Shown in pieces: positions 1 to 53,840 of a stretch of 53,840 nucleotides of DNA (position 1 is the stretch's first letter; each line of letters begins with the position of its first letter). This DNA is from Thermodesulfovibrio sp. (GTDB lineage: Bacteria > Nitrospirota > Thermodesulfovibrionia > Thermodesulfovibrionales > UBA6898): positions 1 to 53,840 of the forward strand of contig PNOC01000022.1 of the NCBI GenBank assembly GCA_013824615.1, read 5' to 3'. The notes beneath the pieces were generated by a model that did not search any database, was not told where the DNA came from, and saw only the letters and a program-made list of their open reading frames with translations. Made by a program: the position numbers and the translations under genes.

Positions 1-1051
1 TGAAAAGAAAGCGCTGGTTACCCATGGCGCAAAGGTATTCAGAGCGGATATCCTCTGCTCCGTTTTCCATATTAAAAAAAGAAGGGCAGAAACCACAGAG
101 ACTCTTTCTCTCGCAGCGGGTGCAGGCTGACGCTTCTGCCGCTATCTTTTCCTTTATCCCGGATATTACATCGCGCCAACCTTGCAGAAAACTTCCTTCA
201 AGAAGGTTATAGGAAATGCCTGTCGTCATGAGACAGGGCAGAAGCCTGCCGGAGGCATTGATATGGAATCCGGTAAGCCCGGCCCCGCAGCTGTAGAGGC
301 TGCCTGAAAACGGCAGGTTCTGAGTTTTATTGAAATACTCTCTCCAGTGCATTGCCCGCTCCCTGTCAGAGAATTCCTTTTCCACGGCATCTGCAGCAGA
401 CACCCTCAGCCCGAGGGGTGATCTGTCCCCGTCTATAGCAGGGAATATTGCAGCATCAAAGCGAAATTTAACACCAAAGTCCTTTGCAAGTGTTTCCATA
501 TCAAAAAATTCATGACTGTTGCAGGTCATCAAAATTGTTTTCAACCTGACGGGAACCTTGTTTTCGAGAAGTCGCGTGATCGCTGCCAGACATTTTTTGT
601 AAGAGCCTTCAACCCCGGTAATCTTCTCATACGTAGCAGCAGTGGCACCGTAAAGACTTATCTCAACAACATAAGGCGGCAAATCCATCAGCAGTTCAAG
701 GTCTTTGTCACTAATCAAGGTGCCGTTCGTAAAAAGGGTCAGGATCAGCCCTTTCATCTTGGCATGACGGTAAATATCCTGAAAGTCAGGCCTTAGAAGG
801 GGTTCACCTCCGGTCATCAGGAGATAAAGGCACCCGGCGTCAGCGAGTTCGTCAATGACAGAACATATCTGCCCGGCAGTCATTTCAGGCAGGGTGTCAT
901 CCCTGCGACTGGTTCCGAGATAGCAGTGAAGACACTTAAGGTTGCAACGGCGGGTGAGATCGATACTTCCGGATATCGGAACCCGTAGCTCAGCGGATTT
1001 TCGGTTGAACTCGCTCAGATACTCCTTATTGCTCAGCATGCCAATACCCAT
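1..1051 (-). CDS. Radical SAM/SPASM domain protein, C-terminus cut by the window edge
   Basis: The reading frame stays open from the start codon to base 1 without a stop, so the last residues lie outside the window. The N-terminal part has the radical SAM cluster motif CxxxCxxC (CNLKCLHC, Cys36, Cys40, Cys43) followed by a TGGEPLLRPD stretch, the usual SAM-binding GGE region. The C-terminal part has a SPASM-type cysteine set (SCGAG, LLPC, CTRC, LCGFC, YLC), expected to hold one or two auxiliary Fe-S clusters. SPASM enzymes modify peptides or proteins by radical chemistry. The gene follows a PqqD-like chaperone after 66 bases, and both follow the giant secreted protein, so a peptide-modification role is inferred; the substrate is unknown. 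The start is ATG at 1051; an in-frame stop lies four codons upstream, and ATG at 1039 is the alternative. Confidence 0.88.
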   Translation of the reverse strand, partial: MGIGMLSNKEYLSEFNRKSAELRVPISGSIDLTRRCNLKCLHCYLGTSRRDDTLPEMTAGQICSVIDELADAGCLYLLMTGGEPLLRPDFQDIYRHAKMKGLILTLFTNGTLISDKDLELLMDLPPYVVEISLYGATAATYEKITGVEGSYKKCLAAITRLLENKVPVRLKTILMTCNSHEFFDMETLAKDFGVKFRFDAAIFPAIDGDRSPLGLRVSAADAVEKEFSDRERAMHWREYFNKTQNLPFSGSLYSCGAGLTGFHINASGRLLPCLMTTGISYNLLEGSFLQGWRDVISGIKEKIAAEASACTRCERKSLCGFCPSFFNMENGAEDIRSEYLCAMGNQRFLF

Positions 1052-1117
1052 GGTCGATAATCATCGCAAAGCCTCGGGGCTGATACTGTTGTCTCATCTT
1101 CAGGGGTCATCACCATC

Positions 1118-1432
1118 TCATTCACCGATGATCAGTTCGGCTGCCAGCAACTCTCCAATAAATTCCTGGATATCAGACTCTGCACTCTCCCGGGACACAT
1201 CAAAGTCTGAGGCAACCAAGCTGCGAATTTCAAGCAGGTTCTTATTCCCATCCAGTTCCTGCCAGATGTACTGTCCAACCGGATTCAGGGAAAATATATG
1301 CTGCATATCTGCCATGCGCCCCCTTATCGGGACAAGAAAAAATTCCCCTGCGATACTGCGGGAAACAACTTCCGGATTTTTCCGGTAAACCCTTTCACCA
1401 GTTACGGAACCGGCGGTTCCTTTGAGTTCCAT
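1118..1432 (-). CDS. PqqD-like peptide chaperone (RRE-type)
   Basis: This 104-residue protein has the PqqD pattern: an N-terminal RNPEVVSRSIAGEFFLVP strand region, then SLNPVGQYIWQELDG, then a helical half with DFDVSRESAESDIQEFIGELL. PqqD-family proteins are small winged-helix RiPP recognition elements that present a peptide to a radical SAM enzyme. The start ATG shares one base with the TAA stop of the giant secreted protein (TAATG), which suggests translational coupling, and a radical SAM/SPASM gene follows directly. What is presented is unknown: it could be a segment of the giant protein or a separate small peptide outside the window. The family call is firm; the biological role is inference. 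Confidence 0.85.
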   Translation of the reverse strand: MELKGTAGSVTGERVYRKNPEVVSRSIAGEFFLVPIRGRMADMQHIFSLNPVGQYIWQELDGNKNLLEIRSLVASDFDVSRESAESDIQEFIGELLAAELIIGE

Positions 1433-4400
1433 TATCTTATCCTCAAAGCAGGATCGCCCTGCAGATTGTACATATCCAGCATAAACCGGGTGGTGGTCCC
1501 CGTGCCGTAAACTCCGCCATAATCCCTGAAGGCCTTTAGAACAGAATCTCCCAGTACTGCCCTGTCATCTCTGAAAGCGCTGGCGTAAAAGGCCCTGTTG
1601 AGCGTCGCGGACAAGGCATTGTAGGACTGGCCCGAAGGGGCCCAGACAGCCACGGCACCTCCGTTCTGATGCAGCAGCAGCACCTCGCTCAGGGAATCAT
1701 ACCCCGGCACGGCAAACTGTCCTGTCATACAGGTCATGGCGGTCAGGACAAAAACTTTATTCTGCATGGACTTGACATCGCTTACGCGCAGCAGCCCTTC
1801 CTGAGCGAGCCGATCAATTCCGGCATGGCCTATATAGTTGAGCATAAACGTGTTACTGCTTAGCCCGGTCAGCAGTTTCTGACGGATTGAATCAAGCGGC
1901 TGAGACGGGGACAAGTAGAACTTCTCCACAAAGTAATTCGCAGGGATTAGAGCAGCTATGTTATCGCTGTCAGCAGGGAAGTCGCCCCCTTTGTCAGGGT
2001 TATCGGCGGTCATGACAACCAGGTTGCCCGGACTCTTTTCATATGTGATGATCTTTTCAATAAGGGTCTGCAATTCACCAGCGGTCAGCACAGGGAGTCT
2101 GCCGATGGCCATATCAGGTACATGATCCCCGTCAACATCCGCGAACGCGTTGTCTGACGGAAAAAGCCCCAGCGGCGTCTGGACAATCATCGTGGGGATA
2201 AGATTGTCACCGAACCCCTGATTATTCTTGTAGTCATACGTGCCTTCTCCAGCAAGAACAACATACCGGGGAGGTTTAGCCCAGTTGTAATAGGCATAGG
2301 CAAGAAAATCCTGGATGGCACGGGGACTGGATAGACCGTAATTAAACTCATCCATGATATCTTCCAGCTCAACAACCATGGCTTTCAACCCCTGCTTCTG
2401 CCTGTAGTCAGCAAGTGAGCGGGCAGTTGCGGCAAGGGCCCCTGTCGTAATCACGATATAGTCTGCCACATTCTTCTTCGAGGAAAGGGTTGAGGAGTCA
2501 TCGACCCAGGCATTACTAACCGTGGCTGCAGCGTCGGCCGTCGTGGCCATGTAGCGTGCCCCTGGTGAAGGAACAAAGCTGGCACTATAATTCCCGCCTG
2601 CCCCGTCAACAGCTGTTGCCAGGTTAAACATCGGCTTGCTCGGGTCAGTTATATCGAAAACATATATGTCAGGATTCGTAAAGCCGTAGATGGTCAGCGG
2701 CTCGGAACTCTCAGCCCTGAGGAGCAGTACATTCCCGCTGGCCTCGTACAGTTTCCTGTAGGTCAGATCGAACGAGTCAACATAAAAAGAGCTGTACGGC
2801 ACGCCGGGATCTATAACCGCCTCCACCATGACCGTATTGGCACCGCTATGGAGCAGTTTCTGGTCGAATTGAACAGCAACTGCTTTTGCTTCGGTTCCAT
2901 CCATCCACGCCTCAGCAATAACGCTGTTATTGAGACTGATCCTCGCATGGTGGCTTGTACTGGTGAAGCCTTTGAGGTTTACGGTCAGTGAAGCCTCGGC
3001 AGATATATCTGCCACACTGTCGGCCTCTATTGAAAAGGACCTGATTGCAAAGTCTGTATATCCGGGGGTCACGAACAGATACTCCCAGAACCAATAGTCC
3101 AAATCCGGTTCCATATCCGGTGTGGCCAGGATAACCTTGTCATCTTCAGCATGTACTGTTTCCGAGAAACTGCCCTGCCCCACTGGAGCGGGAACGTCGC
3201 CATCCATGCTCCTCATCTGAAGTCCCCTGTCTCTGTTTAACCAATAGATATTATCTCTTGTATATAGGCTTTCTATCCCCTGGCCGTAGAAGAAGATGCC
3301 TTCATAATTTCCAGCCGGCAGATAGGGGACACTGCTCCCCTTATTGCTTAATGCCAGGCTGGTTGTCTTAATAAGCTGTTTTATCCTGTCCAGCGGGATA
3401 CCCAGCAACGGCGAAATCTCGGCCGCATCTAGATAATAGAGCCCTTCTTTATTCACCGATATCTTTGCCTCGCTGCCAATCCTCTTGCCTCTCAGCAGGC
3501 GGGCTCCTGCTTCTGCCTCTTTCATGGAACTGATACGTGCCTTTTTGGCGGCAGATACCGGCCTTGCCTTCCGAACGTAGTCTGATACCTCGTCAGCAGC
3601 AGCGTTCACAGAATTTGCTGAAGACTTGCTCCCCTTATAGGTAACGACAAGGGTCCCCTCACTGTCCAGATACTTTGTTATCTTGCCGGAAGTGCGTACT
3701 GCTGGACTGCCTGTTGTTCTTGTAACATTATTATCGAGAAGCCTTCCCGGGTCTGCCGTGCCTGAAGTGTATTGGGCCTCTGCAGCATTACCTCCGCCGG
3801 CAGTGACGGTGAAAGGACCATAGGCTGTTCTTGTTCCCTTGCCTTCAATCTCCACAAGAATATAGGTATTGCTTCTCGTCAAGAGTGCGCCGTTGTCAAC
3901 GAGACTGTACGTGCCGCCCTGCTGAGAGGTCATCAGGGCAGGCAGGAGGCTGCTGTTAATCTGCCGGTATCTACCTGTTTTTTCATCAAGCCGGAACAGA
4001 AAAAATCCTGCGGTGTCCGTCTCGGAAGAGGTGGACCAGCGGATAATAAACCTTTCCTTGTCAACATACCCTCTGAAGTCCGACAGAGTAACCAGCGTCG
4101 GGTAGACTATAAGCGTATCGGACGTAGGCCCCGGGTTATTACCCAGGGTTGTCTGGAGAGCGCCTGCAGAAATGGTGTTGACATAGGTGGCAATAACAGT
4201 GCCTGTCACCCCCACCACAATGGTGCAGCCTCCCGGAGGAATCGCTGATCCGCTGGCGTAGGTTATCGTGCCTCGCGGGCCTGCTATATTCGCCGTAGTA
4301 ACCGTGCCGGTGCAGGTGCCGGTGATACCGGCGCCAGGGGTTGCAATCAGAAGGTTTATCGGGAAGGTATCAACCAGATCAGCGGTAAGCGTTGCCGTAC

Positions 4401-7400
4401 TTGCATTAGTATTTGAAAGGGTCAGCGTCAACTTTGATACTATGCCGGTGTCGTCAAAACCAACTGCATCGAAGGCCTTCGAAACAGTCGGCGGAGTAAT
4501 AGCTGTCACAGTCAGAACTGCTGAGGCAGGGTCCGCATTATTGCCACCGGTGGTCTGAAGATCCCCGGCAGGTATTGTATCCGTATAAATGCCCGAGACT
4601 GCCGCTGTCACGTCAACGCTGAGAGTGCATGAGCCGGGTACCTCGAAGGTACCGGCAGGGATGATCGCCCCGGACGAAAGGGTCACATTATCCGCTGCAG
4701 TCGTGCCTGCCGTGCCTCCTGAACAGGTAGTGGAGAGGTTAGGGGTACCGGAAAGCACCACCCCTGCCGGCAAGGTATCAGTGAAGAGCGACGTCAGTGA
4801 GATCGGCACCGCATTGGGGTTCTCAAAGGTTATAATCAATCTGCTCGTTCCGCCGGCATTGATCGTTGCAGGCAGAAAGGTCTCGGTAACCAGAGGGCCG
4901 AGTTTAGGTATGGTCAAAGAAGTAGAGGCAGCGGTTGCATTATTCCCGGCATTCGTCTGCAACGCCGAGACTGCTATTGTATTTGTATATATCCCGGCTG
5001 CGCTGGCCGTTACATTTACGGTGAACTCGCAACCGCCTGCAGGGATGCTCGTGCCGCTCGGTATCCGGACTCCAGCTGTCCCTGTGCCTGTATAGGTATT
5101 AGGCTGAAGAGCCAGGCCAACAACGCCATATCGCTGAGCAGCAGACAGGGTTATATTGGTGCCGGTTTCTGTACCGTCAGCAACAATTGTTTTATACCCG
5201 CCCTCCACACGGAAAGCATTTCCCGCATCCGAGGTGTGATCAAACATTTCTGCGGTAAAGCCCGCTGGTATGGTCGCAGTAGTAGCACCGGTGTTGAAGA
5301 TCGAAAAATACATTGCCCGGCCGTTGTTTTTCACTGTCAACGGAGTAGCCCCAAAATTAAACGCAGCTGCCGCTGTGTCATTGAAGTTGGCAACATACTG
5401 ATTCCCGCCCGGGTCCGGGGATGAGGTGAAGGGTTTTATCTGGTTCACATTACTGAAAACACCTGCCTTCATGAGAGTCCAGGTCGGCGCTACTCCATTG
5501 GTCAGGCTAACGGTAAGTGTCGTAGAAAGCGCCGCGGCTATCTCTTTCTCCTTCAAGTATCCGACATATATCCGGTTTAAAGTACCGGCAGGCGTCATAT
5601 AGAGCTGGGTCAGGTTCTGACCGCCGTACGTGGCGGTATTTACGGTTACCGTATTAGCTGCTGCAGTAGTCTCAAGTTCAACAACAACAAGCAGCAGTCT
5701 GGATGTGCCTGCAGGAACAACAAAAGCACCGGACAATACCTGATTGATTGAACCTGTGGCTGAAGCAACATTGCCAGCCCCAAAGTCGGTAAGCACCCCA
5801 ACAGGAGAAGCAGAGGGGGCATAAATCAGGCTTGTGTCTGTTGTAAGATCCGAATCCCATACCGACAGATCGCAGCTATTGTTCGTGACAAAGCCGTTTG
5901 CCAGCGTCATTGTCCCCGGACTGGTGGGGAAGAGGTCAGTAAAACTCGCCGTGGTGGTTATCGCTGAACTGTTAGGATTGTCAATGCGTATTGTAAGCTG
6001 GTTTGTTGAGCCTGGCGCCATGTATGCGGCGCCAAACGATTTGCCAACAGAAGGCGCGGTCTTGACCTCGATCGCGGCCTCGGCAAAGTTGCCAGTCTGG
6101 CCGGTGGCTGTTATCTGGCCGGTCCGGTTTACATAGGGCCCTGCTGCAGTACCGGTCACGGTCACGTTGAACGAACAGCTTCCTCCGGCAGCAAGTGCCC
6201 CGCCCGTAAGCGTAATAGTATTGGAGCCTGTTATTGAATAGGTACCACCGCAGGCAGCAACCGGCACCCCGGTATTTACAGCGCTGAGACCTGCCGGCAG
6301 GACGTCAGTGAATGCTATCGCTGCAGCCGCAGAACCGGCCGGCTTAGTGATCGTAAATCCGAGAACCGAAGTCGCACCCACATTTATCGTAGCCGGGGTA
6401 AAGGTCTTTGAAAGCTCAATAGGTCCGGTGCCGGTGCCGGTGGAAATTGTTGCAGAATCACCGGGCGAGGTTCCTGCATTGGCTGTAGTAACAGGTCCGG
6501 TTGCATTGATCACCGAGGTGTTCGCAGCCAGCTGAACGTTGACGGTAATGCTGCACGTTGTGTTCGGATACATCATTCCGTTTGAGAGATCCAGGAATTG
6601 GGGCGCCGCACTCGCGGTCAACTTGGCACCCGTTCCGAGGCAGTTAGCGGGACTGAACTGCGGGTTGGGCGTCCCGGTATTCGTAAGATTAGCCGGGTAG
6701 GAGTCTCTGAACGTAATATTCTTTACGATATCAGGATTCGGGTTTGTCAGTGTAATTGTCATTACCACGGGTGTAGCAGCAGCCGGACGGGAGTTCGCAA
6801 AGGACTTGGCAACCAGAAGGGGCTGCATGATCTTCAATACCGCTGTGGCAGCAACACCTGTGCCGCCGTTGGTCGAAGTCGGCGCCGATGTCGTGTTGGT
6901 GTTGTTGGTTGCAGCCGTCACAAGCTGCGTGATCATGCATGAACCGCCCGGCAAGATTGAACCCCCTGAAATCCCGACAGTCGTGCCGGGAAAGGCACCG
7001 CCGGTCAGGGTCGCAGAAGAGCCTTCGGTGCAGAGAACCGTCCCTGCGGCAGCATTCGTCATATTCCCCGTGTATGTGTCCGAAAGCGCAACCCCCGTAA
7101 GGGTTGCGGCATTGGAAGCCGGGTTGCTGATGATGATCTGCATGCCTGACTGTCCGCCATTTGAGATCAGATCAGGGCTGAAGACCTTTCTCACCTGAGG
7201 AGGGAAAAGCACGTTAAGCGTAGAAGATGCTGAAGGCGCAGTCCCTGCGTTTGTGGTTGTAACGGCACCGGTGCTATTGGTGTAGCTCCCGCCTGAGGCT
7301 GCCTCCACATTCACCGTAACGGTACATGAACTGTTTGCAGGTATTGTCGCCCCGGTACCTCCGACCGCCAGGCTTGTTCCGCCGGCTACAGCGGTGAGTG

Positions 7401-10400
7401 TCGGGCCCCCGCCACAGGAGGTTGCCGGAGAGGGTGTTCCTGTATTTACCAGGCCTGTTGGATAGGTATCCGTAAGAGATGCCCCGGTGACTGCAACGCT
7501 GTTAGGGTTGGTCAGAGTTATACGCAGAACTGTTGCCGTAGCTGTTGCAATCGGGTTTGTCACAAAGTCCTTGTCAACCACGATGGGTGCCATCACCCGG
7601 AGGGTATCGCTGGCCCTGTTGCCGGTGCCGGTATCTCCGACCACCTGGCCGGAGGTGTTCTGATAGAGCCCCGGATATCTGGCTGTCACATTCACATCAA
7701 TCGTGCAGGAGCCGCCTGCCGGGATCGTCCCGTTGGTATTAAGGGAAATATAGTTTGTCGCTGCAGCTGCGGTGACTGTCCCGCCGCAGCCATTGGATAG
7801 CCCGTTGGGAGTAGATATTACAAGCTCAGTCGGCAGGGTATCTATGAAGCCTGCTGAGCCTATCGCAGTTGCAGGGTTCGGGTTAGTCAGCACAAATCTT
7901 AAAACAGAGGACCCTCCTGTCAAAAGAGGATTTGTCAGGAAAGACTTTGTCATCGAAGGCGGCATCAACACGTTAGGCTTCGTCACATCACCGACGAGAA
8001 GTGAAGCAGTTGCCGGTGAGATGTTGGTGCCGCTGCTGCTGCTGATTGCCCCGGCAGGGACGGTATCTACATAAATACCCTTCGTCGGAGCCGTAACCGT
8101 TATGGTGACTGTACAGGAGCCACCGGCAGGTATGGTAAGCCCGCTCACCGTGAAGGATCCGGAACCGTCAACTGCTGTATAAACCGGAATTCCTCCACAG
8201 GTGGTTGATGGATCATCCCCAGGGGCAGCGGTATTGACAAGAGTCATGTTGCCGGGCGCACCCTCTGCTGTTGTCGGAAGTGTGTTGGTGAAACCCAGGG
8301 CTGTAATCGTTGAAGAATTTGGATTATACAGGGTCATGGTAAGTGTTGTGCTGGCCCCTGTCAGAATAGATGTTGCCCCAAAGGCCTCTGATATCGATGG
8401 CGGCGCAAGCACGGTCACATCCTCGGCTGTTGAGCTGCTCGGGTTATACGTTATGGATTTTGTACCGGTCGTTGTCGTGCGCTCCGGGTTAAGATAGGTC
8501 GCTGTGGCCGGGTTCTGATAGGTTGTCGGAACCGTTCCGGCCGGGACCGTGACATTAAAGGTAACAGCGACCTCACAGGCTTCAGGGATATCCCAACTCG
8601 ACCAGGCAGGATTGGATATACCTGTCAATGCGTCCGTCGTTGATGTCCTCGAAGTATTGCACGGGGCGGAGTTCGGTGTGTAGGCAATACTGGTCGGCGG
8701 ATTTGAGGCGTTGGTAAAGAGCGCCGGGACACCCGGCAGGGCATCCGAGATCATTACCTGCTGGGCAGTGCTTTTACCTGTATCGTTTGCCACTCTGATG
8801 GTGTAGGCTGCTGTACCGGGCAGGCCTGATATGATCGGCGTTGTCGTTGATTTTGAAACGGTCAGCACCGGCAGACAGGCTGCCCCGGATTTCGGACCCG
8901 AGACAGTCGGGCTTTCGAATATAGTTATGCCGCCGTCGGACGAGGTTGTCCCATAATAATCGGTCAGTGTCGTTGTCTTGCCGTTTATGCCGCCGTCAAT
9001 CGTTGCAAGCACCACAAGTCCGGACTGCGGAGAATAGGCCAGGAACCCGCCGCCACCGCCGCCGCCAGGTCCGTGGCGGTCTGCAAGAGTAGCCCCACCG
9101 TTTCTCCAGGCATTACCACCGTCGCCGCCCCTGACAGATGCAGTCACCACGCCGCCGAGCTGGGAATCAAGCACAATGCTTCCGCCTGCTCCCCCGCCGC
9201 CTGCGCTGTCGTTGCCGACGTTATATGCGTCACCGCCCTCTGCAGTCACAGATCCGTTGCCGGTAAACGCCTTGGTCCTGAGGATAACAATGCCACCCCC
9301 AGGAGCGCCGCTGCTGCAGACCCCGTTGCCAAGATTGCAGGCAAGGCCAGGAGGATTCGTGAACGTGAAATTTTCGCTGGTCGCATTATTTGTGGATCCT
9401 GCACCGCCACCGCCGCCCAGCACCACACGGTTATAGGCTAGGCCTGTAACGTAACTTCCACCTTCACCACCTACATTGATATTCGATTGCCAGGAGTTCC
9501 CGCCTTTGCCGCCCCAGCCATAGTTTGCGCCGCCACCGCCGCCTGAGTTCTCATCATTTGCAGCAGCATTTCCGTCTGTACCGCCTCCGCCCGCATTCCC
9601 GGGTGCACCGCGGCCGTAGGACCCGTTAGGGTATCCCTCAACAGTCGTGTCAACCTGGGCCGGTGCCCCATTATAGGCAGCCGGCTGGTTCACATAGCGG
9701 GGAGTGCCTGCGACGCCCTCTCCTTTGCTGGCGTGAGCCCCCGCTCCAGGAGAAGCAGACGAAAACCGCACGTAATCGGTATTCGCATAGGCTCCATTAC
9801 CACTATGCACCCTGCCCATGCCGCCGCGGAACCCTAAGCCGTTAACATCGATCGTACCATCTATAGTCAGCGTGCCAGCAATATCCATGACAACCACGCC
9901 ACCGGTGCCGCCGTTCCATACAGGCGCGGTTACTGTGGTTGCTGCTGCTATCGTTGATGCCGAATACTGGGGAACACGAATTACCTGAAACGTACTCTGG
10001 CCGTTTGTGCCTGCTACATAAGCACGCGTGCGGAAGCTGTTTACCAAACCATTGCCTGCGCCCGAGCCCTGGATCGGGACTGATCCGGCGGCAACAGGAC
10101 CTGTAGCAATAACATACTCATAGAGACCGGTTTGGTTCAGCGCTGTATATCCTGACCCGGCATTCTGACCGTCGCCATACGTTGCATTATTAGAAGCATT
10201 GATGTCTGCATCTTGCATCTGGATCACAAGAAGCAGGTCACCTGCACTGATGGCAGTACCCGAACCCCGAGCATCGAGTGCTCCAACCGGGATAGAGGTT
10301 GCGCCTGCGGCAGGATTGCCATTTCCAGGGTAATAAGTATTGACTATACCCGCGATGGTGGCAGGACCGTCCTTGCCCCCGTTGGCGCAGCTCTTGGTAT

Positions 10401-11565
10401 AGGTTCCCAGAGTCCAGGTCACTGTATTGTCTGTGCTGGTTGATGCCGTGCTGTTATTCCCGGCAGGGTCCTGGACAGCATTTGCAGCTATGCTGACGAT
10501 CACGGTACCCGAAGCAGACATTCCTGAGACTGCCGCATTCCAGGTGATGTTGTCTGAAGTCGTAAGAGTGACCGCAGTAGCACCCGCTGTGCCGGCAAGA
10601 GTAACGTCAGATCCGGTAAACGTAGCCGGATTAATCGCCTCGCTAAAGACGACCGCAAAGTTGATAGGGGAGGAGCCTGTCGGGTCTGCCTGGCCAACGG
10701 CCTGATTAATCGTCACAGTGGGGGGCGTATTGTCAACAAGCGGATTAAGAGAAGCCACAACAATAGCGCTTCTGCCAGAAGCGCCGGTAAAAACGATATC
10801 AGTACCTGCGGGAAAGTTACCGGCTGTTGCGTTGGTTACCTCTCCGGTAGAGGTTGATTGGTCTGTATTATTAGGGGGGAATGAACTGGCTACTATTGTA
10901 AAGCCGTCGTTCTGAGTAACTGCTGTGGCAACATTTCCGGCCGATGCTAAAAAAGTTGTCATTGAATTTGCGTTATGGTCCACTTGACTGCCAAAAGTGA
11001 CAGTTGCGCTTCCTGCATTGTTATATGCCCAATCAGTTACCGGCGTTGTCTGATCCACACCTGCATAGGTAGCGGCCCAGATATGCACTCCGGTAATAGT
11101 GCTGGCCGACATCGTCATGGTCAGATATAATGCATGCGTGCCGTTAGATACCGATGCATCGGGCAGCCACCCCATGTAGCACTGCTCGCGCTGTCCTGTA
11201 CCGGAAAGGGTTCCAATCTGTGTAAGCGGCGTGCCGCCCGCGCCATCCAGTCTGACAGTGATCGATGATATCGTCGCATTAGCAGCCGTTTCGACGCAGA
11301 CTCCTGCCAGGGTTACCCTGTTTGTACCTGTAATCCCCTTCGTAAAAAGGTTCGTCGTGGTCGTCGTATATCCTATGGTCCCGGGATTGGTATTCTCTAA
11401 TAGGTTCGTCCATGCGTTCAATGAAGTCACTGCCGCATCAGCCTGCCTCGCAGGGTAAAACCCACCACAGATGAAAATACTGAAGGCCATGGTTAAGATC
11501 AGCAGAAGTCTGACTTTTGATATCCAGTTCCCGCCGCTGAGCTTATTCGCTGCTAACCTTGCCAT
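1432..11565 (-). CDS. Giant secreted repeat protein with C-terminal C25 (gingipain-like) peptidase domain
   Basis: 3377 residues. A Sec-type signal segment (about 18-45, ending near ADAA) is followed by a beta-rich domain (about 60-275), an Ig-like segment opening at NTPPTVTINQ, and a glycine-rich stretch (about 580-870, many runs of G). Ten repeats come next (about 895-2485). The first is DUF11-like; the others are of the DUF7933 style, each opening like 'PPxVxKxF' with a 'TLTNPN' strand and a late 'PAGGSCTxxVxV' strand. Then come a fibronectin-like segment and a C25 peptidase domain. The gingipain catalytic pair appears intact: His3247 in NYIGHAG and Cys3279 in LTAMTCMTG. It is probably exported and surface-displayed, acting as adhesin and/or cysteine protease. 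No sorting signal was recognised after the peptidase. GAGGTGAGG precedes the ATG. PqqD-like and radical SAM genes follow in the same operon. Confidence 0.87.
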   Translation of the reverse strand: MARLAANKLSGGNWISKVRLLLILTMAFSIFICGGFYPARQADAAVTSLNAWTNLLENTNPGTIGYTTTTTNLFTKGITGTNRVTLAGVCVETAANATISSITVRLDGAGGTPLTQIGTLSGTGQREQCYMGWLPDASVSNGTHALYLTMTMSASTITGVHIWAATYAGVDQTTPVTDWAYNNAGSATVTFGSQVDHNANSMTTFLASAGNVATAVTQNDGFTIVASSFPPNNTDQSTSTGEVTNATAGNFPAGTDIVFTGASGRSAIVVASLNPLVDNTPPTVTINQAVGQADPTGSSPINFAVVFSEAINPATFTGSDVTLAGTAGATAVTLTTSDNITWNAAVSGMSASGTVIVSIAANAVQDPAGNNSTASTSTDNTVTWTLGTYTKSCANGGKDGPATIAGIVNTYYPGNGNPAAGATSIPVGALDARGSGTAISAGDLLLVIQMQDADINASNNATYGDGQNAGSGYTALNQTGLYEYVIATGPVAAGSVPIQGSGAGNGLVNSFRTRAYVAGTNGQSTFQVIRVPQYSASTIAAATTVTAPVWNGGTGGVVVMDIAGTLTIDGTIDVNGLGFRGGMGRVHSGNGAYANTDYVRFSSASPGAGAHASKGEGVAGTPRYVNQPAAYNGAPAQVDTTVEGYPNGSYGRGAPGNAGGGGTDGNAAANDENSGGGGGANYGWGGKGGNSWQSNINVGGEGGSYVTGLAYNRVVLGGGGGAGSTNNATSENFTFTNPPGLACNLGNGVCSSGAPGGGIVILRTKAFTGNGSVTAEGGDAYNVGNDSAGGGGAGGSIVLDSQLGGVVTASVRGGDGGNAWRNGGATLADRHGPGGGGGGGFLAYSPQSGLVVLATIDGGINGKTTTLTDYYGTTSSDGGITIFESPTVSGPKSGAACLPVLTVSKSTTTPIISGLPGTAAYTIRVANDTGKSTAQQVMISDALPGVPALFTNASNPPTSIAYTPNSAPCNTSRTSTTDALTGISNPAWSSWDIPEACEVAVTFNVTVPAGTVPTTYQNPATATYLNPERTTTTGTKSITYNPSSSTAEDVTVLAPPSISEAFGATSILTGASTTLTMTLYNPNSSTITALGFTNTLPTTAEGAPGNMTLVNTAAPGDDPSTTCGGIPVYTAVDGSGSFTVSGLTIPAGGSCTVTITVTAPTKGIYVDTVPAGAISSSSGTNISPATASLLVGDVTKPNVLMPPSMTKSFLTNPLLTGGSSVLRFVLTNPNPATAIGSAGFIDTLPTELVISTPNGLSNGCGGTVTAAAATNYISLNTNGTIPAGGSCTIDVNVTARYPGLYQNTSGQVVGDTGTGNRASDTLRVMAPIVVDKDFVTNPIATATATVLRITLTNPNSVAVTGASLTDTYPTGLVNTGTPSPATSCGGGPTLTAVAGGTSLAVGGTGATIPANSSCTVTVNVEAASGGSYTNSTGAVTTTNAGTAPSASSTLNVLFPPQVRKVFSPDLISNGGQSGMQIIISNPASNAATLTGVALSDTYTGNMTNAAAGTVLCTEGSSATLTGGAFPGTTVGISGGSILPGGSCMITQLVTAATNNTNTTSAPTSTNGGTGVAATAVLKIMQPLLVAKSFANSRPAAATPVVMTITLTNPNPDIVKNITFRDSYPANLTNTGTPNPQFSPANCLGTGAKLTASAAPQFLDLSNGMMYPNTTCSITVNVQLAANTSVINATGPVTTANAGTSPGDSATISTGTGTGPIELSKTFTPATINVGATSVLGFTITKPAGSAAAAIAFTDVLPAGLSAVNTGVPVAACGGTYSITGSNTITLTGGALAAGGSCSFNVTVTGTAAGPYVNRTGQITATGQTGNFAEAAIEVKTAPSVGKSFGAAYMAPGSTNQLTIRIDNPNSSAITTTASFTDLFPTSPGTMTLANGFVTNNSCDLSVWDSDLTTDTSLIYAPSASPVGVLTDFGAGNVASATGSINQVLSGAFVVPAGTSRLLLVVVELETTAAANTVTVNTATYGGQNLTQLYMTPAGTLNRIYVGYLKEKEIAAALSTTLTVSLTNGVAPTWTLMKAGVFSNVNQIKPFTSSPDPGGNQYVANFNDTAAAAFNFGATPLTVKNNGRAMYFSIFNTGATTATIPAGFTAEMFDHTSDAGNAFRVEGGYKTIVADGTETGTNITLSAAQRYGVVGLALQPNTYTGTGTAGVRIPSGTSIPAGGCEFTVNVTASAAGIYTNTIAVSALQTNAGNNATAASTSLTIPKLGPLVTETFLPATINAGGTSRLIITFENPNAVPISLTSLFTDTLPAGVVLSGTPNLSTTCSGGTAGTTAADNVTLSSGAIIPAGTFEVPGSCTLSVDVTAAVSGIYTDTIPAGDLQTTGGNNADPASAVLTVTAITPPTVSKAFDAVGFDDTGIVSKLTLTLSNTNASTATLTADLVDTFPINLLIATPGAGITGTCTGTVTTANIAGPRGTITYASGSAIPPGGCTIVVGVTGTVIATYVNTISAGALQTTLGNNPGPTSDTLIVYPTLVTLSDFRGYVDKERFIIRWSTSSETDTAGFFLFRLDEKTGRYRQINSSLLPALMTSQQGGTYSLVDNGALLTRSNTYILVEIEGKGTRTAYGPFTVTAGGGNAAEAQYTSGTADPGRLLDNNVTRTTGSPAVRTSGKITKYLDSEGTLVVTYKGSKSSANSVNAAADEVSDYVRKARPVSAAKKARISSMKEAEAGARLLRGKRIGSEAKISVNKEGLYYLDAAEISPLLGIPLDRIKQLIKTTSLALSNKGSSVPYLPAGNYEGIFFYGQGIESLYTRDNIYWLNRDRGLQMRSMDGDVPAPVGQGSFSETVHAEDDKVILATPDMEPDLDYWFWEYLFVTPGYTDFAIRSFSIEADSVADISAEASLTVNLKGFTSTSHHARISLNNSVIAEAWMDGTEAKAVAVQFDQKLLHSGANTVMVEAVIDPGVPYSSFYVDSFDLTYRKLYEASGNVLLLRAESSEPLTIYGFTNPDIYVFDITDPSKPMFNLATAVDGAGGNYSASFVPSPGARYMATTADAAATVSNAWVDDSSTLSSKKNVADYIVITTGALAATARSLADYRQKQGLKAMVVELEDIMDEFNYGLSSPRAIQDFLAYAYYNWAKPPRYVVLAGEGTYDYKNNQGFGDNLIPTMIVQTPLGLFPSDNAFADVDGDHVPDMAIGRLPVLTAGELQTLIEKIITYEKSPGNLVVMTADNPDKGGDFPADSDNIAALIPANYFVEKFYLSPSQPLDSIRQKLLTGLSSNTFMLNYIGHAGIDRLAQEGLLRVSDVKSMQNKVFVLTAMTCMTGQFAVPGYDSLSEVLLLHQNGGAVAVWAPSGQSYNALSATLNRAFYASAFRDDRAVLGDSVLKAFRDYGGVYGTGTTTRFMLDMYNLQGDPALRIR

Positions 11566-11591
11566 ATTTTCCTCACCTCACTCAATATAGA

Positions 11592-11648
11592 TTCAGTGCC
11601 TTACACAAGACACTGAACTCATGAGAAGCCCCTTATTTAGGGCTTCTC
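11592..11648 (-). promoter_or_regulatory. Two adjacent hairpins in the leader of the giant gene
   Basis: Between the pseudopilin gene and the giant gene there are two inverted repeats. One pairs TTCAGTG (11592-11598) with CACTGAA (11611-11617). The other pairs GAGAAGCCC with GGGCTTCTC (11623-11648). On the minus strand neither is followed by a T-run, so a simple intrinsic terminator is not supported. They may be a leader structure, an RNA-processing site or a weak attenuator. No known riboswitch consensus was recognised. Confidence 0.45.
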
Positions 11649-11719
11649 TTCCGAAAGCTTCCCGGCTGTCCTCTTCTGCCCCTGTACAGAGCAAAAAGCA
11701 TCCCGTTTTTCAGGCAGTG

Positions 11720-12256
11720 TTATTTTATTCTCATTCCGATATCATCGCCAGATAATGCATTAGCACCCCGACCGGTGTCGACTGTACCGTCTGGTCCTGC
11801 AGAGAGTATCCAGACCGCAGCCCCATCGGTCAAAAATTCCGATGCATTGCTGAGATAGGCATTGCCCCACGGATCGGCATTAACGCTCGCCATGTACGGA
11901 CCTTTCCAGGCACCCGGCCAGCAGCCGTTGTCATCAGTGCTTATATAGTTGCTAAAAGAATTGAAACTGGATTGATCCCAATTCGCAGCAATGGAAAATA
12001 CAGGGATGGCGCCGCTGCCATTCAGTAAGGTCACGGTCGGAACGCAGCCTGCACTAACAGGCCAGGAGCCCGTGTCCTTCTTGAGAACCATTATCGCCGT
12101 TGAAATAGACTTGACATCAGCGTTTGCCCTTGTAATCTTGGCCTCGTCAATCTCCTTGAATATGATAGGCACGAGAATGCCTGCCAGCACAGCAATTATT
12201 CCTGCAACAACAATCACTTCAATGAGCGTGAAACCTTCCTTTGACTTGATCCTCAC
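11720..12256 (-). CDS. Type II secretion/type IV pilin-like pseudopilin (GspG-like)
   Basis: 178 residues starting at GTG, preceded by a strong AAGGAGGA ribosome site. A short basic leader ends in KEG before FTLIEVIVVAGIIAVLAGILVP, the prepilin peptidase site and hydrophobic helix of class III signal peptides; Glu5 of the mature form is present. The C-terminal half has GPYMASVNADPWGNAYL and ILSAGPDGTVDT with GDDIG, the pattern of the GspG calcium-binding region. GspG proteins form the pseudopilus of type II secretion. No other secretion gene is nearby. The gene is co-directional with the giant secreted protein 154 bases downstream, so it may serve that protein's export or be a minor pilin in its own right. 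Confidence 0.87.
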   Translation of the reverse strand: MRIKSKEGFTLIEVIVVAGIIAVLAGILVPIIFKEIDEAKITRANADVKSISTAIMVLKKDTGSWPVSAGCVPTVTLLNGSGAIPVFSIAANWDQSSFNSFSNYISTDDNGCWPGAWKGPYMASVNADPWGNAYLSNASEFLTDGAAVWILSAGPDGTVDTGRGANALSGDDIGMRIK

Positions 12257-12507
12257 CTTGTCCTCCTTAGATTAAAACCGAAATTGCACAGCCATAATGC
12301 TTAATTATTCTTAATGATTATTATAAAACCTATATATAAATAAAGCCAGTTCACATTTAATGTAAATAGCAATTAATGTGCCAAATTCAGATACTTGAAC
12401 CCAGCCTCGGGCATATTGGGGATGAAAACTTCCCGTGGTTTATTACACACTATACCTGAACATAAATCCAGCCCGCACTAAATATAAGGAAAGGCCGCCG
12501 GGGCGCA

Positions 12508-12537
12508 TTGACTCCATTGTCGGTTAGCTTATATAAT
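12508..12537 (+). promoter_or_regulatory. Sigma70-type promoter for the surface-polysaccharide genes
   Basis: TTGACT at 12508-12513 and TATAAT at 12532-12537 are separated by 18 bases, an almost ideal housekeeping promoter. It lies in the 295-base divergent gap (12257-12551) between the pseudopilin gene and the lipoprotein gene. The expected transcription start is about 8 bases before the ATG at 12552, with no clear Shine-Dalgarno, so the first gene may be read from a very short leader. The rest of the gap is AT-rich and otherwise unremarkable. Confidence 0.65.
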
Positions 12538-12551
12538 TTGAAGAATACCAT

Positions 12552-13511
12552 ATGAAAAGAATTGTTTTTATTATAATGGCAATCATACTTTCTGCTTTTT
12601 TGTTTTCCTGTGCTTCCGGCCGCAATAATCATCAGGCACCCGGCAGCGATGCCTCTATGGGCGTCATCCCGAGGGGTTGGTTTGTCATGGGCTCGGATTC
12701 CGGCGAATTAAACGAAAGGCCGGAGCACGAAGTCTCACTGGATACCTTCAGACTTGACCGGTATGAAGTGTCGGCAGGGAAGTTTGCCGAATTCTTAAAC
12801 GCCAACGGCAACCCGGACAATAAATATTTCACGCAGGGCACCTACTCTACAATAATGGTCGTAACGTATACTAATGCCGGCGAGGAAACCAAAGCTGCAT
12901 TAAACCCGCAAAAATATGTTCCGCGGCAGGGGGCTGAAAAATACCCGGCGAATAATGTCTCCTGGGTTGGGGCTGATTCCTATTGCAGATGGCTAGGCAA
13001 ACGCCTGCCCACAGAAGCCGAATGGGAAAAAGCTGCAAGAGGTGTAGATGCAGATTCAGGTATCTATCCATGGGGTGATAGTCTGCCTGATCCTCTGAAG
13101 GCACGCTACGGGCAGAAACTGCAGGAGAGAGGTTTGCAGGTGATGGTCCCTGTTGATTCCCTTCCTTCGGGGGAATCACCTTATGGCATGTTCAATATGG
13201 CAGGAAACGTAAGGGAATGGGTTGCTGACTGGTACAGGCAGAACTACAGTGATTTCTGTGACCCGGGCGGCGATGAATACAACAGTTCGGCTGCAGAACT
13301 CCTGGACATAGACCAGCCGGACCCGAAGAGCGATGCAGCTGCGGATATCCCTCCTAACTACAACTCAAAGGGTCCCGTGATCGGAAGCTTCAAGGTCGTG
13401 CGCGGTGGGGCGTGGAGTGATGCTGAGGAACCGCTATTGAGAAGCACCATCAGATATTGGCTTGATCCTCTGGAACGATATGTTAATGTGGGTTTTCGCT
13501 GTGCCGATTAA
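12552..13511 (+). CDS. FGE/SUMF1-fold lipoprotein (formylglycine-generating enzyme family, probably non-catalytic)
   Basis: 319 residues. A lipoprotein signal peptide ends in LFSC (Cys23 the likely lipid-bearing residue). The rest follows the FGE-sulfatase family: IPRGWFVMGSD near the start, LDRYEVSAGKFAEFL, NNVSWVGADSYCRWLGKRLPTEAEWEKAARG in the middle, YGMFNMAGNVREWVADWY, then VVRGGAW and a C-terminal GFRCAD. True formylglycine-generating enzymes carry a catalytic cysteine pair soon after the RGGSW motif; here RGGAW is followed by SDAEEPLLRST without cysteines, so sulfatase activation is unlikely. A structural, binding or other enzymatic role at the cell envelope is more likely. It is the first gene of the run leading to the polysaccharide export genes. 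Confidence 0.85.
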   Translation: MKRIVFIIMAIILSAFLFSCASGRNNHQAPGSDASMGVIPRGWFVMGSDSGELNERPEHEVSLDTFRLDRYEVSAGKFAEFLNANGNPDNKYFTQGTYSTIMVVTYTNAGEETKAALNPQKYVPRQGAEKYPANNVSWVGADSYCRWLGKRLPTEAEWEKAARGVDADSGIYPWGDSLPDPLKARYGQKLQERGLQVMVPVDSLPSGESPYGMFNMAGNVREWVADWYRQNYSDFCDPGGDEYNSSAAELLDIDQPDPKSDAAADIPPNYNSKGPVIGSFKVVRGGAWSDAEEPLLRSTIRYWLDPLERYVNVGFRCAD

Positions 13512-13560
13512 CTGCCGGAGATAAAAACTGTTTTCTACAGCACGGCAGATGGTGTAAGAT

Positions 13561-14040
13561 ATGCGTATGAATATGCATTTAAACATTAGACTGATTTTGA
13601 GTCTTGCTTTATTAACCTGTATTCTTTTTCCGGCAAGCACGGTCTTTGCGGAAAACAATGCAGGAGATGATGCTACGCTGGCCTTCCGTTCTCAAAAGAT
13701 AAAGGCTGCCTGCGCTGCTATCGCTGAAAATATCAACAAGCCTGCAAATATAAAGAAACTGGTAAAGACAAGTATCCTGATGGGATATTCTGCCTGCCCC
13801 ATAATAAAGTGCTCAATTGAAGGTAAGGGGAACCTGGAACAGATACTTACCGGCGCAATTGAGGCTGGGGTGAGTCCTGACGTTGTCTCAAAATGTGCCC
13901 TTATCGCCGGAGCCAAAAACGGAGATATTGCCACTATTTTGGCTGGTGCAGCCGCACCTGCAATCTGTTTTATAATACCGGGAAAGCAGGAGATACTCAC
14001 GATGCCTGATGTCCCGGTGATAAGCCCTGTAAGATTTTAA
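13561..14040 (+). CDS. Small secreted protein of unknown function
   Basis: 159 residues. A signal peptide (hydrophobic 8-28, ending FPASTVFA) precedes a mature part that is mostly helical, with alanine-rich segments and several cysteines (ACAA, SACPIIKC, SKCALIAG, AICFI) that could form disulfides. I do not recognise the family. Phrases such as ILTGAIEAGVSPDVVSKCALIAGA and IATILAGAAAP look like two short repeated helical units. The gene lies 49 bases after the FGE-fold lipoprotein gene and 38 bases before the beta-barrel gene, so it is probably co-transcribed with them and acts in the periplasm or outer membrane. Confidence 0.7.
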   Translation: MRMNMHLNIRLILSLALLTCILFPASTVFAENNAGDDATLAFRSQKIKAACAAIAENINKPANIKKLVKTSILMGYSACPIIKCSIEGKGNLEQILTGAIEAGVSPDVVSKCALIAGAKNGDIATILAGAAAPAICFIIPGKQEILTMPDVPVISPVRF

Positions 14041-14078
14041 TCACTCTAATCTATATATTAAAAGGAATAACAAACCGC

Positions 14079-15941
14079 GTGCGGGGCTTACCAACACCAC
14101 ATTACCGGCAAAGAGTTTACAGCACTATTTTTGCAATCTTCCTGTTGCTCTGCTGCCCGTATTTCATCCTTACTGCCCATGCAGAAAATATCACGGTTAC
14201 CGTTGAAAAAACCACCTCCCTGATTGCGCTGATAGAAGAGGAGGGCTATTCCCTTGAGGATGACCGGATAGAGGAATTTTTAAGAGCCTTTGTTGTCCTG
14301 AACGAGGATGTTCCACACATCGGGCATATACCTTCAGGAAGCACGGTTATACTGCCAACAGAGCAGCTGACTAAAAGAGAAACAGACAGCAAAGGCCTCG
14401 CGACTGCAGGAGCAATTGTTCTGCCCGTGACTCCTGGTCCGGCTGCAACAGGCAGCCCTGTTGAAATGCCCGGGGGGCCAGCTGCCGGCCGCGGCCCTTC
14501 TGACGCTGCGCCTGCCATAGCACTGTGTGATAATAAAGACGCAAACCTGAAAGAGGTAGCGACTTTCAAGGATAGGGAATCCGCAGAAAAATTCACCGAA
14601 GAGACCGGAAAATTCGGGTACAAGCTGCATCTCTGCAGGCATCTGACCGAAGATAACCGGTCGCTGTATCGGGTTTCACTGGCACAGGACAGTCCGCTGA
14701 AAGATGGCCTGCAACAGGCATCCGAAGTAAACAGCATGAACGAGGGTACTGTCTCCGGGGATATATTCGGGAAGAGTACAAAATTCTATCACCCCTTCAT
14801 CTCCATGACAGCCTTTTTTTCCGACAATATCTTAAATACCGGCAAAGCAAAAAAGAGTGATTTTTTTGCGGTGTTATCTCCCGGCATCTGGCTTGAACTC
14901 CCTTACGGGAAGAAAACATTGAGGCTCCTTGATTCCTCAACCAAAGCCCCTGGCGGTTATATTATAGAAATGCTTGCGGATGACGTTTACCGGCATGTTA
15001 CTGCGTCTCTGTTTTATCAGGCAGATATAGATTTATTCTCAAGGTATTCTTCTGAAAACACGGTTAGACACCGGCTCGAAGGCGCGGCGAAGTATAAATT
15101 CAACAGAAGTCTCTCCCTGGCTGTGAACGACCAGTTTTTATCTTCCCACGATGTCAGGGGGGTAAGCGCATCGGAGGGGCTCGATAAATACCGCTCGAAC
15201 CTGTTCGACCTCGTTGCCGCCTACAACACAGGAAGGAAAACATTAATCAGGGCCGGCTATACCAACTTTTTTGTGGACTACACCTCACCCCGGAATGCCT
15301 TCAGAGACCGGGTTGATAATGCCTTCACCGGGGCTTTTTTCTATAAGACTGGCCCGAAAACCTCTTTGTTCGGAGAGTATCAGTTGATCAATATCAGTTA
15401 CGACAGCAACAGCAAATCTGACAGCAAAGAACATCTGTTCTGGCTCGGCCTTGATTGGAATGCTACGGCCAAGACAAGAGGGATAGTCAAGGCGGGATAC
15501 GGAAACAAGCACTTTGCTTCCGTGACCGGCAGTGGTGGCGGGGAGTTTATCCTTGAGGGTAATGTGGAACATACGCTGACTTCAAGGATGACCCTTACGC
15601 TCAAGGCGTGGAGAAAGACCAACGAGAGTGACAGCGATGCCTTCAGATACCTTATAGCAAATAGCCTGAGCGCAGGACTTACGCGGCAGATTACACCCAA
15701 GCTCTCAGGCTATGTGAATCTTGTGTATTCCAGGAGTTACTACAGAAATCCTCTGCTGGTCGGCGCAGATGTAAACGAGCGAAGCGACAGCTATTACAGC
15801 CTGGGGCTGGGTGCGCAGTACCGATACCAAAAGTGGATGACCGCTGAAGCCGGGTATATGTATTACAACAGAAATTCGAATTTTGCCGCTTATGACTATT
15901 CCAGCAACGTGTTGTATTTTAAGTGCAATCTGTCCCCCTAG
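14079..15941 (+). CDS. Beta-barrel outer-membrane protein with N-terminal periplasmic region (BBP2-like)
   Basis: 620 residues from GTG at 14079, with AAAGG upstream. A signal peptide (hydrophobic residues about 16-35, ending THAE) is followed by a LysM-like segment (IPSGSTVILP) and a proline/glycine-rich linker. A SPOR-like segment comes next (VATFKDRESAEKFTEETG to SLYRVSLA). From about residue 240 the sequence alternates polar and hydrophobic residues with many aromatics (AFFSDNILNTGK, SLFYQADIDLFSRY, RAGYTNFFVDY, SLGLGAQYRYQK) and closes with a strand ending in YFKCNLSP. This fits the putative beta-barrel porin 2 family often found in exopolysaccharide/exosortase loci. It may be the outer-membrane channel or a scaffold for polysaccharide secretion together with the Wza-like protein 64 bases downstream. 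Confidence 0.75.
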   Translation: MRGLPTPHYRQRVYSTIFAIFLLLCCPYFILTAHAENITVTVEKTTSLIALIEEEGYSLEDDRIEEFLRAFVVLNEDVPHIGHIPSGSTVILPTEQLTKRETDSKGLATAGAIVLPVTPGPAATGSPVEMPGGPAAGRGPSDAAPAIALCDNKDANLKEVATFKDRESAEKFTEETGKFGYKLHLCRHLTEDNRSLYRVSLAQDSPLKDGLQQASEVNSMNEGTVSGDIFGKSTKFYHPFISMTAFFSDNILNTGKAKKSDFFAVLSPGIWLELPYGKKTLRLLDSSTKAPGGYIIEMLADDVYRHVTASLFYQADIDLFSRYSSENTVRHRLEGAAKYKFNRSLSLAVNDQFLSSHDVRGVSASEGLDKYRSNLFDLVAAYNTGRKTLIRAGYTNFFVDYTSPRNAFRDRVDNAFTGAFFYKTGPKTSLFGEYQLINISYDSNSKSDSKEHLFWLGLDWNATAKTRGIVKAGYGNKHFASVTGSGGGEFILEGNVEHTLTSRMTLTLKAWRKTNESDSDAFRYLIANSLSAGLTRQITPKLSGYVNLVYSRSYYRNPLLVGADVNERSDSYYSLGLGAQYRYQKWMTAEAGYMYYNRNSNFAAYDYSSNVLYFKCNLSP

Positions 15942-16005
15942 GTACCTTTCCAGGGCCTTGTGAAGAGATCTGGCAATAACTCCCGGCAATACGATAAAAT
16001 ATTCC

Positions 16006-16542
16006 ATGAAGAAATACGTTCTGCCGGTGCTGATGCTTTTATTCTTCTTGCATGCAGTGACCGCCTCTGGTGCTGAGGATTATGTTGTAAGAGAAGGGGA
16101 TGTACTAAAGATAACTGTCTATGATCATCCCGATCTGACCACGATTGCGAGAATCAGCGGCAACGGGATGATTACCTTTCCCCTGATCGGGGAACTCACG
16201 GTGGGCGGCATGACCGTGTCCCAGGTTTCACAAAAAATCGCTGGGCATCTTGCAGCCGGATACATCATTAACCCGCAGGTATCGATATTTCTCGAAGATT
16301 ACAAGGCCAGAAAGATCTATGTCACCGGCGAAGTCAAAAAGCCTGATGCGTACAAATATGAAGAAGGCTCAACCGTCATAATAGTCATTACGATGGCAGG
16401 CGGTTTTACGGATAAGGCCGCTCCCGGCAAGGTAAAGATAATGAGAAAGATTAACAATAAAGTGGCAGTTTTCGAAAAAGTTGCCATGGACCAGCCTATT
16501 CAGCCGGATGATGTGGTAGTCGTCCCTGAAAGCCTTTTCTGA
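16006..16542 (+). CDS. Polysaccharide export protein (Wza-like, Poly_export + SLBB)
   Basis: 178 residues. The signal peptide ends near ASGA; the mature part starts with the Poly_export domain (DYVVREGDVLKITVYDHPDLT, ISGNGMITFPLIGELTVGGMT, ISQVSIFLEDY-like strand). An SLBB domain follows (KIYVTGEVKKPDAYKYEEGSTVIIVITMAGGFTDKA). Wza-type proteins form the periplasm-to-outside channel for capsule or exopolysaccharide. At 178 residues it is shorter than E. coli Wza and has no C-terminal outer-membrane helix, like the short export proteins that work with a separate beta-barrel; the upstream gene may supply that part. It ends two bases before the start of the Wzc-like gene, so the two are translationally close. 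Confidence 0.9.
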   Translation: MKKYVLPVLMLLFFLHAVTASGAEDYVVREGDVLKITVYDHPDLTTIARISGNGMITFPLIGELTVGGMTVSQVSQKIAGHLAAGYIINPQVSIFLEDYKARKIYVTGEVKKPDAYKYEEGSTVIIVITMAGGFTDKAAPGKVKIMRKINNKVAVFEKVAMDQPIQPDDVVVVPESLF

Positions 16543-16544
16543 TC

Positions 16545-18725
16545 ATGGAAGAAAAGGTTATACATTTAAGAGATTATTACAGGGTCCTGGTAAGAAGAAA
16601 ATATGCGGTTTTTTCTTTCTTCATACTGGTGGTCGCCTATACTCTGCTAGCCACCTTCTCGGCGACTCCGGTTTATATGGCCACAACGAAGGTCCTTATT
16701 CAAAAAAATGAGTCTTCAGGTCTGACTGCCCTGAATTATTACGTCTTCCCTTACGACCCTGAATTCTATGAAACCCAGTATCAGCTTATAAAAAGCACTT
16801 CCGTTGCGCAGAAGGTGGTAAAGTCTCTTTCGCTCGACAAAGACTATGATTCTTTCTTTGAAAGCAGGAGAAAAGGCTCCACGATCACAAGCAGCACCGC
16901 GATGTGGTTCCGCAACTTGTTTGCGGCAACCGGTGGTTCCAGGTCAACAATCAAACCCGAGACTGCCGGGGAGACGCCTGAAGCGCTTGCGAAAAAGACG
17001 GAGGCGCTTACAAAGATGGTCAGCAATGCAATTATCGTGCGGCCCGTTAAAAACACGAAGCTGGTCAACATCTCATATGAATCCACAAATCCGGAATTTG
17101 CCGCGCTGATTGTCAATGCCGTAGCCAAGGCCTATATGGACGACATGCTGGAAATGAAAATGGCATCTTCGAGAAACGCCATGAGGTGGATTGCTGAAAA
17201 GGCTGATGAGGAAAGGTCAAAGCTTGCAAGATCTGAAAAAGCCCTGCAGGAGTATATGCGCAGCAAGGACATTGTTACCCTCGAAAACAAAATTGCCCTG
17301 TTGCCCGAGAGACTTTCAGGCGTTGCCAGTAAAATAGCGGAGGGAGAGGTAAAGAGAAAAGAGCTTGAAGCCTTGTACAGCCAGGTCAAGGAAGTCGCAC
17401 AGGACCTCAGCAAGGCCGAAACCATGCCGGTCATAGCTTCTGACCCTACGGTCCAATTGCTGAGGACTCAGATCATGAGCGCTGAGCAGAACGTGGCTGA
17501 TATGTCTAAAAAGTTTGGGGTAAAGCATCCCTCCATGATCGGGGCTACTGAGGCCCTTAAGGCGCTTAAGACCAAGAAAGAGCAGGAAATCAGGAGGGTG
17601 ATAGACTCCATAAAGAATCAGTACGAACTGGCAAAGGCCAACGAGGAAAGCTTCCAGAAAATGGGAACTCAGGCAAAAGCGGAAACCCAGAGTCTCAGCC
17701 AGCGCTTCATACAATACGAGTCCCTGAAAAGAGAGAATGAGACGAACAAGCAGCTTTTCGAGCTTATCGCAAAGAAGATGAAAGAGCAGGATATAACCCA
17801 GGATATAAAAACAGTTGACCTCTGGGTCATAGAAAAGGCGGAAGTGCCTCAGTATCCCCGCAAGCCGAGAAAACTCTTCAACATCCTCACAGGGCTGGTG
17901 CTGGGACTTCTGGGAGGGGTGGGCATGGCCTTTTTTGTGGAATATCTCGACAACACGATCAAGTCATCTGAAGATATCGAAACCAGGCTGAAAGTTCCTG
18001 TTCTCGGGATAGTCAGTCTGTTTAAACCCGGAGAGAATACTATTGAGAATATTATCCTGAAAGAACCGTTCTCGGTAGTTGCAGAGCATTACAAGGTAAT
18101 CCGGACAGCGGTGCTGCTTTCCTCTGCCGTCACTCCTCCGAAGCATGTGCTTATTACCAGCATAGCTCCCGGCGAGGGTAAAACAGTCACTTCGGTAAAT
18201 CTTGCCGTCACTATTGCACAGTCTGAAAACTCGGTATTATTGATCGACGGCGATCTGCGAAAACCGCGAATCCACAAAATATTCGGACTGGATAATTCCA
18301 GCGGCTTAAGCACCTATCTCGCCGGTGCGTCCGAACTTGACATCGTTCCTGCGGGCCTGGTGAAGGGGCTGAGTATTTTGACTTCCGGCCCGATACCCCC
18401 CAACCCTTCCGAACTGTTGGGTTCGGCCAAGATGAGCGAGCTTTTGAAAATGCTGGACGAACGGTTTGATATTATTATCTGGGATTCTGCCCCGATTATG
18501 ACGGTTACAGACAGTCTTATACTAAGCAAAATACTCAGTGGAACAATACTCGTTGCCAAGGCAGGCAGTTCTACCTTTGACGGCCTGGGCCGGGGACTAA
18601 AAGCTATGCACGACATAGAGGCCCACTTTCTCGGTATTATCATTAATGGTCTCGATATCAGAAAAAGCGATTATTACTATTATCGAAATTACAGCTACCA
18701 GAATCCTCCGGGAGACAAGTCATAA
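16545..18725 (+). CDS. Polysaccharide co-polymerase / tyrosine autokinase (Wzc-like)
   Basis: 726 residues. Order: short cytoplasmic N-terminus, first membrane segment (about 25-47), Wzz chain-length domain, long coiled-coil region (about 215-420), GNVR region, second membrane segment (about 445-470, ILTGLVLGLLGGVGMAFF), then a bacterial tyrosine kinase. Kinase motifs are APGEGKT (Walker A), VLLIDGDLRKP (Walker A') and FDIIIWDSAP (Walker B), with a tyrosine-rich tail (SDYYYYRNYSY) for autophosphorylation. Such proteins control chain length and polymer export, cycling with a phosphatase; no phosphatase gene is present in the window. The protein is expected to contact the Wza-like channel encoded upstream. 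Confidence 0.93.
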   Translation: MEEKVIHLRDYYRVLVRRKYAVFSFFILVVAYTLLATFSATPVYMATTKVLIQKNESSGLTALNYYVFPYDPEFYETQYQLIKSTSVAQKVVKSLSLDKDYDSFFESRRKGSTITSSTAMWFRNLFAATGGSRSTIKPETAGETPEALAKKTEALTKMVSNAIIVRPVKNTKLVNISYESTNPEFAALIVNAVAKAYMDDMLEMKMASSRNAMRWIAEKADEERSKLARSEKALQEYMRSKDIVTLENKIALLPERLSGVASKIAEGEVKRKELEALYSQVKEVAQDLSKAETMPVIASDPTVQLLRTQIMSAEQNVADMSKKFGVKHPSMIGATEALKALKTKKEQEIRRVIDSIKNQYELAKANEESFQKMGTQAKAETQSLSQRFIQYESLKRENETNKQLFELIAKKMKEQDITQDIKTVDLWVIEKAEVPQYPRKPRKLFNILTGLVLGLLGGVGMAFFVEYLDNTIKSSEDIETRLKVPVLGIVSLFKPGENTIENIILKEPFSVVAEHYKVIRTAVLLSSAVTPPKHVLITSIAPGEGKTVTSVNLAVTIAQSENSVLLIDGDLRKPRIHKIFGLDNSSGLSTYLAGASELDIVPAGLVKGLSILTSGPIPPNPSELLGSAKMSELLKMLDERFDIIIWDSAPIMTVTDSLILSKILSGTILVAKAGSSTFDGLGRGLKAMHDIEAHFLGIIINGLDIRKSDYYYYRNYSYQNPPGDKS

Positions 18726-18793
18726 GAGAAAATCATTTTATTTATAAAATTTTTCTCTTCCTCCTGATTTTCTCTCCTCTCGCCTTCGGCACC

Positions 18794-21052
18794 GTGGAAA
18801 CCTGGTCGCTGACCATCATGGAAACGCTGTCCCTTTCAGCGTGCACCCTTTTTTTACTGAGGGAGACCCGTCGCACAGAACCGGAGATTTATGAGGTCCC
18901 CGGTGTCATTCCGCTTTTGCTCCTGTTAGGTTACATGCTCGTGCAGGTAGTCCCCCTGCCCCCGACATTCATAAAGCTGCTGTCACCAGAAACGTATTCT
19001 TTATACGCCGGAACAACCGGAATTACCGGGGCTGCAGAATGGTATTCGCTCTCGATCCACAAGAAGGCGACGCTGGCCGAATTTTTCAGGATTGCTGCGT
19101 ATACAGCCTTCTATATTCTTACCGTGCAACTCCTGACCAAAAAAGACCTGTTCAGCAAAACAGTGGTGGCGGTGGTGGTTTTTGGCGCATGCGTATCTAT
19201 TCTGGCTCTCCTGCAGCATATTTTCTTTAATAATAAAATCTTCTGGATTCGGGAATTAACTCTGGGGGGGAACCCCTTTGGACCCTATGTGAATCGCAAT
19301 CACTACGCGGGACTGATGGAGATGATCTTCCCGATTGGCCTGGGCATGTTTTTTTATTATAAACCGTATTATACTGGCGGCCCCTTTCGTGCATGGATTG
19401 CCGGTATCTTCAGCCGCAGGATGACGAGCTTGTACATCCTTGCCGGACTTGCTGTTTTACTTATGGCGACATCCATTTTTCTGAGCCTATCAAGGGGTGG
19501 CATTCTCAGCTTATGCCTGTCGCTGCTGGTGTTTGGCTCCGTACTTGTCAGAAAATTTGGTGAGGTCAGAAAGGGCGTCTTTATTATCCTGCTTTTTATG
19601 CTCATTCTTTACACGGTCGGTTGGTTCGGATGGGAACCCATATTCAAAAGATTCGCAGGCATCGGGGACGCCGTCGGCGTGTCCGAACTCAGACGCAATA
19701 TTTTGAATGACGGGATGAATATCATCAGGGCATTCCCTTTAACCGGGACGGGGTTCGGTAGTTTTTCAGATATATATCCTAAATATAGCTCAAGTCCGGT
19801 ACATATGATCCTTGAGCATGCCCACAATGATTACCTCGAGCTGCTCGCAGAGGGCGGTTTCATTGGCAGCCTGCTTTTTTTCTGGTTTCTTTCTTCTGTC
19901 GTAGTCTCATCGCACAGGGTCTTCATGAAAAGGCGGAACCTGTTCTCGGTGTATCTCTACACCGGAAGCCTTGCCGGTCTGATAGCGATATTGCTCCACA
20001 GCCTGACTGATTTCAACCTGCATATCGGAGCCAACGGACTATACTTTTTCTTTCTGGCCGGGCTGGCTGTTTCAGCAGCTCACACAACAACAGGCAAAGG
20101 AACTGACAGTACGTATCTTCATAAAACACGCTCCCCCCTGCTGAAGTATGCCGGTATCTTCGCAGCAGTTGTTACACTAGCATGCGTGGTCTTCAACACC
20201 GGCATACTCACTGCCGATTATTATGGATCAGCTTCAGGCAAGGGCAGGAGTGCCGGAAACATATCTGAGAAGGACCGGAGGACCTCTGTGCACAGGGCAT
20301 CATATTTTGACCCCCTGGAGTCGAAATATCCCTACGCGCTTGCCGGCATGGAATGGAGTTTATCAAACAGGGCTCCCGCAATAGGCGCATACGAAAAGGC
20401 GGTAAGACTTACCCCAACCAAGGGGGAATATCTTCAGGGCCTGGGATGGGCGCTATCAGGCCCTGACAAGGCAAAGGCCGCCCGGCTGTTTCTTGCCGGG
20501 ATAGAATATGACAGGCAAAATCCTGCACGTTACAGCAGATACGCAGCGTGGCTGCTGGAACAAGGGGACAGGGAAGCGGGGATCGGAAACTTCAGCAAGG
20601 CAATATCTCTGGAGGTCGGGAAGACCAGAGAGTATATTGCACTCATGGTGCTGCACGGATTAAGCGACCGGGAGATTAAGCTCGCATTGCCCGACCTGGC
20701 CGGGCCGCATATGGACTTTGCAGACTATCTCCACAGCACACAGCAGGAAGAGATGGCCGGGGAAGAATATCTCAGCTCGCTCAGCTATATACAGAATGGA
20801 AAAGAGCCGGGATTCTCTTTTTTTTATCGAGCTCATAAATACTATGCAGAAAAAAAACAGTTTGACAAGGCCCTTTCGGTTATGCAAAAAGCCGTCGCAG
20901 CACTGCCTGAAGACGCTCAGATACGATTGAAAACTGCACAGACCTATGAAGAAGCAGGGCTTGTCAGCAGGGCAGTCGGGGAATACAAAAAGGTGCTTAT
21001 TTTGGATCCGGGGAATAAAAGCGCGCTCAAAAAACTGGATGAGCTGAAATGA
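18794..21052 (+). CDS. O-antigen ligase/polymerase family membrane protein with C-terminal TPRs
   Basis: 752 residues from GTG at 18794. It has about a dozen membrane segments. A loop shows NPFGPYVNRNHYAGLMEM and HAHNDYLELLAEGGFIG, typical of the Wzy/WaaL (Wzy_C) family, which polymerises or ligates lipid-linked glycans in the periplasm. SLSRGG lies before another helix. The last third (about 520-750) reads as TPR-like helices (AIGAYEKAVRLTPTKGEY, AVGEYKKVLILDPGNKSALK). The same frame is open upstream and encodes a further hydrophobic stretch (FLFLLIFSPLAFGTVETW) just after the Wzc-like stop. That stretch looks like the family's first membrane helix, so the true start is probably near 18722 at a non-standard codon (see findings). 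It ends 16 bases before the convergent aarF gene. Confidence 0.85.
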   Translation: METWSLTIMETLSLSACTLFLLRETRRTEPEIYEVPGVIPLLLLLGYMLVQVVPLPPTFIKLLSPETYSLYAGTTGITGAAEWYSLSIHKKATLAEFFRIAAYTAFYILTVQLLTKKDLFSKTVVAVVVFGACVSILALLQHIFFNNKIFWIRELTLGGNPFGPYVNRNHYAGLMEMIFPIGLGMFFYYKPYYTGGPFRAWIAGIFSRRMTSLYILAGLAVLLMATSIFLSLSRGGILSLCLSLLVFGSVLVRKFGEVRKGVFIILLFMLILYTVGWFGWEPIFKRFAGIGDAVGVSELRRNILNDGMNIIRAFPLTGTGFGSFSDIYPKYSSSPVHMILEHAHNDYLELLAEGGFIGSLLFFWFLSSVVVSSHRVFMKRRNLFSVYLYTGSLAGLIAILLHSLTDFNLHIGANGLYFFFLAGLAVSAAHTTTGKGTDSTYLHKTRSPLLKYAGIFAAVVTLACVVFNTGILTADYYGSASGKGRSAGNISEKDRRTSVHRASYFDPLESKYPYALAGMEWSLSNRAPAIGAYEKAVRLTPTKGEYLQGLGWALSGPDKAKAARLFLAGIEYDRQNPARYSRYAAWLLEQGDREAGIGNFSKAISLEVGKTREYIALMVLHGLSDREIKLALPDLAGPHMDFADYLHSTQQEEMAGEEYLSSLSYIQNGKEPGFSFFYRAHKYYAEKKQFDKALSVMQKAVAALPEDAQIRLKTAQTYEEAGLVSRAVGEYKKVLILDPGNKSALKKLDELK

Positions 21053-21068
21053 GTGGCTGCGGGAGCAC

Positions 21069-22688
21069 CTATCTTTTAAGCAGTCTGTAGACAGAGAGCA
21101 GACTGAGGAGCACGGCCGAACCAGCGGCAACCAGCGAAGGGGTCTGATTCCCCATCAGTGCAAAAAAAAGTCCGGCTGTTGAGGCATTGACCGTCAGAAT
21201 CACGAGGAGCAGAACATCTGACACCGACGTAAGCTGCGTCGCAATACCCTTCATATCCCCCTTCCCTATTCTGAAGGAGAGTTCCCCCCGGTTCGCCTTC
21301 CTGAGAAAGGCATGGGCCTGGGAAGGAAGATCCACGAGCTCCGTCAGCTTATTTTTCAGGGAAACAAGGATATGATTAATGCCATCTTCCCGGGTCCCCA
21401 TGAAGAATTCCTTGATGTATGGCCTGGAGATCTCAATTATGTTCAGGTCAGGTTTTAGACGGTATGCCATGCCGTTGAGCATGCCCACTGTCCTTAAAAG
21501 CAGCATGAAATAGTTGGGCACCTGAAAATTATGGATAACACCCCGGATGTTATTGATCTCCTCGGAGATATCGTCAACATCCAGTGCCTTCAGTTCTTCC
21601 GGCGTGCTGTACCGGTACTTATCAATCAGGTCCTGCGTAACCTCTGTTATCAGGCTATAGTCGGCATCCGCTATCAGAAACCCCATCTTTTCAAGCGCTT
21701 CCACAATAGCTGCCGCATCATTGTCGACAATGGCATTGGCGTACCTCCTCAGATTCCTTCGTGTGGCATCGGTGATCGCCTGTACCATCCCGAAATCGAC
21801 AAAAACAATTGTCGGCCCTTCACCCACGAAGATATTTCCGGGATGGGGGTCGCCATGGAAAAAACCGTGGACAAATATCATCCTGGCGTAGGTCTCCACC
21901 AGAAGATTAACGATCAGCCCGCAGTCCATGCCCGTGGCCTTAAGCGCCACACACTCGGTTATCTTGATGCCTCCCACGAATTCAAGGGTCAGGACCTTGC
22001 CGCGAGAAAAGTCCCAATATACCCGCGGGATAATGATACGGGGGTCAGCGCTGAAATTCATTCTAAACCGCTCTGCGTTTCTTCCTTCCTGGGTGTAATC
22101 CAGTTCAGCCCGTATAATCTTCGAGAACTCGTCGTGGAGCACCCTAAGGTTGATCCAGCCCAGCCTGCCGCGCATCAGCTTTATGAGTACCTCGAACATC
22201 TTGATGTCTGTTTCGATAATCTTTTCTATGCCGGGATACTGGACCTTGACCGCCGCTTCCCTGCCATCCTTCAATACAGCCCGGTGCACCTGGCCGAGAG
22301 ACGCCGCTGCAATAGGTTCTTTTGCGAACTCGGAAAAAATGTCCTCCGGCGCTGAGCCAAGCTCGTCAATTATCCGCTGCCTGATCTCAAGGTAGTCATG
22401 AGGCGGTACCTGGTCCTGCAGTCCGGAAAGCTCCTCGATATATTCATCCGGCAGAAAATCCTTGCGTGAACTGAGGAATTGACCGACCTTGATCATGACG
22501 CCCTTCATGACTACGGCCTGCTCCCTTATGAGGACTGCGTTTTTCCTGTGAAGCCGGCTGAGCCGGGCTTCCCTGCGCTCGCGAGAAAGGAGCATACCGG
22601 TAACTCTGGCCAACCGATATGAAACAAGTATCCTCAGTGCTATAAACAGCCCCTTCAGGAACCGCTTTTTGTAGTGGATTATCGCCAT
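21069..22688 (-). CDS. AarF/UbiB/ABC1-family atypical kinase
   Basis: 539 residues. All family marks are present: KVGQ (67-70), the AAAS nucleotide-binding motif (127-130) in place of a glycine-rich loop, Lys148 in [16 protein letters not shown] (278-285) as the catalytic loop and VDFG (297-300) as the metal-binding motif. Two hydrophobic C-terminal helices (about 490-535) anchor it to the membrane. UbiB proteins are ATPases that help extract or organise quinone biosynthesis intermediates. The divergent gene across a 195-base gap encodes UbiE, which supports a role in menaquinone or ubiquinone synthesis here, probably menaquinone. The start ATG is followed by AIIHYKKRF, the usual basic beginning. 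Confidence 0.92.
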
Positions 22689-22883
22689 ATTTCAATTAGA
22701 CTGTAGCGGAATTCAGGCGGAAAAGCAATCAGGAGATCTCCCGGAATCCATATCTGACAACAGCCCCAGCCCCGAGATAACAGATATCAGGATAAAATAT
22801 ATGCTGACATTGCCCGAAATCCGTGCCACAATATGTATAAGCATTCTTAATATACTCATAAAGAAGCATCGAAAGGATAAACA

Positions 22884-23675
22884 ATGGAAATGGCAGCGCC
22901 GAATAAGCCGCCCGCTACACAAAGATCTGGGGGAACCCCCGGGGCACTGAGCAATACCCCGCAGAGGGACACCTTTATCAAAGAAATATTTGCAGCCATT
23001 GCCTCAGACATCGATTTCCTGAGCACGTTTTTCAGTTTTGGCCTTGACCAGGGTTGGCGGAGAAAACTTGTCGCCCTGCTGAAACTGCGTGGAGGCGAAA
23101 AAGTACTCGATGTATGCACCGGCACCGGGAAACTGGCCTTTCTGCTTTCAGACAAGGTCGGCCGAACCGGCTCAGTCGCTGCCGTCGATTTCAGTCAGGA
23201 AATGCTCGGCGAGGCAGAGAAGAAGCTCGGGGCCTCTGTATCGAACATAACCTTTGGCCTCTCTGACGCAAAAAACCTCGGCTTTCCCGAAAATTCTTTC
23301 GACGCAGTGACTGTTTCCTTCGGCATGAGGAATATTCCGGATACAGCCGGAGCCCTGCAGGAAGCCTTCAGGGTCCTGAAACCCTCGGGCAGATTTTTCT
23401 GCCTGGAGCTTACTCCCCCAAAAAACCAGTGGGTCAAACCTCTCTATACCATATACTGTTTCAGAATCATGCCGTTTATAGCCATGAAAATCCTCAAAAC
23501 AGCTATCCCCTATAATTATCTGCCCAGGTCGATCAAGGCCTTCCCCTCCTCCGAAGAGTTCAGTGGCATACTGAAATCCTGCGGCTTCACTGACGTCGCG
23601 GTCCATTCAATGTCTTTCGGCATCGCAACTATTTTTGAAGCCCGCAAAGACCTGCAACGGGTATCCCCTGATTAG
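22884..23675 (+). CDS. ubiE: Demethylmenaquinone/2-polyprenylbenzoquinol methyltransferase (UbiE/MenG)
   Basis: 263 residues from ATG at 22884, with AAAGGA 7 bases upstream. After a flexible N-terminal extension of about 30 residues, the protein shows the UbiE pattern: FSFGLDQGWRRKLV, the SAM-binding motif LDVCTGTGKLAF, AAVDFSQEML, the acidic GLSDAKNLGFPENSFDAVTVSFGMRN and a C-terminal SFGIATIFEARK. UbiE transfers methyl groups from SAM to the quinone ring in the last step of menaquinone synthesis, or to a ring carbon in ubiquinone synthesis. The divergently placed aarF/ubiB gene supports a quinone role. The ring substrate cannot be read from the sequence. It is the last clearly housekeeping gene before the defence-like operon; the 270 bases beyond it hold no recognisable gene. 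Confidence 0.92.
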   Translation: MEMAAPNKPPATQRSGGTPGALSNTPQRDTFIKEIFAAIASDIDFLSTFFSFGLDQGWRRKLVALLKLRGGEKVLDVCTGTGKLAFLLSDKVGRTGSVAAVDFSQEMLGEAEKKLGASVSNITFGLSDAKNLGFPENSFDAVTVSFGMRNIPDTAGALQEAFRVLKPSGRFFCLELTPPKNQWVKPLYTIYCFRIMPFIAMKILKTAIPYNYLPRSIKAFPSSEEFSGILKSCGFTDVAVHSMSFGIATIFEARKDLQRVSPD

Positions 23676-23945
23676 ATCTCACAACTCACAATTATGGAAT
23701 GAAGTATTGCCTCTGACGATGTTTAGTTCTCCGCCAAATGTACATCAGCAGAACCAGAGCACGATTGCGACCACTGACCTGCATCGTTCAACAGTCAACC
23801 ACAAAGAAAGACCCTTTTCACGTCCTCACTTTCGAGCAGATTTTTTCCGGTATCTTCCTTGAATTTAGAACCTCCAGAATGAGTTTCGAATTTTATTCTT
23901 TAAAATTATACTCACATTTTCCATCACAAGGCAAAGATAATTTGC

Positions 23946-24755
23946 CTAAAGTGAACATATCAAACACCCTTCGCGTTCTTCCTCTTCATCTTCAAGTCCG
24001 CCTAAAATATGCACAAGTGTTTTTTTCTCAGGGTTTTTTCTTGCTCGCAAACGATCCTCAGCCCATTTCTGCTTTATCTTTTCCATCCGCTCAGGTTTTT
24101 CGAGTTCTTCCAAAGGCTCGGTAACGTTCCAGTAGAATGGGTTGCCGTTCTTTTTGTTGGCATACTCGTATTCTTTCGCCTTTTCAAAAAGGTCGGGATA
24201 TCGTTCTTTGAGTCTTACCCATTCGATTCTTTTCTGGAAGAAACAAAAGAAACATCCAGAACGACTTCGGCCCCATTCAGTATATTTCGGTAGGCCGAGA
24301 CCGGATTCCTCAAGGATTCTAATAATATCCGCATATTCCAAGCCATCATCCCAGAAGGGATGCACCGCCTTAATGTTCGCTTTGCTGCTGATGTACCCTT
24401 CCCTGTGTTCGTCGGCCCTGAGGCCGACATAGTTGATGACAGGGTCATTGCCGACGTATTTTTCAAACGGTATAATTTTGAGATATTTAGTGCACCACCG
24501 CCGCTGAGGCGAAGGAATCATCCCCCCAAAGACCGCAAGCCATTTATCAAAACTCTGTTCAGCCGTCGTTCTCGTAACTTTTTTCCCAAGAATGGCCTCA
24601 AGACGATTTAAATAATCATACGTCTCCGGCAGCTCCTTGTCTGTGTCATGGAAAATATATTCCATGTCAGGCACACGATCGCGCATGTATATAGCCAAGG
24701 CGGCGCTATCCTTGCCGCCAGATAGACTCAATATGTGACGTACATTGTTATGCAT
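23946..24755 (-). CDS. PAPS-reductase-family PP-loop enzyme (DndC/BrxP-like)
   Basis: 269 residues. The PP-loop nucleotide-binding motif SGGKDS is at 12-17. HDTDKELPETYDYL follows, as in phosphoadenosine phosphosulfate reductases and in DndC, the phosphorothioation enzyme. Cysteines fall at 88 (RWCTKYLK), 168 and 171 (GCFFC), and 264 and 267 (GCLICS, two residues from the end), enough to hold an Fe-S cluster. There is no sulfite-reducing ECGLH-type C-terminus of CysH. The gene begins inside the stop region of the receiver-like gene (overlap ATGCATAA) and ends the five-gene operon. Inference: it activates a nucleotide or sulfur-containing substrate for DNA or small-molecule modification as part of a defence system. 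The exact substrate is unknown. No obvious terminator was seen after it. Confidence 0.85.
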   Translation of the reverse strand: MHNNVRHILSLSGGKDSAALAIYMRDRVPDMEYIFHDTDKELPETYDYLNRLEAILGKKVTRTTAEQSFDKWLAVFGGMIPSPQRRWCTKYLKIIPFEKYVGNDPVINYVGLRADEHREGYISSKANIKAVHPFWDDGLEYADIIRILEESGLGLPKYTEWGRSRSGCFFCFFQKRIEWVRLKERYPDLFEKAKEYEYANKKNGNPFYWNVTEPLEELEKPERMEKIKQKWAEDRLRARKNPEKKTLVHILGGLEDEEEEREGCLICSL

Positions 24756-26598
24756 CCTGTATATTTAACCAAAGCGGTCCATTAGCTGTTTGGTAATTTC
24801 GGCCCTCAATGTTGGTTTGCCCTCTCGTTATATAAAATAAATTATCTTTTGTCTCACCATTTTCCTTTGGTGCATTGAATAGATGCGATAAAGAAAGCTG
24901 CTCCTTCTCATTTGCCAAGAGCGCTTCAAGTTTTTCCTTGTTCTTCAAAAGATGCGTGTAGTCCTCGTTCTCTACATCTCCGCCGTCGCACAAAGACTTT
25001 ATTCTAGCATCAAGGTTTTCAATGGCTGCCTTAAGAGTACTAAGTATATCTAAGATAAATTCATTCTTTAGAACGAACTTGTATTTGCCTTTTAAATAGA
25101 AAAGATACGCCGAATTACTTGACAGAGGAAGCAACTGTAACGCTTTGCCGCTTTTATCTTCCGTAAACAACTCGACATCGATAGGACTAAATATTGGAGG
25201 AGCTGCCGGAACTCCGATCCTTGAAATACTTGAGGAAAAAGCATTTTGAATCTGCAGAGCAAAGGGCAACTTCAAGCGAGCGACTCTTTTAAAACCTTGC
25301 GACGAAAGCCCGTCAACAAACGAACCAAATTGCTCACTCGATATTCTTTTTAAATACCAAGCTATCCTAAACGATTCTTTTTTACCCTCTGCAATAATTT
25401 CTATTAACTCCGTTCTAATGCGCGGCTCCGAGCCTTTGGGGTCAGCTTTTGCATGTGAGAAAAGTTCTCCATGTAAAAGAACAACCGATTGCACCTTAGG
25501 TATACTTCTAACTAAATCACATTGTGGGGTTACTACTAGGCGGACTTCTTGATCCTTTACAAATAGATCGCCGAAATCCACCGGACTATCTTCAAGAATA
25601 GTCTCGAAAATTGCCCCTTGGTAGACTTCTGTTAATGTTGGTGATGGCAAAAATTGCGACGACGGTAACTGAGCTAAATGTAGACTATTAACTTCATTGC
25701 GCTCCGCTCTCAACTTTGAAGCAAGAAGACTAGCAAAATATTCACTTAACAACCATAACATATAATCACCAAATGGATGTCCTTCTTCCTCCAAACTCAA
25801 TTTTTGAATATAGGCATAGTCAAATATATTCAGTTTACAAATGCTATTCTCAAAATCGGTAATTGTATCGCTCACCTTGAGTTTGAACGAAGATATAAAA
25901 CTTGCGATTTTGCTAGAAGCTTCACGCGATCTTAAAATTGTATATAATTCAAGCGTCAGCCTGTCTTTTTCCGGCATATAAGACTTGGGAATAAAATAAA
26001 ACATACCTCCAACAATATTTGCTTCTCCACGAAAATGATCTTGCATAGCCACAGTAAGACCTGAATGGGATGTCATTAGTATGATTAAAGGTTTGCTGGG
26101 TCCATATTTTTCAGCAAGTTTTCGGGCGATAGAAATCGACTTGCCAACAGCTTCTTTTTTTAAAGATTCTGTTTTATCAGGCCCCAAATAATAATCGATG
26201 AAGACAATCTCATAAATATTATCAATTTCAACATCCTGAGGTCCAAAACAACGATAAGAGATAGAACGTTCATCTAAGTAGTTACATAAGTCTTTAAGGG
26301 CGGGTTCTTCTTTCTCGTCTTTAATTTTCTGAATAAACTCTTCAAAGGGTTTACTTAATTTATTCAGAGACTCTTTTTTCTCCCACAATATCTTAAGCTC
26401 GTCGTTTCCAATGCCGTCACTATCATCAGCAGCTATGCCAAGCTCTTTTAGTTCCTTTCTTGCATCCTTATCAGGTTCTATTGCTTGCCAAAAGCCCTCT
26501 ATCTTGTCGTCATTGTCACCTCTGACAGGGGGATCGAAAGAATCGTCAATAATTGCAATCTTGTCGCAACCCACCAGTAGGCTCTTGATAGTCGGCAT
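24748..26598 (-). CDS. Receiver-domain-like protein of the defence-like operon
   Basis: 616 residues, AT-rich in codon use. The first 225 residues read as a two-component receiver interrupted by a long charged insertion: IAIIDD with Asp18-Asp19, then about 100 residues, then EIVFIDYYLGPDKT with Asp135 as candidate phosphoacceptor. LIILMTSHSG (Thr176 or Ser177) and FYFIPKSYM (Lys205) complete the usual receiver quartet. The rest (about 225-616) is not a family I recognise; it has a VVTPQCDLVRSIPKVQSVVLL segment and a long helical stretch near the C-terminus. The gene starts 6 bases after the stop of the double-GHKL ATPase gene and overlaps the PAPS-reductase-like gene by 8 bases. It is probably the partner of that histidine-kinase-like ATPase. 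Confidence 0.75.
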   Translation of the reverse strand: MPTIKSLLVGCDKIAIIDDSFDPPVRGDNDDKIEGFWQAIEPDKDARKELKELGIAADDSDGIGNDELKILWEKKESLNKLSKPFEEFIQKIKDEKEEPALKDLCNYLDERSISYRCFGPQDVEIDNIYEIVFIDYYLGPDKTESLKKEAVGKSISIARKLAEKYGPSKPLIILMTSHSGLTVAMQDHFRGEANIVGGMFYFIPKSYMPEKDRLTLELYTILRSREASSKIASFISSFKLKVSDTITDFENSICKLNIFDYAYIQKLSLEEEGHPFGDYMLWLLSEYFASLLASKLRAERNEVNSLHLAQLPSSQFLPSPTLTEVYQGAIFETILEDSPVDFGDLFVKDQEVRLVVTPQCDLVRSIPKVQSVVLLHGELFSHAKADPKGSEPRIRTELIEIIAEGKKESFRIAWYLKRISSEQFGSFVDGLSSQGFKRVARLKLPFALQIQNAFSSSISRIGVPAAPPIFSPIDVELFTEDKSGKALQLLPLSSNSAYLFYLKGKYKFVLKNEFILDILSTLKAAIENLDARIKSLCDGGDVENEDYTHLLKNKEKLEALLANEKEQLSLSHLFNAPKENGETKDNLFYITRGQTNIEGRNYQTANGPLWLNIQDA

Positions 26599-26604
26599 TC
26601 CTGC

Positions 26605-28965
26605 TTACTCCATTTCTAAAACAAACGTATTAAGATTACCAGAATCATCGTTAATCTCATCGGATAGGTAAAGCTTTGAATTATTGTATTCTGCAATTTC
26701 TTTGGAAATATACAAACCTAACCCCCTGCCCAATTTGAATGGTTTCGTTGAGAAAAAGGGTTGAAAAACTTCTTCTCTTCTCTCAGGTGAAATGCCTGGC
26801 CCGTTGTCAGTAAAAAAAAGCTTGGAAGTATTTGTGTCAATTATTACAGTTATCTCAGGTTTAAAATTCCCAAAGTCTTCTTTATGAGCCTTAAGCCAAT
26901 AAACTGAATTAGCAATAAGATTCTCCATTATTTGGACAATCATACCCTTGACGGCTTTAATGTAAAATTTCTTTTCGCCTTCAGGCACAACAATTAACTC
27001 AAATCTTATAGCATGTCGTTTGAACTGCGCTTTATGGGCATAGAGTATTTCATCTATCCAATTAACAAGGTTAAAAGTTTCCTTGACTTGCCGACCTCTG
27101 GTACTCACAGGGTCAATCATTTTGAGTCGCTTTTGTAGCGTCTTTAACTGCCATTCAAAAGTTTCGAGCTTCTTCTCTAAGGACGCCGGCATCTTTTGTT
27201 TGTCTATGTCTTTCAATTCATTTAGTATGTTCAATGATGCCCTACTAAGTTCATGTGCAATAATTTCTGCCATCAACCCAATGCCAGCCAAGTTTAGATA
27301 TTTTGTTCTGTCGTCTTCGTGGATATCAGCAAGATCTTTTGCCCTATTAAAGAGCTTAATTATATCAATTTTTGTTTCCTCTAATGCTTTTAACGCTGGA
27401 TTTTGTTTTGGGATACGAAATTCTCCGACGAGTTTTGAAAGATTCTCTTCTAACCTTTCCTCCTCATCCTCCAAGCGTTTTTCAAGCGTTCTAAAACTTA
27501 ATCGTTCTTGAAGTTTCATTTCGCGGTCAATATTTAATGTAAATAGCTTGAATTCATTGAAGAGAACGATTTTAAGAAGAGTAACAAAAGTTTCTTTCTC
27601 ATCATTCCTGACAAGTCCTTCCCTGTTTGTTTGATCTATTAGCATAGGGTTACGTATTGAAGAGATTGTTGCTTTTCCAATAACTTGCTGGCGGTTCAAT
27701 TTAAAACCAGACGAGCCCCATGCTTTCTTATCTAGATCCAACCAGTCATTGTCGGCTCCACCATACGGCAAAACCCTGAAGCCATCCCTGAAAACCATGA
27801 TCCCCCCAGCCCATTGATTGATGAGATCTCGCAGTTCGATTTGCGTCCCCCATCCATCAATTCCCTTTATCAAGCGCTTATTGTACCAGTAAAACATTAG
27901 CTTAAATGGCCCAAGAGAACGCAACACAGATGGCGATTCGAGGTCACACAATTTTTTCAGATCACTGAAATAATACTTAAACTTTTTTTGCTTTTTATGT
28001 AACAGATAATCGATCTTGCCAGAGAGCATAGGTCCCTCGTTTTGATCAATTCGGAACTCAGCTGAAACACGCGCATGCGCCATTTCATAGAGAAGTTTAT
28101 CAAAGCTACGCGTTTTGACTTCTTTATCATTGAATTCGAGCAATATAGGATATTTCGATTCTTGGGTAAAAGGATCAATAAGCTTTCGAAATTCTTCTGT
28201 TGAGATTTCACGCAGTTTATCTGTCGACCATCTTGATTTCAGTGCGGAAACAGTAATGACAGTGCCCGAAGAATCTGCATCGTTCGCCTTCTTGTCATCC
28301 TTCCACGGGGCAACACTTATATCCTCCACGAATAAATCAGATTCATGCGAAAACCGAGACCAGTCAATTTCAAGAAAGTTCCAATATTTTTCCCCAGCTT
28401 TCTTTGTGCGCACGCGTAGGCGATCCCCGAGCCTCATCACGGAAAGACGGCCCACCCCTTTTTCTCCAAGTACCGGCTTAATAGATTCCTCAATTGATTC
28501 CTCCGCATTGCTAAGATATTCAGTCCGCAGTTTTTGTCTTTTTAGATAGCGTGATCGGGTACCTATTGTTAGATACACATCCTGAAGGTCCTTTAGCGAC
28601 ATTCCTTCCCCGCAATCCTGAATGCGAATATAATTTGCAGAATCCAGAGCTCTTTGTAAATTGTCCCAGGACTTTGCTGCCTCAATCTTATCTTGAAGTC
28701 GTTCAAGTTTGGGCGAACCTGGCGCGATTGCTGATATGATATTTTCTTTTGCTTCTTGGATAGATAGATTGCTCTCTCTATTAGTCATAAGGGCTTTCAA
28801 TTCCCTGTATTTCGAATAGGGAATTCGTTCAATAACACTTATTCTTACATCAGGAGAATCCGCATCAAAGGCATTTTTGATTAACTCATAGAATGCAATA
28901 GCATCAGAACTAATAAGCTCAGCCCCCAGCTGTAAAATTGTTCTTGCAGCGATTTTAAAACCCAT
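26605..28965 (-). CDS. Double-GHKL ATPase: Hsp90/MORC-type N-terminus plus histidine-kinase-like C-terminus
   Basis: 786 residues. The N-terminal part has ELIKNAFDAD (27-36, N-box), DCGEGM (117-122, G1) and GEKGVGRLS (167-175, ATP lid), as in Hsp90, MutL and MORC ATPases. The C-terminal part is a second GHKL domain of the sensor-kinase type: ENLIANS (681-687), DNGPG (720-724) and GRGLGL (746-751). Ahead of it lies a helical segment with His571 in GLMAEIIAHELSRAS, where the phospho-accepting H-box of a kinase would be. No membrane segment is present, so it is cytoplasmic. It may sense a phage-related event through the first domain and signal to the receiver-like protein encoded next. Base composition is visibly more AT-rich than in the surrounding genes. 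Confidence 0.85.
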   Translation of the reverse strand: MGFKIAARTILQLGAELISSDAIAFYELIKNAFDADSPDVRISVIERIPYSKYRELKALMTNRESNLSIQEAKENIISAIAPGSPKLERLQDKIEAAKSWDNLQRALDSANYIRIQDCGEGMSLKDLQDVYLTIGTRSRYLKRQKLRTEYLSNAEESIEESIKPVLGEKGVGRLSVMRLGDRLRVRTKKAGEKYWNFLEIDWSRFSHESDLFVEDISVAPWKDDKKANDADSSGTVITVSALKSRWSTDKLREISTEEFRKLIDPFTQESKYPILLEFNDKEVKTRSFDKLLYEMAHARVSAEFRIDQNEGPMLSGKIDYLLHKKQKKFKYYFSDLKKLCDLESPSVLRSLGPFKLMFYWYNKRLIKGIDGWGTQIELRDLINQWAGGIMVFRDGFRVLPYGGADNDWLDLDKKAWGSSGFKLNRQQVIGKATISSIRNPMLIDQTNREGLVRNDEKETFVTLLKIVLFNEFKLFTLNIDREMKLQERLSFRTLEKRLEDEEERLEENLSKLVGEFRIPKQNPALKALEETKIDIIKLFNRAKDLADIHEDDRTKYLNLAGIGLMAEIIAHELSRASLNILNELKDIDKQKMPASLEKKLETFEWQLKTLQKRLKMIDPVSTRGRQVKETFNLVNWIDEILYAHKAQFKRHAIRFELIVVPEGEKKFYIKAVKGMIVQIMENLIANSVYWLKAHKEDFGNFKPEITVIIDTNTSKLFFTDNGPGISPERREEVFQPFFSTKPFKLGRGLGLYISKEIAEYNNSKLYLSDEINDDSGNLNTFVLEME

Positions 28966-28990
28966 TTATATAATCACCGTTCTGAACACA

Positions 28991-31900
28991 TCATTTCTCC
29001 TTGTCAGACATCATCTTCCAAAAAACCCTCGAAGCAGCAGCCAACCCAACTCTTTTACCTTTCTTTATTACCGCAGTTACCTCAGCCTCTATTTCATCCG
29101 CCTGTGCCTCCTCATCCTTCGACAGATATACCACCTGTTCAACTTCTGTCCCGTCAGACTGGGTAATCGCTATTCGAATGGCAGAGCCTATATTATTTTT
29201 TCCTTTCGATTTAAACGAGATACTTTCCACACGCTTGAACCTCGAAGCCAGCAGATTCGTCTCATAGGAAAACAAGTCTTCATCTGTGTCATACCACCTT
29301 GAAGGAGGCTTGGAGCATATCAAGCTTCCCATCGATTCCAGCCACTCGGATTCAGACAGTTTACTGTCCGCCAGGCGCATGCAAAACGATTTCAGGCGGG
29401 GTTCAGTGATCGTGACAAGTATAGTTTCGGAGATCTCCGCCAATGCGGTCCGTACTTCGCTGAAAGTACCTGGCATCTCGAATGACTTCATGATATGAGA
29501 CTTCATCCTTTCCTGAAGTTCGGGAAATGCGCCTTTCAATTCGTCCAACGCATTCTTGAGCGTAGAGATGAAGGTTTGCACCTCTTTCTCACTTGCATTT
29601 TTTTTATCAGAAAACGCATCGCAGCCGCAGGCCTTTGGAAGATCGTGAAAGAGCAGATTCGCAGGTTCTTTCGCAGCCAACAATGCCGCTCTCACAGCCA
29701 GAGCAACAGGCGACAGTTTTTTCGTCTTATGGGTATACGATGGTAGCTTTGCAGTGAACTGACAGAGGGGCTGGACAACATCAAGGATGTCTGCCTTCCG
29801 TTTGCCTGGCTGCTGTAACTCCAAAATATTAAGAAGCTTGTCGAACAGGTCGGCACGAACCCCGGTTATCCTGCAGTACTGCATTTCAAAGGTCTCAGGG
29901 GCTTTCACGATCCGCTGGAAGTCATCGCCTTCTATATGCCGCATGAATGCGCCGTTTTCATAGAATGCGAGGTCATGCTCGTATACCTTCGCAAACACCG
30001 CAAGTAAAAGGGGCACTATTCCATCACGAACTCCGTAAGGTTGTTTGCGGAGTTCCATGAATATATCCGAAATCTTGATCCGGCTGTCAGGATTTTCCTC
30101 CATGAGCTGTTTGATCCGCTCAAGGCTGGGACGGACAATGCAGATATCTTTTTTCTCTTCTGGCACTAAAATTCTGCAACTGTCGCCTGATTCCTGATGC
30201 ATTCCCGCCTCTCTGAGCACAGAAAGGTAGATCGACATTTCAGGAGGTTTTTTTGTCTTATCCATGCCAAGCAAAGGCTCAGAGGCATATTTAAAGATAC
30301 GCTCTATCAGCCTCATCCGCGCGCCAACTGCCGCTGAACTGAGTGACCTTCTGTTGACAAGCTCATTGTGAATATGCGGGGCCATGCCGTAAACAATATC
30401 GCAGCTGTCCGAAAGACGAGAGAGAAGATCCCTGCCATTATTGATGACAACCGGGGTACCCTGGCAAAACCACTGTAACGTTGTCCTCTCCGCAAACTGC
30501 CTGAGACCGATAAAGCTCTGTATCCGTTTTTCAAGGGTCTTCCGTGATGCCGTGATCTGTCTTGAGACTTCTTCCGCAGCGTAACGGTCGTCATTCAGTT
30601 CCGTTGTATTTTTTTCAATCCATTGCCAGCGTTGGGCCTCCTGCACGAGCCCGGACAAACTGCCAAGTGGTTCAGGTATCGCTACCAGGACCTCTGGACG
30701 GTCAGCCAGCGCAATCGATTTTGCAAACTTCAATGCCTTTCGTCTCTCTTCATCGGTTTCACAAAGAGGAATTACAATCAGTCCGTCGGATGAATCAGAA
30801 TTATCAAACAGAGAATTACTGAGGTCGGCTGCCCCAGCATATCGCACTTCAAAATGCCTGAGATTTCCGGTTTTTATATAATGACGCCGGGCAACGAGTG
30901 GACGGGTCTCAAGATACTCCGCAATTATTGAAGAAATGCGGGGTGCGATGGGCAGGGCTTTGGATGCATCGTCGTATATCTTCTCGATGTTTACGCTGGT
31001 ATGAGGCCATAGGCAATAGCCTCCTGATGCTCCGCGGTTATAAAGGACCTTCTTTACCTTCTGAAGCTTCTGCAGAACAGCCTTGGCATGGCGTGTATCA
31101 GCCGCGTTTTCGCCTGTCAGTGCCATAAGCACAGCCTCTTCCGAGGCCAAAAGGTTGCTTGTATCCAATAAGTTTAACAGCCCTACTGTCTTTAAAATCC
31201 GGAGTTCAATCTTGTCAGTGGGATGAAAGCTCTCTATTACCGAATCTATATGGTTCCAATGGCTTCGATAGCTTTGAATGCTTAACCTGTGTCCAAAAGC
31301 AGTCCGGGCATAATCGTACAAATTATAGAGCCTGTAAAAACTATCTTCACCTATAGACCGACTGGCAAAATCCTGAAGTCCAAAGGGCTCATTTGAGAGA
31401 AGAAAACTGAAGAGTGACCTTTCGTTCTGTCCGAACCTGCTAAAGAGTTTCACGAGCACTGGTAATACAGAGGGATGAAGAGGATAGAGACTTGCCGCAT
31501 TCGCAATCATCGTCTTTCGGTTGAACGCAGATCCATACCATCCCAGATTGAGTGCAGACTCCATATCAAATTCTGCCTGGGCTGCAAGATCACGCGGCAA
31601 CTGTTTTATTTTTAAGTTCAGGGCATTGGCAACAAGCCCTGCCATCTGTTCAAGCGGCTGATCAAAAAACAACTCCTCGAAGCGGCCTGCAACCTTCTCC
31701 CATTCCTTCTGTGCAGATTGCGACATTTGGTCCGCATAGGTATTAAACCCCTGATGGAGCAGGCCAACAATAAAAAGAGGGTTCTTACCGCTCCGCATCG
31801 CAGCTTCTGCCAGTTTTTGGAGGAAGTAAACATCCTGGCGGTCGGGATGGAGCGACGCAAATTCAAGAAACTTACCCAGTTCATCGAGGATTATTAAAAG

Positions 31901-32452
31901 CCCGGCACCCTTGCCCGACTCCTTCACATAAGCATTTGCCTCTGTGATCAGCTCGACCACATTATCATCAGAGTCCACGATGGTTGCTCTGTCAAGCTGT
32001 ACCTGAATCTTATCAATGACCTTAGGCAGCCTTCCACGCTCGGAATAACGCTGCAATGCATTTCGCAAGGACCGGAGCAGGGCAATACTAAGGGGCTCTC
32101 GTGAGCCAGTGACCAGAACGGGCAAAAAATGGGGGACGGATACGCCTATTTTATTGAAGTCAATTATTTTCTTGATCTTGGGTGACAGACCTTCATAACG
32201 TCCGGCAAAGAGATGTGCAAGTACCAGGGCAAAGGATGATTTCCCTGAGCCGTAGTCGCCTGTAATTCTCCATGCCCTCTGACCCGAAGTCTCAGCTAAA
32301 CCAGCAGCCATACGCTCAAGGTTGTTTTTTGCATAATCAGTAAGAACATAGCCCTGAAGGGCAGATGTATCCGCAAAATCCCTCTCCAGATGGACGGAAC
32401 GGAGATAGCGGCTTTGGATTTGGAAAAGATCAGCAATCCTGTTTTCAGGCAT
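28991..32452 (-). CDS. Large P-loop ATPase of the defence-like operon (BrxC/PglY-like)
   Basis: 1153 residues. Walker A is GDYGSGKS (65-72); Walker B is LLIILDELGKFLEF (Asp190-Glu191). A sensor-like region with LFIVGLLHQGFN follows, and long helical and mixed segments continue to a C-terminus rich in charged residues. The size, position of the P-loop and the ILDE(L/I)GKF style resemble BrxC/PglY ATPases of BREX systems, but I cannot assign it to that family with certainty. No nuclease motif is evident. Its start lies inside the last codons of the DUF4007 gene (8-base overlap, ATGCCTGA), so the two are translated together. Probable role: an ATP-driven scaffold or remodelling machine on DNA. 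Confidence 0.75.
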   Translation of the reverse strand: MPENRIADLFQIQSRYLRSVHLERDFADTSALQGYVLTDYAKNNLERMAAGLAETSGQRAWRITGDYGSGKSSFALVLAHLFAGRYEGLSPKIKKIIDFNKIGVSVPHFLPVLVTGSREPLSIALLRSLRNALQRYSERGRLPKVIDKIQVQLDRATIVDSDDNVVELITEANAYVKESGKGAGLLIILDELGKFLEFASLHPDRQDVYFLQKLAEAAMRSGKNPLFIVGLLHQGFNTYADQMSQSAQKEWEKVAGRFEELFFDQPLEQMAGLVANALNLKIKQLPRDLAAQAEFDMESALNLGWYGSAFNRKTMIANAASLYPLHPSVLPVLVKLFSRFGQNERSLFSFLLSNEPFGLQDFASRSIGEDSFYRLYNLYDYARTAFGHRLSIQSYRSHWNHIDSVIESFHPTDKIELRILKTVGLLNLLDTSNLLASEEAVLMALTGENAADTRHAKAVLQKLQKVKKVLYNRGASGGYCLWPHTSVNIEKIYDDASKALPIAPRISSIIAEYLETRPLVARRHYIKTGNLRHFEVRYAGAADLSNSLFDNSDSSDGLIVIPLCETDEERRKALKFAKSIALADRPEVLVAIPEPLGSLSGLVQEAQRWQWIEKNTTELNDDRYAAEEVSRQITASRKTLEKRIQSFIGLRQFAERTTLQWFCQGTPVVINNGRDLLSRLSDSCDIVYGMAPHIHNELVNRRSLSSAAVGARMRLIERIFKYASEPLLGMDKTKKPPEMSIYLSVLREAGMHQESGDSCRILVPEEKKDICIVRPSLERIKQLMEENPDSRIKISDIFMELRKQPYGVRDGIVPLLLAVFAKVYEHDLAFYENGAFMRHIEGDDFQRIVKAPETFEMQYCRITGVRADLFDKLLNILELQQPGKRKADILDVVQPLCQFTAKLPSYTHKTKKLSPVALAVRAALLAAKEPANLLFHDLPKACGCDAFSDKKNASEKEVQTFISTLKNALDELKGAFPELQERMKSHIMKSFEMPGTFSEVRTALAEISETILVTITEPRLKSFCMRLADSKLSESEWLESMGSLICSKPPSRWYDTDEDLFSYETNLLASRFKRVESISFKSKGKNNIGSAIRIAITQSDGTEVEQVVYLSKDEEAQADEIEAEVTAVIKKGKRVGLAAASRVFWKMMSDKEK

Positions 32453-33368
32453 AAGCAGCCTCTAAGGTGTAAATCTCTGATAAAAAGTGCCTTCCTGATG
32501 TATTGAGGCGGGTCACCTGCTGCAAAGATGCGGATTCCTGATAAGAAAAAGCTCCCTTTGAATCCTTTTCTATTGTTTCAAGGCGTTCCCTCAGATCCCG
32601 TTCAGGAAGTTTAAATATCTGACCGGGGCTGCCGTGTCCCACTGATACGTCCCGGAAACTCAGGGTCTTTTCATTGGGGAGTCGCTTATTCCAATAATCA
32701 TCCAGACAATAGATAAACAGCTCTGACGTGATCTCAGATTTTTCCTCACGGCGGAAGGCATAGATCGATTCTCTTTTCCCGGTTTTATCTATCCTGCGCT
32801 CGCCTGTCTTCTGTATAAGTTCCAGTTCAACCAGTGGGCAATCAAGATTATCTTCCTGAATCTCGCCTTTTCTGCCCCTTGTAGGCACATAGGTATGGAG
32901 AAAAATATCAAAATGCTGTTCAATAGTTACGGGTGAAAGTTTGCGTTCGTACCGGTCTGCCTCTTTCTGGAAAGCTGACAGAACCTCTGTTCGACTTATC
33001 TCAGGATGCTGCCAGTGGTTCAGGAGAAAATCCCAGGCAAAAAGCGGCTCTTCAATCTGAGTTGAAAATTTCCAGTGGATAAGCCATAACGTACGAATGT
33101 CCTCCAGGTATGGATCGAATCCATCATGAGAGAGGAGCGCCTTTCCGAAATCGGTCAAAGTATATCCTCCACCTTTGGCAGGTTCTGCGATATCAGCCGC
33201 CTGCGCCCAAAAGCGAATGGCCCGAACCATATTCTTGCCAACACCCAAAGTTACCATGGCCTTTTCTTCATCCGCAAAGGCTTTAGAATCGGAATCAAGA
33301 GCGAGAAAGGCTTTTGGCAGCCAAGTGTAACGGCAGGGGAATGACTCATGACCGGAAAATTTATACAT
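32445..33368 (-). CDS. DUF4007 family protein
   Basis: 307 residues. It starts with the DUF4007 signature SGHESFPCRYTWLPK, then VTLGVGKNMVRAIRFWAQA, which may be a DNA-binding helical segment. YTLTDFGKALL follows, like a winged-helix wing, with DPYLEDIRTLWLIHWKF after it. The function of DUF4007 is not established; from memory, such genes tend to lie beside PAPS-reductase-family and Dnd-related genes, which the present operon agrees with. It is the first gene of the operon and could act as a DNA-recognition or regulatory subunit. The start ATG follows GGGGAG by 15 bases, with a possible promoter about 35 bases before the ATG. Confidence 0.82.
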   Translation of the reverse strand: MYKFSGHESFPCRYTWLPKAFLALDSDSKAFADEEKAMVTLGVGKNMVRAIRFWAQAADIAEPAKGGGYTLTDFGKALLSHDGFDPYLEDIRTLWLIHWKFSTQIEEPLFAWDFLLNHWQHPEISRTEVLSAFQKEADRYERKLSPVTIEQHFDIFLHTYVPTRGRKGEIQEDNLDCPLVELELIQKTGERRIDKTGKRESIYAFRREEKSEITSELFIYCLDDYWNKRLPNEKTLSFRDVSVGHGSPGQIFKLPERDLRERLETIEKDSKGAFSYQESASLQQVTRLNTSGRHFLSEIYTLEAAYA

Positions 33369-33402
33369 CTTTCGGATATTTAGCTCCCCTCAACATGTCG
33401 TT

Positions 33403-33432
33403 AAAATAGCACAGGGATTTCATAGCGGTCAA
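33403..33432 (-). promoter_or_regulatory. Possible sigma70 promoter of the defence-like operon
   Basis: On the minus strand TTGACC (33432-33427) and TATTTT (33408-33403) are 18 bases apart, about 35 bases ahead of the DUF4007 start. The -35 box is good and the -10 box moderate. No operator repeat was recognised. Confidence 0.45.
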
Positions 33433-33693
33433 TCGGCAATTACGCACCATTTTGTGCCTCTATCATGCTGAAATTATTTGATATTATAGAATATTTCTTC
33501 GCATTAGAACAGAAATTAGTGATCCTTACCCTCAGACCTGCGACTTTCCGGAGGAAGGCCTTACGGGCAGGGCAGCCATTGCGGGATAAAACAAACATCA
33601 TTGGCGAGAAAGCTCCTTCTGCGGCTTTAGGGAGAAGGGGCTGGAAATGCATTTAGAGAGAACACACATCCACCCCTCTGCTAGAATATAGTG
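33433..33693 (+). other. Intergenic region between the defence-like operon and the helicase gene
   Basis: The gap from 33369 to 33693 is 325 bases. Apart from the promoter above it holds an imperfect inverted repeat near 33612-33643 (AGCTCCTTCT ... AGAAGGGGCT) without a convincing T-run on either strand. A 63-codon open frame at 33465-33656 has no family resemblance or ribosome site. The start of the helicase gene has no clear Shine-Dalgarno. I see no repeat, tRNA or integration site here that would explain an island border. Confidence 0.4.
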
Positions 33694-35652
33694 ATGAAGA
33701 AGTATTTCCTGCGTCGCGGTCCATCGGCCTCTAACGTTGACTACGAACATGAACTGAACCCTCAGCAGTATGCCGCCGTCATGCACCGGGACGGGCCAGC
33801 GCTGGTCCTGGCAGGAGCAGGGACCGGGAAGACACGGGTGGTAACCTACCGTGTGGCCAGATTGATCGAATCAGGGGTCAGGCCGGAAAATATACTTCTG
33901 CTGACATTCACGAACAAGGCCGCCCGGGAGATGATGCGCAGAGCTGAGCTTCTGGCAGGCCGAAACACTTCCGGACTTTTCGGCGGGACCTTTCACCATA
34001 TTGCCAACCTCATACTCAGACAGCACTATATCCTTGCGGGCTACCGGCAGGGCTTTTCGATTCTCGACCGGGAAGACACGAAAGAGCTTTTCGAGGCATG
34101 CATTGCAGAAATCTACCAGAAGGATACGGTGCTGCCACAGGGATCTGTTCTCCTGGAAATCTGCAGTCTTTCAAAGAATACCAACAGGACTCTGGACGAG
34201 GTGATCGCCCTGAGGTTTCCGCATTTCATGGATGCAGTTGAGGAGGTGACCAGGATAGCCTCGCAGTATGAATCGAAAAAGCAGTCCCTGAATCTGATGG
34301 ACTTTGATGACCTTCTGCTCCTTTGGAAAAAGGTATTTGCCGAAAATGATAAAATCCGTGAGTACTACTCCCTCAAGTTTAAACATATCCTCGTCGACGA
34401 ATATCAGGACACCAACCGGCTGCAGTCGGACATCATTGACCTTGCGACCGGAGGGCCTCAGAATTTGATGGTGGTAGGAGATGATGCACAGTCGATCTAT
34501 TCCTTCAGAGGGGCGGCCTTCGAAAACATTCTGAAGTTCCCCGAGCGTTACCAAAATACCGTCATCCATAAACTCACGACAAACTACCGGTCAACGCCAG
34601 AAATACTCCACCTCGCCAACAGTATCATATCCCGGAACAGGAACCAGTTCAGCAAAGAACTCACGGCAGTACTGCCGCCGGGGGGACTGCCGAATAGCGT
34701 ACCCTTGAAGGACATTTTTCAGGAGGCGGAGTTCGTCGCCTCGGTCCTTACCGATATGAACGCAGACGGGACAGCCTTTGATGACATCGCAATACTCTAC
34801 CGTTCTCACTATCAGTCAATGCAGCTCCAGATGGAACTCCAGAGACGGGGCATTCCTTTTGAGATTAGGTCGGGGCTGAAATTCTTTGAACAGGCACATG
34901 TCAAGGACATCCTCTCGTATCTGAAAGTGATCATCAACCCCTTTGATGAAATCGGCTGGAAAAGAGTTCTCAAGCTGGTCAAGGGAATCGGCAATATCTC
35001 TGCAGGCAGGATCTGGGACACTATCAAAAAAACTGACAACCCTGCCGAGGCCATACCGGAGGCTGGGAAGCATGTTCCCGGGAAAGCGACAGAGGGCTTC
35101 AACCGGCTGCTGGATGTCATCCGGGAGCTTAAGGATGCACAGTATCTCACCGCACCCTCGGCTGCCATTGACCATGTTCTGCGCCACGGCTACGAGGACC
35201 ACCTCTACAACATCTACCCGAATGCCGAAGTCCGGATCGAGGACATCGAACAACTGACACGTTTCGCCGCGAAATATGATTCGCTGGAGGTCTTCCTGAG
35301 CGAACTGGCTCTGCAGGGAATTGTTGAGCCTGACGCCGGTGGTGAAGAGGCTCCTGAAGGCAGGGTCATCCTCTCCACGGTTCATCAGGCCAAAGGGCTC
35401 GAGTGGAGCACGGTCTTTATCATCGGAATGAACGACGGAAAATTTCCGTCTGCCAAATCGCTGAAGAGTGATGATGAAGAGGAAGAGCGGCGTCTTTTTT
35501 ATGTTGCGGCAACGCGGGCACGCGAAGCCCTCTATATCTGTTATCCTATCGTATCAGAGGATTGGAACAGCATGGGCCTGCTGAGGCCGTCACGTTTCAT
35601 CAGTGAACTCCCGCAGGATTCTTTTGAGGAGATCAGGGTCGAGGTTGTATAA
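33694..35652 (+). CDS. UvrD/Rep/PcrA-family superfamily 1 DNA helicase
   Basis: 652 residues from ATG at 33694 (GTG directly before it is possible). Motifs in order: LNPQQYAAVMHRDGPALVLAGAGTGKTR (Q motif and Walker A at 41-47), LTFTNKAAREM (Ia), HILVDEYQDTN (II), VVGDDAQSIYSFRGA (III), TTNYRSTPEI (IV), STVHQAKGLEWSTVFI (V) and RRLFYVAATRAREALYI (VI). This is a complete 3'-5' helicase core. The length is shorter than E. coli UvrD (720), lacking the C-terminal extension. Such helicases act in excision and mismatch repair or replication restart. It lies beside the defence-like operon but on the opposite strand, so membership in that system is not implied. Confidence 0.93.
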   Translation: MKKYFLRRGPSASNVDYEHELNPQQYAAVMHRDGPALVLAGAGTGKTRVVTYRVARLIESGVRPENILLLTFTNKAAREMMRRAELLAGRNTSGLFGGTFHHIANLILRQHYILAGYRQGFSILDREDTKELFEACIAEIYQKDTVLPQGSVLLEICSLSKNTNRTLDEVIALRFPHFMDAVEEVTRIASQYESKKQSLNLMDFDDLLLLWKKVFAENDKIREYYSLKFKHILVDEYQDTNRLQSDIIDLATGGPQNLMVVGDDAQSIYSFRGAAFENILKFPERYQNTVIHKLTTNYRSTPEILHLANSIISRNRNQFSKELTAVLPPGGLPNSVPLKDIFQEAEFVASVLTDMNADGTAFDDIAILYRSHYQSMQLQMELQRRGIPFEIRSGLKFFEQAHVKDILSYLKVIINPFDEIGWKRVLKLVKGIGNISAGRIWDTIKKTDNPAEAIPEAGKHVPGKATEGFNRLLDVIRELKDAQYLTAPSAAIDHVLRHGYEDHLYNIYPNAEVRIEDIEQLTRFAAKYDSLEVFLSELALQGIVEPDAGGEEAPEGRVILSTVHQAKGLEWSTVFIIGMNDGKFPSAKSLKSDDEEEERRLFYVAATRAREALYICYPIVSEDWNSMGLLRPSRFISELPQDSFEEIRVEVV

Positions 35653-35659
35653 TAAAAAG

Positions 35660-36730
35660 ATGAGCTACTCGGAAACAATCAAAAACGGCTTCAGGATAAT
35701 CAACAGCAGATGGCAGCTGATCGCTGTTCAGGCGGTCATGATGCTGCTGAACTGCGTCGGCTTTTTCATTATTGTCGGCATACCGCTCGGCATCGCTTTT
35801 ATAATCTTCGGTCTGGATCTCACCGGGCTTGCGGAGATGAAGGATATCCTGGCGATAATCAAGAATCCCGCTGAGCTGGTCTCGAAATATTTCGGCCTGA
35901 TCCTGATCATCATCGCCTGTTTTCTGTTTTATGTTACTCTGGTCACCACGGTTGGACTCTATGTCTTCAGCGGCTCAATGGGAATAATAGGACGGGGCAT
36001 CATTGACCCCGCCTCAAAATTCAGTTCAAAGAGTTTTTTCAGCGAGGCACGACGGCTTTTCTTTCCGATGATGTGGTATTCCCTGCTCGTCGGCCTTGTC
36101 TTCCTCGGCATCACCTTCCTCCTGGGACTTTTCGGGGGCGGTATAGCTGCAATCGTCTCGGCCGCCCGGAGTCAGGACTCAACCCTGGCCCTCTTCCTGG
36201 GGATATTTTTCTCGCTGATTCTGGTGCTGACAGGACTCAGCTTTATCCTCGGAGCTCTGGCGGTGACAGTTTATGGAATAGCAGTCCTCTACTTCAAAGG
36301 GGGCGGGGCCGCTGCTTCATTCAAAGAAGCCTTCCGCTTTCTCTGGGGCAGGCAGCAGGCTTTCTGGCTGTATGTGGTCCTTTTGGCCAGTTATGTGCTG
36401 CTGAGTTTTTTTATTATGCTGATCGTCTATCCTTTTAACCTGATCCCTATCATCGGAACGATCATATCCTTTCCGTTTCAGATACTTTCATATATTGCTC
36501 AGAGTTATCTCGGGCTCGTTATCCTGGCAATTATATTTAACTACTACTATGAGGCCGAAATCATGCCTGCCCAGCAGCCTGCTGAGTCCGCCGCCGCGAC
36601 GGCAGCTCCAGATTCCATGAATCCTGAAGATACTTCTGCTTCAGAAATACCTCTGTCTGCTGAACCTCAGCCCGAGACAGAGAAGACGCAGCCAGACGAA
36701 CCGCAAAGCGGGCCTCAAACGCAGCAATAA
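35660..36730 (+). CDS. Multi-pass membrane protein of unknown function with acidic, proline-rich tail
   Basis: 356 residues; ATG at 35660 was chosen over upstream in-frame starts because it follows the helicase stop by 7 bases and gives the sequence MSYSETIKNGFRII, a sensible beginning. There are six or so membrane segments (about 22-48, 75-100, 133-160, 175-215, 250-280). FLWGRQQAFWLYVVLL lies between helices. The last 50 residues are rich in Pro, Glu, Gln and Ser. The general layout resembles bacterial DUF4013/DUF7544-style integral membrane proteins, but I cannot place it. Its last 170 bases overlap the lipoyl-pathway gene on the other strand. Probably co-transcribed with the helicase gene. 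Confidence 0.8.
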   Translation: MSYSETIKNGFRIINSRWQLIAVQAVMMLLNCVGFFIIVGIPLGIAFIIFGLDLTGLAEMKDILAIIKNPAELVSKYFGLILIIIACFLFYVTLVTTVGLYVFSGSMGIIGRGIIDPASKFSSKSFFSEARRLFFPMMWYSLLVGLVFLGITFLLGLFGGGIAAIVSAARSQDSTLALFLGIFFSLILVLTGLSFILGALAVTVYGIAVLYFKGGGAAASFKEAFRFLWGRQQAFWLYVVLLASYVLLSFFIMLIVYPFNLIPIIGTIISFPFQILSYIAQSYLGLVILAIIFNYYYEAEIMPAQQPAESAAATAAPDSMNPEDTSASEIPLSAEPQPETEKTQPDEPQSGPQTQQ

Positions 36731-37391
36731 GCGCGTCTTTCAGCCGGCCTTCATCCAGGTCCGGCAGTTCCTCCCTGAGGCCGGTCATGCTCCGGCGGAG
36801 CTCCTCCCTGCTGATCCTGCAGATTTTCAGCATCAGTTCTTCATTATGCTCATAAGGAAGAGAACCCTGCTGCAACAGCCCGTCCGGCCAGCGTTTCTGC
36901 GCTGCTCCGACTATTTTCCTGTTGTGCAACAGCATCTCTCCATATGAGCTCGATTGAAAGCAGAGCGGGCTGCCGGCAAGAACGGCCCCTTTTTCCCGCT
37001 CCCTCCTGGCATCGGCCTGCAGGCCGCAATGGAGCAGCGCCTGATAAAAGGCCACGCTGATGCTCCGGTAGCTGTTGATAAGCCCTCCTGAAAAAAAAGA
37101 CAGGTCGGTCCTTGCAGAAAAACTGTAGGTCAGCTCAGCGCCGTGCAGAACGGCCCTGCCTCCGGTGGGCCTTCTCACCACCGGAACCTTCTGCTCCAGG
37201 CAGTACTCCAGGTCAATGTCAGCAGTCCGCTGAAAACATCCGAGGGTAACCGAGGGCTTCTTCCATCCATAGAACCTGAGGACCGGAGGGGAACTGCCCT
37301 GGCGGACAGAGAAGGCCAAAGCTTCGTCCAGTGCCATATTGAAGGCCGCCTCGCACGGGCCGGAATCGATCACCCTCCAGGTCTGTTTCAT
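36561..37391 (-). CDS. Lipoate-protein ligase / octanoyltransferase family protein (LipM-like)
   Basis: 276 residues. LPLAT-type motifs: MALDEAL near the start, RFYGWKKPSVTLGCFQ, RRPTGGRAVLH (73-83), and RKIVGAAQKRW with Lys159. LCFQSSSYGEML places Cys144 where LipM-type octanoyltransferases have their catalytic cysteine, which argues for octanoyl transfer from acyl carrier protein (making protein-bound lipoyl precursor) rather than ATP-driven lipoate ligation; LplA-type activity cannot be excluded. The protein is cytosolic and serves 2-oxoacid dehydrogenases and the glycine cleavage system. It is the last gene of a four-gene minus-strand run. Its 3' end overlaps the convergent membrane protein gene by 170 bases. 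No LipA synthase is in the window. Confidence 0.87.
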   Translation of the reverse strand: MKQTWRVIDSGPCEAAFNMALDEALAFSVRQGSSPPVLRFYGWKKPSVTLGCFQRTADIDLEYCLEQKVPVVRRPTGGRAVLHGAELTYSFSARTDLSFFSGGLINSYRSISVAFYQALLHCGLQADARREREKGAVLAGSPLCFQSSSYGEMLLHNRKIVGAAQKRWPDGLLQQGSLPYEHNEELMLKICRISREELRRSMTGLREELPDLDEGRLKDALIAAFEARFAVRLAASSLSRAEVQQTEVFLKQKYLQDSWNLELPSRRRTQQAAGQA

Positions 37392-37419
37392 GGTTCGAGG
37401 TTTGTTGCCAGTTGCAGGC

Positions 37420-38232
37420 TCAGTAGCCGCTGCCGAAGAAAACCGTCTTCATTTCAGGCTTGAGCCCATGTTCGGTTAGCCGGTCGTACTCGTCATTTTT
37501 CGCCTTCACTGTCCTGACGAATTCGTGCCCTATCCTTGCCGTTGCAGTCTCAACCGCCTGCTGGACCAGAGAATCCGGAGCGATTCCCGGCTCAGCCGGC
37601 ACCAGAACCTCCCTGATCGCAAGCACTTTTTTTACGGCCTCGCCGCGGGGGAAAGGCTCCCGTACAATTCTGACATGGTCGTGCTCGTGCTCAACGAGTT
37701 TTGTCATGAACCCCTGCCACTGTTGAAGATCATGGTAGCCAAGCTCGGCATCAGGACTCAGCATCGGCAGCAGAACAGCAATGTCTGACCGGTATTGGAT
37801 GTCACTGATCGTGACCACGGCACGGAAATTATCTCCCTCCCTCGTATAGGTGGAACCAAAGGCGTAGGACCAGCCGGTCGCCCATCTTGTCTGGCCTGCG
37901 TAGCGCCGGTTATCGCCTGAATCATACGGTCCATTTGCCTGGACTGAGCTGAGGACCTCTCCGAAACTCCGGCCAAAGACCGGATAGTAGTCATACTGCA
38001 CATCATCCAGCAGGCTGAGAGTTACCTGCTGATCTTTTTTAGGCTTATAGGTATTTAGAGGCTGCGCTGCACGGGGGCGTTTCAGTCTAAGCGGATTGTC
38101 TGTAACAATGAGGGTTCCTTCATCATCAAAATACTGGAAGACCTCAGCATAAAGAGGAGCGGCAAAGACCACAAGGACAATGCAGACAAGGACCGCAGTG
38201 CGTGACCACATAACAGGAGAAATGTTCTTCAT
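37420..38232 (-). CDS. Secreted DUF4124/DUF922 putative zinc metalloprotease
   Basis: 270 residues. A signal peptide (about 10-29, ending LYA) is followed by a DUF4124-like segment (EVFQYFDDEGTLIVTDNP, about 30-48) and a DUF922-like domain (about 75-270). The key mark is HEHDH at 182-186, an HExxH zinc-binding motif inside QGFMTKLVEHEHDHVRI. DUF922 proteins are predicted Zn-dependent proteases of the periplasm; no substrate is known. There are no membrane segments after the signal. The gene lies 43 bases downstream of the NtrC-family regulator and 28 bases upstream of the lipoyl-pathway gene on the same strand, so it may be transcribed with both. Confidence 0.8.
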   Translation of the reverse strand: MKNISPVMWSRTAVLVCIVLVVFAAPLYAEVFQYFDDEGTLIVTDNPLRLKRPRAAQPLNTYKPKKDQQVTLSLLDDVQYDYYPVFGRSFGEVLSSVQANGPYDSGDNRRYAGQTRWATGWSYAFGSTYTREGDNFRAVVTISDIQYRSDIAVLLPMLSPDAELGYHDLQQWQGFMTKLVEHEHDHVRIVREPFPRGEAVKKVLAIREVLVPAEPGIAPDSLVQQAVETATARIGHEFVRTVKAKNDEYDRLTEHGLKPEMKTVFFGSGY

Positions 38233-38275
38233 GCTATATCCTCGTAAGATCGCTAACCGTGATTATTTCCCGGCC

Positions 38276-39634
38276 CTAACCGTCGGCAATGCCGAGTTTT
38301 TTGATCTTGCGGTAAAGGGTTGCCAAATCAACCCCGAGTTCCCGCGCAACCGCTTCCTTGTTTCCGTCATGTGTCCGGAGGCCGTCACGGATGATCTTCT
38401 CCTCGTAGTATTCAAGCCTGTCCTTAAGAGTCTGGGCGCCCCTGATACCCTGCTGCTCCTTTATCTTCCCCGCCAGTTCGGCAACCCCTATCCGGCTTGA
38501 GTTGGTCAGCACCACAGCCCGTTCGATAACGTTCCGCAACTCCCGGATATTACCCGGCCAGGGATAACTGTTCAAAGCTTCAAGTGCCTCATCGCTGATA
38601 TCCGATACGGTCTTGTTGTTCTCCTTGCTGAACTGTTCGACAAAGTGCCGGGCAAGAACCGCAATGTCCTCTTTCCGCTCACGCAGGGGGGGAACCGTCA
38701 CTTCAATGACATTGAGACGGTAGTAAAGATCTTCCCTGAACAGCCCTTTTTCGATCTGCTCCTCAAGATGCTTGTTCGTCGCTGCGATGAGCCGGACATC
38801 GACAAAGAAGGACTTCGTATCCCCGAGGGGCTGGACCTCTCCGGTCTCCAGCACCTTAAGCAGTTTCGCCTGCAGGGGCATCGGCATATCCCCGATTTCG
38901 TCAAGGAAAAGGGTCCCCTGATCTGCCATCGTTATCAATCCTTTTTTGTCCGCAGCAGCGCCGGTAAAGGCGCCCTTGCGGTACCCGAAGAGCTCGCTTT
39001 CGAGAAGATTTTCGGGAATAGCAGAACAGTTGATCGCAATGAAGGGCTTGTCTTTTCTCTGGCTGTTGGAGTGCACGATTTCGGCGATAACACCCTTGCC
39101 GGTGCCGCTTTCGCCGAGAACAAGGATATTGCTCCGGGTCGGGATAACTTTCTCCAGCACCTCAAAAACCTTATGGATCTGAGGTGAACCGCCCACAAAC
39201 TGGCGGCTGCCGAACCTCTGGCTGAGCTGTTGCCGCAGCACCAGGTTCTCCATCAGGACCTTCTTATGCTCCAGAAGACGCCTGACCGTCATCTTGACAT
39301 CCTCATTGATAAAGGGCTTGACAATATAATCGCTTGCGCCTTTTTTCATCGCCGTGACCGCAGATTCGACCGAGGCAAAGGCGGTCATCATAATCATGAT
39401 CAGGTTGGGGTTCATGCCGAAGGCCCGGTCGAGCAGTTCCATGCCGTCAATCCCCTCCATCTTCAGGTCCGTGATCACCAGATCAAAATCATCAGTCTCG
39501 ATCTTTTTCAGCGCATCCTCGCCGTTGTAAGTCGTAACGACTTTATAGCCTTCCCGTGTCAGCAGAAATTCGAGCGCCCGGCAGATGTCCCGCTCGTCGT
39601 CAACAACCAGTATTTTATATTGATTAGCTTTCAT
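38276..39634 (-). CDS. Sigma54-dependent NtrC-family response regulator
   Basis: 452 residues. Receiver domain (1-120) with Asp12-Asp13 and phospho-acceptor Asp56 (LVITDLKM). The AAA+ domain has GESGTGKG (Walker A), ELFGYRKGAFTGA (the sigma54-contacting GAFTGA loop), GTLFLDEIGDMP (Walker B) and a late arginine-finger region. The C-terminal Fis-type helix-turn-helix is KEAVARELGVDLATLYRKIKKLGI. It activates sigma54 promoters when phosphorylated by its partner kinase. The start overlaps the kinase stop by 11 bases, so the two form a two-component pair. No sigma54 promoter matching the strict consensus was found in the window, so the targets are unknown. Confidence 0.95.
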   Translation of the reverse strand: MKANQYKILVVDDERDICRALEFLLTREGYKVVTTYNGEDALKKIETDDFDLVITDLKMEGIDGMELLDRAFGMNPNLIMIMMTAFASVESAVTAMKKGASDYIVKPFINEDVKMTVRRLLEHKKVLMENLVLRQQLSQRFGSRQFVGGSPQIHKVFEVLEKVIPTRSNILVLGESGTGKGVIAEIVHSNSQRKDKPFIAINCSAIPENLLESELFGYRKGAFTGAAADKKGLITMADQGTLFLDEIGDMPMPLQAKLLKVLETGEVQPLGDTKSFFVDVRLIAATNKHLEEQIEKGLFREDLYYRLNVIEVTVPPLRERKEDIAVLARHFVEQFSKENNKTVSDISDEALEALNSYPWPGNIRELRNVIERAVVLTNSSRIGVAELAGKIKEQQGIRGAQTLKDRLEYYEEKIIRDGLRTHDGNKEAVARELGVDLATLYRKIKKLGIADG

Positions 39635-42074
39635 AATATGGCAACCTCACCCTGAATATCGTCCCGCCTCCCGGCCGGTTTTCGACCAGGATATCCCCCT
39701 GATAGCTTTTGATTATATTATAACTTACCGCAAGCCCCAGGCCGGTACCCATCTCTTTTGTTGTAAAAAAGGGGTCGAATATCTTTTCAATGTATTCCGG
39801 AGAAATTCCGGTCCCGGTGTCTGCCACCGAGACTTCCAGTTCGCGGTCCATTCCCTGGGCAGCAATATCCAGAGCACCACCGCCCGGCATGGCGTCCGCT
39901 GCGTTCAGAATGATATTCATCAGCACCTGAATCAGCTGGGTCTCGTCGACCGATACGCCGGGAAGACCGCCGGGGATATCGATGCCTATTTTGATATGCT
40001 TCATGCGCTTGTCGTATTTGACCAGGTCAAGGGTCTGCCTGACCACATCCTGAATGTCTATGCGACGCAGATCAGGGGTCCTCGTCTTCGAAAAACTCGA
40101 CATCTGGCGGACAATATCCGCAATCCGGTTGATATGCTTGGCGATTGTATCCAGACTCTCCGTCGTAAATTCGTCGTGGTCCATCTCCCGCAGGATCTGT
40201 ACATAGGAAGATATCGACGTAAGGGGATTCCCGATCTCATGGGCAACGCCGGCCGAGATTCTTGCCAAAGCCGAGAGCTTTTCGGAGTTCATCATGCGCT
40301 CTTCCATACGTTTCATCTCGGTTATGTCCTGGATCAGGACCAGCGTCTGCGTCTGACCCTCGGAGGCAAAAATCGGGGTAGAGGTGATCTGGAAATAACC
40401 CTTGCGGTTTACAAAATCACGATAGACCACTTCCCGGAATAACTGATTATCGACGATGGCACTGTGCAGGACACCGCCGCCATAGATGTCCTCGAGAACA
40501 ATTTCGACCTGCTCTTCTTTTCCCAGCCAGTCCCGCATGGTCCTGTTGACCCAGAGCACGGCTTCGGTACTCCGGTCAACGACACAGAGCCCTCCTTCAA
40601 TAGCACTGACAATTGCATCCAGCTTCTCCTTTTCCCCTTTCAGTTCATCAGTACGGGTAACCACCATCTCCTCAAGCTTCAGGGCGTACTCGTGGAGCCT
40701 GGTCTTAAGTTTGACTTCTTCGGTAACATCACTGCTCGACAGGATGATACCCTCAATCGCGCCATGGATAACCAGAGGGTTAATGCTGATATTCAGATAA
40801 AGCAGCTTATCTCCCTTTCTGTAGAGATAATTGCTGAGCCGGTGGCTTTTACCTTCGAGACATTGCGCAAGTACTCCCCGCAGCATGTCCAGGTCCTTCT
40901 CCTGCTCGACGGGAAAGACTTCGAAGAAACTTTTGCCGAGCAGCTCGTTCTTCTCTGCTCCGCAGAGCCTCTCCTGGGAAGAGTTTACTGTCTTGATCCG
41001 CGTGTTCAGGTCAAGGACCATGATCTGGGACTCGGTGCTTTCGAGCAGGTTTTCGAGATATTCCTTTGCCTGGAGTATCTCCTTTTCGAGCTGCTTCTGT
41101 GTTCCCAGAAATTTTGCCTTCTCCTCTGCCTTGACCCGCTGCCTGTTCATCGAAACAACAACAAGGGCGAAGGCAAGAGTTGTGAGGAAGATCGAGATGG
41201 CAAGGAGAGAATGCAGTCGCATGCTCTTTCTGATGCTGAAGGTCACTTCTGAATATGGCATCGAGACGCAGACAATCCAGGAGATCTGCGATATTTTAGC
41301 ACGGGCAAAGGCAATGATTTTATCCTCTCCGCGCGGGGCTATATATGAACTGAACCCCTTGTCATCACTGCTCAGTATCTTTTTCTCAAGGTCAAAAGAC
41401 TTGTGGCACTCAAAGCAGGTCTTGTCAGCACGATAAATATTTTTCCCGACCATGCCGGTCTGGGTCGGGTGGTAGAGCAGGGTACCGTTGCCGTTCATCA
41501 TCCAGGCGTAACCGCGGGTGCCTACCCTGATCGGTTCAAGAAATTTTTTGCTGATGGCATCTGTCGATATTTCCAGCAGGATGTAGCCTTTCGTCTGGCT
41601 TCCTTCCCGCGCCACCGGAGTGAGCAGGACAAGCTTGCGCGCTTCTTCAACCATGTCGTGAAACTGCACAGACCCGGGCTTGACAAGCTTGGCAATTTCG
41701 AAATGTTCCAGATCATCCTTGTCAAGCGCCCGTCCTGTAGAACTGTAGACAACTTTCCCTTGACGGTCAAAAATCTTCAGCGTCATTCCCGTGTCCTCGG
41801 CAAGCTCGGAGAAAGTATCTTTAATAAACAGCTCTATTTTGTCCGGAGAGAGCCCGCGCGTGTAGAGCAGACGGGCAAACCTGGTTGCTTCTTCTTCGAG
41901 GTGTTCAACGTCATCGCTGATATTTTTTGCTATGGATTTGGCAATCAGCTGTTTTTCATTGCTGAACTGCTCAGCCATCTCGCCCTGATAACTCTGCTGG
42001 AAGAAAATGTTCAGCGTTATTATCACGGAGATAACGAGGAGGATCAGCCCGAATAGGGTAATGTTAGTCTTCAA
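39624..42074 (-). CDS. Membrane sensor histidine kinase with CxxCH motif in its periplasmic domain
   Basis: 816 residues from a TTG start at 42074, chosen because AGGACGG lies just upstream and the result opens with a membrane helix (TNITLFGLILLVISVIIT). An upstream ATG at 42161 would add 29 residues without family sense. Order: membrane helix 1, periplasmic Cache-like sensor (about 35-285), membrane helix 2 near 295, coiled coil, PAS (about 350-460), second PAS (about 490-600), HisKA with H-box RISAGVAHEIGNPLTSIS, and HATPase (NIILNAADAM, DTGTGISPEYIEKIFDPFFTTK). The sensor holds CFECH (Cys220, Cys223, His224), a c-type haem attachment motif. The gene starts about 115 bases past the rpoC terminator and precedes its regulator. 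Confidence 0.9.
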   Translation of the reverse strand: MKTNITLFGLILLVISVIITLNIFFQQSYQGEMAEQFSNEKQLIAKSIAKNISDDVEHLEEEATRFARLLYTRGLSPDKIELFIKDTFSELAEDTGMTLKIFDRQGKVVYSSTGRALDKDDLEHFEIAKLVKPGSVQFHDMVEEARKLVLLTPVAREGSQTKGYILLEISTDAISKKFLEPIRVGTRGYAWMMNGNGTLLYHPTQTGMVGKNIYRADKTCFECHKSFDLEKKILSSDDKGFSSYIAPRGEDKIIAFARAKISQISWIVCVSMPYSEVTFSIRKSMRLHSLLAISIFLTTLAFALVVVSMNRQRVKAEEKAKFLGTQKQLEKEILQAKEYLENLLESTESQIMVLDLNTRIKTVNSSQERLCGAEKNELLGKSFFEVFPVEQEKDLDMLRGVLAQCLEGKSHRLSNYLYRKGDKLLYLNISINPLVIHGAIEGIILSSSDVTEEVKLKTRLHEYALKLEEMVVTRTDELKGEKEKLDAIVSAIEGGLCVVDRSTEAVLWVNRTMRDWLGKEEQVEIVLEDIYGGGVLHSAIVDNQLFREVVYRDFVNRKGYFQITSTPIFASEGQTQTLVLIQDITEMKRMEERMMNSEKLSALARISAGVAHEIGNPLTSISSYVQILREMDHDEFTTESLDTIAKHINRIADIVRQMSSFSKTRTPDLRRIDIQDVVRQTLDLVKYDKRMKHIKIGIDIPGGLPGVSVDETQLIQVLMNIILNAADAMPGGGALDIAAQGMDRELEVSVADTGTGISPEYIEKIFDPFFTTKEMGTGLGLAVSYNIIKSYQGDILVENRPGGGTIFRVRLPYYES

Positions 42075-42187
42075 AGCACCGTCCTGACACCATCGCAATA
42101 AACTCCCTGGATACCTATTAGGCGGCCTGCAGGGCTGCCGTGGTGAGCCGTCATAGCACACGCTACATGATAACAGATGGGGCCCTG

Positions 42188-42232
42188 AAAAGAAAAAACC
42201 CCCTGAGGTCCTTGAAGGGACCCCAGGGGGCT
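42188..42232 (-). terminator. Rho-independent terminator of the rpoBC operon
   Basis: Seen on the minus strand, AGCCCCCTGGGGTCC pairs with GGACCTCAGGGGGTT around a CTTCAA loop, followed by TTTTTTCTTTT. It is 17 bases past the rpoC stop codon and is the clearest terminator in the window. Confidence 0.93.
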
Positions 42233-42248
42233 CGGTATCAGGAGCTGC

Positions 42249-45200
42249 CTACTCTTCTACTGCAGGTGCAGAGAAGAACGGTTTCAGTTCGCGCTTAACA
42301 AAAGTGTTCTTGTATTTTATCATGCCGGTTCCTGCAGGAATGACCCGGCCCATGATCACATTCTCCTTAAGCCCACGCAGCTCATCGACCATCCCGTTTA
42401 TCGCGGCCTCGGTCAGAACCCGTGTCGTCTCCTGGAACGATGCCGCGGAGACAAAGCTGTCTGTTGTCAGAGATGCCTTGGTGATACCCAGCAGCAGCGG
42501 CTTACCCTGTGCAGGCGCTCCGCCTTCAGCCTTGACCCTGGCATTCTCCTCCTGGAAGAGCATCCGGTCTACCTGTTCACCGATCAGGTAGATGGTATCT
42601 CCGGCGTCCTCGATGCGGACCTTCCGCATCATCTGCCTGACGATTACCTCGATATGTTTATCATTGATCGAGACGCCCTGCAGCCGGTATACCTTCTGCA
42701 CCTCGTCAACCAGATAACTCTGAAGCTCCTTTGGCCCGAGGATATCAAGGATGCTGTGAGGGTTGACCGCACCATCCATCAGCGGCTCACCTGCCTTGAC
42801 CCAGTCGCCTTCATGCACACTGACATGCTTGCCCTTGGGGATATCGTACTCCTTTGTTGTTTCCCCGCCCTTGACAACAACAACCCTCTTGCCTTTCTGG
42901 GCAGCCTTGAACTCAACAATACCGTCAATCTCAGAAACAAGGGCCTGCTCTTTCGGCTTGCGGGCCTCAAACAGCTCAGCAACCCTCGGCAGACCTCCGG
43001 TGATATCTTTCGTCTTGGTGGTCTCACGCGGAATCTTCGCCAGGATGTCGCCGGGGAAGACCACGTCATTCTTATCAACAAGAATGTGGGCCCCTGATGG
43101 CAGCACGTAACTTGCCGGGTTATTCGTTCCGGGGATCTTGAAGGTTGATTTGCCGTGCTCATCCTTGATCGAAATACGCGGCCGCATGTTCGTCGGATAT
43201 TCGATGACAACCTTGTGAGACAGTCCGGTCGTCTCGTCCACCTCTTCCTTGAACGTCATGCCCTCGACAATATCGCCGAGTGCGATCTTGCCGCCAAGCT
43301 CGGTAAGGATCGGTGTTGAGTAGGGATCCCACTCAACCAGACGCTGTCCTGCCTCAACACGCTTGCCCTCAGCCACAAGCAGTTTCGCACCGTAAACAAC
43401 CGAGTACTTTTCGCGCTCGCGGTTCTTCGCGTCAACGATAGCGACGCTGCCGTTCCTGTTCATAACGACCAGGACGCCTTCGCGGTTTTTGACGGTGTTG
43501 ATATTTATAAACTTGATCGTGCCGCCATGCTTGGCGTCAAGAGCAGTATTTTCAACGACTTTGGATGCCGTACCTCCGATATGGAACGTACGCATGGTCA
43601 GCTGGGTACCGGGCTCGCCGATCGACTGTGCTGCAATAATTCCGACTGATTCGCCGATCTCAATCGACTCGCCCCGGGTGAGGTCTCTGCCATAGCACTT
43701 GGCGCAGACACCGAACTTCGACTGGCAGGTCAGCACTGACCGTATCTTCACCTTGTCGAACCCTGCCTCAATAATCTTGTCCTTCTGTTCTTCCTCGATT
43801 TCCTGATTGCGCCTGACAGCAAATTCCTTGGTATCCGGATCTTTAAGGTCTTCAACCGAGAATCTGCCCAAAATCCTCTCTTCAAGCGGCTGTATAATCT
43901 CGCCGCCTTCAATAAGGGAGACAACCGTTATACCGTCCCTGGTCCCGCAATCATCCTCGGTTATCAGGACATCCTGGGCCACGTCGACAAGACGGCGCGT
44001 CAGGTAACCCGAGTTTGCGGTCTTGAGTGCCGTATCGGCAAGACCCTTACGGGCACCGTGCGTTGATATGAAATACTGGAGCGGCGTCAACCCCTCCCGG
44101 AAGTTAGCGGTGATCGGTGTTTCGATGATCTCGCCGGACGGTTTTGCCATCAGGCCTCTCATACCGGCCAGCTGACGGATCTGGGCAGCGCTGCCTCGCG
44201 CACCGGAATCCGCCATCATGAAGATGCTGTTGAAGAGCCGTTTTTCCTGAAGCTCCTCCTCAGTGGCAACATGCTCATCATCAGCGCCGAGTTCAGCCAT
44301 CATGTCCTTGGCAATCTCCTCGGTGACATTTGCCCAGATATCGATGACCTTGTTGTAGCGTTCACCCTGAGTAATGAGACCATCTGAATACTGCCTCTGA
44401 ACGGCCATGACCTCCTGTTCAGCCTCATGGATCTTGCCGGGCTTCGTTGAAGGGATATGCATGTCAGCCATACAGATAGATATGCCTGAAATCGTGGCAA
44501 AGTGGAATCCGAGTTTCTCGAGATTGTCGAGGAAAACAACGGTCGCACGCTTGCCTGCAATTTTATAGGAAAATTCAATAATCTTCGAAAGCTCCTTCTT
44601 GGTCATATCCTTATTGATCATCGCAAAGGATATCTCAGCGGGAACTATCTCAAAGAAGATGACTCTTCCGGCCGTAGTTTCGACGAACTCATCGTTCATG
44701 CGGACCTTGATTCTGGCATGCTCGCTGAGCTGGCCGGCATCATAGGCGATCCGGACATCCTCAGGGCTTGCAAAGCTCTTCCCTTCGCCGAACGCGTTCT
44801 TTCTCTCTTTCATGAGATAGTAGATGCCGAGAACCATATCCTGTGTCGGCACCACAATCGGCTTGCCGTTTGCCGGAGACAGTATGTTATTAACCGACAT
44901 CATCAGCACGCGGGCCTCTATCTGCGCCTCGATCGACAACGGTACATGCACTGCCATCTGGTCTCCGTCAAAGTCTGCGTTAAACGCTGTACAGACGAGC
45001 GGATGGAGCTTGATCGCCTTGCCTTCGACGAGCACAGGATCAAACGCCTGAATGCCGAGCCGGTGAAGGGTCGGGGCACGGTTCAGAAGAACAGGGGTTT
45101 CCCTGATCACTTCTTCGAGTGCATCCCAGACCTCCGGGGTCTCCTTCTCGACGAGCTTCTTGGCTGCCTTGATGGTTGTTGCGTGACCCTTTTCTTCAAG

Positions 45201-46355
45201 CTTGCTGAAGATGAACGGCTTGAAGAGTTCCAGCGCCATACGCTTCGGGAGTCCGCACTGATGCAGTTTCAGATCAGGGCCGACAACAATAACTGAACGG
45301 CCGGAATAGTCGACACGTTTGCCCAGCAGGTTCTGCCTGAAACGGCCCTGCTTACCCTTGATCATATCGCTGAGGGACTTCAGCGGCCTCTTGGTGGCTG
45401 TCTTGAGGACCTTGGAGCGGCGGCCGTTATCAAAAAGTGCGTCAACAGCCTCCTGGAGCATCCTCTTTTCATTCTTGATGATAACGCTGGGGGCCTTCAG
45501 CTCGACCAGCCTTTTAAGCCGGTTGTTCCTGTTGATCACCCTGCGGTACAGATCGTTGAGATCTGACGTAGCAAAACGCCCGCCCTCAAGCGGGACCAGC
45601 GGTCTGAGGTCCGGAGGCAGGACCGGGATAACGTCCATGATCATCCAGTCAGGCTTGTTCTCGGATTTTCTGAAGGCTTCGACTACTTTCAGTCTCTTGG
45701 TCAGTTTCTTCTTGACGCCAATCGAGACCGCCTCTTTTATCTTCAGCTTGAGCTCGGTCGCCAGGACTTCAAGATCTATAACCTTGAGCAGTTCCCTTAC
45801 CGCCTCGGCTCCCATGCCTCCTTTGAAGCGGGTGCCGAACTCCAGAACTTTTTTCTTGTATTCTTCATCGCCCAGGAGTTCTTTTGCCTTGAGCGGCGTA
45901 TCACCGGGATCAATGACAATATAGCTTTCAAAATAGAGTACCTTTTCCAGATTTCGCATCGTCATGTCGAGCAGCGTCCCGATGCGGCTGGGAACACCCT
46001 TGAGGAACCAGATATGGGCCACCGGGGTTGCCAGTTCGATATGCCCGAGTCTTTCGCGGCGGACCTTTGACTGGATAACCTCGACCCCGCACTTGTCGCA
46101 GACAATACCGCGGTGCTTCATCCTCTTGTATTTACCGCAGATGCACTCCCAATCTTTGATCGGGCCGAATATCTTTGCGCAGAAGAGGCCGTCCCTCTCC
46201 GGTTTGAACGTACGATAGTTTATCGTCTCAGGCTTCTTGACCTCACCGTACGACCACTCCCTGATTCTCTCGGGAGAGGCCAGCTTGATCCTGATCGCCT
46301 CGAAGTCTGTAGGATTTTTTGGTTTTTGGAATATGGCGTAAATGTCTTCTGCCAT
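42249..46355 (-). CDS. rpoC: DNA-directed RNA polymerase subunit beta'
   Basis: 1368 residues, a little shorter than E. coli RpoC (1407). The N-terminal zinc site [19 protein letters not shown] is present. The catalytic magnesium loop [12 protein letters not shown] starts at residue 459. The second zinc region has [18 protein letters not shown]. Bridge helix and trigger loop segments follow in order ([22 protein letters not shown]). The gene starts one base after the rpoB stop and is followed by the terminator at 42188-42232. It is the catalytic half of the core enzyme and pairs with RpoB. Confidence 0.98.
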
Positions 46356-46356
46356 T

Positions 46357-49300
46357 CTATTCCCCCTTCTTCTTTTTCTCTAGGAGCTCAACGTCAAGAC
46401 CCAAGCTCTGGAGTTCTTTGATTAATACATGGAACGATTCGGGAACACCGGGCTCTAATGTTGCATCGCCCTTAACAATCGCCTCATACATCCGTGCGCG
46501 TCCGGTTACATCATCGCTCTTGACCGTCAGGAATTCCTGGAGCGTGTATGCTGCCCCGTAACCTTCCAGTGCCCAGACCTCCATCTCGCCGAGTCTCTGC
46601 CCGCCGAACTGGGCCTTGCCGCCGAGCGGCTGCTGGGTAACCAGGGAATATGGCCCTATGGACCTTGCATGTATCTTGTCATCAACAAGGTGATGCAGCT
46701 TCAGCACATAGGTGTAGCCGATGGTCACCGGCCGTTTAAAACGCTCACCGGTCTTTCCGTCCCGGAGCTCAATCTGCCCGGGAGGTGGTTCCTCTGCCTT
46801 AGTAGCGTCCTCCTCGATATTATCAAACCGCGTGTCGCGGCCCGGTATCCGGGTGGTCATGTTGGCCTCTTTCAGCATCTTCCTGATCTCAGCCTCTTTT
46901 GCCCCCTCAAAGACAGGGGTTGCCACATGCAGGCCGAGTACCTTTGCCGCCAGCCCGAGATGCGTCTCCAATATCTGTCCAACATTCATACGTGACGGAA
47001 CGCCGAGGGGGTTCAACACAACATCCACCGGGGTGCCATCAGGCAGAAACGGCATGTCCTCTTCGGGCATTACCATGGCTACGACACCTTTGTTTCCGTG
47101 GCGTCCGGCCATCTTGTCCCCAATCTGGACCTTCCGCTTCATCGCAATATACACCTTGATCAGCTTGTTGACACCGGGAGGCAGTTCATCTCCCTTCCGT
47201 ACCCTCTCAACCTTTTCGTCATACTTTGCTTCGAGTTTCTTTATATAATCATTCGTATTGCTGTTTACCGCATCGATTTTGTCCTGAACATCAGAGTTTT
47301 CCACCTTGATGCGCAGCAGATGTTCGTCCTTGACGTTCTCAAGATGCTTTTCAGCGATCAGCTTCCCTTTCGTGACAATAAACTCCTTCGTCTTGGGATG
47401 CTTGAATTCATCGGCTGCGCGCTGTCCAGTCAGCAATTCACGAATTTTCCTGAACTTCTCCTCCTTGATGACCTTAATCTCTTCCTGCAGGTCGCGCTGG
47501 AGTCTCTGGATATCTTCTTCTTCAATGCTCTTGGCGCGCGCATCCTTACTGATGCCTTTGCGGGAGAAGATGCGGACGTCCACAATGGTCCCCTCAATTC
47601 CGGGGGGAACATAAAGACAGCTTTCCTTCACTTCTTCAGCCTTCTCGCCGAAGATCGCCCTCAGCAGCTTCTCCTCTGGGGTAAGCTGCGTCTCGCCCTT
47701 CGGTGTGACCTTGCCGACGATAATGTCACCGGGTTTCACCTCGGCGCCTATCCTGATGATGCCGCTATCATCGAGGTCCTTCAGGGCCTCTTCACCGACA
47801 TTCGGAATATCGCGGGTTATCTCTTCAGAACCCAGCTTGGTCTCACGGGCCTCAACCTCAAACTCCTCGATATGCACCGAGGTGTAGATGTCTTCCTTGA
47901 CGAGTCGCTCGCTCAGGAGGATTGCATCCTCAAAGTTATATCCGCCCCACGGCATAAAAGCAATCAGGACGTTCTGACCCAGGGCGAGTTCCCCGAGGTC
48001 TGTCGACTGTCCATCGGCAAGGATGTCACCTTTTTCGACAACATCCCCAACGTCCACAATCGGCCGCTGGTTGATACAGGTTGCCTGGTTCGATCTCATG
48101 AACTTGAGCAGGTTATAGATATCGACGCCGCTTTCACTGCCCGAAACCCTGACCACGATCCTGGAGGCATCAACGCTCTCGACCGTGCCGGCCCGCTTGG
48201 CCATCACCAGGGCACCGGAATCTCTGGCTGCAACATGCTCCATCCCTGTCCCCACGATCGGTGCACTCGGTTTGAGGAGCGGAACCGCCTGCCTCTGCAT
48301 GTTCGAACCCATCAGGGCCCGGTTGGCATCGTCATTTTCAAGGAAAGGAATAAGGGCCGCAGAAATACCGACAACCTGCTTCGGCGATACGTCCATATAC
48401 TGGACTTCCTGAGGGGTTACCATTCTGAAGTCGCCGCCCTGCCTTGCGGAAACAGAATCACCAATGAGAAAGCCCTTTTTATCGATCGGCGACGTCGCTT
48501 CTGCAATAATATATTTCTCTCCGTCTATCGCGGTGAAATGCTCTACTTTTTCGGTTACCTTGCCGTTTTCGACCTTCCGGTACGGGGCCTCGATAAAACC
48601 GTAATCATTCACACGTGCATAGGAAGCCAGGGAGGTTATGAGACCTATGTTTGGTCCTTCCGGAGTCTCAATCGGGCATATTCTGCCGTAATGGGTCGGA
48701 TGGACGTCACGCACCTCAAAGCCTGCCCTCTCTCTTGTCAAGCCACCGGGACCAAGGGCTGAAAGCCTCCGTTTGTGGGTGATCTCGGACAAAAGATTCG
48801 TCTGGTCCATAAACTGGCTAAGCTGGCTCGACCCAAAAAACTCTTTGATCGCTGCCATGACCGGCTTTGAGTTGATCAGGTCATGCGGCATTGCCGTCTC
48901 CAACTCTGTCAACGTCATTTTTTCCTTAATAGCCCGCTCCATGCGGACCAAGCCGATCCTGAACTGGTTTTCGAGCAGCTCCCCGATGCCGCGGATTCTG
49001 CGGTTGCCGAGGTGATCGATATCATCCACTTCTCCCCGGCCTGTCCTGAGACTCAGAATGTACCGGACGATCTCGATTATGTCCCTGTCGGTCAGCACCT
49101 TGGTCTCAAGAGGTGTGTCCAGTCCAAGACGCTTGTTCAGCTTGAGCCTGCCGACCGGGGAAAGGTCGTACCTCTTCGGATCAAAGAAGAGACCGTTGAA
49201 GAGATCGCGGGCTGCCCTGATCGTGGGCGGCTCGCCAGGTCTCAGTTTTTTATAAATTTCGATCAGTGCCTCTTCCTGGTTATGCACCTTGTCTGTCAGG

Positions 49301-50361
49301 AGCGTATCGCGGAGCGATGACAGGTAGTGGACGTTGTCAATAAACAGCAGGTTCAAAGTATCTATTTTAAGTGCAAGGACTTTTTCGAAAGACTCTGCGC
49401 CCAGGATTTCGTTCCCCTCAAGAATGACCTCTCCGGTCTTCGGATCAACGATATCCTTCAGTGTAATCCGGCCGACGATCTCCTCTTTGGTGATCGTGAT
49501 GGCCTTGATGCCGGCAGCCTCCATCTTCTTGATGGCGCCCTTCGTGATCTTGCTGCCCTCCTTGACAATCACCTCTTTATTGTCAGGAGAGACAATATTC
49601 TTCAGAGACTTCTGCCCTACCAGTACCTCGCTGACCAGAATAGAAAAATCATTATTGGCCTTCAGGTTGATCGTGTCTACATGGTAAAACGTCTTCAGCA
49701 GGTCCTCGTTCGAATAGCCAAGGGCCTTCATCACGATCGTCGCCGGAAGTTTCTTGCGGCGGTCTATCCGGACATAGAGAATGTCCTTGCTGTCAAATTC
49801 AAAATCCAGCCAGGAGCCGCGGGAAGGAATAACGCGCGCGGAGTAAAGCAGCCTGCCGCTCGCATGGGTCTTGCCTTTGTCATGGCTGAAGAAAACGCCG
49901 GGGGAGCGGTGCAACTGACTCACCACCACGCGCTCGGTGCCGTTGATGATGAACGTACCCGTGTCGGTCATCAGCGGCATTTCGCCTATATATACCTCCT
50001 GCTCTTTGGCCTCTTTAAGCCGTTTTTTGCCGGCAGCGTCAGCCTCGAACAGGTTTAATTTCACGCTTATTTTAATCGGGGCAGCAAAGGTCGTACCCTT
50101 CTGCAGGCACTCCCTTACGGTATACTTCGGCTCGCCGACGGTATACCCCATAATCTCAATCTCGGCCGTCTCATTGTAGTCGGTAATCGGGAAAACGCTC
50201 TGAAGCGCTGCCTGGAGCCCGGTATCCTCGCGCTGGCTCCCGCCAACATCCTTCTGCAGAAATTTGTCGTAAGACCGCTTCTGTATCTCAATAAGGTTTG
50301 GCACTTCAAGGAATTGAGGAACCTTTCCAAAACTCTTTCTTTCTCTAAGCACCCTTGCCAT
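46357..50361 (-). CDS. rpoB: DNA-directed RNA polymerase subunit beta
   Basis: 1334 residues, near E. coli RpoB (1342). The rifampicin pocket reads [32 protein letters not shown] with no obvious resistance substitution: the usual Asp, His and Ser positions are kept. Other marks are [14 protein letters not shown], the [17 protein letters not shown] loop and the C-terminal [20 protein letters not shown]. The start ATG ([21 protein letters not shown]) is preceded by AGAAGGAGAC, a good ribosome site. It follows rplL after a 107-base gap that folds into a long stem-loop. Confidence 0.98.
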
Positions 50362-50394
50362 ATGTCTCCTTCTTTTTAAAAAGATGCGGGGAAA

Positions 50395-50452
50395 CGATAA
50401 ACCGGGGACAAGAAGAGGTGTACTCTCCTTATCCCCGCTCTCCGGTTTATCG
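50395..50452 (-). promoter_or_regulatory. Long stem-loop between rplL and rpoB
   Basis: CGATAAACCGG (50395-50405) and CCGGTTTATCG (50442-50452) are perfect inverted repeats of 11 bases. An inner pair (GGGACAAG with CTTATCCC) extends the stem, giving a near-complete hairpin of about 58 bases. There is no T-run, so a full terminator is unlikely. The gap between rplL and rpoB often carries an attenuator or an RNase III cutting site in bacteria, which balances ribosomal protein and polymerase output; such a role is inferred here. Confidence 0.7.
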
Positions 50453-50468
50453 GTTGTTCGCCGAAAAA

Positions 50469-50846
50469 CTATTTAATTTCGACGGATGCTCCCTGCTCTT
50501 CGAGTTTCTCCTTCATGGAAGCAGCCTCTTCTTTGGATACGCCGGTCTTCACCGGTTTCGGTGCGCCGTCAACAAGATCCTTGGCCTCTTTGAGTCCAAG
50601 TCCGGTCAGTTCCCTGACCACCTTGATCACCTGAATCTTCTTGTCGCCTGCGCCGGTAAGGACCACATCAAAGCTGGTCTTTTCCTCAGCTGCGGCTGCT
50701 GCGGCTGCGGGAGCTGCGGCTGCCATAGCGACAGGGGCCGCTGCAGTAACGCCGTAGCGCTCCTCAAACTCCTTGATGAATTTTGACATATCAAGGATAG
50801 TCATGGTATCAATAAATTCAAAAACCTGTTCCTTTGTGATAGACAT
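50469..50846 (-). CDS. rplL: 50S ribosomal protein L7/L12
   Basis: 125 residues, the normal length. N-terminal dimerisation helix region ([27 protein letters not shown]), an alanine-rich hinge ([17 protein letters not shown]) and the C-terminal domain with [45 protein letters not shown] are all present. Dimers of L12 bind L10 to form the ribosomal stalk that recruits translation factors. It follows rplJ after 31 bases. Confidence 0.97.
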
Positions 50847-50877
50847 ATAGTTGAAGCCTCCTTGGTAACCTTAATTA

Positions 50878-51408
50878 TTAATTTGTTGTTTCGTTTTCTT
50901 TTTTCTTGCTCAGCGCATCAAGGGCATACGCAAAACTCGTAACCGTTGCATTCAGAGAACCGGCAAGCTTCGTAGCCGGGGCCTGCAGAACACCTGCAAG
51001 CATTGACAGCAGTATTTCCCGCGACGGCAGATCAGCGATCTCCTTGACCTGCTGCGGATCACAGAACCTGCCCTCTACCACAGCACCCTTCACCTGCAGC
51101 TTGTCATTGCCCTTTGCAAACTCCAGCACCTTCTTGACAACAAGGACCGGATCATCATAGCCGATCGCTATTCCGACCGGACCCTTGAACGAGTCGGCTG
51201 CTACAGAAACTGCTGTTTCCTGCGATGCAATCTTCGCAAGGGTGTTTTTAACAACACCGTAATCGAGGGAGGATTTTTTGAGCGCCCTTCTGAGGACCGT
51301 AAGCTCAGCAACAGACATCCCTTTATAGTCGGTTAGAACAACCGCCTTTGCCCGTGAAAATTTCTCCTTAAGGTCAGCGATTAGTACTCCTTTTTCTTGC
51401 TTATTCAG
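50878..51408 (-). CDS. rplJ: 50S ribosomal protein L10 (CTG start)
   Basis: 176 residues when begun at CTG 51408. The frame upstream of the first ATG (51318) encodes MNKQEKGVLIADLKEKF and SRAKAVVLTDYKG, the conserved N-terminus of L10 that binds 23S rRNA. A strong AGGAGGT lies about 6 bases before the CTG. No ATG, GTG or TTG lies between the ribosome site and the conserved part. Starting at 51318 would remove 30 conserved residues. L10 anchors L12 dimers and usually represses its own operon by binding the L10 leader; that leader is visible upstream at 51524-51594. Confidence 0.93.
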   Translation of the reverse strand: MNKQEKGVLIADLKEKFSRAKAVVLTDYKGMSVAELTVLRRALKKSSLDYGVVKNTLAKIASQETAVSVAADSFKGPVGIAIGYDDPVLVVKKVLEFAKGNDKLQVKGAVVEGRFCDPQQVKEIADLPSREILLSMLAGVLQAPATKLAGSLNATVTSFAYALDALSKKKENETTN

Positions 51409-51523
51409 TTTTGACCTCCTTTCCCAGAGACACTGGTTAGAGAAATGGAAACAGGAAATAAGAGAAAGGCGGGAGGAGCCGGTTCAGGCTTTCTCAGCCA
51501 ATCTCGTACTTCTTACGTTCACA

Positions 51524-51594
51524 TTAGCCTCGGCAGGCCCGGCTGCTGCATCTGTGACGCCGGATTAAGTCAGGCACCTGCTGTCTCTGACTAA
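51524..51594 (-). ncRNA. L10 leader (ribosomal protein autoregulatory element)
   Basis: On the minus strand TTAGTCAGAGACAGCAGG at one end pairs with CCTGCCGAGGCTAA at the other. Between them lies GTGCCTGACTTAATCCGGC, an arrangement typical of the L10 leader with its kink-turn core. It lies between rplA and rplJ, about 115 bases before the rplJ start. L10 or the L10-L12 complex is expected to bind it and lower expression of rplJL and rpoBC. Confidence 0.75.
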
Positions 51595-51600
51595 TTGTAA

Positions 51601-51619
51601 AGCAGGCATAATGCCTGCT
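51601..51619 (-). repeat. Perfect palindrome after rplA
   Basis: AGCAGGCAT and ATGCCTGCT flank one base. On the minus strand it is followed by TTACAATTAG rather than a solid T-run, so it is at best a weak terminator; it could be a processing site that separates rplKA from the L10-led part of the operon. Confidence 0.6.
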
Positions 51620-51630
51620 GTTTTAAAAAA

Positions 51631-52323
51631 TTATTTCCCTGATGCGAGCGAGGTGACGTCGATCCTGAGGCCCGGCCCCATCGTCGAAGAAACACAGAGC
51701 TTTTTCAGGTACTTCCCCTTGCTGGTTGAAGGCTTGGCCTTGCTCACGGAATCGATAATCGCCCGGGCATTCTCAAGCAGCTTCTGTTTATCAAACGAGA
51801 CCTTGCCGATCGGGACGTGAATGACCCCTGCCTTCTCGGTCTTGTACTCGACTTTACCGGCCTTGATGTCCTTGACCGCCTTGGCAACATCAAAGGTGAC
51901 CGTCCCAAGCTTGGGGTTAGGCATCAGGCCCCGCGGTCCGAGCACTTTACCCAGCTTGCCGACCACGCCCATGATGTCCGGCGTTGCGACAACTTTATCA
52001 AAATCATACCAGCCCTTGCTGATCTTCTCGACCAGATCGTCAGCACCGACATGATCAGCACCGGCGTCACGGGCCTCTTTTTCCTTCTCGCCCTTGGCAA
52101 AAACCAGCACCCTGACGGTCTTGCCGGTCCCGTGAGGAAGAACCACCGTGCCCCGCACCATCTGGTCGGACTTACGGGGATCGACTCCAAGGTTAAAGGC
52201 CAGATCGACTGTTTCGTCAAATTTGGCATAGGAAGCTCCCTTGACCAACGTCATCGCATCGTCCAGGGTATACTCCTTGTCCTTTTCTATTTTTTCTGCT
52301 GCTGCATTCATCTTTTTTCCCAT
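51631..52323 (-). CDS. rplA: 50S ribosomal protein L1
   Basis: 230 residues, normal for L1. It has the conserved [59 protein letters not shown] and [15 protein letters not shown] motifs. L1 forms the mobile L1 stalk near the E site and represses its own operon in many bacteria. The start ATG follows rplK after 12 bases. Confidence 0.97.
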
Positions 52324-52335
52324 AACAACCTCCGA

Positions 52336-52764
52336 TTAATCTACAACGTCAACGCCCATGCTCCGGGCGGTCCCCGCAATAATCCTGGCAGCCTCGTCCA
52401 CGGAATATGCGTTGAGGTCAGGCAGTTTTGTCTGCGCTATCTCGCGGACCTGTGCTGAAGTAAGCTTGCCCACCTTGTCCTTGTTCGGCGTACTCGAACC
52501 CTTAACAACACCGGCGGCCTTTTTAATGAGCTCTGATGCAGGAGGGGTTTTGGTGATAAACGTGAAGGTCCTGTCTGCATAGATCGTCATCACGATCGGT
52601 ATTATTGTATCGCCCAGGCTCTGTGTCTGAGCATTGAACGCCTTGCAAAACTCCATAATATTTACGCCATGCGGACCCAGAGCCGGACCCACCGGAGGCG
52701 CAGGAGTTGCTTTCCCTGCTACTATCTGGAGCTTTACCTGGCCAACAACCTGTTTTTTTCCCAT
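52336..52764 (-). CDS. rplK: 50S ribosomal protein L11
   Basis: 142 residues, the family's usual size. Conserved [36 protein letters not shown] and the C-terminal [15 protein letters not shown] are present. L11 forms the GTPase-associated centre with L10 and is the thiostrepton site. It lies between nusG and rplA in the standard order. Confidence 0.97.
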
Positions 52765-52801
52765 CTTAATTAATCCTCCTGCCTTTTTCTATCCGCGTAA
52801 C

Positions 52802-53326
52802 CTAATTTTTCTCAACCTGGAAAAAGTTAAGCTCGACCGGTGTCTGTCTGCCGAAAATACTAACCATAACCCGTAATCTGCCGTGGTCCATATCAACATC
52901 ATCGACAAACCCGTTGAAATTGCTGAACGGCCCGTCAATAATCCTGACGCTCTCATTTTTCTGGAACTGGGTCTTGACCTGCTGCACCGGTCCTTTCTCG
53001 ACCTGCTGCCTGATGATCTCGACTTCTTCTTCCGGTATCTGCACCGGGTGCTGTCCACCGACAAATCCGGTCACACGCGGCGTACTCTTGACCAGATGCC
53101 AGGTCTCATCGTCCATCTCCATCTCGATGAGTATATACCCCGGGTAGAACTTCTTGTCGCTCTCTTTTTTCTTGCCGCCCTTCAGTTCGACAACCCGCTC
53201 GGTCGGAATGAGGATTTTGGAAATCCGCTCCTGAATCCCCAGAACCCCGACCTTCTCCTCGATCGACAGCCGGACCTTTTCCTCAAACCCGGAATATGTA
53301 TGCACCACGTACCAGTTTTTTGGCAT
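52802..53326 (-). CDS. nusG: Transcription termination/antitermination factor NusG
   Basis: 174 residues when begun at ATG 53326 (MPKNWYVVHTYSGFEEKV), the conserved start of NusG; a longer frame to 53368 adds 14 residues without family support and would run into secE. NGN domain with ILIPTERVVELKGGKK, and a KOW motif (VRIIDGPFSNFNGFVDDVD) near the C-terminus. NusG binds the polymerase clamp and links it to Rho or ribosomal S10. It starts 4 bases after the secE stop. Confidence 0.97.
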   Translation of the reverse strand: MPKNWYVVHTYSGFEEKVRLSIEEKVGVLGIQERISKILIPTERVVELKGGKKKESDKKFYPGYILIEMEMDDETWHLVKSTPRVTGFVGGQHPVQIPEEEVEIIRQQVEKGPVQQVKTQFQKNESVRIIDGPFSNFNGFVDDVDMDHGRLRVMVSIFGRQTPVELNFFQVEKN

Positions 53327-53330
53327 GATA

Positions 53331-53525
53331 TTACCTGAGTGCCACGCCGACGAGCTTGGTAAGCCCAAGATCGACCAGGCCGAGGAACACCGATATCACA
53401 ATAACCGTGATGATAACAACCCACGTGGACCCGATCAGCTCTTCCCTGTTTGGATACACGACCTTCTTGGTTTCCACCTTAACTTCCCTGAAAAACTGTT
53501 TGATCTTCTCAATCATATTCAGCAA
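53331..53525 (-). CDS. secE: Preprotein translocase subunit SecE
   Basis: 64 residues, the short one-helix form of SecE. It begins MLNMIEKIKQFFREVKVETKKV and has the amphipathic segment followed by VYPNREELIGSTWVVI and a single membrane helix (VIITVIVISVFLGLVDLGLTKL). It clamps SecY in the inner membrane. The position before nusG and after tRNA-Trp is standard. Confidence 0.95.
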   Translation of the reverse strand: MLNMIEKIKQFFREVKVETKKVVYPNREELIGSTWVVIITVIVISVFLGLVDLGLTKLVGVALR

Positions 53526-53539
53526 TCCTCTTTCAAAAC

Positions 53540-53616
53540 TGGCAGGCCAGGAGGGATTTGAACCCCCATCCCTCGGATTTGGAGTCCGATGCTCTAGCCG
53601 TTAGAGCTACTGGCCT
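53540..53616 (-). tRNA. tRNA-Trp (anticodon CCA)
   Basis: Cloverleaf on the minus strand: acceptor AGGCCAG with CTGGCCT, D arm GCTC...GAGC, anticodon stem TCGGA/TCCGA with loop CTCCAAA (anticodon CCA at 53580-53582), a T arm with TTCAAAT, discriminator G and an encoded CCA end. It lies between rpmG and secE, the common site for tRNA-Trp. Confidence 0.97.
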
Positions 53617-53681
53617 ATATGCCTGATTAAATACAAAGTGTGAACCGTTTATGGCAACCGGCTATTCACGCTTCGCGATTA

Positions 53682-53834
53682 TTAAGCCTTTGTCTCCTTG
53701 TGAGGAGTATGGTTCCTGCAATGCCTGCAATATTTTTTCCTCTGCAGCTTGTCTGTCGTATTCTTCTTGTTCTTTCTCGTTGAATAGTTCTTGTTCTTGC
53801 ACTCGGTACACTGAAAAAGAAAAATTTCTCTCAC
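53682..53834 (-). CDS. rpmG: 50S ribosomal protein L33 (zinc-binding type)
   Basis: 50 residues from GTG at 53834. Sequence features: [19 protein letters not shown], then [14 protein letters not shown], giving two CxxC pairs (Cys9/12 and Cys36/39) that bind zinc, the C+ form. The protein ends HKETKA. The ribosome site would lie just outside the window. L33 sits near the E site of the large subunit. It is the first gene of the block inside this window; tuf is the usual neighbour further upstream. Confidence 0.93.
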
Positions 53835-53840
53835 GCTATC

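Follow-up and report, generated by a model that had tools for sequence, protein, structure and literature searches.

A giant gingipain/PorU-type C25 protein as a probable conserved partner in a six-gene RiPP cluster of Thermodesulfovibrio and relatives

The window analyzed here, the whole stretch of 53,840 nucleotides from a Thermodesulfovibrio sp., is the complete contig C22 of a genome assembled into 96 contigs. At its left end lie genes for a giant C25 protein, a PqqD-type recognition element, and a radical SAM/SPASM enzyme, and it is very likely (roughly 90%) that this locus is the left portion of a six-gene RiPP cluster in which the C25 protein is a conserved partner. The other three genes encode a 58-aa precursor, an HprK-like kinase, and an S26 peptidase. 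The gene set, its order, its conservation, and the intact catalytic residues are direct observations, whereas the role of the C25 protein is a matter of graded readings, which are weighed below. A first-pass annotation had described the giant ORF, the PqqD-like gene, and the radical SAM gene as a linked set at 1-11565, and all three are indeed found there (Table 1), with the giant-gene stop and the PqqD-like start sharing base 1432 within TAATG, as had also been noted. That annotation saw no small precursor. The reason is that C22 ends within the radical SAM gene, whose ORF is cut at base 2 by the left contig end, and the precursor starts the adjoining contig, C92, where it is accompanied by the kinase and the S26 peptidase.

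Table 1. Features of the giant gene and its downstream partners in the window.
Feature	Coordinates	Strand	Evidence
Radical SAM/SPASM enzyme, 350 aa within the window, final residues on C92 (locus L053)	2..1051	-	PF04055 E 1.9e-23
PqqD-type RiPP recognition element, 104 aa	1118..1432	-	PF05402 E 7.8e-15
Giant secreted protein, 3377 aa	1432..11565	-	ORF + Pfam/NCBIfam
PorU-like C-terminal module, residues 2450-3377	1435..4218	-	AlphaFold2 mean pLDDT 80.6
C25 peptidase domain	1438..2460	-	PF01364 (Peptidase_C25) E 2.4e-80 to 3.7e-78
Cys3279 codon, catalytic	1729..1731	-	invariant 27/27
His3247 codon, catalytic	1825..1827	-	invariant 27/27
AgmC-like N-terminal region, residues 397-861	8983..10377	-	NCBIfam NF047640 E 1.8e-28, under the model's cut-off
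Probable Sec signal peptide, residues 1-45, MARLAANK...RQADAA	11431..11565	-	read by eye from sequence

The adjoining contig and the precursor peptide

Precursors were detected with a profile made from small ORFs of the family itself, and this profile has a single match in the host's own genome, at the extreme end of C92 (E 1.9e-20). Beyond the window, C92 carries the end of the radical SAM gene, followed by the precursor, the HprK-like kinase, and the S26 peptidase. C22 and C92 have no shared overlap, and when the two are abutted, the frame of the radical SAM gene runs on to yield a C-terminus of FLF followed across the join by IKNEHAKGAQDAG and the stop, as in relatives; both this join and the position of the precursor start, which falls in the gene overlap on the joined sequence, were read by eye from the contig ends. 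Related genomes contain the same order of C25, PqqD, radical SAM, an ORF of 51-62 aa, HprK-like kinase, and S26-like peptidase. Since C92 brings the precursor, kinase, and S26 genes, the locus reads as a RiPP cluster, and the case for this reading is strong: a short precursor lies beside modifying enzymes, a PqqD domain is present, and the radical SAM enzyme has both its radical SAM and SPASM cysteines. The first-pass annotation had raised the possibility of a standard RiPP cluster just outside the window, and a RiPP cluster there does account for the two enzymes; however, it is a non-standard one, and C25 recurs within it. Of the precursor and transporter that might have been expected past the left edge, the former was found, whereas inspection of the adjoining contig revealed neither an MsbA-like exporter nor an NTP transferase.

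The precursor of the host genome (MQDKRDEKEKNIYEKPRLRTIELAAEEVLGIGCKIAPGHPSGVGGNCSSALCSTNIGS) has the form YEKPxLR...GCK...C...C..GS. Across the alignment, Y, K, P, C, K, C, C, and the terminal S are invariant, the leader consensus of the family is YEKPxLRxIELxAEEV, and [YW]xxP is present in every precursor detected. The last residue is Ser in 51/53 precursors and Thr in the other two, for which reason a rule that all end in Ser, which had fitted the first 47 of 47, was dropped; the 53 omit the candidate peptides of two more distant systems (L221 and L145), which have other last residues. For three relatives of the precursor, no Pfam model matched and NCBIfam returned nothing meaningful. A Gly-Ser end occurs in 24 of the 26 precursors from C25 clusters vs 7/21 others, counts which are not independent of ancestry and which include, among the seven, two precursors at contig ends where a C25 gene could be missing. 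One C25 cassette (L041) has two near-identical precursor copies, at 18782-18958 and 8270-8449, one on either side of its C25 gene.

Distribution of the cassette with and without C25

Among 150 Nitrospirota relatives, 17 of the 20 strong C25 loci hold PqqD and radical SAM genes in one cassette, and thus the survey of related genomes that had been proposed bears out the linkage. Two further loci were probably divided by contig ends (C110 with C93 in genome G001; C207 with C74 in G131), while the last is a divergent C25 gene located elsewhere in its genome (G032). In the same 150 relatives, the per-genome comparison of C25 with a strong precursor match (19/1/3/128) gave a Fisher p=5e-20, a value inflated by relatedness, and the distances of the C25 and radical SAM proteins were correlated with a rho of 0.85, similarly inflated by shared ancestry. 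In the wider phylum, there was one more linked genome (G301) as well as about a dozen with short C25 proteins, mostly without a cassette, and C25 genes outside the host's order were unlinked to such a cassette in 11/12 genomes of the phylum. Seven of the short proteins (L214, L215, and L225-L229), from another family of the phylum, are lipoprotein-like and about 730-770 aa in length (that of L228 is cut), with no modified-peptide cassette found near their C25 genes. Therefore, our claim is limited to one kind of C25 protein. Among the matches listed, C25 occurs inside the cassette in at least four phyla (Nitrospirota, Omnitrophota, Kiritimatiellota, and Verrucomicrobiota bins), so the tie between a C25 gene and radical peptide chemistry, which the first-pass annotation had considered unusual, is kept across both genera and phyla.

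In a tree of radical SAM proteins with 52 rows, two of them contig-split and labelled as C25 by inference, 21 C25 rows fall in one clade (99/100) and four in a second (100/100), in which C25 follows the kinase; a single Omnitrophota C25 row stands apart from both. The C25 label requires 3 changes on this tree vs 17.5 for shuffled labels, and the three may correspond to one gain and two losses. In L039/L040, the C25 gene is within the cassette, between the kinase and S26 genes.

About 20 further loci contain PqqD, radical SAM, precursor, kinase, and S26 genes with no C25 gene nearby. One C25-free subclade has a WxxP leader, and five of its loci include an MsbA-like exporter; L125, a C25-free relative, has both an MsbA-like exporter and an NTP_transf_5 gene. 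By homology search, a full-length MsbA-like exporter was found in 0/24 C25 loci, an NTP transferase homologue was present in just one of them (L039), and no peptide exporter was found in the C25 clusters. A different arrangement is seen in L221, where positions 7668-14450 encode PqqD, a YEPPxV peptide (MEDNEKNEKESIKRKKPKYEPPQVRTYTGDDLLKELGPAQALYGPSVPLP), an HprK-related kinase A-like protein, a C25 propeptide, C25, S26, and an NTP transferase. No radical SAM gene occurs in the stretch of L221 seen, but its contig ends soon after PqqD, and one may lie past that end. Two other loci, L141 and L232, have cassettes with three radical SAM enzymes together with PqqD, kinase, and precursor.

Maturation enzymes and related systems

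The PqqD-type protein scores 55.4 bits against a PF05402 cut-off of 23.4. In the radical SAM enzyme, the CxxxCxxC cysteines (C36, C40, and C43) and the SPASM cysteines (C255, C273, C310, C313, C319, C322, and C341) are all invariant in the alignment. Its nearest solved structure is SkfB, a sactipeptide maturase (6.3e-28), and because of this relationship and the Cys pattern of the precursor, our guess is that the bond formed would most likely be a thioether on the Cys core. The kinase, encoded on C92 (the same contig as the precursor), was recognized as HprK-like with an E of 2.1e-80; its invariant residues H151, G166, G169, G171, K172, D189, and D190 have catalytic spacing identical to that of BsfK (H148-G163-G166-G168-K169-S170-D186-D187; PMC10368454), and its model (pLDDT 89.8) matches the PEP carboxykinase (PEPCK) and HPr kinase folds. 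Kinases related to it phosphorylate lasso precursors at their C-terminal Ser (PMC8498205). By analogy, the kinase probably acts on the C-terminal residue of the precursor, and the predominance of terminal Ser (otherwise Thr) is as expected if it does so, as in paeninodin. In the S26 peptidase, Ser49, His87, and Asp107 are invariant, and the host protein scores 65.4 bits against the TIGR02228 cut-off of 51.85. The same Ser-His-Asp set is found in LppS, a leader peptidase that requires its RRE (PMC13381572). The S26 enzyme appears a likelier leader peptidase than C25. The S26 proteins of L133 (3892-5973) and L142 (4237-5898) are long, at 693 and 553 aa, and are probably fusions with an NTP_transf_5-type protein, because they also match that of L125.

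Among known systems, the LPP family of linear polyphosphorylated peptides (Popov et al. 2026; PMC13381572) comes nearest. The two have in common a discrete recognition element, an HprK-like kinase (here by residue spacing and fold), an archaeal-type S26 leader peptidase (here an SpI-type protein with Ser-His-Asp), a YxxP motif, and a capsule-locus setting. However, LPP clusters as described contain neither a radical SAM enzyme nor a C25 protein, both of which are in the present cassette, and they do have the MsbA-like exporter and NTP transferase that were not seen in it. The LPP kinase targets Ser3 of the core, the family is described from Bacillota, and of its leader consensus, YxxPxVLxHQxIxFETxxS, only YxxP is common to both. 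Paeninodin-like lasso peptide systems (PadeK, ThcoK, and BsfK) are similar in having the same kind of kinase with the BsfK residue spacing, a C-terminal Ser, and a discrete recognition element for a YxxP or WxxP leader, but the present cassette adds a radical SAM enzyme and has S26 in place of the B2 protease. HprK-like, PqqD-like, and radical SAM/SPASM proteins also occur together in the SynChlorMet cassette (NCBIfam ScmC-ScmF), for which we found no paper; among NCBIfam models, the PqqD protein matches ScmD best or joint best, and the kinase does so with ScmC, whereas SynChlorMet has two radical SAM enzymes rather than one, and S26 and C25 are found only here. Membership in SynChlorMet was rejected, since all scores fall far under the cut-offs (ScmC 37.5/125, ScmD 34.9/100, and ScmE and ScmF 89.6 and 72/400 bits), as was membership in GeoRSP (TIGR04302 20.2/100 and TIGR04303 80.8/400 bits).

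The C25 protein and its possible roles

The giant protein qualifies as a family C25 peptidase by its PF01364 domain and its catalytic His and Cys, and the pair proposed previously, His3247/Cys3279, is unchanged across the 27 C25 homologues that could be aligned. The protein also contains ten DUF7933 repeats by Pfam, though the stalk repeats of relatives vary among DUF7933, DUF11, and SdrD_B. The AlphaFold2 model of its C-terminal 928 residues matches RgpB (4ief) with a Z of 36.4 over 314 aa and PorU (6za2) with a Z of 22.2 over 549 aa, the latter including the upstream beta domains. Thus, the beta domains and C25 share their order, fold, and catalytic His and Cys with PorU, the type IX sortase; they differ in that the C25 module here ends a long repeat stalk and is without the PorU C-terminal part. 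The PorU model NF033707 is the best NCBIfam match to the C-terminus, at 216.5 bits vs its cut-off of 420. A search for SprA gave no match in the host genome, and the control genomes gave no match either. Our literature search found no relevant AgmC paper.

Just upstream of the giant gene, there is a GspG-like pseudopilin gene (11720-12256), and in L033 and L037 the C25 gene likewise has a homologue of it upstream. The region 12552-15941 encodes an FGE-sulfatase-domain protein, a Cys-containing protein of 159 aa that belongs to no known family, and a beta-barrel porin; relatives of the 159-aa protein turn up again near such cassettes, whether or not C25 is present. Farther along, at 23946-33368, are phosphorothioate-type Ssp defence genes (SspB 32445-33368, SspC 28991-32452, and SspD 23946-24755), among which there are two more genes, encoding a protein of 616 aa and a HATPase protein of 786 aa, that no PADLOC model matched.

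Taken as a whole, the explanation that we moderately favor from the sequence has five steps, the first four by homology. PqqD would bind the YEKPxL motif of the precursor leader, the radical SAM enzyme would modify the Cys-containing core, most likely with thioether bonds, the kinase would phosphorylate the C-terminal Ser (or Thr), and the S26 enzyme would remove the leader, with PqqD presenting it with its substrate. In the fifth step, suggested by linkage and fold, Sec would export the giant protein to the cell surface, where C25 would act on the exported peptide, either to trim it or to attach it in the way that PorU, a relative, does with its cargo. That C25 acts on the peptide is itself somewhat short of an even bet. 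The first-pass annotation had offered, as its second option, that the peptidase domain processes a peptide encoded elsewhere; the peptide in fact belongs to the C25 protein's own gene cluster. PorU acts as a sortase, which motivates a possible attachment role for the giant C25 protein. In its fullest form, a PorU-like transpeptidase would covalently link the peptide, phosphorylated and modified by the radical SAM enzyme, to the cell surface, where the acceptor could be polysaccharide, other proteins, or the stalk of the transpeptidase itself, and we regard this form as rather unlikely. If true, it would mean that Gram-negative-type bacteria which have no type IX secretion keep a RiPP on display instead of releasing it.

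The direction of action could also be reversed, with the modified peptide serving the protease as a secreted inhibitor, activator, or cofactor of C25. The fixed linkage at several places on the tree and the co-inheritance of the genes would fit this arrangement, and the separate C25 propeptide gene of L221 indicates that control of C25 is encoded locally in that locus; however, such peptides are also produced at loci that have no C25 gene close by, and we consider the reversed arrangement a lesser possibility. We give a comparably small chance to the absence of any direct dealings between C25 and the peptide, which would then be separate surface functions gathered in exopolysaccharide loci. 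Among the matches listed, Wza/Wzc homologues are near 12/53 family loci and the host's own cassette vs 0/66 other radical SAM loci, and capsule loci also house LPP and paeninodin clusters (PMC13381572). On the other hand, exopolysaccharide genes are absent from the stretch seen in most C25-bearing loci, and C25 overlaps PqqD by one base here and lies inside the cassette, between kinase and S26, in L039/L040.

A role for C25 as the leader peptidase, or as a second leader-trimming protease outside the cell, is improbable. Gingipain-fold C25 enzymes (RgpB and Kgp) cleave after Lys/Arg, and a conserved Lys stands beside the first core Cys in most precursors, yet most of the C25-free ones keep this Lys as well, and the Ser-His-Asp S26 enzyme is present both with and without C25. 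The core cassette is inferred to work without C25 in many relatives, and therefore C25 should be unneeded for either modification or leader removal. Finally, the earlier suggestion that the giant protein is itself modified by the radical SAM enzyme has only the gene overlap and operon order in its favor and is very improbable, since the PqqD, radical SAM, kinase, and S26 core occurs with its own small precursor in many genomes without the giant protein and the stalk repeats differ among relatives.

We found no relevant paper on C25 or gingipain proteins with PqqD, radical SAM, or RiPP, and in the literature searched, the union of radical SAM chemistry, likely C-terminal phosphorylation and S26 leader removal, and a giant gingipain/PorU-type protease is unreported. 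Recurring as it does in several phyla, and in one cassette that showed no radical SAM gene in the stretch seen, the link points to a general involvement of C25 proteins with small modified peptides outside Bacteroidota. Thus, the occurrence of this gene set across several phyla suggests an undescribed route by which bacteria may make and display a modified peptide.
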